DNA from: Asterias amurensis
Lineage: Eukaryota > Echinodermata > Asteroidea > Forcipulatida > Asteriidae
Length of the DNA: 64,000 bases
NCBI RefSeq assembly: GCF_032118995.1
Contig: NC_092650.1
Span: forward strand, 1,612,001-1,676,000
Direction of reading: 5' to 3'
Below the pieces are notes generated by a model. The model was not told where the DNA came from. It searched no databases and worked only from the letters and a program-made list of their open reading frames with translations. Below, piece after piece: positions 1 through 64,000 of the stretch. The first letter of the stretch is position 1. Every line of letters begins with the position of its first letter. The position numbers and the translations under genes are program-made.

Positions 1-275
1 AATGAACGCCTAATTTTCTTGCTAACCTGTCAAATACGTTTACACCTTCGCAAATATTTCCGCTACAGTAAGTACACAAATTTGTTTACCGTTAAGCAGC
101 TCTATGAAATTGGGCCCTACAGCCAGTTTTACAAAGTGCTAGGAATGATCATATAGGATGGGTTCAATGGGTTCCAACATGTATGGTTACAGAACTTAGC
201 TCTTCCTAAGTCCTAAGATAAATCCTAATTTAGGAAGAGTTTGGTGAAATCGCCGGCTGGTTGTATCAATCTCAC

Positions 276-3200
276 CTTGTAATAAATGGGGAAAATCTTG
301 GTGGTTTTGTGCTTCGTACATGTGCGGTGATTGGGCAGATGGTTGTAGATACATGGCGTCAATGCCTTGAGCTGGATAAGTCGGCGCATTTTGCATTTCA
401 ACTTCTGCTTGTTTCAGCATAATCTGAAGGACCTCAAGTTGTTCAGACATTTCTATAAATATAAAAAATATAAAAATCATAGTGAGTTTACTCAATAATA
501 ACATTCTTTAAAGCCATAACACACTTTCAGTAAACAGTATTTTCCAAGTCCCACACTTCGTGTATCACAACTTATATATAAAATCACAAACCTGTGAAAA
601 TTTAGGCTCAATCGGTAATCGGAGTAGGGAGAAAATAACGGGAAAACCCATTCTGGTTTCTGGGCGTTTCGCCATGTCATGACATGTGTTTAAAATAAAT
701 CCGTAGGCTAGTTTACACTTTCTCATCCATTCTTCTTAATTAAAAAATACCCTCACTGTGTTACTCACCTATTTGACTTGGTATTTGCTGTTGACTTAGA
801 TCTGGTGGACTCTGAATAGGAATCAAACCATGAGAATTGGTTAACGATTAAATACAGGATTGACAACTTATCCATAAAGGAATTAGCTTCAATTTAACAG
901 CTTGCTGATTAGGAAGTCCATCCTCCAGAGAAATTTCCCTCTGAAAGTTCACTGATTCTAAATTTCATACCAGTACCAATCCTCCAGAGAAACATTTCCA
1001 TCTGAAAGTTCACTGATTCTAAATTTCATACCAGTACCAATCCTCCAGAGAAACAATTCCATCTGAAAGTTCACTGATTCCGAATTTCATATCAGAACCA
1101 ATCCTCCAGAGAAACATTTCCATCTGAAAGTTCACTGATTCTAAATTTCATATTAGAACCAATCCTCCAGAGAAATATTTCCATCTGAAAGTTCACTGAT
1201 TCTAATTTTCATATCAGAACCAATCCTCCAGAGAAACATTTCCATCTGAAAGTTCACTGATTCTAAATTTCATATTAGAACCAATCCTCCAGAGAAATAT
1301 TTCCATCTGAAAGTTCACTGATTCTAAATTTCATATCAGAACCAATCCTCCAGAGAAATATTTCCATCTGAAAGTTCACTGATTCTAAATTTCATATCAG
1401 AACCAATCCTCCAGAGAAACATTTCCATCTGAAAGTTCACTGATTCTAAATTTCATATTAGAACCAATCCTCCAGAGAAATATTTCCATCTGAAAGTTCA
1501 CTGGTTCTAAATTTCATATCAGAACCAATCCTCCAGAGAAATATTTCCATCTGAAAGTTCATTGATTCTAAATTTCATATCAGAACCAATACTCTAGAGA
1601 AATATTTCCATCTGAAAGTTAACTGATTCTAAATTTCATATCAGAACCAATCCTCCAGAGAAATATTTCCATCTAAAGCTCACTGATTCTAAATTTCATA
1701 TCAGAACCAATCCTCCAGAGAAATATTTCCATCTGAAAGTTCACTGATTCTAAATTTCATATCAGAACCAATCCTCTAGAGAAATATTTCCATCTGAAAG
1801 TTAACTGATTCTAAATTTCATATCAGAACCAATCCTCCAGAGAAATATTTCCATCTTAAGCTCACTAATTCTAAATTTCATATCAGAACCAATCCTCCAG
1901 AGAAATATTTCCATCTAAAGCTCACTGATTCTAAATTTCATTTCAGAACCCCTTCGCTTTTCGATTAAGTGCACTGGGTTCTTGTACGTTACACAACACA
2001 CAGGACCAACCGCTTTACGTCCCATCCGAAGGACAAAGTATCATGGTTTTGTGTAGATCTTGCTGTAAGGACGCAGGTGTCACGACTCTCGCACCCACAC
2101 TCTGCTGAACAGAAACACCAGAGCTTGAGTTCGGGCCATTAATACCAGATGTTGTATTCCAAACGATATTACCAACTTACCATGGCTAAGACCATGTCGC
2201 AACAATCGTCATCGTTTTGAACACTGGGAGTTTCAATGATACCTGCTTCCGCCACAGCTGCAATATCTTTAAAGAAATCATCAAATCCAAACAATTTAAA
2301 GATGTTAAATTTGCATCAGGGAAAAAGAATATTCATTTAGTTTTTACCTATATACACCGATGTGTGTTAGCACTGTACACTCAGTACTTACCCGAGCTCT
2401 GTGAATAAAATAACAGGTATATTACCCGCATGGGATTTGAACAAAGGATTCGAACTGCATCTAGCCACAGGGCAATCTCGGTGGTCTAGTTGGTATGACA
2501 CTGCTCTAGAATTGCAAAGGTCGTGGGTTCGAATCCCACCCGAGTAATAAACCTGTGATTTTTTTCACAGAGCTCGGGTACCTACCGAGTATACAGTGCT
2601 AACACACATCGGTGTATACAGGTAAAAACTAAATGAAAATCCAAATAATGTTAAAAATGTGTGATCAACTTTAGGCATCTTCTTTGAAATATGGACCATT
2701 TTACAACCTCAAATGTCATTTTTTTTTAAATTATTTTTGACCTTTTCAGATATTTCAAATAATTCTATACATATTAAGGTTTATTAAAATGTTCATATAA
2801 GGATAGAGCAGTTAATTTTAATTGTGTTGTGATCATTTTAAAAGTGTAGAGTCTGCAGCAGTGAAACCTGTGGTTATATATATTTAAATCAAAACTAGCT
2901 TAAGTAAATCACAAGGAACATTCATTGTTTACTATAATGAGGTCCAACAGATGTACTTTCAAATAAAATCAGTAAAAAATCAACAAAACACCAAACACAG
3001 AAAATATAAGCCTGACAGAGGAGGGCATAAGGTTGACAGAAAAACAAAGCAAATATTGTCTGTAATTTTTTTTTTTCTGGCACAAGACTACTGTAATTTC
3101 GCCGATTATTGCAGCCTCTCATACCTAAAACCTATCAAAAATAAAAACTTTGTCAAGCGTCCACATTTTATTTTTTAGGTAAAAAACGTCAGTTTCGAAC

Positions 3201-4955
3201 GTAATTTTTGACAGATTTTAAGTGATGATCGCCAAAAAATGACAGATTTGCATGACGTTCCAGAAAATAGACAGACTTAATTGCAAAATGACGTTCCAGA
3301 CTTTATTACCTTCGCGCAATCCACATCAAACGTAACTGAACAGAAGTTGATTTAGTTTCCAAAAACTAGCGTTCTGAACAAAGTATTTCCGTTGTAAATC
3401 ATCTGAAAGACGTTTTGGTTTTTCGTCTGGAGCTGTCCGATGGATTGTCGAACGGCAGTAAATGCCGACGTCATTTTCTTGACAGAATTATTTTGCCCGA
3501 GTATAAGATCGCGCAGAAAAACATGTGCTGATCGCGCGTTCTGTAAAAACACTGAGGGTGCCTGACTACAAGCAGGCGTTTGAGGGGGTACGTCTCGTGT
3601 CAAAGGTCAACTTACAGGCCGATCAGAAAATTCATGAACGTCGCGCTGAAGTAAATGACAGACAAGAAAATTACATCGCTGGAGATTTGAAAAACTGATT
3701 ACTCTGATAGTTGACCAGGTATCGCAGCAATCATTGTCACAAAATAACCATTATTTAAACATGTTTTCTTTGTATTTTTTTCGAACTTATTGAATGTGTC
3801 AAAAATTGGTTAACTCACGTGTTTCTTATTGTTGATATTTTTGACGGAAAAAAAAAGACGCACGGAAAATTACCGATATTTATTTATTTATTTTTTTTTA
3901 ATTGTCGGACTTTGATTGTCTTTTGCTGTTAAATTATTTGTCAACATCCCCCACCACCCGCGCATTCAAAAGTTAAATAAATGCCCTGCAAATATGAAGT
4001 TTTGATCATTTAAATACCTCAATTATCCAACAGGTTGTTGAGGTCTGTCAAAAATGCTGATGTCAGGGACTCAAAATCTTCTACCTTGATTTATTTGAAA
4101 GGCCTGGGCTATCAAAATTGTGTATAATATCTTACTAGGTACCTTTTAGTTTATTACAATGTATAAATAAACAAAATAGCTTTCACTTATGAAAATATCA
4201 GGGTCCGAATTTCAGACTTACAAATGGTCCACATAATAAAGAAGATGCCTTTAGCAAGTGACAGTGCTGTAGTTGAATCCCTGTTGTTCGAGTCCTACCA
4301 TCCCAACCAAAATGCTTGGGCCACCCATTCGCAACCTGGCAATTAACATTCCCTGTCCCGCCCCCCCCCCCCCCCGGTCAATGTTGATGGCAGCGCTGAC
4401 CGCGCAATTAAGAGCCAACATAGAAAGGGGGAAGGGGGGATATGGCCGAGATTGTAGTCCTTCATGAATATGTTAAGTTTGTCTTGTCAGTAAGTCGTTG
4501 CGTCACACACGCTCTTATCTGCTGCACGCCCAAAGTGGTCTATTTTTTTTGGCTCTATAGCTGGCATACATTTGTGCATGCTGTGTGTAGTTTTAGAAAA
4601 CTTCACTAATTTCATGGCTCAAAGCATTTCTTACGAAAGAAATATTTAACTAAGTGAGTGAAACATTTAAAAAAAAAAAAAATACATTTTTTTAAATTAT
4701 GAAACTGATTCATGAAGCACCAAGGCCTCTAAAAAGGAAGCGGGCAGGCACGCTAAACATATTTTATTTTTTGTTTGGCCGCACTTACCATTCTGAAAGC
4801 CATATGGCATGTTATCTTCACCAAGCATTGCTAGGAACTGCCCCAGTGCCATACTCTGTTGTGCTTCATCAACAGTCATCACCTCTTGATTAGTCTCCAT
4901 CTTGTATTCAAAAACGACGATCCGTACACCAGGATAAAGGCAACCAAAAGATTAT
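276..4955 (-). CDS. IRF-like gene A, 5' half (tandem paralogue of gene B), runs off left edge
   Basis: Exons read on the minus strand: 4789-4955 (ATG at 4898-4900, preceded by a short 5'UTR and a TTTTAG acceptor), 2181-2266, 769-811, 276-452. Junction phases are 1, 0, 1, and the last visible donor is phase 1, so coding continues beyond base 1. The 418 visible coding bases give about 139 residues: a short acidic start (METNQEVMTVDEAQQ), an acidic patch NDDDCCDMVLAM, a Gln/Pro stretch and SEQLEVLQIMLKQAEVE. No domain is recognisable alone. The assignment rests on gene B, which has the same phase series, an exon of the same length (43 nt) and a matching acidic motif (PDDDFNQMLLAT). The IRF association domain is inferred to lie left of the window. 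The reading frame stays open past the 276 donor to a stop at 196, so intron retention would give a short form. There is no IRF DNA-binding domain before or within these exons. Confidence 0.6.
915..1950. repeat. 61-bp minisatellite, about 17 copies
   Basis: A unit beginning CCTCCAGAGAAATATTTCC recurs every 61 bases (starts near 921, 980, 1041, 1102, 1163 and so on to about 1893). Most units differ by 1-4 bases; the outermost are more diverged. It lies in the intron of gene A between the 43-nt exon and the 2181 exon. Two variants (aaCattt/atCag and aaTattt/atTag) alternate in the first half, suggesting growth by multi-unit duplication. Confidence 0.95.
2336..2640. repeat. tRNA-derived SINE with inverted-duplicated tail (foldback)
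   Basis: The core at 2468-2549 has pol III-type boxes, TGGTCTAGTTGG (A box) and GGTTCGAATCC (B box), closed by CTCGG/CCCGAG pairing. The flanks 2336-2410 and 2561-2636 are inverted copies of each other: both hold CACCGATGTGTGTTAGCACT or its complement. A normal-orientation relative lies at 62878-63055. A tRNA gene was ruled out because the anticodon arm does not fold cleanly. Confidence 0.75.
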
Positions 4956-5045
4956 CTAAAACAAGGAAGATAAACGTTCATTTCAGTTTTTTTAAATGTT
5001 ATCATGACACAAAATCATGACACAAATTCTAGGAACACGAACTTA

Positions 5046-5705
5046 ATCCTCTTCCTTCCTTCCTTCCTGTGAAGTGCAGCCTCGCATATGTGAGGATAAA
5101 TGCACTGCGTGTTTGCGCATGCGTCCAAGAAAAATAAGCAGGACATGCTGTCGAGTGCGGAAATTTTTAGTGTAAACAAGTGCAAGTAAAAACTGTTGGA
5201 TATGGAGAGCTACTTAGATGGATGAGCCTTAAGTGCAAGCTTAAAGGCGTCAAGCGATTTGTACTCCGCTGGATCTACTGCTAGGCTATTCCAGTCCCGG
5301 ATGGTACGTGGGAAGAAGGAGTTAGTAAACACAGTTGATTTGGTGTGAGGGATGACAAAGCGGGATTTGTGACCTCTTGTTGTTGTAGATAGATGGACGA
5401 GGTACTGGTTCCACTCAATGTCAACGAGACCATAACGGATTTTGTACATCATAGCCAGACGACTGCTAGTGCGTCGGTCCTGTACGGATTGCCAGTTTAG
5501 CTCTTGTAGAATAGCAGAGACACTTCTTGTCCTGTCGTAGATCCCTGTGACAAAGCGGGCTGCATTGCGTTGGACTTGTTCCACTTTCTTGGAGTTGCGC
5601 TGTGTGTGGGTGTCCCATACAACACTAGCGTACTCGACTGTTGGTCTTACGAATGTGTTGTATGCAGACTCCTTGATCTTATGACTGTCTAATGGATCCT
5701 TTTAT
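5046..5705 (-). mobile_element. LINE (Jockey/CR1-type) 3' fragment, 5'-truncated
   Basis: On the minus strand an open frame ends with the C-terminal part of a non-LTR reverse transcriptase protein: FVRPTVEYASVVWDTHTQ, EQVQRNAARFVTGIYDR, STTTRGHKSRFVIPHT, SFFPRTIRDWNSLAVDP. It stops at 5210, is followed by a short 3'UTR and ends in a (GGAA)n tail (TTCC repeats at 5053-5068 on the plus strand). Truncation near 5705 is typical of target-primed insertion. It nearly matches 59487-59880. Confidence 0.85.
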
Positions 5706-5957
5706 AACACTCAAAACACAAAAAGGACACAAAACTTACCAGATCCCGAAGTCAAACAGTGACAATCGGCATTTGTAGTGTAGTGGTAAAACGGAGTAGT
5801 TGGGGACTGAATTACGGTAAGAATTTATATTTTTTTTTACAATTTTTGAGATTGCGGAGTGGATTTTCTGTCGCCCCCAGGGTCAATTATGAATTAATGA
5901 GAGTTCAAAGGACAAATGTCAAATACAGCGCCCCAGTTACTGGGGGTCTAAAATTAG

Positions 5958-6092
5958 TTTGGAAAAGTTTCCGTATGGCGCCACCACTTTTTCATTCGAA
6001 ATAAAATAATATAGTATCTAATTTACCTGATTGATATATCCCTTTTTGTAAAAATGAGTGCAAAAGTGGTGGCGCCATACGGAAAGTTATCC
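5958..6092. mobile_element. Short MITE family 6, copy 1
   Basis: About 130 bp with long terminal inverted repeats: AGTTTCCGTATGGCGCCACC and GGTGGCGCCATACGGAAAGT. The AT-rich centre has TTACCTGATTGATATATCCC. A nearly identical copy is at 12094-12227. Confidence 0.85.
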
Positions 6093-7144
6093 ATTAGTTT
6101 TAACAATAACATCATAACAATAAATATGATAAACTAATTTGAAATACAACACCACATGAATGATCACATCCACACTTGAATTTTGAAATGATTTGGATAG
6201 ACAACGGAGTTATACTTATAGATTATATTTATTAACTTACCATTAACTAAAATCCTACTTCTCCAAAGTCCTCGTGAAAAGAGTTTCTGATAAAACAAAT
6301 AATGGTGATGACTTCAGTGTGTTTATCTGTGCACCATCCAATCAAGTTACAATGCACGCCTCTGCCTTTCATTTAGTTACTATTTTTGGGATTTTGGAAT
6401 TCCCAGATTGCATCATTGAACAAAATAATGTTCAATATGTAACATGTAGTTCGATGTAACAATTATGCTTATGTTTGTCAATAAAAACCAGATAAAACAA
6501 CACTTATTTTTCTTAAATATTCTTTGGGATACTATTATCTTTCAATATCTAAAAAACCAATTAAATTTGTATAATGTGATTGTCAATAAATATAAACATG
6601 AACTACATCAAGCCAACACTGTGATAACAACGCCGTTGTTGCTTTTATTTTTAGCAGATGACGACACCAATCATGCGGGGAATACTCAAAACCTTAAAGG
6701 GCGCCCTCAATGCTGTCAAATCAATGCAACAAGGCAGTGTCGTCTGCATTACAAGGGTCAAAACATTTTGTTTAACAGTCAATGATGTATTTTTTCATTA
6801 CGTGTTGTAGTATTATTGTGAAGCCAAATTGAACTCAATAAAGAACGAATTGAATACCAAGTGAATATGTCTCATGAGCGTTTTATTCTTTGGTTCTCGA
6901 CCATCCTGTTATCCCATAATATGTTTCCCAACTTCTAGAGGTCACTCTAATTTGCATAGGTCTCATTTGCATAGCACAGTAAACAATGCGTGTAATGCAT
7001 ACATGCACGTGTAATATCAGGACACTACACGTGTTATATAATGAAGATGATATCGCTGATAATGAAGGTTTTTTATTGTCAACTGAATGGATCAACGGTA
7101 ATTATTGTGATGAATAATCCATACCATTCTGATTATCAAACTAA

Positions 7145-7286
7145 TCCTGAGATGGTTTAAGGAGCGATTTAAGGCCCAGTGACCAGGGGTAATAATGTGA
7201 AGCGCTTTGGGACGCCCTTCGGGTGTAAAAAGCGCTATATAAAAACGGGTTATTATTATTATTATATTATTATTATTATTATTATC
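7145..7286 (+). repeat. Retroposon 3' tail with GCGCTATATAAA...(TTA)n
   Basis: GAAGCGCTTTGGGACGCCC, AAAGCGCTATATAAAAACGG and then a TTA microsatellite is a common tail of invertebrate SINE/LINE elements. A related decayed end lies at 8445-8500. Confidence 0.5.
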
Positions 7287-8504
7287 CTAAACTAATTCAA
7301 TAATTGTGAGAATAATAATAGATAAAACCAATGATAAAAATGTTCAACACAAAATTAAAAATCCTCAAAAAATGCCCTCTCAAATATGAAATTCCAGGCT
7401 TGGAAATTTATTGATATTCCTAAACCGTTGACAAGTTTCCTTATAAATTAGAAAAACAACCTCTGTTATAAATGGGAAAATAAATAAGAAGAACTTGTGC
7501 TAACTTCAGATACATAAAGTTATTAAAAAAATAATGATTTCTCTGATAAACCATTTCAGTAACCTCCTTAAAAGCACTGTACACTTTTTGTAATTGTCAA
7601 GGACCAGTGTTCTCACTTGCTGTATCCCATCATAAGCATAAAATAACAAGCCTGTGAAAAATTGGGCTCAATTGGTCATCCAAGTTGCGAGAAAATGATG
7701 AAAGAAAAAACAACCTTGTTGGACGAATTTTGTGTTTACAGATAAGAATAAAAGTCTTCTAGCTAGAAGTCTTTTAATATTTTAGTGAGAAATTATCTCT
7801 TTCGCAAAAACTACGTTACTTCAGAGAGAGTTGTTTCCCACAATTTTTTATACTATCAACAGCTCTCCAATGCTCGTTACCAAGTCAGTTTTTAAGTTAA
7901 TGTTTGTTTCGAGTAATTACCAAATGTGTACCTTCCCTGTAAAGGAGGGCTGTTTTATGTGTACAATTTTGCATTTTAGCAATTTTGTTATTTACAACAT
8001 GAATTGGAAAATGTTTACTTTTATTTTGCACACAGACATATTACATATTTTGCCGATACACAATACAAGCAGAAGTAAGAAAGAACAATATTTACAATCT
8101 CAAACATGATACACATTGGCATAACCGGATTTGTTTAAAATATTTTTTGTTGTGGGGGGGGGGGGCTATTTAATGTATTGAAACAAATGACTAATTGTAT
8201 TTGTCCATTAAATGCACCATTTTAGATTCCACGCAAACCTGAAAGCATTAATAACAATTTTAAAATATATGGCCTTTCATGCAAGAGAAATCTTTTCTGA
8301 TACTTTTTCTCTACAAGAATTTTTACGAATGATGCTGTTTTAAAAGGGAATATGTACAAAAAGGTTCTTACAATGCACAAAACATTTTGCTCTGCTCTGC
8401 TATAAGGGAAATCGTTCAGCGATTCTATTCTTGTGATGATCACTATAAGAAGCACTTTGAGCGCTTTATAATTTTGTTGTTATTATTTATTATTATTCTA
8501 ATCA

Positions 8505-11500
8505 CTACTGACTTGTAAGACTCTTTGAAATCTGAATTCTGTAATCACTAACTGGAAATGAAATATGCTGGTCGTCATTTCCCCAGCAATGTTGCATCCT
8601 TGCGCGAACAGGATTCACGATCATGGACGCCAAGCAGTAGCTGAGGGCACCCTCATTAGGGTTCCACGGCTGGGCAAATGTGAAATAAATAGCAGGGTTG
8701 ATCGGTGAGATGTGGTTGTTGGGTAGAAGTCCTGCTGGTTCATTTCTAAACGTGGGTTTGTTGACAATGAAGTGCTTTAGCCTTTGCTCGAACATCTCAT
8801 TATCAAAGACCATGACTTCGTTGTTCCTCTCTAGTTTGTACGGAACAAAGTCATCCATTCTCCCTTCAGCGATCGGTCCTTTCTCTGTACTCCACCAGAA
8901 AACTTTACTTTGACAATGTCGGGTCGCATAAACATTTCCCATGTCATCACATCGAAGATACAGGCTGAAAATGACAAGAAAGAAAAATCAAACCCTTTTA
9001 ATTCCATTTGTCAATTCTGGTTGTGAAGCCAAGGACACTCAGAAAAGTGAACTAGCCAAGAACTGTACTAGCCATGAGACCCAACAAAGAGAAGACAAAG
9101 CAGGAAGTTTTAGTTTTAGATGTCGGAGGAGCACCCAAGATAATTGTTCCAGGGGAAACCCATGCAGTCAGCCCAGGTTGGGACTGAAAACCCAATCCAC
9201 ATGGTGCCCTCGGTGGAATCTGAACCGGGTCCTGGAGGTAAAAGGCGAGGAAAGTTGTACAAAGTCAGATCTACCTACCCATTTTCTAGAGCTTTCAGAA
9301 TTTGGATGGTGAACTTGAACTGAACATCTGTCATTCTTTTCTTCACATTGACTGCAATGCCTGGGAACTCCACTCTTGTAGGCACAGCCTCTCCCGAGTC
9401 AAACAGCGAAGGTTTATTATGGTAGACGAGGCAGCCATTTGGGTTCTTGACATGTTCTCTGACCACCTCTTGAGAACGATAGCGTAGCCGAATCAGCAGC
9501 TCCTTTCTTGAAAGTTGTTCAAGTGTCAGTGCCGGTGTATTTTCTCTTGATGCATTCCTTGTTTCTGGAGAATTCAGAGCCACCTCAGCGGTATTGCCTG
9601 TTGAAGAAGTTGGTAGCAGCAGCGAGTCTTTCCTAAGGGATCCCTGATTGGTAAAACTCGGCTCAGGAACAATCCCTGAAATCATTGCAAACGGATTCCC
9701 AACTGGAACTGTTGGAGCAATATCTTGAGAAAAAAATAGATAACAAGAACAGTTTCACAATCTTGAACAATCAAAATGTGCGCAAGTGTGCGCACAACGC
9801 ACATGTTTTAGCGAGTGAAAGGTCTTTTTTTAGGCTTTTGATGTCATATGCTAGGGGTATGTTTAAAATAGTTAGACAAACAACACTGTAATGTTTGTTT
9901 TAAAAACCTTACCATAGCTATCAGAAGGTGATAGTAGAGCATTGTCCAACCATAGACTTGTACCAGTCTCCATCGGCGATTCATTCTGATTGACCTGTCC
10001 AAAGACATCATTGATGAAGTCTAGATCTAGTGTGGAAAAAACAGAGACTATTTCAAGTTTATCTTAAATCTTGTACCATTGAGAAACAAGAGTGTTGAAT
10101 TGTTGACATGTTGACATTATGGTATCACACTGGAAACAACAATATTTCTTTATTGTCAAATTCACAGTATTTTGGACTAAGTCCAGGGGCCAATTTCATA
10201 GAGCTGCTTAAGCAAAACAAAACATGCTAAGCACAACAAAATTATGCTCACCAGGATAAGGTTACCAGCCAAACTACCATGTCACATGTACCATTTGTGA
10301 TTGGTATCCACTCATCTCTGCTTAGCGGAGATGTGTTTTTAAGCAGTTCAATGAAATTGGGCCCAGGGCTCATCCACAATGGTATGAGACATGGGTCTAG
10401 GAATCGGACTCGTTCCCAACTAACTCAAAGTTTTACTAAAAGACATCAGACTCGACCTTTATGACTCCGACTTCACACTTATTTAATTTATCCCCCAAAC
10501 AAATTTCTCAGAATATCATGCTAAACACATAACTTCAATGCTTATTCTTAATTTGAGAGTAATCAAAATATTTCCATGCAAGTTGATACCGAGAAGTATA
10601 TTCACCGACCTAGCATTGGTAGCGTCTGTTCTTGCCCATTCTCGTTAGGAATCTGTCCAAAGAAAATACAAAAAAATGAATGGCCTGATGACCCCGGCAC
10701 GGGCTTCCTTGAAGACAATGACAATTAAATTATACCTGTTCATGTTGGTTGTATTTCTTTAGCCTTCAAGAAAGACTCTGCTAGGGTTGAAACCTCAGGC
10801 CAAACCATTTTTTGTTGCATTTATAACAAAGGTCCTTTTGGTTGGTAAGCAGTTTGCAACAACTAATCAAGTGTTTCACATTTTCGAGAGTTTCCCGAAA
10901 CACAATTACAACAACAAAAAATGTTAGCTTTCAAAAAGATTTGATCTTACCGTAGCCAAAAGCATCTGGTTAAAATCATCATCAGGGACACCATAGGAGG
11001 ATGAAAGTCCCACTGGTTCTTCAAAAGGCAATTTGAAGAAAAAAAGAAAATTAAACTGGGGTGCAAGTTAAGGGCAAGGCAAGTGCAACGACTGATTATA
11101 ATAAAACAGCAATGTAGCTGCTCAGCATTGCATCACATTTTGAAGTTAAAGTTAAAAGCTCCATCGAGCTAACTGTGTTTTACTCATTTAAAAAATACAG
11201 CACCTCAGCAATTCATATTTTTGATGGAAGCTTTTTACCATCATTATCTTCAAATCGTGTAAGTTTAAAGTGTAAATGTGTGGATATTGGATTTTGTGTC
11301 CTACAAAAAATAAACAGAGTTCTGTGAAGAAAAAAAAATTACACAGGCAAATGACTTGGGTGGGATTCGAACCAAAATGTCTTGGCTTACCTTCTATGCT
11401 CCTCATAGGAGGCAACCCAAGGTCATCCAGCATCTCATGTTGCTTGTCGAGCAAACCTTGAAGAGAGTTCGTTGCTAGACTAGTTGGAAACATGTTCACT

Positions 11501-11532
11501 GGGAAAATGTTCACCCTTGCAGGCACTGAAGG
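8505..11532 (-). CDS. IRF-like protein B with C-terminal IRF association domain, no DNA-binding domain seen
   Basis: Exons 11391-11532, 10951-11018, 10610-10652, 9913-10020, 9279-9723, 8505-8964 join with phases 1, 0, 1, 1, 2 and end at TAG (8505-8507). The best start is the ATG at 11491-11493; upstream in-frame codons in that exon are probably 5'UTR. The product is about 420 residues. The N-terminal 115 or so are acidic and low in complexity. The last 250 match the IRF association domain (IAD): LLIRLRYRSQEVV opens it, then NPNGCLVYH, then VYATRHCQSKVFWW and KLERNNEVMVFD, which line up with the IRF4/IRF8-type pattern VYATRLCRSKVFW...KLER...FD. The IAD mediates partner binding among IRFs and is related to the Smad MH2 fold. 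The five-tryptophan IRF DNA-binding domain is not seen up to cyclin E. If real, the protein could act only through partners. An unseen upstream exon carrying the domain remains possible. Confidence 0.8.
10186..10367. mobile_element. Palindromic MITE family 1 (GGGCCCAATTTCAT ends)
   Basis: Arms GGCCAATTTCATAGAGCTGC ... AGCAGTTCAATGAAATTGGG. The body has CAGGATAAGGTTACCAGCC and GTACCATTTGTGATTGGT. This is the most abundant repeat in the window. Other copies, some partial: 1-118, 18985-19228, 32681-32928, 34860-35058, 36529-36670, 38281-38405, 40147-40400, 42378-42670, 43029-43232, 53626-53839, 63844-64000. Confidence 0.85.
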
Positions 11533-12093
11533 CTAAAAACCAACTGGTGTACAAAAAAGAAAAGTCTTTGTCCATAAATCACTGAGTTCTACTTACCAAG
11601 TCAAATTGTCCTGCAATTTTATCTTACATTCTATGAACAATCTTTTTCTCCAATGACAATGAAATTATAGACTTGTGGACAAGTCGTTTTTAAAATGTTT
11701 GTAGCGTTCCGGCTTTTTACGCGATTTTCTTGTGACAGTGGCAATGTTCTCACAAGATAGTTACAATAATCGGAGCGTTACAATTATTGTGCCACTTCAC
11801 AAGACTGCTTTCCCCCGCGAGACTAATGCATCGCAACTATTGAGCAGACTCGTATGAGGGCAGTGATTTTGCGAGAGCAGTCTTTGATCGCTGAAAGCTA
11901 GCTACTGAGTGTAATTTTACAGTAAAACAACAACACAATCTTAAAGATTGATATTATAAATAGAATAAAATTAAAATAAAAAGTAATACAAATGATTTTT
12001 CATTCACTGATAACTATGGAAAATGTTGATCGAGCAAGATGAATGTGATGATGAATTATTGAAGTATTTTACAAAAAGAATCATGACATAAAC

Positions 12094-12227
12094 TGGAAAA
12101 GTTTCCGTATGGCGCCACCACTTTTTCATTTGATATGAAATAATATAGGAACTTATTTACCTGATTGATATATCCCTTTTTCTAAAAATGAGTGAAAAAG
12201 TGGTGGCGCCATGCGGAAAGTTATCCC
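12094..12227. mobile_element. Short MITE family 6, copy 2
   Basis: Same termini and centre as 5958-6092, with a handful of differences. It lies just upstream of IRF-like gene B. Confidence 0.85.
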
Positions 12228-12828
12228 ATAAACTTACCCACACCCAGCAACTGCCCAGTGGAAAACGGAAGAGACGTAAATTTGTGAATCAGTGTAGCGC
12301 TAGAGCAGCTGAAAACAGTAATTTATAGAGAAAAAAACACTGACTGAGTGAATCGACGATAGAGCTCGAGAAGTCTGGGCTAGCGCAGCAGTTAGAATGA
12401 ATGTGGTCTGAGTGTAGGATTTGTAAATAAGGAAATGACTCACTGTGTTAAAAACAAGTGTTTCGTAATGTTGGCATCTGGGAAAAAAAATCCTGCATAC
12501 TTCACCCACTACACTACCTCCACGCTCCGCTTAGCTGTTTGCAACATTCATAACGTAATCTCGCAGGCAGGGGAAACACAACGATGACACATCACACCAC
12601 CAGAGCGGATGTTATTTTGGGGGTCAGAGAAAACCTTGAGCGTCAAAAGCGGGTAACGTGTAGTTCATGCATTTGTTGTTTTGTGGTTTTATTTAATTTT
12701 TGAACAAAAATGCATCTTCTTGTCTTAAAGTTTTAAATTCAGGGTAGCAACATAGTTGTTGATGGTCAAAGTATTGCTGAAAGTGTGCAATTTATTGCAA
12801 CTTTATTGTTGTTATTGTCTGTCACCAA

Positions 12829-13043
12829 CTACATAGTACTTAAAATTCTGTTTTTAGTATTAGGCAACGTCTTCCGGGATTCCCCCTTTCTGAGTGTTTT
12901 GAAGAGGGCGCCCTCTAATGTATTGACTTCTAGGAAAACATCAAGGGTACAAAGAGCTGTATCGAATTCGAGAAATTTGTTCTTCATGAATTCCATTCTA
13001 TCAGTATATTTCAGTGGGACCAGTGCTGGAACTGACAAACTGC
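12829..13043 (-). CDS. Possible terminal exon of an unrecognised gene
   Basis: After a pyrimidine-rich acceptor (TTTTTACTGCAG, ending at 13044) an open frame of about 70 codons runs to TAG at 12829-12831. It contains KYTDRMEFMKNKFLEFDTAL and VFLEVNTLEGALFKTLRKGE, an amphipathic, helix-like composition unlike nearby random frames. AATAAA-type signals lie about 25 and 35 bases past the stop, as expected for a last exon. I do not recognise the family. No convincing partner exon was found upstream; a candidate frame near 17340-17424 has a poor donor. It could also be a gene relic. Confidence 0.28.
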
Positions 13044-13231
13044 AGTAAAAACTTAATCTTGAGGAAGTGTGTTTTTGAATTGAAGCCAAACTTTGAAGTT
13101 AGAATATTCAATTGAATTAACTATAAAAGAAAAGTTGTAAAGCAATAATTGTTTGAGCCTAGTTATTACCCTGAACCTAACTTCAATAAAAAAGTTTTGT
13201 ACATGCGAAGGTTGTACCTCTGATTGGATAA

Positions 13232-13501
13232 CACCCGTTTCAGACAGACACTCTAGAGTCGAGCCGAACCAAATTCTGAATTAAGTACATGACAAGTTCA
13301 ACGTCTCAAACAGTTAGGAGCGACTGGACGTGCTAGAAGTTGAAAGATCGACTGTTTCAGACGTCGATCTTGTCATGAGCCTTATGTAAATGTTATTTTC
13401 AGTTCGCCTGTTTAAAACCAAAATGTAAGTGGGTCGACCCAGAGTCGCTCCTAATCTATTTGGTTTGGAGCGACTCTGGAGCACCTGTCTGAAACAGGCC
13501 T
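13232..13501. repeat. Foldback element
   Basis: CCCGTTTCAGACAGACACTC ... GCACCTGTCTGAAACAGGCC as ends, with inner GGAGCGACT and AGTCGCTCC copies. It has no coding potential despite an open minus-strand frame. Confidence 0.6.
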
Positions 13502-14349
13502 CTGGAAACTTTCTGAACTTCGACCTCAACTTGGGACAAAAAGAAGTAAATGGTAGACTTGATGGATAAGCAAAACGGCTCTCTCACAACTACCTAGCTA
13601 GTTTAGACCATAGTCGTAAGAGCATTGTCTTGCGAGATAGTTGTGAGAGCGGTTTCATCACCTGAAAGATATTCAACAACTTGTCCACAAGTCTAAAGGT
13701 TAAGTAGAGTTTGTTAACACCCCAAGAAAAAACCCCACCATGAGACGTCACAAACTTTAATTATGAAGAAAAACATACCCAGAAGTACACAGTCAAAGTA
13801 AAGTTGAATTCGATATTTTATTTCAAAGCACCAACATACTATATCTTACTTGGTACAAAAATTCATAATCAACGGTATAAAAAATGAACAATTTATACAA
13901 TATCAAAAAATGAGGACAAACTTATTAACATAATTAATTAAAATTAAGTTAAGGGAAAAGTATAATCCCTCACTTAAAATTTTGTCTAAATAACAAAATA
14001 TCACACCACTTGCATTATCTTAAAATAAAAACACCTTTCAATGATTCTGAACTTAAATTATGGAGATTAATATCAAGTTTAAAATTGAGACATTGCAAAA
14101 TATTTCACATAAACATTGTTAAAACAATTAAAAAGAAAAACAATACGAGAAATAAAAATAAATATACAGGTTTTCTACTCTAAGTCCAAGGTGATTTTTG
14201 CCAAGTTCATTATGGTCAAACTTTGTCAAAATAACACTTACTTTTTGAGCAGATATTCGGATTAAAAAAAAAACCTGCACTCATGAATAAACAGAGCCCT
14301 GGCTCGAAATATTTAGCATCTACAATTAACCATTATTAATCAGTAATTA

Positions 14350-14528
14350 AAGCCCGGTTCATACTTCCTATGAATGCAATATGAACTTTGCCATCAGATC
14401 AGAGGGCCGTTTTTGCAGCGAATGTTTCGCAGGAGTTCAGCACAAGTCAACTGATGCAAATTATTTGTTGAGAATTTGTTTTGTCTAAATTTGTATGCCA
14501 TTCACAGGAAATGTGAAGCAGGTTTAAG
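14350..14528. mobile_element. MITE family 2 copy, right end decayed
   Basis: AAAGCCCGGTTCATACTTCC at the left. The right end TTCACAGGAAATGTGAAGCAGG is diverged. The centre has GCACAAGTCAACTGATGCAAA. Confidence 0.7.
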
Positions 14529-15365
14529 AAAGCAAACTTCTTTATAACTGTCCCTTTGCATTGTGTTTCCCTGGCAACATAAATACTTTACACTGTACAG
14601 ATAGTTCCACACTAGAAATAGTCTTTGAATTCTTTTATAAAGACCTATACAGTACACCTTTATTAAAAAAAAAACACCCCCAAAAACAAAACGTCAACAA
14701 TCTTGTTTCAAATCAATCGACCAAATAATAATAATACTAATTTTTAAGTCCAGAAATAAGTGGTTTGGGGAGAAATTGTGAACTTGATTTTAATGCAGGC
14801 TTGATATTTGGTCTTTGAAAAAAAAAAGGAAAATTTAATTGATTACAAGTGTTGACCTACATGTACGTGCATATGGGTACAAGCCTTAGAAGACTTTTCA
14901 TGATATTTAATAAAAACCTTTCTGATTTTTCCAAAGGGCAAAAATAAAATAAAATTGGAGTACGAAAAATATCATGCCTGTTTGATCTCCTTCTTTCAGC
15001 ATATTACATTCTTTTTAAACAATTAAAAATTCTAAGTACTTTAAAATTTAATTCAATATTTTGAACTGTTTCTTGTAGAGTACTCCTGAAGTCTTTTGAC
15101 ACTGGGTTAAATATTTAAGTGCTGATTAATTACAGAGAAGGCACAAATGTTTTTTCGTTTGATACAATTTCATAGCAAAGCTTTATAGACCCTTTAAATT
15201 ATGACGCCACTAGCTCAAACACTGCCCTCACCGAGGTTAAAGGAAGACTTATCATTGGTTGAGAGTTGTGCAGTGTCAATCAGTGTAAATTTTCTTTAAA
15301 AACACATTCATTATAATCAGCTTCAAATTCTTATTTTTTAAGTAAACACATTCTAATCATTCGTT

Positions 15366-15670
15366 TTTAAAGGGTCTATGTACTTTTTCCTAACATAAAA
15401 CACAATGTCCACAGATTTACATTAAACTTACACAGTTTGAAGATTATGATAGTAGAAAGCTTCCCTGGAAATTGTACTTTCTGAGGTGCTGTAGTTTTTG
15501 AGAAATGAGTAAAACAAATAATTTTCGTCTCAGTTTAGCATGTAAAATGTTTTACCCATTTCTCAAAAACTACAGAACCTCAGTTCGTATGAAGGGAAGC
15601 TTTCCACTATCATTATCTTCAAACCCTGTAAGTTAATGTAAATCTGTGTACATTTTGAAAAAGTACCCAA
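15366..15670. mobile_element. MITE family 10, second copy
   Basis: Long imperfect palindrome: GTCCACAGATTTACATTAA, GGTGCTGTAGTTTTTGAGA and the central CATTTCTCAAAAACTACAG mirror each other. Ends in GGTCTATGTACTTTTT / AAAAAGTACCC. Partial relatives at 11178-11308 and 52524-52690. Confidence 0.75.
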
Positions 15671-16349
15671 ATCCTAGAGCATTCACAACTAAAAGGAAAA
15701 CAAAAATCAACAATTCTCAAACTTTTTCCATTTTCTTACCGTCATGTCCACCGAGAAACATTAGCATTTAAAACCAAAACTCTAATAGAAACTTTCTATA
15801 CAACACGACAATAAATATATATATTACACACAGCATTAACGTATACGTGTACATAAAAAGATTAGTGCATTAATACTTAAATACCTCAGTCATCAACGCT
15901 CTTAGTGAATGAGTTGCCTGAACTTTAAAAGCGTCTGGGAAAGAATTAAATAGTCTGGAAATTTGGAATGTAAAATTATTAAATAATGTTATAGTTTCAG
16001 GGGAAAAGAAAATGTTTGGGCAGAGCTTGAGCTTCATTTAAGATAATATTAAAAAAATCAAAAAAATTCTCAAACAAAATGGATGGCTGTATGTGGATAC
16101 CCTGTCACACCACCATGTATCACAAATAACTAATACAAAATCCTAAAAAAAGTCCTGTATTTTTCTGGCTTTTTTTTTTTTAACAACTGTCCAAAATCCT
16201 CAAAAATCCCATTCCGGAAGTTGTCTGACAATAAGTCAAATAAAAATTGCTCATCATTGGAATAAACATACCCTATCTTATTAAAGTTGAAACAAATTGG
16301 GCATTGAGTTACCAAAGACCAGTGGATTTCGGAGGGCTTGAGAGGGTCT

Positions 16350-16707
16350 TAAAGGAGCACATCCCCTTGGACGGACGAGTTGGTCTATAAAAAGTGTGTG
16401 AAACCGTTTGTTATGAAATGTATATGGTTAGAAAGATGTTTTAAAAGTAGAATACAATGATCCACTTTTTCATCGCAAACTGTCACCGTCGGCCATTTAT
16501 GGGAGTCAACATTTTGACTCCCATAAATGGCCGACCATGTTATTGGACGAGGTAAAAAAAAAAACATGCAATTTTGAGGCATATTTGTGTAGATCATTGT
16601 ATTCTACTTTTACATCATCTTTCTAACCATATGCATTCTAAAACAAACAGTCACAAAACGCTTTTCAACGACCAACTCGACCGATCCAAGGCAACGTGTT
16701 CCTTTAA
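16350..16707. mobile_element. Hairpin MITE, family 4, copy 1
   Basis: The termini TTAAAGGAGCACATCCCCTT and AGGCAACGTGTTCCTTTAA are imperfect complements, as is nearly the whole length. The centre is the palindrome GGCCATTTATGGGAGTCAA ... TTGACTCCCATAAATGGCC at about 16491-16534. No coding capacity. It lies downstream of cyclin E. Confidence 0.85.
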
Positions 16708-18337
16708 GCCAAACATACTGGGGTTTAGAAATACAACTGGAAAAAACTTAATTTTACTGACAAATACTGGCACTTATAATCATTTTCAGAACTTGAATAG
16801 AAATTCCTTCTTGTAATTCAAAGCAGTTTTAAAAACTGATGCATATAGTCTGGTCCCGTTTTACAATATTATAATTTATATTGTAGCATTGTTGATGGGT
16901 ATATGGGGAACCTGACTAAGATAGCTTCAAAATAGTTTATATTAAATTAAATCAATTTGTCAACTGGCGCAACTCCTTCAGCCTATTATTGCAAACATGG
17001 TTTGCTTTAAGAAATTCAGTATTTACAATTATTACAATTACATTTAAAATGGTTTGATATATTATTTGGAAGCTACAGATATTATATTCAACCACAAGAG
17101 GGCGCTACAGTTATATTTGAGAGGAGGGAGTAAGGCAAAAAGCACATTTTACAACCATTCGGAAATCGTTAAAACTATTTGAAAGTAATCGTTTCTGGGT
17201 TTTTGAAGAATGTCTGGGAAAAACAATACATGTCAGTACAGAAATTGTTGTTTTTTGTTGTTGTAGAAATGTACTGTGTAAATATGGGATCGAGTGGAAA
17301 ATATAATTTCATGACATGACCTTTACGATGTCCTTTTTGGTTAAGAGGAAGTAGGTCAAATCCTGCATTAGCGTCAGCTCTTGCCATCTTGTTAAATGTC
17401 TCTAGCAGTCCCTCCAAAGAATCTCTAAAACGTTGACTTTAGTTGCCTTTTACCCTATTTCCTTCTTTAATATAATATAAACGCTAATCTTTTGTGGTTG
17501 AGAATAAGTTATATTGTGTAGTATCCTTCAATAAGGCACATTATTTTTTTATATTTTTACATTTTTTTTATATCAATTTTCAACTCAGAGACAATGAAAA
17601 ATGTACAGTTATTTTGATAAACCTTATTTTTCTCGGTTAAAACTAACAGTTGCTAGAAAAGAGTATAAAACACTTATTTTGAAACTGACATGACGAAATG
17701 ATGGAAATCTACGAACAGCCTAGTGTCCCTTGCAGGGCACAATTGTCTTATACATACATTACCCGTTTTAATTTTGAAGGAAAAAACAAATTAAAAACTT
17801 CAAAAAGAATTTATGAGAGCTATTTTCATTGTAAACGAACTACAGTCAACTTAAAGCTACACATAGAGGTGAAAAATGAAAAAAAAAAACACCTTGACAG
17901 TCATTTTTCGCAAACCTGTTGATCATATTTCAAAAGTTTGATTTGACGGTATTAGAATACATCTTGTTCTGGAAACTTCATTACAAATGCATACTTGGTC
18001 ATTAAGATATGGACCAAATTTCATAAAGCTGTTAAACTGCTCAACAAATTTCTTCGCTAAGCAAAAATAGAGAGGGGCATCAGTCACAAAAATGTAAACT
18101 TAATATAATTTTGGCTGGTAAAATGTTTCTGTTATATATCTTCTTTACAAGTCTACCAACTTTTCTCTCCTTCCAACTTACATTGATTTAACACAAAAGA
18201 ACTAATTTACTTCATGAAAAAGTGTATCATAAAGTAACAACATTGATGGATTATTTTAATCAGCAGCTTTGTTACGAAAAAGAAGAAGAAAAACACCCGT
18301 AAAAGTTAAGCGTGAAAATGATAAGGCAAACCTGGTT

Positions 18338-21300
18338 TCATAGAACGCTTTGCGTACGAGACTTGTGATGACTATGAGGGGGTGTGAGGACTCCTGGTAC
18401 GTGGACTGGGCTGCAGTTCATGGGTTGCATAATATGCTCAAGTCTCTCTAACGCTTTATCCTGTCAAAAGAATCAAAGAGAAATTTTCAATTGGAGGAAT
18501 GCAACTCATCTTCAATGTTACCTAACCCTATTAAGTAAAACATCTGAGGTTTTTAACTTTTTTACCCATACACCGATGTTTATCAAGCACTGTTTACCAA
18601 GTGCTCTCCCCAAGTAATTTGTTCAAAATGTAAGTCCAACTTCTGGGCTTAATATTTAGTATGAAAAGGCGTTTCCATTGACACATCTTAAAACCTTTTT
18701 ATGGTCACCGAGACCAGGGCAACAGAGACCTTAGACTGGGCCCCTGTCTTGTGGACTTCTCCCTAAATTCGAGCCCTGAGAGTCATTGGTGGTAAAGTAA
18801 GAGCACAGCACACAAAAATTGGGAATAAAGCCTGGTTCATACTTCCTATGAATGCAAAGCAAATTTTGACGTCACATACTTGCAACAGTTGAACTGTGTT
18901 TAACTCCTGCAAAACATTCGCTGAGAAACAGCCCTGTGGCATCAAAATTCACTTTGCATTCACATTCGCAGGAAGTATGAACCAGGGCCCATTTTCATAA
19001 AGCCTGTAAGCACAAAATTCGCTTAATAGCATGAAATTTCTTCCTTGATAAACACAGGATTACCAACCAAATTGCCACGTGATTTTTAAGATAAGCAAAT
19101 AACAGCTGAATACCAGTATCAAGCAATATGCAATAAATGGAAATTGGTTGGTAATCCTGTTTTTATCAAAGAAGAAATTTTATGCTAAGCAATTTTTTGT
19201 GCTTACAGGCTTTTTGAAATTGGGCCCAGGCTTTAGGGAGGAAGAACATCATGACTGTCATTAAGACAGAGCAACACTTACAAGTAGTTGAAGGTCGTTG
19301 GCATGGGTTTGTATGTTGTGGGCATCATCTGAAAATATATGTTTGAAGCCTCTTGGTTCAACGAGACCTGCCTCTCGTATCGTTATTGCAAATGCTGACA
19401 TCCAATGAACACACGCTGCTATGTCGTCCCACTTCATGCCTACAGAAATAACAATCAGAAAGGTAGTAGTTAATATTCGTAGGACAGGTCTTTTAGACGT
19501 GAGAAGTCTCCTGCTTTCCGGAAAATCTACTCTGCACAGCAAGACAAGTTCTCAAAGGAACATCATCTATCTACCAAGTAGATACATGTATACACATGGT
19601 GCTACTGCAAACCAAATAAACAAAAATAAGAAAGTTATGTAGGGTGTGAAACTTTGCACGGTGGGAGTATAATCAGGGAAGGTTTGCGGTAACACCATGT
19701 TTAAATTTCTTTTGAGTAGTGTTGGTTCTGAAAAGAACCAATGTTGACAACTCAACCTCTTGATGAAGACGATCAGAGCAAACTGATCGAAAAGCTGAGT
19801 TGTCAACCACAGGTTCTTCCAGAACAAAACGATCAGAGCATACTGAGTCGTTCTTTTTAGAACCAACACTTCTCAAAAGAGATTTCTGCACATTTCAACT
19901 GAATAAGAAAGTAACTCTTTCTAAGTTATGCTATGTATTTCTTTCCTTTATATTATACTGGCTTCAGAATTTTTGGTTTTTGTTTCCTCTTACCTGTAAC
20001 TTCTAGCACAAGTTCTTGTGACGTCATATGGTAAAGTGCTGAGGCTGCTACAACACTATATGGGAACTGTAGACATCCAATATCTAATATACAAAGATCC
20101 AGGAGCTGTGGAGAGCAAATCAAAGAATTTATGAACACACAGAAAAGAAGACAAATAAAGAACAGGCCTGGAAGTAACTTGGAGGGCATGGCTTCTGTTG
20201 CCCCTGATCTAGGCCTCTGCCGCCCCTTGGTCTTTACCCCCTTAAAAATTTGTCCATAGACTTTAACAACGTTTTTGTCAGTCCATCCCTCCCAAAGGGT
20301 AAGTGGTGAAAGGCATTATAATTGAGCGTTGCCATGGTAGCGAGGCTGTTGCCATGGAATAGTGATGAGAGGTATCGATACGGCGCCCTGTCTGTGGTAA
20401 CGAGGCTGGTTCTGGGACTCACCTGAGCAATATTTACAAACTGATGACCTGAGTATTCTGGTAGAAGGAAGTTGTGGTTGCTATGTACAGTGTGGTTTCC
20501 TTTACTGAGCTGAAGGTAGATATTCAGCCATGTATTCACTGTTACTGGTGAGAGGTCCCACTTCAACGCCTGCAAACAAATGCAACACAGTTGAAGGTTT
20601 TAAAATTGGAAACAGAAAAAGCACTGACGAAAAAAAAACTCTCCAAGATTGTTAACCTTATGTCTTAGCAGCGGGTACAATCAATCAACCACAGAGACAG
20701 CAAGGGTCTGTCGCGCCGATCTCCTGTGTCCACGTCCTACAGCCTCACGTCACATGTGGTCGATTTCGCTAGGCCGGCCAAGTTGTTGACCCAAGGATGA
20801 TCGTGGGCGGCCTCTAGGTCTCTTCCAGCCAGGAGCCGGTGCTAGGCCTCCCCTGGAGTTGATAGCGATGCATAGGGCCTTTTTAGCTGGAATGTTGTCA
20901 GCCAGGCGAGCAACATGACAGAAGAAGGCGGAGCGGCGGCGTTGAATTAGTTGGTTGATGTGAACATAACATGTCCTATCTCAGCCTCTTTTACACTTAC
21001 GTCCCGTTAAGGGCAAAACAGCTTATCTCTGTACTTGCTTTTCTCAAAATGTAATTTTGTGAGTTAGGCCGTTGAAAGGGCCATGAAAGGGCCGACCACA
21101 ATGCCAAATATTGGAGTGTTTATTTTCCTTACCTTAAGAATGATAAGTTCTTGTTTGAGTATTTCTTGATCTGTGCTAGCACCGTCTGTGACATAGGAAA
21201 AATCATGAAGCTTTGGAGGATATATTTCCTGTTGAAGAAAAGAAATTGAAATATTTATTTATTTATGAATATGAAGACAGGGATCCCTAAAAGTGACTGT

Positions 21301-24300
21301 GTTGTGATCCGTAGACCTGAAGAAACACGTGTAGAGAAGGTGTAGGGAAATGTCAGTTTTAGACGTGGGAGGATAACCCCAAGTTATAGGGAAACCCATG
21401 CAATCTGGTAAGACTAACACTTGTGAGGCGACAGACTGAATCCACATGCAAGGCTCAAGTCCAATGTTGGATTCAAACCAGGTTATTGAGATTGTAAAAG
21501 CAATTAAATTTTTTGTGTCAGGCCCTAATTACAAGAGACACCCTAGCAGAGAAAACTTACTTCTAGTTTAGCTGCAATGAACAACGCCGTAATCCCGATC
21601 AGCTGCAGTTGACTCTTTGGTAAATTGTTTACTTTTGCGAGATATCTATCGATGAAGTCTGTCGCTAAGTAGAATGTCTCTCGGTGTAACCGGTAAACCT
21701 CACAGACCTGATGAGAAAAAAACAATCAATCGGTCAATAAGTTATTGTTCAATTGAAAGTGTCTTGTTATGACCCCTTGTTGCTAAAATGCCACTCGAAC
21801 TTGCTCCAAGATTATTGTGATGATGATGACATCAAGTGAATTGGGCAAGCACAATACATTTTTGCAGCATATTTTTTCCATGACTTAAAAGTTTGAATGA
21901 TCTTTAAGACAGAATTGTTACCCAAGACATCTCTCTACTCACTTCAATTAACCAGTCTAGAAGAATTGCCCTCATTCGTTTCTCAAGGCTCGGATGGCTG
22001 TCCAAGCACCTTGTATCGTGAACATAGTTGGATTCTTTCTCAAGCATGATTCTCCATACTTCCTTTGAATCTGCCCAGTTCAACATCGGCAAGGGAGACC
22101 TCCTGTCGGCAAGGGGAGTAGGGAAGAGGTTCTTGAAGCGGAACTTTGAGCCGGATTCTAAGAGCTGTTCGGAAGGGGTCGTCGGCTCTTGGTGTGGTGT
22201 GGGGACGAGGGAAGACGTTTCAAAACCACCTGACTCCGAAATTGGAACCCAACAGTTCTGTCAAAGAATAAGATTTAGTTTTAAGTTTAAGAATTAAGAA
22301 TTGAGAAAGCCTTAAAACAAATTTGAAAGAATTCATCTTAATGTTGCCACTGAAAGTTTCACTTTTCTTATAAGTCCTAATAATATTGAATATTTCTAGT
22401 GCGCCATGTCTGTCAAGGACGACACTCTTGGCGCAAACACTCTGCTATACAAAAAGACAACCAAAGGCTACATGTAGTTTGATCTCCAAAAGAGATCGAT
22501 TTTGAGATGCATTTAAAATTGAGAACAAGTGAAAAAACAAAACAAAAAACTTGACTCTTGTAGAGTTCTTGGAGTTCAGATTATCTTGAAAACAAAAATT
22601 TTTTGCTACAAGTACGAAACTGCTACTCTCATCACATAGTCAAAATTGCTGAAGTTATAGGCAAGGCCAAACAATTTTTTTTAAAAACACATCTGAAGCC
22701 CCCTTTTTGTAAACAGCAATGGTCAAATTGTCACAAAAGAATCGCACAAAACTTCCACATGAATGCATGTCATCTATCGTAGGCATGTTCTATCATGTCC
22801 CTGTGAACATTGAACTTTCAAAAACCTTTGGTAAACACAGTAACAACATACGACTATTTCCTGCAGTTACACGTCTCCATGTTTACTCAGTAAGCTGTAA
22901 ACATAAAGGCAACTACAATCTCCCACATAGGGTGGGCCTGTAAAAAGCACTTGTGTTGGCATTGTGTTATTAACAATACAGGTAAAGTTCAACTAAGAAA
23001 TGTGTGGTTATGTCACTGAATAATTAATGCATACCCAAAGCAAAGTAGATTAAAGACTTGGTTTTTACTTAAGATGGGAGGGGGTGTAAGAAACAGCCCA
23101 TTTGACATGTTGGTCCCTTAAATGAGGAAAATTGAATTTCAGATGTCATTTAGAGTGTCAAGAGGATGATGAGTGTTTTTTTTTATGTTGTACTTCTTTA
23201 TTCCATCAAATTTTTAATAATTTGTTTTTCAGCTAAACACCTTATTTTAAAACCCTTTAGAGACCATTTAATTTCTGTAAAATCATCACAAAATGCCCAG
23301 CCATATAAAATATTGTTCATTGTTGTTTTAAAATCAAATTTTGTCAGTAAAAATGTCAAGAGAAATAACATGAAACCAAAAGATTAAGTATGTTTGTGTT
23401 AAGAATTTATTGTTTTTTAACTAAAAATATAATTATTTAAAAACAAATCCTAAAAAAAAAAACATTTCCAAGTGACTGTTTTTGTTGTAAAGCAGTACAA
23501 AAATAATAATTGGGCATAAAATTTGTTGTTTGTTTGAATAGTTCAATTGGATTTGTACATATACATTTGTATGACTAAACAAATTTAGAAGGTGTTTTTT
23601 TCGCTCTTAATGGGGCTAGTGAAATACTTTTAATTAAAAAAAAATAAAAAATTAAATATCATTTTTTTTAAATCACGAAATTCAATTTGAAGACATCACA
23701 AATTTAAACTTTCAAAGACAATTTTTGTTCAAATTTTGCTTCAAGATTTTTTAGAAATTTGCAAATGATTTATTTAAATGATATGGAATAGTTCCATTAA
23801 ATTTCATTTAGTTTCGTATTTATCATAATTCTTTACAATTTTGCCAAAAATAAAAAGTACACAAACAGTCGAGAGCAGGCGATCCCAACCAACCCGCGAA
23901 ATGATCTGGGACCCCCTCAACAAAACGCAGCTGGCAAAATCCCACACACACCACCAATCAACTGAAAATCACACTAAAAAAGGCATGAAAACTCACTTGA
24001 ATTTGAAACTGTTGCCTTCTTCTTTGGATTTCTGCAGAATGTAGCTCTTCATCCTGTAAGAAAATTATAGAAATTTAGTGACAAATGGCGGGAATGTTTG
24101 GGGGTGAACTTAGACTTAGATAGAGTGACCTTAGAATTTTCACAAAGACCCATGATCCCCGGGAAATCAATAAAGCCCCCTCCACTGGTCCACGTAAAAA
24201 TTCCGATGGAAGTTTGTGTACAAAACCATACAAAACATACCGGCGTATTTCCACACACATCAACTGATCAACTGCACTGGTGTCGAACCCAGAAATTAAC

Positions 24301-24597
24301 TCACCAAATCATCGTCTCTTTCCTTCCTTTTTCTCGAACAAATGACAAATTCATCTTCATCGGTGTCAGGCAGACTTGTGTCATGTCTACTCTGCAACCG
24401 CTGACTAAAATTGAAGGTGAACAAAAAAGAGAAATTTCAGCTTGAAAACTAGGTCCTACTAACGTTACATGGTTCGAATCGAAAACTTTGGAAAAGCAAA
24501 GTTGTTCATGTCAATTTCACACGTAAATAATCAAAAATCATTAAAAAATACCGGTTTAACTACATTTTAAGCAAACCTCTTACCTTCTTCTCGACAT
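18338..24597 (-). CDS. CCNE1: G1/S-specific cyclin E
   Basis: Ten coding exons: 24584-24597, 24305-24404, 23997-24053, 21943-22257, 21561-21707, 21133-21228, 20423-20569, 19994-20105, 19282-19439, 18338-18460. All are bounded by GT-AG with consistent phases and total 423 codons including TGA, giving 422 aa, the usual cyclin E size. It opens MSRRSQRLQSR with a basic KRKERDD segment (nuclear signal type). The cyclin box covers [68 protein letters not shown] and [16 protein letters not shown], near-diagnostic of cyclin E. The MRAILLDWL segment includes the hydrophobic-patch motif that binds RxL substrates. The tail has [10 protein letters not shown], a TPP phosphodegron of the kind read by Fbw7. 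Cyclin E activates CDK2 to start S phase. A small noncoding exon follows a TTCAACAG acceptor near 24633. Introns hold a LINE fragment and repeats. Confidence 0.96.
18827..18984. mobile_element. Foldback MITE family 2 (TTCATACTTCC ends)
   Basis: AAAGCCTGGTTCATACTTCC ... GGAAGTATGAACCAGG with GAATGCAAAG/CTTTGCATTC arms and a loop around CAACAGTTGAACTG. Other copies: 14350-14528, 37656-37831, 48808-48963, and a half copy at 49273-49375. Confidence 0.85.
18985..19228. mobile_element. MITE family 1 copy next to a family 2 copy
   Basis: GGGCCCATTTTCATAAAGCC ... GGCTTTTTGAAATTGGGCCC with inner arms AAGAAATTT/AAATTTCTT and GGTAATCCTG. The left end shares GGGCCC with the end of the family 2 element at 18827-18984. 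Confidence 0.8.
20690..20945 (-). mobile_element. LINE-type ORF2 C-terminal fragment in a cyclin E intron
   Basis: GC-rich compared with its surroundings. The minus strand reads [20 protein letters not shown], then [14 protein letters not shown] and [13 protein letters not shown], the usual end of LINE ORF2 (GHVxRM...GRPRxxW). An internal stop shows it is decayed. Both ends are truncated. Confidence 0.65.
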
Positions 24598-26674
24598 ATC
24601 CCCCTGAACCCGATGTTCTCACTTCGCTGTCAACTGTTGAACAAAAATCAGGAAAAAATTCAGATTTTCAAAACCCCTTCGTCAGACTTTTGAGAGTTAC
24701 GAACGGTGGGTTTTGCTCGACCCTTTGTACTCCATACTTGGCCCGTTCAAAGTAAATTACAAAGCTGGCATTTTTCCACCTTTAATTATTACCAATACCT
24801 ACAATTTTTTGATATTTCGTGGATGACACCATACAATATCAAGTACCTTAAGGAAAACCATTTAAGGCTGTGCGAACCAAGTGAAAAAAGACACGAAAGT
24901 GCAACTTACTTTTGGGCCAGCTGGATGAAGTTATCCAAAAATATAGTGACAAAGGCCGAGTCAAATCACGTAGCGACCAGCTCGAATCCAATGCCTGAAT
25001 GTCCGAACCAAATCTCATATAGATCTGAAACTCCACCAGTCCTTAAAGTAGTCAAGTTTATTCCTCCTCGACAAATTTTAGCAAAATTCACCAAGAAGGA
25101 GCAAAATTAGAGCAAATTTTATGGACCGGCTCTTTTACTCCAACCACTGAACGATCTTCTCCCTGGAATGAAACCCCGCCAAACTGTACGCATCGACAGT
25201 GCGCAGAGGGAATGCCGTCCGACGAAGGTGGCGTATTTTTGCCGCGAAAAACTTCGCGCCGGGTTTAAAACTCTTGTAAAATACTCAATTATTTCATATA
25301 AAAGAGTAAAATAGTTGACATTCAAAACATTTATTCTGTAAATGAATAATTTCTTATCCTAAAAATATATGATTCTCCCAAAAGTTACGCCTTTTACAGA
25401 TTTTTTTTCACACACAGAATCCACTGCCCGGGAAAACTGAGTTTGTGTTTCGACGCGGGAAAATTAAGCACATATCTGCTTGTTTTCGATATTTTTGAGG
25501 GATGCTGAAGTAAATTTTTTGTCCAAAAAGAAGACTAAATACTTTTTGTTATAACTGTAATGAAATCTTATTGTTGTTTTTCACTTTCTGGCAATTAGTT
25601 TATACAAAAACTTTAGTTTAAGTTTGGACGTCTGCTGATATTCTGAAACGAAGTCCGTGATTGGTCCATTCTGTACTTCCGCATTCCCGGTTTGTTTACA
25701 TGCTTGCCTGAAGACTTCATTTACGAGTCAATGCACAACAAGTGGAACACGTGCGGTGAAGCTGTCGTGCAATGTAGGCTCTGCAATTTAGTCTCAATTT
25801 CAGGTAAAATTAATCGGTTTAATCAATTTAATTGTAATATTGGGTACTTGAGGGTTTGTTTTTAACCAGTGTTGATGTAAGAGAGACGTTTGAATGATAT
25901 AAACATGGTTATTTTATTGTAAAAATCGTGTGTTTTTATGACAATATGGCGAGTTTACATACATGATGTGTGCTGTGTGAGTGTACATTGGTAAACAGTT
26001 CAGTTGTTCGTACAATAATTTGGGTGTACATTCTTCTGCAGGGAAGTTCAGTTTTACTTAACTTTTTGAGCATAAGTAAGCATTAGTCAATAAATAAAAT
26101 AGTTTCCAATAGTTTCAAAGACAATGGATGATTTACTAATTAAGTATTTTTAGAGCAGTATTTTTTCTTGAGAAATTTTGTCTTTAAAAATTTAGATTTC
26201 ACTGAATTTGAATAAATGACAAGGCCATTTTTTTATTTTTTTATTTTGTCATGTTAATTAATCATTGGGATGGATGCCAAATCGGACCGCTATTAAACAA
26301 CTATTAACTATATCTGTGTTAAAATACGATCCATTTGTTGGTAAAACAGAATGAAGATGTTGCTGTCATAAGGAATTTTACAGACCGTCGGGAGGATGGA
26401 GGGTTTTGATTATCGCAGCTATAATTTACCCAGTTATGACTATTTTTTGTTGAAACAATTGAAAAGATGATGGTTAGATGTTAAACATTTCTGTTACAGT
26501 AAATGGTATCATAATTCACTGTTGTCATCTCGGGTATGGGTCTTAATTACATAATGACACCATAGAGTAAGGACAGAGATGACACCATAACAGCATGTTT
26601 TTCTTATTATTTCCAGAAATTCTGAATAAGATGTCCTTAAGTTTTTGACAGTTGATTGGCAGACAATCAGAATT
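24598..26674. promoter_or_regulatory. Divergent promoter interval, cyclin E (minus) / BtpA gene (plus), with E2F-type sites
   Basis: The coding starts of the two genes are 2.1 kb apart, back to back. GC-richer sequence at 25130-25790 holds E2F-like motifs: CCGCGAAAA (25242-25250) and TTCGCGCC (25253-25260) side by side, CCCGGGAAAA (25427-25436) and GCGGGAAAA (25455-25463). E2F control of cyclin E is well established in animals. A CACGTG E-box (25748-25753) lies in the probable BtpA first exon, which ends at the donor after 25803. Start sites were not determined; no clear TATA box was seen. The open frames on both strands at 24700-25110 look non-genic. Confidence 0.5.
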
Positions 26675-29600
26675 ATGGCAAAGAATGCGTTGAGCATGTT
26701 CTGTCAGCTGTTTGGCCGAAACAACAGTGCCATTGTCGGAATGATACATGTCAAAGCTCTACCAGGTAGGTACATAAAAAGCAAAACAAAAGTAGGCATG
26801 AAATAACTCTGAATTTCGTTGTTATAGTGTGGTTAAATTTAATCAAAATGTTAAAAAGGAAGTAGGTGAATTCTATAAACCCAAACAAACTCTCATGATT
26901 CATAGGTGAACCCTAACCCAAACTGAACTCGTACCCATTTGAGGGCGCTAAGGCATTTTCTTCTTGGTAAAGGTCATCCTGCGAGGAAATTGTAAATTTC
27001 TTTTTGAGCATTTCATTTTCTAGGGCACCAAGGCAATGACAAGGGGGCATGTTGCCTCTGTGAAGTATCAGGCCTGAGTTTCTCTGGTTTATAAGAGTTT
27101 TACTTTTATGAATGATTTGTTTTCCTTAAAGGAACGTTACAGAATTAGTAAGAAACTAAAATCGTGAAGATCACAGATTTACATAAAACTTACATGTTGT
27201 AATGATGATGATAGTAGAAAACATCCCTTAAAATATTTCTGTCTGAAATTTCACATTTTATGAGAAAAAAATAATATAATTTCGCGTTTGGAGTTTATCG
27301 CTCAGTGGGCGTTTTGTTCATTTTTGTATAGGCATCGATTCAATGCAAAATTTGTAATATATTCTCTCGTGACCCAGATAGCCTATCGATCTTAATATTC
27401 TACAGGTTTGTCAGTTCATGTGTCTATTGGATTACATAAAGTGCTTTACACTGCCAAAAACTTTTTTGCTAGCAAAACCAACTCTGTAATGTTCCTTTAA
27501 ACCCAGGCAGTCCGAGGAATACTCTTGCCATGAGGGATATTATTCAGAGAGCTTGTAAAGAGGCAGAAGGCTACAAAGATTCAGGTGTGGTATGTATGAG
27601 TTCATTAAGGCTTTGTTTTATTCTTCAAAATTCTCATTTTGCAAATTTAATTCCTTTGCAAACTTGTGTCAACAAGATCCTCTTTTGTGTTGAATTTGTG
27701 TTCTCTCCTATGAAACTTGTTTGCACAAAATATTGGGTTTTTAACGCTAACATAAAGAATTTAAAGACAGTGGACACTATTGGTAATTGTCTAAGACCAG
27801 CCTTCTCACTTGGTGTATCTTAACATATGCATAAAATAACAAACCTGTGAAAATTTGAGCTCAACCGGTCATGAAAGAAAAAACACCCTTGACACATGAA
27901 GTTGTATGCTTTCAAATGCTTGATTTCGAGACCGCAAATTCTAAACTTGAGGTCTCAAAATAAAATTCGTGGAAAATTACTTTTTTTTCTCGAAAACTAA
28001 GTCACTGCAGAGGGAGCGAGTTCTCACAATGTTTTTTACTATCAACCCTCTCCCCATTACTCGTTACCAAGTAAGATTTTATGCTAACAATTATTTTGAG
28101 TAAATACCAATAGTGTCCACTGCCTTTAAACAATCATGTTAAAGTCGGTTTCTAGCAAAATAATTTCAAGTTTTATTCAGTAAGTTTGCTGGATTTCACA
28201 AAGCACTTTAGCTTTCGATTATATTTTTTTTAATCGACTGTTATCATCATTGTAATGGTCTGCGTGCATTAACATTTGTAACACCCAAACTTCTCATGTG
28301 CTTTCCATAGGATTCTATTATGATAGAAAACATGCACGACGTCCCCTATCTTCCAGCTGAGCGTATGGGGACAGAAATCACAGCGAGTATGACAGCAGTA
28401 GCTTGCAAAGTCCGAGAGATATGTCCGAGCATTCCTTGTGGTGTTCAGATCTTGTCTGGTGGTAACAAGGAAGCATTATCAGTAGCACAAGCAGCAGGTT
28501 GGTTGAATCTCTATATCCTATCACTCTTGATTCAATCAGGGTTCTCGCACAATCTTGCGTGTTGGGCCGATTTGCGCGAATTTCGGGCCGATATGCGCGC
28601 TTTTCGGCCAGTACACAAAAAAAGAAAAATCATCAAGATAAATAACGGTCTTGAATGCAGCACAGTAGGGCATTAAAAAAAACAAAAAACATTACAAAGA
28701 CTTAGTTTCAATTCAGCATTCTTTGGCCATACTTCCATAATTTGGGTTCAGAATTGCTCCCCCCCCCAGTTTCACTATGGAACAAACTCCCCACCTCCCC
28801 CCCCCCCCCAAATCTCTGACAAGTCACTACTTATAAATACCAGCTTCAAATCTCATTTGAACTTATCTTGTGCTTCAATCTATGTAACTCATTGTAGGAC
28901 TACTTGCTTCTGTATCTCTCTTGCGCCAGGAGTGTCTTTTAGCCAGACATGGCGCATTATAAATGGCCACTGTTCTCATTATTTATTTATCCCTTAGGAT
29001 TTGATTTCATCAGGGCTGAAGGTTTTGTCTTTGCCCATGTTGGTGATGAGGGTCTGATGAACTCCTGTGCTGGAGATCTGTTGAGATACAGGAAACAAAT
29101 CGGAGCTGACAATATCAAGATCTTCACAGACATCAAGAAAAAGCATTGGTGTGTAGATTTCAATTTTTAAAGGTACTGGACACTATTGGTAATTACTCAA
29201 AATTATAATTAGCATAAAACCTTACTTGGTAACGAGTAATGGAGAGCTGTTGATAGTGTAAAACATTGTGAAAACTGCTCCCTCTGAAGTAACGTAGTTT
29301 TCGAGAAAGATGTAATTTTTCACGAATTTGATTTCGAGACGTCAGATTTAGATTTTGATGTCTCAAAATCAAGCATCTGAAAGCACACAACTTCTATGAC
29401 AAGGGTGTTTTTTTCTTCCATTATTATCTCAAAACTTTGATGACCGATTGAGCTCACATTTTCACATTCTCACATTTTTATTTTATGCATATGTTGAGGT
29501 ACACCAAGTGAGAAGACTGGTCTTTGACAATTACCAATAGTGTCCGATGTCTTTAATCTATAAGTCTTAGGGCCATGTCACACGACGAGGCAATTCACAG

Positions 29601-30701
29601 GCAACCAGTTCCAGGCAATCTTCAAGAAGAGAATCCATTCACATTTGAATGATCTCATAATTTTCTAGGGGATTGTAAGTTATGGTTACTTGTGTTACTT
29701 GTGTGCTACAGAAGTGGTCCTGAAGCATGCACTGCAGTTCATGTTCTCTCATCTGTAGCTGTTTCACTGTTTTCTTGTCTCCTTTTCTGGGCTTTGAATC
29801 CTTGAAGGGAAATATCCCTTTGGTTTTTGGAATGGTTAAATTGTTTGAATCCTACATCAATGTAGATTCTAACAATAAAAATAACCTGCGAAAATGTCAT
29901 TTCAAATGTTGCATTTTTCAGATATTGCCGAAAATCTAGAGTTATTATGTCCATGCAGGAAGAATAATGCGTTAATGGAATACACAATCTTAGAGACGCT
30001 AACAATCAGTAATGCTTATCAGATTCAAATTTTGGGGGATGAGGCAAATCAATCGAGGTGGATTTGGAACCCACCTTTGCATTGCTAGAGCAGACTTGAT
30101 GTTACCAAGGGACTTTCTCCTGAACTCTCTAACTAGTTCATGTAGTAAGAGGTTTAGGCCAGATATTCTCATTGTTCTTTCCGATTGTTTGACAGCTCCC
30201 ACGCCATCACGTCAGACGTTAGTATTGCAGACACTGCAGAGGCTGCTGAATTCTTTGGCAGTGATGGAGTCATTGTAACAGGGAGTGCAACAGGAAAAGC
30301 TGCCAGTCAACAAGAAATCTCTGGTTAGTTTAATCCTTCTGCGTAAATCGTGTTTCCACAGTAAATTCTCCCAAACATTCAGTTTTTACATCATTTTAAG
30401 ATTGTCTGCAGCCATCAAAGATTTTCAGCAAAGATTTTGACCCAGTTGAAGTGAACTCAACATCGTTAATGTGTAACTTGCAATTCAATTCATTCCAGAT
30501 GTCCAGAAATCAGTGAGCATACCCGTCTTGGTCGGGTCAGGAGTTACCACGGACAATGTTCAGCACTACCTCGCTGCAAACGCCCTCATTGTTGGGTCTC
30601 ACTTCAAGGAAAACAACCTATGGCACTTTGACCCTGACTTTGGTAAAGTGCAACGGTTCATGGACAAGGTGAAACATCTACGAGACGGCGGGACAACGTA
30701 A
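26675..30701 (+). CDS. BtpA family protein (TIM-barrel, F13E9.13-like)
   Basis: Six coding exons 26675-26765, 27507-27589, 28311-28497, 28998-29148, 30196-30323, 30499-30701 join in phases 1, 0, 1, 2, 1 to 280 aa plus TAA. The opening SAIVGMIHVKALPGSPRN is the BtpA signature (GMIHxxxLPGSP). Further family landmarks are DSIMIENMHDVPY, AERMGTEITASM, GVQILSGGNKEALSVA, FIRAEGFVFAHVGDEG, IFTDIKKKH, DGVIVTGSATG and PVLVGSGVTTDNV, the last resembling the phosphate-binding loops of (beta/alpha)8 barrels. BtpA was named in cyanobacteria for photosystem I biogenesis. Animals keep homologues of unclear function, so I give no reaction. Length matches the family. The gene is divergent from cyclin E. A MITE ends 6 bases before exon 2, and the 28497 donor (GTTGGT) is weak. 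A likely noncoding first exon ends at the GTAAAA donor after 25803. Confidence 0.93.
26941..27077 (-). repeat. Dispersed repeat family 9, inverted copy
   Basis: Read on the minus strand it has AGGCCTGATACTTCACAGAG and CTTGGTGCCCTAGAAAATG. It lies in BtpA intron 1, just before the family 10 MITE. Confidence 0.7.
27125..27501. mobile_element. MITE family 10 abutting BtpA exon 2
   Basis: Termini TTAAAGGAACGTTACAGA and TCTGTAATGTTCCTTTAAA are complementary. The body shares ACAGATTTACATAAAACTTAC and GATGATAGTAGAAA with 15366-15670. The right end lies 5-6 bases before the exon that starts at 27507. Confidence 0.75.
27761..28130. mobile_element. MITE family 5, copy 1 (BtpA gene intron 2)
   Basis: Terminal inverted repeats TTAAAGACAGTGGACACTAT and ATAGTGTCCACTGCCTTTAA. 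The body includes ACAAACCTGTGAAAATTTGA and TCGTTACCAAGTAAGATTTT. Same family, opposite orientation, at 29167-29555. Partial relatives at 505-660 and 7568-7900. Confidence 0.85.
29167..29555. mobile_element. MITE family 5, copy 2 (BtpA gene intron 4)
   Basis: Starts TTAAAGGTACTGGACACTAT and ends ATAGTGTCCGATGTCTTTAA, inverted relative to 27761-28130. It begins about 20 bases after the exon 4 donor. Confidence 0.85.
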
Positions 30702-30850
30702 CCATCTACAAAACGGCGGGACATCGTAATGGTAAGCTTGAACAGAAAATTCATCACTGCCACTGCTGAAATTTATTTGTATGTAGTTGTTGGTTTGTCA
30801 TTTTTTAAATGTGATCGCTAGACTTTGTTTGCTAAAACCATTGTTTAGAA

Positions 30851-30996
30851 TGGGAGACTTTTGGATGGTCCATTTTAACAGTTCTCGCGCATGTTCAGAC
30901 CTACACGCGCAATACTGAGCATGTGTGCACACGCTCAGAGCCGCAAAACAGGACCACTATGTCTGCTGCTGCCAGGGTCTCAAAAGTCTCCCATTT
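30851..30996. mobile_element. Foldback MITE family 8, copy 2
   Basis: Ends ATGGGAGACTTTTGGATGG and TCTCAAAAGTCTCCCAT, with decayed inner arms (CTGCTGCTGCCAGG). It lies about 150 bases past the BtpA stop, inside the probable 3'UTR. Confidence 0.7.
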
Positions 30997-31116
30997 GATC
31001 AGATCACTTTCAATTTGATTGAATTTCGTTTTATACCAGTAAATTTCATCTTAGACCAGTAAGTTTTAAAATGAACAAAGAATGCAAAATGAAAATTGCC
31101 ATTTGGTTTTGATAAT

Positions 31117-31157
31117 AATAAAGGGATGAACTTTTATTGTAAAATATTTTAAATAAA
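31117..31157 (+). terminator. Probable BtpA gene polyadenylation signals
   Basis: AATAAA at 31117-31122 and again near 31152, about 420-450 bases past the stop, are the first canonical signals. The cleavage site was not determined. Confidence 0.4.
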
Positions 31158-32680
31158 ACTTGTATCATAGGAAGGTAAAATCAAGAAGTAGGACAAGCTA
31201 TGCAATTAATCTGGGCCTAATTGCATAAAGCTTGTGAGCATTTCCAAAGTATGACCCTTCTATTAGCAGGCATGTTTCCTTTTTGTATGCAGCCGGCACA
31301 TTCTTAAAGTTGCCCACAGAACTTCATAGTATATGGGTGTTTGGTAGCAAACGCAGTCCTTCACTGAAAAAACAGATACATGTACAGTCAGTCAATTCCT
31401 CCAAGTTTTTGCAAAATTAAGGTGTTGAAAATATTCCCTGTAAGATTTACATACAAATTATAACCCATTGTCCACAGTTGCTACTTCCACAACAAAATGA
31501 TTAAAAAGTCGCCATGGGTAATAAAGTCTTTTGTTAGAATTAAACCCAAGGATGAAGTCTTTGTTGTTGGAAAGCTGGTGATATTCGGATATTATTCATT
31601 TGTTTCGGATGAATGCTATGTTAAGTAATACTGTTGAACCATCCTGATGTACGTGACCTAAGTATTCAAGGTAAATTGGGTTATATAAAGTGATTGAGAA
31701 ATATCTATCAGAAGGTGACTGTAAAATCACCATATGTGATGTGATCAGTGCTGATGGGGATGGATGTCAAGTTTCTATGTTTTTTAACGTGGACAATAAA
31801 TAAATCTATTCTATTCTATGTTTTCTATTCTAAACTCTGCGATAGTAAGAATACAAAGCAAGACGGTTCTTAAAGAACAAAATCTTCCTGGCAAGTAGAT
31901 ACATATAATTTATGGTGTTACCTCAAACCAAATATATATTGACACCTCACCATGCAATGGCTCAAATCCCATGCAAGCTAAATAAGTTGTTTGTTGCAAT
32001 TATCGGTATCGAGAAACAAGCCAAACAAGCCAACAGGGGTAAAATAAAGATTTAAAAAATTTAAATGCAAAAATAATTTCCATTTTTATATTGGCAACTT
32101 TTTTTCTACTAAATAACATCAAAAAGGGGGAAAAAATTAGCATTTAAATTAAAGTGCTGATATATGTTCAATTAAAACTCGTCCTTGAAATCTTTTTTTC
32201 TCAGTTTCATTCTCTAGCTCCATCTCTTGGTGCCTCTACTTTCACAACTTTTGAACCAAAGGTGGTTTCATTCAACTGTATTGAAGCATAGATTATGCTC
32301 TTTTCAAATTTATAAAAAAAGAAGACCTAGGTCGACAAACAACTAATTTTGCTTGACTGCATCACATATACTACACTCTCATTTGAATAAGTGTTAAATT
32401 GAACAAATTAATATTAACGAAAGGTAATCAGTAAGAGACCAGTCAGACGTTGTTGACCATTATAAAAACAAATCAACTTGGTTTAATAAATTAACTCAAA
32501 AGTCATCCAATTTTTCAACAATGAATTAGAGGAAATAAGAAGATAAAACACATGCACTCAACACTGATACAGAAAGTCGTTTACAAATATTGTAAAAAAC
32601 TTATTTCTACATGTATCATCCAAGTTTATCCATTTTTACATAACCACATCTCCTTATTTGGAGCAACTGAACTCCACACC

Positions 32681-32928
32681 AGGACTCAATTTATAAGCTG
32701 CTTAGCGGCCCATTTTGTGCTTACTGCAAGATTTCCATTTCATACCTCTGCAAACGGTAAGCACCCGAAAAGGTGTGCTAACCTTCTGGTGTTTACTGTA
32801 TGAAAATGCAAATCCATGGTAAACACGCAAACTGGCCGGCTAATTTTCTTGCTTACCTGTGAAATACGCTTACGCTTCAGCAAATTTTTCTGCTATAGTT
32901 AGCACAAAAATTTGCTTACTGGGCCCAG
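32681..32928. mobile_element. MITE family 1 copy
   Basis: Internal TAAGCTGCTTAGCGGCCC and TGTGAAATACGCTTACG, right end TTACTGGGCCC. Termini are partly decayed. It lies between the BtpA gene and TP53INP. Confidence 0.6.
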
Positions 32929-34311
32929 CTAGGTCAACAAACAAGCGATTTTGATGTGTCTAAATGATGTAACTTTTTGAAAGAAAAAACGATGACTCAC
33001 TTTTGAATGCCACCTGAAGATTTAATTCTCTCATCAGAAAGTTCCCAAGTTACATGTCGGTCAAAAAACATATGAAAATGTCTTTCAACTTCCTCAACAC
33101 AAGGGCATTGTATTGTGTTCTTCTAACTGAACTGAGCTATTCAAGAAAATCAATATTTTTTACACAAAAAAACTTCTAGTGTAACTCAATAAAAAATTAA
33201 CTAATACATATTAATATATTAATAATTCTTCATACAACTTCTCTCATTTACAACTAACACTCTCACCAGAAACTCATTTATAGAATTTAACATACAACAT
33301 ATATACTTAAATAAACTTCCCTCATGCTAAAGTGTTGATCTGGTTGCTGTTATGGAACATTCAAAGAACAAGTTTTAATACAAATATTTATCTGAATTAG
33401 TCTTTGGAAAATATAACAAGTATTTTTGTTCAAAATGTTGAAAATAGAACCCTGATTTGCGGCGCATCATTTACGTGGAGCGATGCCCGCTCGCAATGTC
33501 TTGGTGTAACAAGCGTCCATTTTCCTGCAAAGCCGTTTTCACACTGTATCACTTATCCCTGTATAATACAGCCCGTGGAGGCAATGGGACTTTTTTAACC
33601 CCACAGTTACCCCAGTGCACTTTCACACTGTGTTCCTATTCTACAGGGTTCCAGTTGCATGTTTCAAGAATGATATACCCACAGGTTTTACCTCTTGCCC
33701 CTACTCCAGAGCAGGGGTGGCTACTCCCCGGGGTATGCTAATTTGCCAAAGCATGAAATTGGGCCCTGGATGCGTGTACCGTCCGTACATGCTTAGAGCA
33801 CCCTCATTGTTTGCCCAGTGATGAGCTAATATCCTACTTAATTAAAATGACAGTATGTGTTACAAGTACCATCAGTATTAATAAAGTGATTAAATTCAAG
33901 CTGTCATGCATGCATACATCGTACAATTCATAAAATGTTCCTTCCTTAATTTTTCACCTCAAGTACAATAATGTCTCATTAACAATCTAGAATATAAACT
34001 AGCTTCACTCTCACTGAACGCATTTTTTGTTCACACAAAAGGCTTTCCCTACAGCTTTGCCTTGTAGTTAATACATATCTCTTAATCTCGGAACGCTTCT
34101 CATACAAATTACTACAGCTACATAAGTTTTTGGTGCTGTGTTGTATTGCTGTGCATAAATTTCCGTGTGCCATATAACTGACACAGACAGTTGAATTTGT
34201 CATAAAAACCTTGGGCCAATTTCCAAACTAGATGCTCTGAAAGCAGTTTGTGGGGATTTTGAAAATTTCCCTTTTCATCACTATTTTGTTTAGTGGTTTG
34301 ATATTGGGTTC

Positions 34312-34488
34312 CAGGCCTGATACTTCACAGAGGCAATGGAGGCGATTGCCTCCGTTGCCCCTTGCCATTGCCTTGGTGCCCTTGAAATGCTCCAGTAGAA
34401 ACTTACAAATTCCTCATAGGGTGCCCTTTGCCAAAGAAAAAATGCCTTGGTGCCCTTGCCCTTTCAAAAATGAAGCATACAGGCCTGG
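34312..34488 (+). repeat. Dispersed repeat family 9 (CAGGCCTGATACTTCACAGA)
   Basis: About 175 bp bounded by CAGGCCTGATACTTCACAG and GAAGCATACAGGCCTG, with inner TTGCCTTGGTGCCCTTGAA. Other copies: 62027-62203 (same orientation), 26941-27077 (inverted) and 42250-42310 (partial). Confidence 0.8.
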
Positions 34489-34859
34489 GGTTCAATTTCA
34501 ATTTCATTCAATTTGTTCCTGTCCTTATAGAAAAACTAACATCAAGATTTCTACACACACAATGAGCAGTGAGACACAATCTAATGTAGAGCAAGGGATG
34601 GTGTTTCCCTTGATGTAACCTTTGACCTGATATTAACTCATCTTCAAGTCCTTGGGCAGTGAATCACCCTTCAGTTTACCAGCACGTTTACACAGGATAC
34701 AAGTGCAAATTGCCTGGTACTTTACCACTTATACGCACACTGCACTTTCATTGAAGAGGGACATGGCAGTGGAAATAACCGCGTAAGATATTTTTAACTT
34801 GATGATGAACATAGTTTTCACAAGATTTTCAGAATGTGGGCAGTGCTTTACGAAAGTCT

Positions 34860-35058
34860 GGGCCCAATTTCATAGAGCTGCTTTAAAAGCAGAAAAGTAT
34901 GCTTAACAGTTTCCTGCTCAGCAAAATGATTAGGATACCAGTCACAAATGGTACATGTGCCATAGTATTTTGGCTGGTAATCTTATTTTTTGGTAAGCAT
35001 AATTTGTTTTTGCTTTAACTACTTTTGGTGCTGAAGCAGCTCTGTGAAATTGAGCCCT
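34860..35058. mobile_element. MITE family 1 copy
   Basis: GGGCCCAATTTCATAGAGCT ... AGCTCTGTGAAATTGAGCCC, with TGGTACATGTGCCATAG and GGCTGGTAATCTTATTTT inside. Confidence 0.85.
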
Positions 35059-36528
35059 GGTGTCACAACCCTTAAATGATACCGTAAAATAAGATTTAAG
35101 ATAATTCTTCTTAAATCACTCCATGCAGTTAATGGTTGAAAGTAAACATAAAAATGAAAATTATCTTGGATTTAACCTTCAATACCCTTCACATGACTAA
35201 GTGCTGCATAATCAACTGCAAACTAGTCAGATTTAAAATGCATAATAAACCTTAAGTGCAGTGGTGATAGTCAGAAACAAGATAAAGTACATAGTAATCT
35301 GAGAGCAATCTGCCTGCGATTCTACTTAAATTTGAAAATCCCTCTCTCCGGTGATGAAAAGCTGGGCAATGCTCTGCTAGGGTATTACGTTCCATGTATC
35401 ACTCATTACCACATGACACTGGAAAACATGTAGGCATAAATAAACAGCAAGTAAATATTACAGTGCCTGCGCTTTTTCTTCTTCTAACATTAAAACATGA
35501 AATGAGAACAGTTGTTGCCGCAAAATTACACTCCAGTACGCAGCACTTGTTAATGGCCTTGTGGTTGTATTGAATGTCTAGGCCTTGTCTGTTTTAATAC
35601 ACTTGATTGCATAGTATTCTTTCTGTCCATATGGTTGGGTTGTTTTTTTGGTGTATATCGTCAACTTTGCCCTATGTTAATTTATTGTAATTTATGTAAA
35701 ATATAAATATATTACTCTCTTCTTGGAAATAAATAATGTTTTTAAGAATAATTATCCCAGAAGTTATTACAGAGACAAAACAAAAACTTCAAAACTATAA
35801 GTGCAGGAAAAACAGTTTGGCTTCGCTGTTGCTAATGCTAGGTGGATTTAGACGTCCCTACTGTAAATTTAATACATACCTACTTGCTATTTCTATGTTC
35901 TAAAACCCTCTAGATTTATGTATATCAGATAAACCTTCACAATAGGCAGAATATTTGTAATAAACCATTCTATTTCAACAATTATTTGGTTGATTGATTT
36001 TTGCCGGGTTGTTGCTATTTCCTAACCCCTGGGCATTCTACGAAACATGCAGACATTTTATGTTGTGTTTCTGTTTTTTGTTCCATATTTTCGTGTACAC
36101 CCATAAAAATATTAACCAGTCAACAACAACAGGAACAATCACAATTTTTACATTACAGATTTTCTTTGTGTGCTCATAAAGAAATTGTCAAAAAAATTAT
36201 TGAGATTCTTTGGTCAGAGACGAAGCCTGTGGCTGATATACCAAGAACGGTGATTGCTTTTGGTAATATATGCATATGATTTTCCCTTATAGTTATTGTA
36301 CATTGTCTGGTTAAAGGAGATGTACACCATTGGTTAAATGCAGCTACACCATTTGCACTGATGTCACACCCAGATACTGATGGTAGATTAGTGCCAACAT
36401 CGTTGTCATATTCCCTCATGCTGATTATCATTTAACCAAAGGGGGACCAGACTAGTTTTCAGCTAGCCTGGGTTTGGTGTTATGATATTATCATTCGAGA
36501 TATGAACAAGCTCCACAGTAAAACATCC

Positions 36529-36670
36529 AGGGCATAATTTCATAAAGCTGCTAAGCAGTAATTAGCAGGATACCAATCATAAATTGTACATGTGACATGG
36601 TAGTTTGGCTGGTAACCTTATTTTGGTAAGCACAATTTTTTCTGCTTAAGCAGCTCTATGAAATTGGGCC
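36529..36670. mobile_element. MITE family 1 copy, short
   Basis: GGGCATAATTTCATAAAGCTG ... AGCAGCTCTATGAAATTGGGCC around GTACATGTGACATGGTAG. Confidence 0.75.
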
Positions 36671-37655
36671 TATGTTAATAGCCAAATGATACCAAAATAA
36701 TAATTTGCAAACCATTGATGTACAAAACCTTTCAGACTGCCTGCACAAACAACCAACAATATTCATAAATTATTATTATTATTTGGAATGTAATCAAGTT
36801 TTGCAAATAAATATTAATGTCTTCAGAAACAGAGATAAGAGCAGTTTTTTTTTAGTAAATGGCAAAAGAACAATAAGGTCACATTGTGATACATAGATGC
36901 TAATTCACATTATCATTTTTTCCCTTCAAATTAGCAACCTGTTTGTTTTATGTTAAAAACGAATAACAATAATTAATTTAATTTCCTTTGTTGAAGTTGT
37001 GTTAGTAAACTTAAGGTTTGCAGAGAAAGGGCAAAATAAATTATGATGACCTGTTTTTCACCCCTCATATTTGGGAGTTACATATTTTCACATTCAGCTA
37101 TTATTTCTCTGACAAATGTTGCAAGTGAGTTTGTTTGCCTTTTCCCCCAGGTAAAAACAAAGGGTTTTTAGACTGAAAATAATGTGAATATAGGCTTTAA
37201 ATCAGTTTATATTAAATAATTAATTAATTGTTGATTAGCAATGTAGCACCGTTGTGTCGAAAATACGAGGTTATGAATTTGTTCACAATACTCTCACACT
37301 AGTGACAACCATTCCTTTCATTTAAACACCTAAATTGTTTGATTGATTTCTACAAAACAAAACTGATTTTTTTAGTATATTTGGAAAACAATTTCTGTGC
37401 AAAAGATGTAATTTAATAACAGGCAATCGATTTTGTAGCTTGTTAATAATAACTTCATGCACACACTTGCATAGTACCACATCAAATTATTTCAGCATGC
37501 ATAATGGCCAAAATCAACAATGATGCTTTCTATGGCTAGATTGTTATTTTAAATTTTGATTTTTTAAATTGAACAAGAATTGATTTCAGAAAGCGCTTCT
37601 CGGAAACCCTGTTTTACTCTTGCATTAAAAAGATTTCCATATTCACTCTATGGAT

Positions 37656-37831
37656 TAAGCCGGTTCATACTTCCTGTGAAGCGAATTTGACGTGAATTTG
37701 ACGTCACAACTCTGTTTTCGCTGCGATATTCGCAGTGAGTTAAGCACAACTCAACTGCTGCGAATTATCCATTGCGAATTTGTGACAGCAACATTCGCTT
37801 CGCATTCGCAGGAAGTATGAACCTGGCTTTA
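37656..37831. mobile_element. MITE family 2 copy
   Basis: AAGCCGGTTCATACTTCCTGTG ... CGCAGGAAGTATGAACCTGGCT. The arms repeat GAATTTGACG and GCGAATTTGTGAC. Confidence 0.85.
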
Positions 37832-39515
37832 GGGTTGTTTTACCACACAGAAACTCTCGTCTTTATGGATTGATGTACCACTAAGATTGTCTTAATACCA
37901 CACACACACACGCACACATCACTCAATGGCTTTTAGTTAGTAACCACTTTTGAATCACATGTACATTGTACATGATTCTTCAACAATTGTTGTGACAATA
38001 TTACAAGATTAGACTTGCAGCATTTCAGTTGTTATTCCTACTGTAAGAAATGAACAAGATTTGAGGTATTTTGTTATGATTAATCAAGATAAGCTAATTA
38101 CTCATAATGAGCAATTAGCTTCTGCTATCGGATTGGCTCTAGCCCCTTTCACACCTAGACAAATTTCCCAGGAAAATCCCTGGGGAAATTCAGTTGGCCT
38201 TTCACACTTGAATTGCAAACTCTGACAAGTTCCAGGGAGGACTCCCCCTGCTTCAGAGTAGGGTTAAGCGAGATAGCACAGGACCCAATATCGAGCTGCT
38301 CAAGCAGGAAATATTGCTGCTTAGCAGAATGAGCAGAATGCCAGTTACAAATTGTATTTGTGACATGGTAGTTTGGCTGGTAACCTTAATCTGGTAAGGG
38401 TAATTTTGTTATGACGATTGACATCAAGTTTAAAACAACCATGGGGTGGTGGTGGGGTTAAAATTCCCCAGGAATTCCCCTTGAGTTTTGTTTATTGTGA
38501 ATTGGCTTGGAAGTGTGAAAAGCGCTTTTGTTTAGTTTCAAAATAAAAATACCGACAAAACTGTTCAGGATCCACAGCAGTTTGATTTGAAAGACAGTTT
38601 GATTATTTTATTAATCTTGAGGGGAATTTAAAGATCCTTCTCCCCGCTGACGTAAACCAAAAAGGAATTCATTTTAAAAACAAACAACCAATCGGCTCAT
38701 AATTAATTCAATTCGAATGACATTAAATTAATTCCGTTTGGTTTGCATGCATCTCTCTAGTTGTTAAAAATAACACACCAAAATTGTTTTAAGAATTGTA
38801 AAATCAAGCAGATGTTTGCAAAGATTAGGAAACAAAAAGGAAAAGAAATATGGCAAAGCTTGGCAAATTGGATTTTTGAAGAGTGAAATGGAAATAATAA
38901 TAGTTGTCCGCTTGACATTACATGTATGTACATTTTGCAATCAGTTGTAGTCTTGCAAATTGAAATCGGATTCATAAAAAAAACTTTCATTGAGAGAAAA
39001 AAAATCTTTCTATTTAAAAATTGTTACTGAGGCACTCCCAAACCCTGTGACTTAAAAACCGAATTGACTCCTGCAAGAGTATCAGTTGCTTTTTACAAAT
39101 TGATTTCTTTGAGTTTATAAATGGTGTTTGAATAATTGTTTACCAACTGCAATGTTTTCTAATAACACACCTAGTCTAGTTAAAATATTATATTGTCAGT
39201 TAATAAATATATAGAATAGATAATTTTTCATAATGAATATTAACAGTTAAAACATTTCCAATTTCACCAAAACTAGTATCTACAATTCTACCCAGGAAAA
39301 TTTTCTTGAAAGTTTCTAAAGATTTAACGCAAATGTTCTCAAATGTTATGAGAACCAAAGCAAACTGGATGTGTCCTTACCTCTCAAATCTGGAAGTGAT
39401 GTTTAGAAAAATGTAAAATCTGCAGTATTTCTTATTATTTGAAAAATTTATTTTTGCTGTGAATTTTGTTTCTGTTGAGGTAAGGGTTCGCTGATTGCGT
39501 ATTATGGATTTACTA

Positions 39516-41983
39516 TTAACATTGCTTGTAGACGACACCAGAATGTCTGCCGGCAACATTCTGACGATAGTGACGCTTGCCTGAGCGACTCTGCTGGTGG
39601 TATGCCTTGTTATGACGCTCGACCTTTGACCTACTTAGTGATCCCTTCTTTGTACGTTCCATAACCTCTGCCTCTTGGATGGCAGCCAAGTTCGGCGGGT
39701 TTTCCAAACCAACGCGAGCTGCCACTGCAGCTGCGCGGCGGGGTGGCTGCGTGTTGCGCACACGCAGATTACGTGACTTGGATTTCTTCACGATCTGATC
39801 AGTGTTTTGTTCGTGCTGACGCATTCTTCTTGATCTCATCGCCATGCCACTGCGTGGTCCATAAACAGACATACTAGGGTGTTCAATAAGGAGGTTCTCC
39901 ATGGGACTGGTGGCAAGTTGATGCGGGGAGCTACCCCCGGCGGTGAAGCACGGAGGAGGGGTAACAAGCCAACTCTCCTCCATGTGATGTTGGCGGTTAG
40001 GAATCCCAAGGGGTTGGGTACCAGACTGGACATCATTCAATGGTGACTCCCTGCTCCGTTTGGGGCTATCTAATCATACAAAAATAACAAGAACAAAATA
40101 CTACTAAAGTGTTGACGAAATTTGATCAATGTTTATTTGGGAAACTGGGCCCAATTTCATGGCTCTGCTAACTGCCAAATTCGGCGCTTACAATCACCAT
40201 TCTCTGCTTGCACGACAAGCGCTGAATTTCTGCTCCAGATGTGTAAGCATAGAATGCTGATTTACATACGTGGGGTATGCACGCGCATAAGGCAAAATCC
40301 CCCACTAACACGTGATATATGTTTGACGTAAGCACAGAATTCCCTGCTTCCGCAAGCCCAATTCTTTGCTTATGATAAGCAGAGCCATGAAACTGGGCCC
40401 AGGTTGGCTCTGTGGTTTCTACACCATGCCTTTCACCTCTGTGGACCCCAGTTTGAATTCTGCCTCTTATCGTAGCCTTGATTGTGTTTCAGTCCCTACC
40501 TGATTGTGTGGGTTTCCCCTATTTAGCTTTCCTCCCACATCTGAAACTGAACATTTCTTTATTATCATCTGCATAACTCATCCTGCACATAATATTGTAT
40601 TGTAATGTACTTTAATAAGACCATTCCTTGATTTCACCTTCAACCATCTTCATGTGCCTTTGATCAAAATAAAAATGTAGATCTTTCACTGTACAAATAT
40701 ATCATATAAAAAGTCACACCATTTATCCTTGCTTAATTAGGGTCATCATAATCAGCTGATCATAAATAATTCATTGAGCCTGTTAATTTAGTCAATCCGA
40801 TTATGTCTCCTTTTTAATATTAAACATTAGCGGCTACAAACGAAGGTGAAATAGCGTTGTGCAATAACCGACCCGCTGCATTATCCACCATTACTCATGC
40901 ATCAAATGATTCAATTGGTAATAATCACATGCACGAGTAGTGAGACTAGGACTAAGTGGAGACCCATGCGGTGAGCGTATAGGTGGTTAAATTAAAAATG
41001 GACTACAGTCAGCGCTCTATGGGCATCATGGGTAGTCATTGACCTTCTTAGCATATTTTCTAATCAATATGGAGGGAGAGTAGTTTCAATATCCATTCAT
41101 AACGAGTTTTTTAGCTTTAGTTGCAGGCTGTTATTTGGGGGAAAAATTAAAATGTTGAAATGCTACATATTGACTTGAATATTTGTCATTACCCATTGTA
41201 TGAGAGACAATCTTTTCCATATTCATAATGAGTTTTTATGTAACCCTTTGAGGTAGCTCTACTTGCAGGCTGTTCACTGATGGAAAAGATTGTCTTAGAC
41301 AATGGGTACTGAAAAATCTTAAAGGTAATTCAGACATTTTCAGTTTGCCTTCAAATTTCTAATGTCTATCTCTTTACATTATGATTATAAATATAATTGT
41401 CATGAGTTAATTTGTACAGTGGGAGAGCCGATGAGGTATGCTGTGATGGATCTAGAACCCTACCTTAAGGAGGCAGGCTCTATAAACGAAGCGGGCAGGG
41501 ACGCTAAACATGTTTGTGTTCTATTTTGGCCTAAGGGTTTGGCAGGGTGGGGAAAGGCATGGAATTTTATACCAGTACAGGCAACGCAGCAAAATTTTGA
41601 TCACTTCCAAAAGAATATCAAAATGATGAGAGAAAATAATTCAAGGGGCACCAAGGCCAGGCATAAGGGTGCCCGATCCTGGAATAACTCAGGGTCTGTA
41701 TCATTAAGAGCATTAGGTAAGATAACCTACTGGTGACATCGACAAGTACCCAGTCGTCATCAGCGTAGGTGAGCTGCATACTAGAGCTCGGTCTAGAGCC
41801 CTGCTCGCCATCCTCAGATGCTGATGGGTCTTCAGCACTGGCAGCACTGCCGAAGATGTACTCTGCCAGTCCGCTGAGCATACTCATGATGTTTCTAAAC
41901 TGAAGTGGAGCTTAGAGACGGGACAGAGAGTCTCGGAAGCTGAGATGGATGAGACTGGGGGTGAACTCGAGGTGCACGGTCAA
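39516..41983 (-). CDS. TP53INP: Tumour protein p53-inducible nuclear protein (TP53INP1/2 homologue)
   Basis: Two coding exons: 41731-41983 (ATG at 41885-41887, the rest 5'UTR after a CTTCCAG acceptor) and 39516-40069, joined in phase 1, giving about 235 aa, close to human TP53INP1 (240). The first exon carries DDDWVLVDV, the acidic LC3-interacting (LIR) motif of the family. The second carries EESWLVTPPPCFTAGG and SPMENLLIEHPSMSVYG, nearly identical to the vertebrate proteins, followed by a long basic C-terminal region rich in Arg, Lys and His (GKRHYRQNVAGRHSGVV) matching the conserved tail. Vertebrate members shuttle from nucleus to autophagosomes, bind ATG8 proteins and respond to stress and p53. 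One ancestral gene probably corresponds to the vertebrate pair. The 5' noncoding exon and promoter lie upstream at an unknown distance. The 3'UTR probably runs well below 39515. Confidence 0.92.
40147..40400. mobile_element. MITE family 1 copy just upstream of TP53INP exon 2
   Basis: GGGCCCAATTTCATGGCTCTGC ends mirrored by GCAGAGCCATGAAACTGGGCCC. The inner arms carry GCGCTTAC / GTAAGCACAG. This subfamily (ATGGCTCTGC) recurs at 63844-64000. Confidence 0.85.
40405..40570. repeat. Dispersed retroposon-like repeat, three copies
   Basis: GTGTGGGTTTCCCCTATTTAG and TTTCCTCCCACATCTGAAACTG recur, inverted, at 21335-21490 (AGACGTGGGAGGATAACCCC, GGGAAACCCATGCAATC) and 9100-9250 (GATGTCGGAGGAGCACCC, GGGGAAACCCATGCAGTC). 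No pol III boxes or tail were recognised. Confidence 0.45.
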
Positions 41984-42377
41984 CTGGAAGAGAATTGTTA
42001 AATGGATTGTGAGAATTATTCTTGTTTGACCATTTTAAAAGATAAGATGCGTAATGATCCAGAAACTGCAGGCTTACGCATAAATTACTGAAAATATGCT
42101 AATCACTGACGATAACAACTGTATTTACTACAAGGCACAACACATTTTCTTTCTGAAGACAGCAATTAAAAAAATATATTTATTTACTCTAATTGCGTCT
42201 CTTCTGTCAAGGTTGAATTAGCTTAATGGCTACAACTCAGGGGAGTCAGGGCCTGATACTTCAATGAGGAAACAAAGGCCATTGCCTCCATGTCTCCTGG
42301 TCATTGTCTAGTAAATGAGTACCTGTGAAGGCAGAGATTGATTTAGCTTGGTGTGCTACATACTTGCATGGCGGCAT

Positions 42378-42670
42378 GGGCCCAAATTCCTAGCGCTACC
42401 TAACGGTAAGCAAGTTTGCATGCTAACTATAGAAAAATCATTTGCTGAAGTGTAAGTGCATTTCACAGGTTGGCAAAAATTTGACGAATAGCTTAAGCGT
42501 TCTCCGGTGATCTGCATTGTTATGTCACTCATTTATTTTCATACTGTAAGTACCGGAAGGTCTGGAAGGTTAGCATGGGTTTCGTGTGCTTTAGGTTATC
42601 AGTGCTATAAAATTAAAATGAAAATTCGGGCTGTAAGCACGTGAAATGAGCTCTATGAAATTTGCCCCGG
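42378..42670. mobile_element. MITE family 1 copy, decayed
   Basis: TGGGCCCAAATTCCTAGCGC ... GAGCTCTATGAAATTTGCCC, with AAGTGTAAGTGCATTTCACAG inside. Several mismatches between arms. Confidence 0.6.
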
Positions 42671-43028
42671 GGCTGTATACTCACCAGGGAACTGAAATGG
42701 TTTTTAAATTAAGAAATGAAATAAATGGCTCAGTCACCAGGGGAAGTGTCAAACACAATGAAAAGAAGCTATTAATTATTTATCAAATTTGTAATGAAGA
42801 CATTGTACTTATATAGCTGTAATCGTTGAGGTAGACATTTCTCTAATCATGCTTTATTAATGGAATGTGTGTCAGCTGGTATGGTAATTTATCCATGAAG
42901 GCCTGTACATTTACGTAGCTAGACAATCAAGGCATGACTTGAAAGCACATAGATTATCATCAGAATGTGCTACAAAGTTATTTACTAGCCTTGTAAGTTG
43001 CAGTAAGCAAGAAATTGTAATGTGCATG

Positions 43029-43232
43029 AGGCCCAATTTCCTAAAGCTGTTTTAAGCAGAAAATACAGATTTTCTTTAATAGATTTTCTTTGCTAAGCAC
43101 AAAATGATTGGGAGCACCACTTACAACAATGTAAACTTCATGGAATTTTGGCTGATAACCAGTTTCTGTTATGTGTTCTTATGCTTAGCAAGTTGTTATG
43201 CTTACAGGGTTTTGTTTCATGAAGTTGTGCCC
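43029..43232. mobile_element. MITE family 1 copy
   Basis: AGGCCCAATTTCCTAAAGCTG ... TTTTGTTTCATGAAGTTGTGCCC, with ATGTAAACTTCATGGAATT in the body. Confidence 0.65.
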
Positions 43233-43775
43233 TGCTAGCCAAACATCCTTGCTTAGTATTGAAGTGTATGTATGCAATTAGGGCAGAATTGTGTAAGCAC
43301 TGAATCCTTGCTTACATTGTGAAGTGTCACTGAGGAATGGACGGGGCATACTCAAACAAGATGGAATTTATTGAGCTCTCCATTGTAAAGGTCATTGGGT
43401 CATTATTATGTGTGCAGTGTTGATTCTCAAACCACCCCCCACCTGCTGCAGGATCCTCAATGCTCTGATCATAGAAAGAACTCTGATGGTAAGCCATTGG
43501 TGAACAAGTACAGACTTGAATATCACACCCAGCAGTGTTATATAGCATGGAGGAAGAATAGTAAACAACAATGGAGCTGCCAGAATGGAAACAGAATGGA
43601 ATCCCAGGCTGCAAATCCCAGTCAATAACCCTGACAAGTCTGATCAGCTGACTGTAATACCAGATAACTCTTAATCCAATGGAATGACAATTGTATTTGT
43701 TTTAAAAATGACCGCTGTGGTATGGGATATGATCTGTCAAAATACACACTGTCTAGCAGATAGCAGTAGCGGTTT

Positions 43776-43920
43776 CCAGACTCATGATTATTCATGATGT
43801 AAAATAGCCTTGTTGAATAAACACGACATGATAGATAGTAGATAGTAGAGGCAGTTTACATACTCATGTTTATTCATGATGTATTATAATAGCCTTGTTG
43901 AATAAACATGAGATGACATG
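43776..43920 (+). repeat. Two-unit tandem duplication, about 85 bp
   Basis: CTCATGATTATTCATGATGTA ... TAGCCTTGTTGAATAAACA appears twice, near 43779 and 43864, with small indels and a GATAGTA microsatellite between the units. Confidence 0.7.
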
Positions 43921-46900
43921 ATTCTGTCAAAGTAAATAGGGGCCTACTAAACTTATCAAACTACCAACTACTGAACATACACAAAAATGACAACCAAACT
44001 GGGGTTGTTTACTCAAGGACCCCAGAGACCTTCATTTGTTGCTAGGCCATGTCCCTTGACAACTCAACTTGTAGCTTTGTACACTGACTGTTTTCCTTCG
44101 TGTTTAACTGAAGGACTAAATAGTTATTGTGAAAAGTTTCAAGTACTGTACTTGGACGCCTAAAAGACTGGCATTGTTGGCATCATTCCATTCACCTACT
44201 TGTATCTACAGTGAACTTTGTAACTTCTACAAAGGCTACAAAGGGGAAATGGGCAACAATGTTTTCAGTTTTTCTATTATGACCCTTGCATCATTATTGT
44301 AAAAGTAACACATACTTAATGCCCTGCTGTTTTGACCCTAGCAGAGTCTTTCTCAAAGGCAAAAACAAGTGGACCAATCAGCTGCAACTTTGTATCCTGG
44401 GTGTCAGATATGTAACTCAGTCTGAATGTAAATAATATCGATGACAGGCAACAGATAATATTCAATTACTAGCTTACTCAATCATAATGAAGAAATGTAC
44501 GTGTTGACATTTGTTTAGGGAAGAAAGAGATGTAGCACCTATGTTGCTATTAAATACTTTCTACACTATTTTGACTTTAAAAGAGTAACAACATGTCAGA
44601 CTAGCATTGGCAAGTATATCAAATGTACCATTCAACCTGGTGAGAGAATAAAGTCTTATTTGCCAACATGATCATTATGCCTTATCTTTGTTCAAATAGA
44701 GTAAGAACCCCAACGCAAGATTTCACAAAACTTTACGCAACTGCATAAGTCAACTTGCGCAAGATTTCTTGTGGAGTGGTGCGAAACTTAAGTAATAATG
44801 TTACGTAAGTGGTTGCGCATTACCTAACAGTTCTTAAAATCAGTGCAGGGACAGCAAAAGCAAGTGTTAGAAAATGCTGTAACTTGATTCATAGACAGTA
44901 TTAAGCCTTCCCAGAAGTGCTATCTTCTCCAAATTTACCATACTGTACTTTATCTTGATTCATAGAGAGTAAACCAATGGGGGACTTTCGGGATACTTGG
45001 TGGCAGCAGACTTACAAGGTAAAATCTAATGTTCTCCGTAATGTGCGCATGCTCAGAAAGTTCTACGCAAACAATGACAATTCACATGGTACGTTTGAAA
45101 CTATAATTGAAGATTGTTCATTTCATACATGGGTACACAATCCTTAGACCCAATTTTAAGAGCTACCTACAATCCATTTTATATCAACAAAAATTGACTT
45201 ATGTATTTCAGCTACTCATAGTGAAAATATCTGACAGCTTTTCAGATGTTATCAGTTTTAGCATACACCATGCAGGCAGGAAGGACTCTTACACTATAGT
45301 TGAAGGGTGTTTGAGCTTTAAAAAATTTAATATCATTGCAGTGCTACGAATGTAAATCAACAAAAGGTCGCTTGATGTCAAATGACAAGCTATGGTTCAC
45401 AGGAACAGATACTTAACCTCAATGTCGGGGTGTGTACCTCAATGTCGGGGTGTGTACACACGATCATAATGAAATCAGGGGAATAATTAGCAAAGTATTA
45501 AATGCTGCAGTTAACTGATCAAGCAAAGCCCACACAGTACATACAGACTCATTAAAAAACCAGAGCAGTTCAAAACCTAAATAATTAAGAATCAACTCGT
45601 TCAATTTGTCAAATTGTTTGATTCATTTTTAATAAAGAGAAAGGAGGGTATGCAATTTATAACAATAGCCGAAAGAAAAGTATTTTGAGTAATGGATGAC
45701 ATCGTTAATATTTCATTTTCAAACAAGAATTTTCATAAATTGTTTTGTTTGGGACAGTTATTGTTAAGTTTCTGATACAAACTGTATAGTACATTCACCG
45801 TTGTCATGCAAATCACATGCACATCACATGCACACATCGTGTAATGTAGTTTCCCGACTCAAAGGTATGTTTGATTGAATGTAGGGTCAACAACTCAACA
45901 TTTGTTTGTTTGTCAACAAATTGCTGATTTATTTGGGTTGCTGATTTGTATATGTAGGTAAAATTATCAAGAAAGTAAGTGGGTGAAGGTACAAGGTACG
46001 GATGCTTGGTAAAATATCATTTATTGTACTATGATTTATGGGTCACGACTGATTATTTAGTGACATACAATTTTAATAAATTTGCATTTGTAACATTTTG
46101 TTCATTCAAACTTTTAAGATTCGTATCGATGTGAAAATGTTTTGAGTAATTATATTTATTTCAAAATATCATAAAGCCATGTAGATAATTTTACAATTGT
46201 CTACAATTAGTAATACTAATAGTAATTTTACAACTACTATTTCACTAATAATAAAGTGATAATTCCAGCCAAATCTTTTGCAATTACATCTTAAAAATAT
46301 TAAGTATCAATCAATACCTACAAAAAATCAAGACCTTGTTCCATATTATTTTATTGTCATCAGTGATCTTCATTGTTTATTTTATTATTTTGTTTCATAT
46401 TTTTTTATCTAATTATAATAATATTAATAATAATAATAATAACATAAGAATTTATTATCTTGAGCAAATCCAATGATTTAAGTCTCTTTTAATGCATGTT
46501 AATTCAAGAGATAGGGTTGACAATAATTGTATAATTCTAAAGAAATTGACGCCAAACTATGCACTGCGACGGCCGGCACACACAAACACAGCAAGAGCAG
46601 TTGCCTGGCAAACTGCCGGTTCGGTCCCCGCCCATCTTCAGATCTCTCGCTCGGCAAAATGAAAATGTCAACCGAGTCCGGAAAAAAAGATCATTACAAA
46701 ATACGCCACAAACAAAACATCCTGTTAATTTCTTACCTTTAATCTATGACTCAGTCTTTCTCCGATGGTTTAATATTATTAATCGAGTAATGCAGTAAGT
46801 AGAGACACTTCGGTGAGTATAAAAATTCGTTAAAAATGGCGCAATGTTGTGCAAGGATTCCTTGTTCAGTTTATTTCGATTGGTTTGTTGACAACAAGCG

Positions 46901-47654
46901 ACCAGCTGATTTGTGTGTGACGTTTTCAAGGCTGTTTCCATATTTGGCTCATTTGTAAACAAATTGGGCGATACCAAGATTTGTTTAGGTAAGCTTAATT
47001 GTGTTGACAGTTTGATGCAAGAAGCTACATATCCATTATTTACTATCGACAAAATAGCGACATCTCAGTGATTTACACTGTGCCCAGTTGTAGTATTTTA
47101 AATATAAATCAACAGTTTTTGCGTGTTTCTGTTTTGTATTCGGCAATATGAAAATAAACATTAAAATGCAACACCCCTAAATAAAAGTAGAGAATGGTAC
47201 AGCCATAACAACTAGCACGTGATGTAGTGCGTGATCACGTATTCAATGGGCACAAGGCTGTTGACAGTCTACTACCTGTCATTTGGGGGCAAAGTTCCAT
47301 TGTGAGCTTCAATTCCCACCTCAAATTTGTCTTTACAAAAGCAAACTTTCAGGTTTTTATTCGTCGTGGAAGGTTTTCCAACTATTTAATGTTACCGGAC
47401 GAAATATTTGCAGAGAATGATGCATGCATTTTGTAAAAATAGCCGCAACCGATTTCAGTGACTAGGCAAACGAGCGTATTTTTAGACTAATGAATATTCA
47501 CGTTTTCATTTACTGACATCCTGATTGGTTACAAGAATGAATATGTAATATGCCTCGTTGGCATTATTTTTTTTTTGAGTGCGTGTGAGCCGCGTGACCT
47601 CGTGACCTCAATAATCTCTCTGATGCAATCGTTGCATGAATCGTTGTCACAACC

Positions 47655-47702
47655 GGGGGGGGGGGGGGGGGCGGGGGGGGGGACCGGGAGGGGGGGGGGG
47701 GG
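47655..47702 (+). repeat. Interrupted poly(G) tract, G-quadruplex prone
   Basis: Four G runs separated by C, ACC and A fill 48 bases. They lie about 190 bases before the probable first-exon donor of the C19orf12 homologue. Open frames here encode only Gly or Pro runs and are not genes. Other homopolymers: C at 4361-4375, G at 57894-57918. Confidence 0.8.
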
Positions 47703-47779
47703 CGCCCTCTCGAAAACTGTGACCCGGAAGCAAAAGGCAAAGACATTTCGCCATGCCTAGATTTCCACGTCAACGGTTT

Positions 47780-47889
47780 TGTGTCATGCCCGCTAGCTGT
47801 GCAAAACGTCCGTAGAAAAGTTATTTCCAGGGGGTTTCGTGACTGAAGTAACCGTCGTTATTGTTTTTGAAGTTTGGGGACAAAATCAG
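47780..47889 (+). other. Probable noncoding first exon of the C19orf12 homologue
   Basis: A good donor (AAATCAG|GTAAAT) follows 47889 with no long open frame before it. It is the nearest upstream splice donor of promoter-like context to the 49038 acceptor, and it lies just after a G-rich, CpG-containing stretch. The start is a guess. Confidence 0.35.
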
Positions 47890-48264
47890 GTAAATTTTGT
47901 GTGATGTCACTTTATTTTTGTCATGTTTACGACTACGTTGTAAAATTTATAATTAAATATTTATTTTTGAGGATTGTAATTGTATCATGTTTCACTGTCC
48001 TGTTTGTACAATTTAACATCTGAATTGCTATGCAAATGCTGCAGGGTACGGCTAATACGAGATGACGAAATGCATTTATTTGCTGTTGTGAATACTTTAT
48101 TAAATGATGAATCATTCATACAGCAAAGACAGAGCTTTTTGTAATTTAAACGACTAAATAATTTAATACATGATAGTTTTGTTTACAATGTTAACTAATT
48201 TTTAAAGTTGTTTATAATATTATTGTCAACTTTCTTTCTCTATCAATGATCATGGGACCTAGAT

Positions 48265-48372
48265 CCAGAAACTGGGGCGCTGTACTCCTTCTTTCGAAAT
48301 TTTGACTTTATCGGAGTACGCCCGATAGTGTCAAAATTTCGAAAAAAGGAGTACAGCCCCCCAGTTACTGGA
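48265..48372. repeat. Short foldback element
   Basis: CCAGAAACTGGGGCGCTGTACTCC mirrored by GGAGTACAGCCCCCCAGTTACTGG, with inner TTCGAAATTTTGAC / GTCAAAATTTCGAA. Single arms recur near 5915-5945 and 59888-59918 (CCCCAGTTACTGGG). Confidence 0.7.
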
Positions 48373-48600
48373 CTTGGTCAAGCTTTATTAAGTATGTCAA
48401 GAAAAATATAAAGTAGATTTCTGCACTGCACCGAGGAAAAAGAAAAAGACATTAAAATCAATCAACATCATCAGTACTACTATGGTACTGAAGGATTGGA
48501 AACACAACAAATATTTAATTTTCGTAAAAAATGGTGGACCACATAACTTTTGACATACACCACACCAAATTGTGTCAAGCGACATTCAAATGTTTTGACT

Positions 48601-48798
48601 GGGGTGAATTTCACAAAGAGTTAGGACTAGTCCTAACTTAGGACTAGTCCTAAGAGATATCAAAAATGTACAGCTATACCTAAGTTAGGACTAGTAACTC
48701 GAGATAAAACTAGTCCTAACTCTTTGTGAAATCCACCAAAGATCTCCTACGACGAGTCCTAAGTTAGGACTAGTCCTAACTCTTTGTGAAATCGACCC
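48601..48798. mobile_element. Foldback MITE family 3 (AGTTAGGACTAGTCC)
   Basis: ATTTCACAAAGAGTTAGGAC ... GTCCTAACTCTTTGTGAAAT, with further copies of TAGGACTAGTCCTAA inside, so a third arm is present (a partial internal duplication ending at 48750). Other copies: 54821-54968 and 62650-62798. Confidence 0.85.
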
Positions 48799-48807
48799 AA
48801 GGACTAT

Positions 48808-48963
48808 AAAGCTTAGTTCATACTTCATGCAAAGCGAATTTTGATGTCACAGCTCTGTTTTTCGCGGAGTTGAGCACAGTTCAACTGATTGCAAATGATT
48901 CGATGTCAATTTGTGTCATCGAAATCCGTATTGTATTAACAAAAAGTATGAACCGGGCTTTAA
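48808..48963. mobile_element. MITE family 2 copy, joined to a family 3 copy
   Basis: AAAGCTTAGTTCATACTTC ... AAAGTATGAACCGGGCTTTA, starting about 10 bases after the family 3 element at 48601-48798. A half copy follows at 49273-49375. Confidence 0.75.
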
Positions 48964-49093
48964 GGTTGTTGTAATAACCTTTCTGTATAATTCTGTAACC
49001 ATCAATTCCTTTTAAAATATTTTTCTGACATCCCCAGTGCTAAGTGGCTTCTTATCCATATTGCTACCCGACGTCTTGAGAGAAGACTACATA

Positions 49094-52000
49094 ATGCCTG
49101 TATCACCAGAGGAGCTTGTCAGACTCTTGGCACTTTTGGCCCAGGAGGAGAACCTAAAAGTGACTGTAAAGGAGACTATGAAAGGCGGAGCCATGGCTGG
49201 TGCTGGAGCTGTGATTGGTGGATTCTGTGGGGGCCCAGTTGGAATTGCAGTTGGTGAGTAAAAACTACATGTAAAGCCTGGTTCATACTTCCTGCAAATG
49301 CAATTTTGCAATACCATTTTTGACGACACAAGTTCGCAACGAATAATTTGCATCAGTTGACTTAAAGCTTGCTCAACATTACATTGTTTGTGTCTTAAGT
49401 GTTGCTGTTGTTTTGTTTTCTCATATGATTTTGTATTTGTGTTGCTTTGCCATGCTTTGCCATGCTTGTTTTTGTTGTATTATTTTATGAGAATTTGACA
49501 CTTTTGTTGTAATTTTGTTAAGCATGATTGTTGTAGCACAGAATGAGGCAGTATCAGGAAGATTGCTCACACCTTCATGTAAATAGACATGTTGTCTATT
49601 AAAGGAACACGTTGCCTTGGATCGGACGAGTTGGTCAAAACAAAAGCGTTTGTAACCATTTTTTATAAAATACATATGGTTGGAAAGATGTTTTAAAAGT
49701 AGAATACAATGATCCACACAAGTTTGCCTCGAAATTGCGTGGTTTTCCTTCTACTGTGCGAACTAACATCGTTGGCCATTTATGGGAGTCAAAATTTTGA
49801 CCCCCATAAATGGCCGACGTGTTAGTCGACAAGGTAAAAGGAAAACCACGCAATTTCGAGGCATGTTTGTGTGGATCATTGTATTCTACTTTTACAACAT
49901 CTTTCTACCCATATGCATTTTATAAAAAACGGATACAAACGCTTTTCAAAGACCAACTCGACCGATCCAAGGCAACGTGTTCCTTTAATGTATGTAGACC
50001 TGGAACTCACTGGAACTCACTGCTTCTGGCATTGTGTGGCCTAATCATCCCAGTCTTAAAAATCAAACTTAATGAATTGCTTATTAACATGCCCCTGCTC
50101 CAAATTGTTAAACTCTAGCTTTAGCTCGCTTAAATACTACTGTAGCTTCTTGTTCAGTTTAGTAGGGGAAATAAATAATATTGAAATCAGAACAGGAAAT
50201 TGCCTCTGTGGCTGTCATCTTCAATTGACTTTCCTTTTGGCTGTCTCCATCGTTGAAACTCCAAGATCATATTTAGGTTGATAGTCTTAAAGATCAGTTC
50301 TTGAATGCATCACTGGCAGTGGCATATAGTTTCCATGGCAACTCTTGCAACAAACATGCACTGCATTGTATCCTGACTGGAGTCTTTGGGTTTAGAGAAT
50401 CATGACACTTGTCAACTCCTGGTAGAGCACTTTTGTTTCTGTGTGTCTTGCTATTGATCTTCATGTCGTGGTGTCTGTGACAATGAAGTCTGTAAACTTG
50501 TATTAATCTTTTTGAGATATGGTGGACATTATACTAGGAGTGCACTGTTTGATTTACCCAAACCTAATATTTATCAACAAATTGTGTCCACAATATTTTT
50601 GGGGGGTTGCATTTTTAAGCAATCTCTTGCACATGTTCATGCAATTATGGTCTTCAATGGTCTGTTGACAAATATAAGTAGAAACACCCAAGGGCCAGTC
50701 AAATTCTCTTCAAGTCGTAGAGTTGGTGTTTAAAAAGAAGCCCTATTCACAGGCATGATATTATTCCTACTCTAGTCTGCTTTTCAATATTTGTTTTGCC
50801 CTTGGGAAAAATCTGAACAAAACTGTGATTAATAAGCCTGAAATGTTTATTAAAGCCTATCACGTATACGTACGTACGCACACGTAGGTCACCCGTTCAC
50901 TAGACAAGTTGCTCCTACTTTTTTTCCAAAGACCAATTGTCATGCCTGTATTAAACCTAATGGACCTGGACTTATGTGGACACCTGAAATTGTGACTGGT
51001 CTAACTCCAACAGGCCAGTCTACTAAAAAAGGGCAAATCTTTTACTTCATATATGAATTGATGACCTTCATTTACTGTATTTCAAATGGCTTATTATTTT
51101 GTTGTCTGTGTGCACCGCATATCACTGTAGGCTTCATTGATTCTTTTTAGAGACAGTGACTGCGTGGTTAGTGTATCATTATTTTGTTAAATTTTTAAAA
51201 CTTTTTTGTTTGTTTTATTTATTTTTTAATTTGTAGAGTGCAAGCTGTCCATTGGTCATAATGTAGCAATTTGATTTAAATTTGTAGCTTTTTGCATTGT
51301 CAGTTTGAATTGTTACCTACTGTAACTTGTTATCAGAATAAAATGTTGGATACATAATTGGGAAACTACCATCGATCGGAAACCTGACTATCTTTAGACG
51401 ACCTCTAACAGGCATGCAACTCTTCCGCATTTCCGCGGAATTCCGCGTTTTTGTTGTTGTTTTGTTTTTCAGATTTTTGTTTTAAACCTAGCCTGGCATT
51501 AACAGTGTACAACTACAATCATGTAAAATAAGCCTAGTACACTCAAAAAATGCGCCTAAGAGCATAATAAACCTCAACATTTTCTAGGGTACCATTGTGG
51601 GTATCATGTCCCGTGGCGTTTCGGCTGCCTCGCTGCCGCGTTGTGCCTTTGAAAATTTTCCTCTTTTTTTCAACGGGCAGTTGCATGCCTGCTCTAAAGA
51701 TTTTAACGTAAAGTTTGATCTTTCTCAGGTGGTACTCTGGGCAGTATAGCTGGTGCCATCATGACTAGTGGGAAATTTAAATCCGTGCCAGAAATACTTT
51801 GTGAAATGGATCCCGTGACTAGAAATCAACTCTTCGAGCACTTCCAAAATGTCATCACAGGGTTTGGAACCCATGATGTTGTGACGCTGACTCGCTTGGT
51901 GATGGGGGACCCAATTGCTCGGATACAGGCCTTGAATGGATTGAAAAACTTCTTTTTGACCACTTTGAAGATGGATGTGACGAGTTGAGACACAAGGACT

Positions 52001-53176
52001 TGCCGTTTTTCCTTAATAGTCCTCTGGCCAAACTCCGATTGGAAAACATTGGGACAAGAACAAATTCCTCTAGATGTTTCCCGACCGACTCGGGGAATGA
52101 TTTCATCCAGCAATTTGCATAGCAGGAAATTTAGACTGAACTTATTGCTGATATTGAGTAGCAAATTCTGATTTTTGAGTAGCAACCCGTATATTTTTCG
52201 TAGCATTTTGCTATACAAGGGAAAATGTTCACCGAGGCTCTCTGGTAGCTCTCAAAGTTTGTGTTCATAGCTTTCTGAAGTCATGTAGACCAATACCTGC
52301 ATAACTTGTTCATTGCTTTGTATTCAATTTTTGAATGAATGACAATGTTGAGTTGAAAAGCCAGTGAAAGAGCCTGCGGACTGGTGAATGAAGGAGCTGG
52401 TAGAGATCCAGCTGGCAAATCAATGAAACGCTGAGAACAAACTCAGGAATCTCTACCTCTTTTGTTTGTACAGGGATTCATAGTTTGTTGACGCAGACAC
52501 TCAACTTAAAAATGCACTCACCTTTAGAGGGTTTGGGTACTTTTTTTACAATAAAAAACCCAAACATTTTACATTTAACTTGCCTGGTTTAAAGATAATG
52601 ATGGAAGAAGGCTTCCCCGAAAATATTTCTTGTTGAGGTGGTGTAGTTTTTGAGAAGAGAGTTAAAAAAATTAACAAAAATAATTGTACTGTTTATGCCA
52701 AGTGTGTGATGACTAACATTATTGGTGCTTTAGCAAAGAGATGGATCTCTTTTTCCACCGCAGTTATCTGTAAAAAATAATCATGCTTTGTGTTGCAAAC
52801 ATTGTAGAATGCTACTGTCAGTACCCAGTTTACACAAACAGAATTTGGCTGTGACAAGACTTATTATATAAACTTAATACAGTAATATTAATTAAGAAAA
52901 ATGTTATGCACAAATACTGTTATGTATTAATTAAGGAAAACAGTGTATTCACTGTGGGGTAATGAGCCAGACTGGGTTGGTGGCAAGTGGTTGTTAGCGG
53001 ACAGAGCCAAAGGCGAGGTCCATTTATTTATTTAAAAATAATAATACACAGTTTTTACATAGCGATTTATCTCAAAGGATAGGGAATCTCAAAGTGCTCT
53101 AAAGATGACTTTTTTGTAAGGGTTTGTGGGCTACTGGGTTAGTTAGGGTGAGTTCGTTCAGCTTCCCTGGGTCTAC

Positions 53177-53210
<34 letters not shown>

Positions 53211-54728
53211 TGCTCACTCGGGTAAGCCCCTAACAAGAGCTAAACGAACGATCACTCACCGCTCTTGTGGTGACGTCATGCACCTGGGGCCAGACCCAAG
53301 TGACCAACTCCACAAGCAGGGCACTTGGGGCTGACCTGGGTGAGCCCCTGGAATGAGTCGACCTAGGGAAGCTAAACGAACGCACCCTTAGTCTCAGGAG
53401 TATTCCAGTCGCATACAAATAAGATGAAATATTAAAGAGACACCTGGTGAAATTTACTCTGTTTGGTAAACCTAAATTCACTGTCCTAAGCTACCTTCGG
53501 TGCTTTTTAACACCAGCTCTGTGAATTTGGCCCAGTTCACAGAAACAATCTATATGACCAGAGCCAATAACACTTGATAAGGACAAAGCCTTATATTGTG
53601 ATTAAATTGTATTAGGATTTCTTCTGGGCCCATTTTCATAAAGCCTGTAAGCACAAACAAACGTGCTAAGCACAGACAAATCTTGCTTAGCAGAAATTGG
53701 GTAATAGCCAAAGCCAAAATTCCATGGAGTTGACATTGTTGGAAGTGGTGCCCCCACTCAGTGTTTGCTTTGCAAAGATTTTTGCAAAAACCAATTCTTT
53801 GTGCAAAAAACCCCAAACAGCTCTATGAAATTGGGCCCAGTTGACCAAGTGGAGGATTTAGAATGATTTAGGTCGACGTTGACAGGTCGGATATTTACTG
53901 TGCTTATCACAGGGTCAGGCACTTAAATCTTTAGAGTCTAAACAACTTGGTCTGGAGTAGCATTAGGAGAATAGGATGATGGAATGTGCGCATCAGTGAG
54001 ATGTCCTTGTCTTTTGGGCCATGTCTATGATGTCTTTGTTATGTCCAATTGTTCCACTGTGTCATGTTTGTCAGACAAGTGTCATCTTTAAACCATCTTA
54101 CCAGCTTAACAAACATGTTTTACACGATAGCAACTAAAAACTCACATTGCCACTTCAACTCATTGGTTTTAATACTAATGTGTTTGTTACTGTGTTATCA
54201 GGCAGAATTTGTAATTTTGGAACTTGGCAAATTGCCAAAACATAATAAGTACTAATTAAAGCTCTTGAAAATTATTTGCATTCCTTTATTTTTCACTTAA
54301 TTCTAGCAAGTAGTAATTGTATATATTGATATATAAAACTGTGCAAGTCGTTTCAAATAATAAAAATAATAATTGTTTGGAAGAGAATTTCACTGTCATT
54401 TTGGATTTTTTTGTTTGTTTTCGAATCTTACCTTGTCACAGGAGGTACGTTAGGTGGGATGATGGCGCGATGGAAGTACAAAGGAAACAATCGACCCCTC
54501 ACAGACGTCCTCCCCGAAATGACGAAAGAACAACGAGATCAACTGCATGAACAGTGTCAACCGGTACTTCGCGATTACATCGACGATGACTTCATCTCTA
54601 TGAGTCGGTTGATGAATAACGACGGGGAATTCCGAGAGAGATTGGTGCAGAGTCTTAAGACATTCGTCACCGAGACCATGAAACTTCAATTATGTGTGGA
54701 ACTGCTCACAAGAGGCAAAGCAGAATGA
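49094..54728 (+). CDS. C19orf12: C19orf12 homologue with two alternative terminal exons
   Basis: A shared exon 49038-49253 (acceptor CCCCAG, ATG at 49094) ends in phase 1. Two downstream exons each have a phase-1 acceptor, begin with the same GGTLG residues and end in their own stop: 51729-51988 (total 139 aa) and 54442-54728 (148 aa). The shared exon encodes SPEELVRLLALLAQEE and then the glycine-rich hydrophobic hairpin KGGAMAGAGAVIGGFCGGPV, diagnostic of the C19orf12 family. The first 3' exon keeps MTSGKFKSVPEILCEM and LTRLVMGD, matching human MTSGQFKPVPQILMEL and LTALVMG. The second is diverged (ARWKYKG, LTDVLPEM, MSRLMNN). Human C19orf12 is a small membrane protein of mitochondria and ER mutated in an iron-accumulation neurodegeneration. 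A noncoding first exon probably ends at 47889. Confidence 0.88.
49598..49988. mobile_element. Hairpin MITE, family 4, copy 2
   Basis: Same family as 16350-16707, with better-kept termini (TTAAAGGAACACGTTGCCTT and its complement at the other end) and the same GGCCATTTATGGGAGTCAAA centre. Both strands can fold into a stem of about 190 bp. It lies in the first C19orf12 intron after the shared exon. Confidence 0.88.
51411..51691. mobile_element. Family 7 element, copy 1
   Basis: About 280 bp bounded by GGCATGCAACTCTTCCGC and CGGGCAGTTGCATGCC, a short terminal inverted repeat (GGCATGCAACT). The body has TGGCATTAACAGTGTACAAC and TTTTCTAGGGTACCATTGTG. A second copy is at 61041-61378. It ends about 35 bases before the 51729 exon. 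Confidence 0.8.
53145..53395. repeat. Foldback element carrying a 42-base poly(C) tract
   Basis: AGGGTGAGTTCGTTCAGCTTCCC and GGGAAGCTAAACGAACGCACCCT are complementary ends. Inside are an uninterrupted C run (53178-53219) and imperfect copies of GGGTAAGCCCC / GGTGAGCCCC. It lies in the last C19orf12 intron. Confidence 0.65.
53626..53839. mobile_element. MITE family 1 copy
   Basis: GGGCCCATTTTCATAAAGCC ... CAGCTCTATGAAATTGGGCCC. It lies in the C19orf12 intron before the second terminal exon. Confidence 0.8.
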
Positions 54729-54820
54729 CACTTATTTTTCATTTTTCGTTCTCCTTTTATTTTAACAAGAGGTTGTTTTTTGTTTTGAAAGTGCTTTGGA
54801 AGGATGGCTCTAGTTCCGGG

Positions 54821-54968
54821 GTCAATTTTACAAAGAGTTAGGACAAGTCCTAACTCTAGGACTGGTCTAAAGAGATATTAAAAACTTACGGCTAGTCCTA
54901 CATAAGTTCTAGGAGGATTAACTTGTCCAAACTCGATATAAGACTGGTCTTAACTCTCTTTGAAACCC
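54821..54968. mobile_element. MITE family 3 copy in the C19orf12 3' region
   Basis: GGGGTCAATTTTACAAAGAG ... AACTCTCTTTGAAACCCGCC with inner TAACTCTAGGACTGGTC. It lies about 100 bases past the second stop codon. Confidence 0.8.
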
Positions 54969-57296
54969 GCCCTTGATTTCATAAAACTGTTAAATATTAT
55001 TCAAATAAAGACTGTGGGGGGGGGGTGCAATGGTGAGAATATTTTCATGTGTTAAAAGATGGAGTTGTACATCTGTCAACGAATGAAAACATTCTCTCCA
55101 TTGCAGGAATGCAAAACATTCATTATTTGGTTTAGGATAATGCCAGAGGTGCGTGCCATTTTTATCCCACCAATGGCGCGTACCCCGAGGGCATGATGCG
55201 ACTTAACTTCCAGCTATGCTGACATGCTAACCTGTTCCAGTGCTCCACTATTTTGCACAAATGGTATGTTATTGTTTAAAGGTGGCCATCGTGCCAATCG
55301 TTCAAAAAAATGGAGCGATCGAAGAACATAGCATGACACCATAGGGAGAGGTAAGCTTTATATAACATCCAGGTAGGTCTTTGGAGAAACAGTCGACAAA
55401 AGTGTACAGGATTGTATTTTCGCATCCACTACGAGGACTTTTTACTGCTTGATATAATGCATGTACGCGCATGGTGTTGCCTAGCTCGCAATACAAAGAA
55501 GAAAAACAAGGAGGGGCTGAAAATGCACCTTGAATTGTACTTAACTGGAAGTAACAAAAATAATGCCAGTATTCTACAAAGCAAGAAGCTTTGTTAGAGA
55601 GTTTATGATCTTTAGCAGTTTTATGAAACGGGCCTATATTGCCATTTTTAAAAGCAACAAACACACTGCCTTTAGATGATTTTGTGTGTGCCATGTCTCC
55701 ACTGATTAGCGTTGATTGACTTTGTAGTTGAATGAAAAGTGCCCAAGTAAATCAAGGCTTCGATTGAAAAAAAGTTCTATTTAAATTTAACATTAACTTC
55801 AACATGTAAAGATTATAGATCATTAACAAACTAATTAATATATCAACTCATTTACATAATTTTGTCTTATAAAACTTACAAAATTTTAGAGAACTGACTG
55901 ACTTCTGGGATAATTTGGGGGATATGGTTTTGTAAATTCATTTGACCACAAGATATATTTTCACGCCATTTCTGTTGTACCATTTCATGATTATGTAATT
56001 GTTGAAGACGGTGAGTGGCTTTGACGTACAGTTTACTGCAGCATAGCAACTAACTGCCATACTACAAGTCATTCCTCTAGTATTTAAGCGCTTTGTGTGC
56101 TGCTATTTTATTTTACTTAAGGAAGTGTTTCTACAAAACAAAATGTCATAGTCTTACAATTTGATAATGTTACGGTTTATGTGCCTTAAATTTGTCAAAT
56201 TAATTTTTGTTGTGCTGGCAAGAAGTTTTTCTTTTTGGTATTAAGAGCAGGGTAAATTACAATTGAGACCAGCATAAGTTTGCAGATTTTCAAACTTTGA
56301 TACTAAAAGTGAAAATCGTTATTTTTTAAATTTTGCAACCTGTTTTGTTATTTTGTTTGTAAGTTTTTGATTGCATCCAAGAAATTTGAATCTCAAGATT
56401 CAACTAAACAATGTTTATTGTCTGAATAAGAGAAAATTCTAAATTTTCTTTAAAAACAACAACTTTAACTTTAACCATGTACCCTCCTTTTTTTTGGACT
56501 GCCTCCTTAGTTTTCACTCAAGAACCTATTAATTTGCATGCAAACTAGATATTGTGTTTTGAGTTCAAAATATGGGGTTTAAGTAAATTTATTCCCATCC
56601 AAGTGCCTTAAGTAGTGCTAAATGTGTTGTTTTTGACAAAGTGTTTCCATTTGGGGATCATTGATACCCTCAAAGGAATAAAAGGTTCCAATTGGAGTAG
56701 AAGAATATACTTTAATTGGGGTAGTTTAACGGGACAAAACCAAAAAATGAGAATGACTTGGTGCCACAAGTACAAATGTCTTGCCGAATACTTAACGTAG
56801 TAAAAACTCATACTCATTTTTTTTTTTCAGTATGATTTTCTTTGTTTGTTTGTTTGTTTGTTTACTTTCGGGGAAAGGAATGGCCATCAGTAATATTTTT
56901 GAGGCAATATCTTTAGATGTGGATTGCAGATCAAAAATTTGTCGAATCTTCTTGTTTTTGTTTGTTCTTCTTCCAGTTTGTAGGGTTGGTAGATTTTGGT
57001 TATTTTATTTTCAATTTCAGTTATTTTGAGTAATTTTGGAAATTCACATTGCAAGGAAACAAACGGGGGACATTTTTTCACTGATTTCATGGATTATATG
57101 GCAAGTTTTGTCTTCTCAATAGTTGTTAATCCTGCCAAACTAAACTTAAATTTAAGGTTGCACTGCAGATCGGAAACTGGTTTTATTTTTCTACAAAACT
57201 CCTTTTGGCTGTTGCACCATTCCAATGATAGGTTTAAAATAGGATTTCTTAAAATGTTGCTGTAAAAAAAGATGGCTTTAATTTGGTTACACCCAT

Positions 57297-57425
57297 TTGT
57301 TCCGACACCCCTATGTTTTGATACCCCTATGTGTAGACCATTAAGTGTATTTTCCTAACCCTTTCCCTAAATCACCAGGGTTTTTTTTCAGAACATAGGG
57401 GTGTCGGAACATAGGGGAGTCGGAC
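57297..57425. repeat. Inverted repeat with tandem ACACCCCTATG motif
   Basis: GTTCCGACACCCCTATGTT faces AACATAGGGGTGTCGGAAC. Each arm carries a second copy of the CCCCTATG or CATAGGGG motif. It lies in the long C19orf12 3' region. Confidence 0.55.
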
Positions 57426-58628
57426 TGTGGAGAAGTCATCCTTAATTTTATAAACATTGATATACTTGTGTTTGGCCTTCTTTTACCAAAAGAAAAGGTC
57501 TCAATTCGCAAAATGTAAAAAAGATGGTCACAAATCAAACTCTATAAAATAAATTGACAAAGTAAAAACCAACTTGTAATTATCTATTTTTGAAACTTTA
57601 ACAGAACTATAAATTTAGTGTTTAGATTACTAATGTAGTTGTAGATTATTAAGTAGGCTAATTTCATTTCAGTTAAGTTCTCTTATACTTGTATGAAATT
57701 ATTTGGAAAATTGCTTAAAGCGTACAGATAGTATAGTTTTGTGTTTTTTGTTTCCAACTTTTGTTTGTTTTATAAAAGTATTCATATAATATTCAAATAA
57801 AGAGCAATTTTGTAATCAAGGTTGTGCTCTTGTTTGTTTTATTTAAGTTGTCACTTCTTGTCTTGGGAATGGAAAAGACACCCATGGGCGAGTGGGGGGG
57901 GGGGGGGGGGGGGGGGGGTTGGAGAGTGGGAAGACCAGGTTAAAGATGAGCAGCAAACCTCAACTTATCTGCTTTCATTATCCAGTTTTTTAAGTACCAC
58001 CCACAACAAAGCAACTTTCTTTGTTTAGAGTTTGTTATAGGTCACAAATTGCAAAATAAGTTAATGAATAAACAGATATGGGCTGAAAAGAGAATATGAA
58101 AATATATTTTGTTGAGCACCTTTAAATCACATTTTTTTAAGCGGACTATTAGCTATGAAAAAGCTCTAAAATCACTGACATGTAATCAGTTTGAATTTAA
58201 CATACTATTATAAAACCCTGTATCATGGGAAAAGGGGAAAAAAATCCCTAAATTTTCCTTGCTAAGCGATTATAGACTTTTCCTTTAATATCTCCTAGTC
58301 ATCACGTGACTGACCCCGTTTCGCCGCAGGTGGCGCAATGTTTTGATCATGTGACTCGTCCATTCACCAAAATGGAAGATGGCGGCGCCCATGTGGCAAA
58401 AAATAGTCATTGCCATATGGCTCAAAATAAACATTTTTATGTCAGTTAACAATGCTGAGTCTCTGGACATGAGTCAGGGGTAGGTATAAACCTTTAATAT
58501 TAGATATTGAAATGTTCACATATTGTAGAAGTTTTTGCAAAATTATCGATAAAATTAGTTCATTGCTGCACGCCCAGTTTCCGGACAGTATTGCCCGTAT
58601 ATTTTTGTTCCGGGTACCTGCTTCCGGT

Positions 58629-58861
58629 CACTTCGGCACCTTGCAAACTCAACAACCACAACAAACCCGGCACATACAAACTCGGCACCAAGTTGAAAAT
58701 GTTTGACTTTGAGACATTGAAGTAAAAAATAGGCCGGTTCGGAGTTTGTATGGTGTCTACCAATGTCTACTATGTCTACATTCTTTTCTTGGTGCAGAGT
58801 GGGTGCCGAGGTTTGCAGGTGCCAATAATGCAAGGTGCCGAGTTTGCGAGGTGCCGAAGTG
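58629..58861. repeat. Long-loop inverted repeat
   Basis: CACTTCGGCACCTTGCAAACTC and GAGTTTGCGAGGTGCCGAAGTG differ by one or two bases and face each other over about 190 bases. Extra GGTGCCGAG copies lie inside. No second copy in the window. Confidence 0.6.
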
Positions 58862-59486
58862 TCCTGTAAGTGTATTCGTTTTTGTTCCATACTATATTAT
58901 AGCCAACCAATGGGATGGCTAAAAACCAAATCAAATAAATGAGCCTGCCATAACCAATGTGTCCGGAGTCAAATCAAGTCACGAGTCAACTCTGCAGTTG
59001 AGTGCCTGTGATGATGATGATGTAGGGAGAATTAAAAAACAAAATAGAATTTTTTAAAAGATAATTTAGTCAGGCCGTGTCTTAGCTAAACAGCGACTTG
59101 CCTTGGGCTACTGCTCCGGCTTGATCAGTGCATCTGATCTGTATTGAAGAATACTGAATAGACAAATGCGAGCAATGTACCGTAGCTGTATAGCGGAGGT
59201 CTTTGTTTTGAGACGCAGTTTTGAAACGATTCAGGACAAACCTACCGATAGCGCTTTTTTGTTTAATATAACCTACAATGAAAATTATTATTGAATATTT
59301 TTGTCAAAAGTGAGCATTTTCATTAAGGAGATAACTTATGTAATTTTTAGTGTATAGACGAGAAGCCTATAGTCTGTACAGCCTCTTTTCCAGCTGTTTG
59401 TGTCGCTACCTGCAGCATAATGATACACTTTCTTGTGGGAGCTGTTCTAAACGCACAGAGTTTCGTTGGGGCACTAGTACGACTGC

Positions 59487-59880
59487 AGATATTCCTTCCT
59501 TCCTTCCTTCCTGTGAAGTGCAGCCTCGCATATGTGAGGATAAATGCACTGCGTGTTTGCGCATGCGTCCAAGAAAAATAAGCAGGACATGCTGTCGAGT
59601 GCGGAAATTTTTAGTGTAAACAAGTGCAAGTAAAAACTGTTGGATATGGAGAGCTACTTAGATGGATGAGTCTTAAGTGCAAGCTTAAAGGCTTCAAGCG
59701 ATTTGTACTCCGCTGGATCTACTGCTAGGCTATTCCAGTCCCGGATGGTACGTGGGAAGAAGGAGTTAGTAAACACAGTTGATTTGGTGTGAGGGATGAC
59801 AAAGCGGGATTTGTGACCTCTTGTTGATGTAGATAGATGGACGAGGTACTGGTTCCACTCAATGTCAACGAGACCGTAAC
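59487..59880 (-). mobile_element. LINE 3' fragment, second copy of the 5046-5705 element
   Basis: From the TTCC-repeat tail to its 5' truncation near 59880 it matches the other copy with only about four differences that I could count, including the same stop and 3'UTR. It retains STRGHKSRFVIPHTKS and SFFPRTIRDWNSLAVDP. The high identity implies both insertions are recent and the family was active lately. Confidence 0.88.
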
Positions 59881-60054
59881 ATCTTTTAAAGGAATACACC
59901 CCAGTTACTGGGTCCAGTATTTGTATTAGGTTTCTTTAAGTTGAATTTTCAGTTAGACTTTGAACGACTATATTTATTTGATCAGGCAGTGGTGCACAAT
60001 CTTTTCTGAAAAATTATTTTTAAAGGAAGCGTCCCTCACCTTCTCTTATTTCAG

Positions 60055-63000
60055 AGTCGTCCAGGTGGATGTTCTAACACCTTACGCAGATGGATTCCAC
60101 GGGTCACCTCACAGTCAACGCCATGTCCGAGACTGCCAACCAATCAAGTATGCCAACTCTACCATCGAGTCGCAGGCATCCCATGGATTCGGTGCCTCTC
60201 AGGTCACCCTACCCATCACATCAACTAGGCAATTCATGGACAGCTCAATATATTTCAGAACTACCTTTGGTCACTTGACTGTTGTGAATGATCCCGCGCG
60301 GACGTTGTCGGTGCTAGAGCCCTTTCAAAAAGATGGCTGTTCCTTAGGATTAAGAGTTCCTGTAACGAGGTCTCGATTACAAAAAAACTGTCTGTTGGCA
60401 ACAAACGCCGGCTTCTTCAACACGCATACCGGTGATTGCTATGGAAACGTTGTGAGTGAAGGGAGGCTCGTTAAAAATGGACATGGAGTACAGAATGCCC
60501 ATTTTGGCATCAGAGCTAACGGGAGCTTAGTTTTTGGGTAAGATTTTGTTATGGTTTGCAAATCGCTTTTAAATTTGTTAATTTTTTATGATGGGAGACT
60601 TTTGGGATGCTAGGTGGCAGCAGACTTACTAGTAGGTATTAGGTAAATCCATTGTTCTTAAAACCGTGAACATGCTACAAAAACAATGGAAATTTCCCTG
60701 TAAGTCTGCTGCCACCTAGCGTTCCAAAATCTCCCATTCTGCTTAAAATAATGCTTGGTTTTGTTGTTAAGAGCAGGTTGTGGTTGAGTGGCTGAGAACA
60801 CTGGACTCTGGTGTGTCTGATCAGCAAGTTGTGGGTTCGAGTCCCTGTCATGACACTTGCATCCTTGAGCAAGATACTCTGCCATGTTTGCTTTGCCCTT
60901 TGGATGGGACATTAAGCCATAGGTCCTGTGCTCTCGGATTGGTAGTGCACTTCAAATAACCCAGAGCACTCTTCATGGAAGACACAACCAACCTGGATGA
61001 TACAAAAATCGACAGCATAAAGACTTGGTTCAAGTATTCAGGCATGCAACTCTTCCGCGTTTCCGCAGAATTCCGCATTTTTGTTTTTTGTTTGACGTGA
61101 AAAAAAAAAAGAAAAAAAAAAACGAAAACGAAAATTTTTTTTTTTATTATTTTTATTTAGCCTAATATATGCCTGGCATTAACAGTGTACAACTACAATC
61201 ATGTAAAATAAGCCTAGTGCATGCTAAAAATGCACCTTAGAGCATAATAAACCTCAACATTTTCTAGGGTACCATTGTGGGTATCATGTCCCGTTGCGTT
61301 TCGGCTGCCTCGCTCCGCACTGGCGTTGTGCCTTTGAAAATTTTCCTTTTTTTTTTTCAACGGGCAGTTGCATGCCTGAGTATTGGATTTGTGAACCTTT
61401 TAACTGGTACGACTCTCCTTGATGAGGGGTTGTGACTTTTATTCTTTTGATTTACCCCAATCACTAATGGTTTAACCCACAGGTATCTTTCAGAGTTTGA
61501 TCTTCTTGATGAGGAGAATCCATTTCTTCAGCTGGTAGGGGGTGTAGGGTGGCTATTGAGGGACGGAGAAGTTTACGTGGAGGAGAGCAAGAAAGTAGAG
61601 TGTAAAAAATCAGAGGAAACAGGTAAAGACTCTGAGTAGATCTTTTCAATTTGATTCCTGGCAATGGTTTTATGGGACAGGATTGTAGTCTTGAATGGTA
61701 GAGCAGAGACAAAGCAGATTTCTATTCTAAATTCAGGAAATAAAAAATATTTAAAAAATCTCCAATACACTTATCACTCTGTTACCTTTTTTTAAACAAA
61801 AATTATAACTTTTTTGTTACTTTTAGGTTCAATAGAGTCTTTTTTTAATGTGGTTGCGGCCCGGATAGCTGTAGGAAGCGACAAAGAGGGTCATGTTATT
61901 ATTGCTCATGTGGATGGCAAGTCTGACTCAACAGGGTGAGCCCATTTTTTTTTAAAGCCATGTACTTGTTTCTACGGACAAGGATTCTTTGTTTGATTAA
62001 GCAGGATTCATGATAATGTTGTGAACCAGGCCTGATACTTCACAGATGCAACGGAGGTGATTGCCTCTGTGCCTCGTGGTCATTGCCTTGGTGCCCTTGA
62101 AATGCTCCAGTAGAAATTTACAATTTCCTCATAGGGTGCCCTTTACCAAGGAGAAAATGCCTTGGTGCCCTTGCCCTTTCAAACACGAAGCATACAGGCC
62201 TGCTTGACACACTAAATGTCCCACCTGGCGCATGACAGCTCTGTTGCTAATCACCCAGAGATGGTTGTTTGATGGGGGTATTTATTTGTTTGTTTGCTGT
62301 GTTTCCATAACACAACAAACATCATGGGCAGCTTAATATAGTGTGGACCTGGTTAGAATCAACCCTCAGACCTGAGCCCTGCATATTAATTGAGCTTTCA
62401 GTCCCTACCCTATTGCTTGAGTTTCCTAAGAATGCTATTGTAGGACCAATAACATACTGTTGCTTTCCTTTTTGTCACACCAGGGTTTCTCTGGAAGAGT
62501 TCGCTCAGCTTCTTAAGCGCAATGGAGTCGTGAATGCAATTAACCTGGATGGTGGTGGTTCGGCAACCTATGTCATCAATGGAACGGTGGTTAGTTATTC
62601 TACGGATGAATGGTGAGATAATAATTTGTCATCTGGCTTTACAGATCTTGGGTCGATTTCACAAAGAGTTGGAACCAGTCCTAACTTGGGACTAGTCCTA
62701 GGAGATATACAAATTGCATGGATAGTCCTAAGTTAGGACGAGTAACTAGTCCTAACTCGAGATAAGACTAGTCCTAACTCTTTATGAAATCCACCCCTGG
62801 TCTGATTTTGGGTTTGAAAAAAAATTATATTCTTTATCTCTGATGCAAAACTAACATATATTAAATCTGCTATATCATGGAATTCAAACTGCCTCTAGCC
62901 ACAAAGCAAGCCTGGTGGACTGGTGGTAGACATCTATTCTAGCAATGCAAAGGTCAAGGGTTCGAATCACACCTAAGTGATAGCCTGTGAATTATTTTTT

Positions 63001-63738
63001 ACAGATTTTGGGGAAAGTACTGTGTGTACAGTGCTTAATACACATTGGTGAAAGGGTAAAACAAAATTATATTCTTGATCCCCCATACAAAACTAACATA
63101 CATTTGGGTTTTAGTACAAGTTATTTTGGGGGTTATCTTGTCCATGAGTCCATATGAAATAAAAACTACTACAACTGTTTTTACTGTTCCTGTAATTTTC
63201 AGTGCGGATCGTGTGTACCGATGTCCAAGGGCAGTCTCCACCATACTGTGCGTGCACGAGCCAGAGTGTGACCCGCCAAACTGCAATAATCATGGAGAAT
63301 GTGTTATGGGTGAATGTCATTGCCATGGTAACTGGGCAACTCCTCGTTGTGACAAGCTAGAGTGTGGCTTGTTGAACTGCAGCAATAACGGTTTATGTAC
63401 AGAAGGTAAGGCTGATGCTTCATATGAACTTGTAGCATACTTAGTCGGTGATCATATCTCATTAGAGATAGTCATTACATGGTGTTACCGCAACCCTTTC
63501 CATATCAAATTTCCACCATGCAAAGTTTCAAATCCTACCATCTTGATCCTCACATTTACAGATGGGTGCAAGTGCAATAAAGGTTTCATGCCACCAGACT
63601 GTTTTCAGCCGTGTGATCAAGGCACCTTTGGACAGGACTGCCTGACACCATGTCCGTGTGAACATGGCGGGGACTGTGACCCCATCACAGGGAAATGCGA
63701 ATGTCTTCCGGGATATGCAGGCAAGCACTGTCAGCTGA
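60055..63738 (+). CDS. NAGPA: N-acetylglucosamine-1-phosphodiester alpha-N-acetylglucosaminidase (uncovering enzyme), partial
   Basis: Exons 60055-60537, 61483-61622, 61827-61935, 62484-62612, 63203-63405, 63562-63738 join with phases 2, 1, 2, 2, 1. The first enters in phase 2 and the last leaves in phase 1, so at least one exon lies upstream and more lie right of the window. The catalytic phosphodiester glycosidase domain is clear: ATNAGFFNTHTGDCYGNVVS, QNAHFGIRANGSLVFGYLSE, VVNAINLDGGGSATYVINGT. EGF-type cysteine repeats follow: ECDPPNCNNHGECVMGECHC, DCFQPCDQGTFGQDC and CDPITGKCECLPGYAGKHC. In vertebrates this Golgi enzyme removes GlcNAc from GlcNAc-phospho-mannose to expose mannose-6-phosphate on lysosomal hydrolases. 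The signal peptide exon was not found between 57800 and 60054. The transmembrane and tail exons are expected beyond 64000. Confidence 0.93.
60591..60738. mobile_element. Foldback MITE family 8, copy 1
   Basis: Inverted arms GATGGGAGACTTTTGGGATG / GTTCCAAAATCTCCCAT and GGTGGCAGCAGACTTAC / GTAAGTCTGCTGCCACC. It begins some 50 bases after a NAGPA donor. Relatives at 30851-30996 and, partial, 44975-45050. Confidence 0.8.
60765..60968 (+). repeat. tRNA-derived SINE, Leu/Ser-like head
   Basis: A box TGGTTGAGTGGC (60781) and B box GGTTCGAGTCC (60834-60844) are spaced as in a class II tRNA. They are followed by a body with CCTTGAGCAAGATACTCT and GATGGGACATTAAGCC, a body type seen in several deuterostome SINEs. 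It lies in a NAGPA intron. Confidence 0.65.
61041..61378. mobile_element. Family 7 element, copy 2
   Basis: Same ends and body as 51411-51691. It is longer because of an A-rich then T-rich expansion near 61100-61160. It lies in a NAGPA intron. Confidence 0.8.
62027..62203 (+). repeat. Dispersed repeat family 9, second full copy
   Basis: Matches 34312-34488 over its whole length: CAGGCCTGATACTTCACAG, TGCTCCAGTAGAAATTTAC, AGCATACAGGCCTG. It lies in a NAGPA intron. Confidence 0.8.
62650..62798. mobile_element. MITE family 3 copy in a NAGPA intron
   Basis: GGGTCGATTTCACAAAGAGT ... AACTCTTTATGAAATCCACCC with the inner arms TTGGGACTAGTCCTA and GATAAGACTAGTCCTAAC. It starts about 40 bases after an exon donor. 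Confidence 0.85.
62878..63056 (+). repeat. tRNA-derived SINE, same family as 2336-2640
   Basis: Shares ACTGCCTCTAGCCACA, a decayed A box (GGTGGACTGGTGGTAGAC), the B box GGTTCGAATCAC and the tail TACAGTGCTTAATACACATT with the 2336-2640 element, with a single tail only. It sits in the NAGPA intron before the EGF exons. Confidence 0.7.
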
Positions 63739-63843
63739 GTAAGTTCAATTTGGGTTATCTGACCACAAGTTTTCATTTTTTAGTTTGTTTTTTTTGTTCA
63801 CAAAAGTTGTGTCATGGTTGCACTATCTGGTGTTTAAGTTTTT

Positions 63844-64000
63844 GGCCCAATTTCATGGCTCTGCTTAGCGCTGAATTTCTGCTCTAGCTATGTAAGCGTA
63901 GAATGCATAGTAAAAGCCAAAATTCCACACTAAGCTGTGAAATACGCTTGACGTAAACACAGAACTCCCTGCTTCCGCAAGCGCTGATTCTTTGCTTATG
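63844..64000. mobile_element. MITE family 1 copy, cut by the window edge
   Basis: GGCCCAATTTCATGGCTCTGC start, then GCGCTGAATTTCTGCTC and TGTGAAATACGCTTGACG. It is the same subfamily as 40147-40400; its right arm lies beyond the window. Confidence 0.75.

Follow-up and report, generated by a model that had tools for sequence, protein, structure and literature searches.

Gene structure at the locus

The window (the whole 64-kb stretch of DNA analysed here, part of the 28.6-Mb contig C3) carries a tandem pair of minus-strand, IRF-like genes (Table 1). Gene B consists of six exons with AG/GT borders and a single open frame of 410 aa as modelled. Gene A is a 459-aa frame completed from sequence adjoining the window, which contains only its first four coding exons. 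We infer the splicing of both genes from the sequence and from NCBI models, and on these models A and B are intact tandem genes, each encoding an IRF association domain (IAD) preceded by an acidic N-terminus.

The first-pass annotation had assigned an IAD to gene B, and profile searches bear this out: the exon 6 frame matches Pfam PF10401 above cut-off (E 9e-9), the exon 5 frame falls below it (E 3.9e-5, 23.9 bits against a cut-off of 27) and the NCBI protein P0001 matches at E 1.1e-20. P0001, from Asterias amurensis, is identical to the last 341 residues of gene B and starts two codons ahead of exon 4. The first exon is acidic and unlike an IRF, as had been claimed, but the proposed start at its ATG is uncertain because NCBI isoform X2 begins at M70. 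Upstream of the ATG the exon 1 frame also stays open as far as 11532, and candidate acceptors end at 11526 and 11533.

For gene A, the claim of an independent start without a winged helix agrees with the Asterias rubens model, also 459 aa, which begins at the same residue (METNQEV) and is identical at 432 of 459 positions (228 of 234 in the IAD). An in-frame TAA precedes the ATG, provided that the acceptor at 4956/4955 is used. Gene A had been said to share the architecture of gene B, and its IAD was found in three exons beyond the window edge, outside what the first-pass annotation covered.

Table 1 Coding exons of genes A and B (window positions; exons outside the window by contig coordinate).
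Feature	Position	Strand	Remarks
Gene A exon 1	4789-4900	-	ATG 4898-4900; ends phase 1
Gene A exon 2	2181-2266	-	ends phase 0; DDDCCDMVLA; matches A. rubens P0002
Gene A exon 3	769-811	-	43 nt; ends phase 1
Gene A exon 4	276-452	-	ends phase 1
Gene A exons 5-7	C3:1610963-1611220, 1609975-1610203, 1608886-1609360	-	outside window; encode IAD
Gene B exon 1	11391-11493	-	ATG 11491-11493; acidic, with no DNA-binding domain of IRF type; donor phase 1
Gene B exon 2	10951-11018	-	ends phase 0; carries DDDFNQMLLA
Gene B exon 3	10610-10652	-	43 nt, as in gene A exon 3; ends phase 1
Gene B exon 4	9913-10026	-	carries DLDFINDVFG
Gene B exon 5	9279-9723	-	linker and first half of IAD; ends phase 2
Gene B exon 6	8505-8964	-	second half of IAD and stop codon

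Search for a DNA-binding domain

IRFs are defined by an N-terminal winged-helix DNA-binding domain (DBD) with five tryptophans (PF00605) and a C-terminal IAD (IAD1, PF10401). Compared with this full definition, genes A and B have the PF10401 domain and no PF00605 domain that the searches could detect. We searched all 2165 stop-to-stop segments of at least 20 aa on both strands of the window with a profile built from six IRF DBDs. No IRF DBD was detected (best segment 30215-30385, E 0.48, 7.6 bits), while the same profile found all four 30-residue control pieces (residues 1-30 and 31-60) from the held-out proteins IRF3 and IRF7 (E 1.5e-8 to 8.5e-5). Tryptophan is scarce in the N-terminal regions, with one in residues 1-178 of gene B and none in residues 1-225 of the A. 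rubens protein or 1-207 of the Patiria protein. The initial description of a tandem IRF-like pair without a DBD therefore stands across the window.

A genome-wide search (491.5 Mb, E <= 0.001) recovered two DBD genes through four exon matches, which are both exons of both genes. One gene is IRF1-type and lies on contig C21; the other is IRF4-type, with its DBD at C3:1200406-1201514, about 0.4 Mb 3' of genes A and B. No DBD was found 5' of gene A or B at this threshold. Since both genes lie on the minus strand, an upstream exon would need higher C3 coordinates; the IRF4-type DBD sits at lower ones and cannot supply their 5' exon. On the scale of the genome, this contradicts the outcome that would have refuted the first-pass annotation, a DBD exon joined upstream.

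IAD genes and their relatives

The PF10401 search of the genome returned 10 matches at E <= 1, eight of which fall in four IAD genes, all on C3. These are A, B, a divergent gene, C (1.1794-1.1807 Mb), and the IRF4-type gene, whose IAD (1.1918-1.1932 Mb) and DBD (1.2004-1.2015 Mb) are treated as parts of a single gene. Gene C may be a gene by itself or an alternative 3' terminus of the DBD-bearing one; up to three IAD genes lacking their own DBD stand against one with a DBD. Two matches were left out of this count: one on C4 is an MH2 domain of the Smad type (E 3.8e-41 against MH2), and one on C7 (17.3 bits) is below cut-off, its 64-aa frame having been inspected by eye only. Among solved structures, the IAD sequence matched IRF5 (3dsh, E 5.2e-8) and IRF4 (5bvi, E 3.2e-4). 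Structure predictions made from four sequences were unusable (mean pLDDT 30.1 and 31.3), so the fold and interface of A and B rest on sequence.

The first-pass annotation had proposed seeking the pair in other echinoderms. DBD-less relatives are predicted as protein models in A. rubens, Patiria miniata and Acanthaster planci; none matches PF00605, and together they span the orders Forcipulatida and Valvatida. The protein search, which requires shared exact 5-mers, gave four sea-star clusters, and because it did not retrieve vertebrate IRFs either, this result is no proof of absence outside sea stars. Between the IADs of genes A and B, pN is 0.244 and pS 0.748 (saturated) over 228 codons, and by this comparison the two domains are under purifying selection.

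In a tree of nine IADs, in which the IRF4 and IRF5 sequences are partial, A, B and their valvatid relatives form a clade (97.7/88), and the seven sea-star IADs stand apart from the solved-structure IRF4 and IRF5 (96.7/99). Support is low for the placement of gene C (23/48) and weak for a grouping of gene A with the valvatid proteins to the exclusion of B (49.4/46).

Origin of the gene pair

The intron phases of gene A (1,0,1,1,1,2) equal the last six phases that Table 1 of PMC2885996 gives for IRF-like-2 of sea urchin and of acorn worm; in gene B, one of the phase-1 introns of this pattern is missing. The chance of such agreement is 0.1-0.5% for one fixed pattern, before any correction for choice among the rows of that table. 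We infer that the two ambulacrarian genes are IRF4-type, and the shared phases 3' of the DBD suggest that A and B probably descend from an IRF4-type gene whose DBD exons were lost. Their IADs also resemble those of the IRF4 branch, to which the IAD-bearing IRFs belong (vertebrate IRF4, IRF5 and kin), in carrying the YATRxCxSK(V/I)FW and KLER motifs. They differ from that branch in having no detected N-terminal DBD, an acidic N-terminus and a short tail; in the four sea-star proteins only 6-20 residues follow QIS, the last IAD motif.

The N-terminal regions are consistently acidic, with Asp/Glu outnumbering Lys/Arg by 24 to 6 in gene B (residues 1-175), 22 to 1 in gene A (1-139), 36 to 6 in A. 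rubens (1-225) and 31 to 2 in Patiria (1-205). Among the first four exons, exon 2 is alike between A and B (DDDCCDMVLA and DDDFNQMLLA; score reached by 2 of 500 shuffles). Exons 1, 3 and 4 show no significant likeness (scores reached by 0.90, 0.45 and 0.37 of shuffles), and the whole N-termini are weakly alike (0.034). DLDFINDVFG of gene B resembles DLDMINDV, which in the IRF4-type gene lies after the DBD exons and before those of the IAD; this match is not significant by itself (gene B, E 3.1-3.6; Patiria, E 0.20).

Promoter motifs were counted on both strands in the 1.5 kb 5' of each ATG, palindromes twice, with expectations from window density. Gene B has two strand hits to a kB-like motif (one site; about 0.1 expected) and gene A none; GAS-like hits number four (two sites) and two (one site), respectively (about 1.1 expected); neither gene has an ISRE-like motif. 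The motifs are too short, and their number too small, to draw on.

Proposed role of the DBD-less genes

Our data favour, with a probability of roughly 0.55, the reading that A and B are conserved tandem genes of the IRF4 branch that have no DBD and regulate the DBD-bearing IAD protein in trans through their IADs. Duplication within one chromosome would have copied the 3' portion of an IRF4-type gene, with a new start exon replacing the DBD exons. The resulting protein would be unable to bind an IRF site, and its IAD could dock on the usual IAD partners (full-length IRF4-type protein, its cofactors or upstream adaptors) while the acidic N-terminal region remained free, so that A and B would control how strongly the single DBD-bearing IAD protein acts. 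Titration or competition by a built-in antagonist is slightly favoured over coactivation; some DBD-less viral IRFs are reported to inhibit through dimerisation with IRFs (PMC6255967). The first-pass suggestion that such proteins could be dominant partners or scaffolds for true IRFs is likewise a hypothesis. The short tail makes autoinhibition in the manner of IRF5 unlikely, and the A and B IADs are probably free of it. Loss of the tail could also abolish IRF5-style dimerisation, which counts against the proposal.

A less probable arrangement is a coactivator free of DNA binding, in which an acidic activation region is brought by the IAD to a partner sitting on DNA, and transcription rises instead of being blocked. 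The acidic N-termini of A, B, A. rubens and Patiria fit this, as does the shared exon 2 motif, but acidity by itself is no proof of activation and the N-termini of A and B are poorly conserved between them. It is highly improbable that A and B are ordinary IRF4-type factors whose DBD lies in a diverged or distant upstream exon. The open exon 1 frame of gene B and its candidate acceptors would allow such an exon; against it stand the 64 kb without DBD signal despite sensitive controls, a genome search (E <= 0.001) that caught each of the two DBD genes by both its exons and no DBD 5' of the pair, a same-orientation cyclin gene 5' of the pair at 21.5-22.3 kb and the DBD-less models of three other sea stars. 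Slightly less credible still is decay of A and B as dying partial duplicates. 5'-truncated duplicates are frequently pseudogenes, but both frames are open with AG/GT borders, pN in the IAD lies well below the saturated pS, the IAD is nearly identical across two Asterias species and relatives occur in two orders.

Relation to known systems

The trans-regulatory reading has two counterparts. DBD-less viral IRFs are likewise IRF homologues without a DBD, reported to pair with true IRFs (PMC6255967); A and B differ in that they sit on host chromosomes, contain introns and are conserved among sea stars. Within another family, the inhibitory Smads (Smad6/7) keep MH2, an interaction domain with kinship to the IAD, but have no functional DNA-binding domain, and A and B resemble them as a branch that keeps only the interaction domain. 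The sea-star proteins P0001-P0004 fit PF10401 (E 1.1e-20 to 7.5e-23) much better than they fit MH2 (6.9e-4 to 6.9e-6).

IRF5 has C-terminal phosphosites at S425, S427, S430 and S436, according to PMC6563445. With site numbers placed by spacing, the corresponding columns of the IAD alignment appear to read S,P,D,S in B and S,D,N,S in A, two of four serines being kept. Unlike an IRF5-type phospho-switch, A and B thus lack the full set of four serines, and their tail is short.

More tentatively, and with the balance somewhat against it, sea stars may have a dedicated host subfamily of DBD-less IRFs that permanently regulates one IRF4-type factor in trans, as an added layer of control. No printed description of DBD-less host IRF genes was found in the open-licence literature. 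Because the DBD is the usual mark by which IRFs are identified, genes with the partner-binding domain only can escape notice; if the subfamily is real, it would outnumber the DBD-bearing IAD protein, and DBD-based surveys would have overlooked it. If A and B are working regulators, they would be a host counterpart of the DBD-less viral IRFs and an instance of innate-immune control evolving via domain loss, in a group affected by sea-star wasting disease (PMC10210618). One DBD-bearing and up to three DBD-less IAD genes would offer a simple setting for the role of the IAD without DNA binding.

Gene models and conservation

The first-pass annotation, made from the bases alone, had proposed a tandem pair of interferon regulatory factor (IRF)-like genes without the IRF DNA-binding domain (DBD). 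The IRF association domain (IAD) claimed for gene B was confirmed, and an IAD is also present in gene A, which is new evidence since only the N-terminal exons of gene A had been seen before. Gene B comprises six minus-strand exons with AG/GT borders, giving an open frame of 410 residues; residues 70–410 are identical to P0001, a 341-residue Asterias amurensis protein (NCBI 'interferon regulatory factor 6-like isoform X2'). The window spans C3:1612001-1676000 and is taken to come from A. amurensis or a species very close to it. Gene A has seven exons (four inside the window, whose N content is 0) and encodes 459 residues, 432 of them identical in A. rubens P0002, which has the same length and start methionine. 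An intron of gene A holds a tandem array (17 copies of a 61-base unit, 94% matches), and a 163-residue frame between the genes resembles a reverse-transcriptase fragment by eye, with no Pfam match.

Across 228 IAD codons, comparison of A with B shows differences at 24.4% of non-synonymous sites and at 74.8% of synonymous sites, the latter being saturated. In the IAD of gene A, the two Asterias species share 228 of 234 residues. The protein of Patiria, from another order, has an IAD with 71% identity to that of A. rubens P0002 and 60% to that of P0001. A reading of the pair as pseudogenes fits poorly with this substitution pattern and with the identity across species and orders.

DNA-binding and association domains in the genome

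No IRF DBD was detected in the window with a six-DBD profile (2165 segments, six frames; best E 0.48), which recovered all four 30-residue control fragments cut from DBDs left out of the profile (IRF3 and IRF7), at E ≤ 8.5e-5. Across the genome (491.5 Mb in 23 contigs; C3, 28.59 Mb), PF00605 matched four exons in two genes at E ≤ 0.001 (six candidates, all six scored), one on C21 and one on C3. Since A and B both run downwards on the minus strand, from ~1.6169 and ~1.6235 Mb, the C3 DBD at 1.20 Mb lies on their 3' side; at this threshold, the proposed lack of a DBD in the pair is supported. PF00605 likewise had no match in P0001–P0004, from four sea-star species, even at E ≤ 10. Because P0004 (Acanthaster, 333 residues) may be incomplete N-terminally and P0001 starts inside gene B, the A. 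rubens and Patiria proteins are the stronger DBD-less cases.

PF10401 gave 10 genome-wide matches at E ≤ 1, eight of them in four C3 minus-strand genes; the search was sensitive, since even an MH2 domain of Smad type on C4 came within its reach (20.9 bits). Of the four, one was found to have its own DBD. This is the IRF4-type gene, whose IAD (1.192 Mb) and DBD (1.2004 Mb) we infer to belong together, given their order, strand and phase. Gene C, a divergent neighbour ~11 kb 3' of that IAD, has no DBD of its own that we found; it has the same two introns as the IRF4-type gene, before the IAD (phase 1) and inside it (phase 2), and a candidate upstream exon would end in phase 1. Gene C could share the DBD of the IRF4-type gene through alternative splicing.

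Features on contigs C3 and C21 and in the window
Feature	Location	Strand	Remark
DBD gene 1	C21:5.219-5.228 Mb		PF00605; closest to IRF1/IRF2 and 8hcm
DBD gene 2	C3:1200406-1201514	minus	PF00605; closest to IRF4
IRF4-type gene, IAD (L010)	C3:1191823-1193163 (1.1918-1.1932 Mb)	minus	PF10401
Gene C, IAD (L021)	C3:1179435-1180707 (1.1794-1.1807 Mb)	minus	PF10401
Gene C, candidate upstream exon	C3:~1184666-1184814
Genes A and B, IADs	C3	minus	PF10401
Tandem array, gene A intron	window 920-1950
163-residue frame between A and B	window 5210-5701	minus
Cyclin N-terminal domain, two exons	window 21543-22260	minus
BtpA family exon(s)	window 28311-28676	plus	profile match
DOR family exon(s)	window 39516-40073	minus	profile match
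NAGPA with EGF-like repeats	window 62311-62616, 63060-63887	plus	profile match

We take IPR001346 to be the IRF DBD. It is the one domain required for IRFs in an Aplysia survey (PMC9334734); PMC2885996 states that IRFs 'can be identified based on' the DBD, and according to PMC3308963 all mollusc IRFs found show it. IAD-only genes would go unlisted in such surveys. Gene B and its relatives are already in NCBI, named IRF5/6-like or uncharacterised proteins, and we found no description of IAD-only IRF genes in the openly licensed literature.

Intron phases and origin

Intron phases run 1,0,1,1,1,2 in gene A and 1,0,1,1,2 in gene B, which has one phase-1 intron fewer. In Table 1 of PMC2885996, the six phases of gene A are the last six of IRF-like-2 in both sea urchin (2,0,1,0,1,0,1,1,1,2) and acorn worm (2,0,0,1,0,1,1,1,2), and the remaining rows for these animals (two IRF-like-1 genes and one fragment) have other endings. 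That paper connects IRF-like-1 with IRF1/2, and for both animals we infer IRF-like-2 to be the IRF4-type gene. Human IRF4, IRF5, IRF8 and IRF9 share 1,0,1,1,1 after the first intron, with a final phase of 0 (PMC2885996). In the sea-star IRF4-type gene, the phase is 0 within the DBD and 1 directly after it; the three modelled acceptors that follow are also in phase 1, and the phase within the IAD is 2. Two short linker exons of this gene escaped detection.

Between its DBD and IAD, this gene encodes DLDMINDV, versus DLDFINDV in exon 4 of gene B, a likeness that is suggestive, though not significant alone. The simplest reading of these sequence features is a partial duplication of an IRF4-type gene that copied its 3' portion and lost the DBD exons, followed by a tandem duplication that would have produced A and B. 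In the IAD tree, A, B and the valvatid proteins form one group (support 97.7/88); within it, a grouping of A with the valvatid proteins to the exclusion of B has weak support (49.4/46), and gene B may have branched off either before or after the two sea-star orders separated.

Possible mode of action

In an IRF, the IAD is the half that mediates interactions. The N-terminal regions are acidic, with few basic residues and no Trp cluster, making DNA binding by them unlikely. Phosphorylation of IRF5 at S425, S427 and S430 is reported to relieve an autoinhibitory C-terminal conformation, and that at S436 to stabilise the dimer (PMC6563445). Whereas IRF5 has four Ser phosphosites, A and B each keep Ser at the first and last only (S,P,D,S in gene B and S,D,N,S in gene A, by IAD alignment), and only 6–20 residues remain C-terminally in the four sea-star proteins; this suggests that their IAD lacks an IRF5-type switch.

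Some viral IRFs without a DBD are reported to inhibit through pairing with host IRFs (PMC6255967). By this analogy, we lean slightly towards an antagonist role, in which A and B would be built-in inhibitors of the one IRF4-type protein that carries a DBD, over the main rival, in which they would act as coactivators.

Neighbouring genes

On the 5' side of gene B, two exons that share its orientation carry a cyclin N-terminal domain and are presumably cyclin E-like. The DOR family, BtpA family and NAGPA matches are ordinary neighbouring genes.
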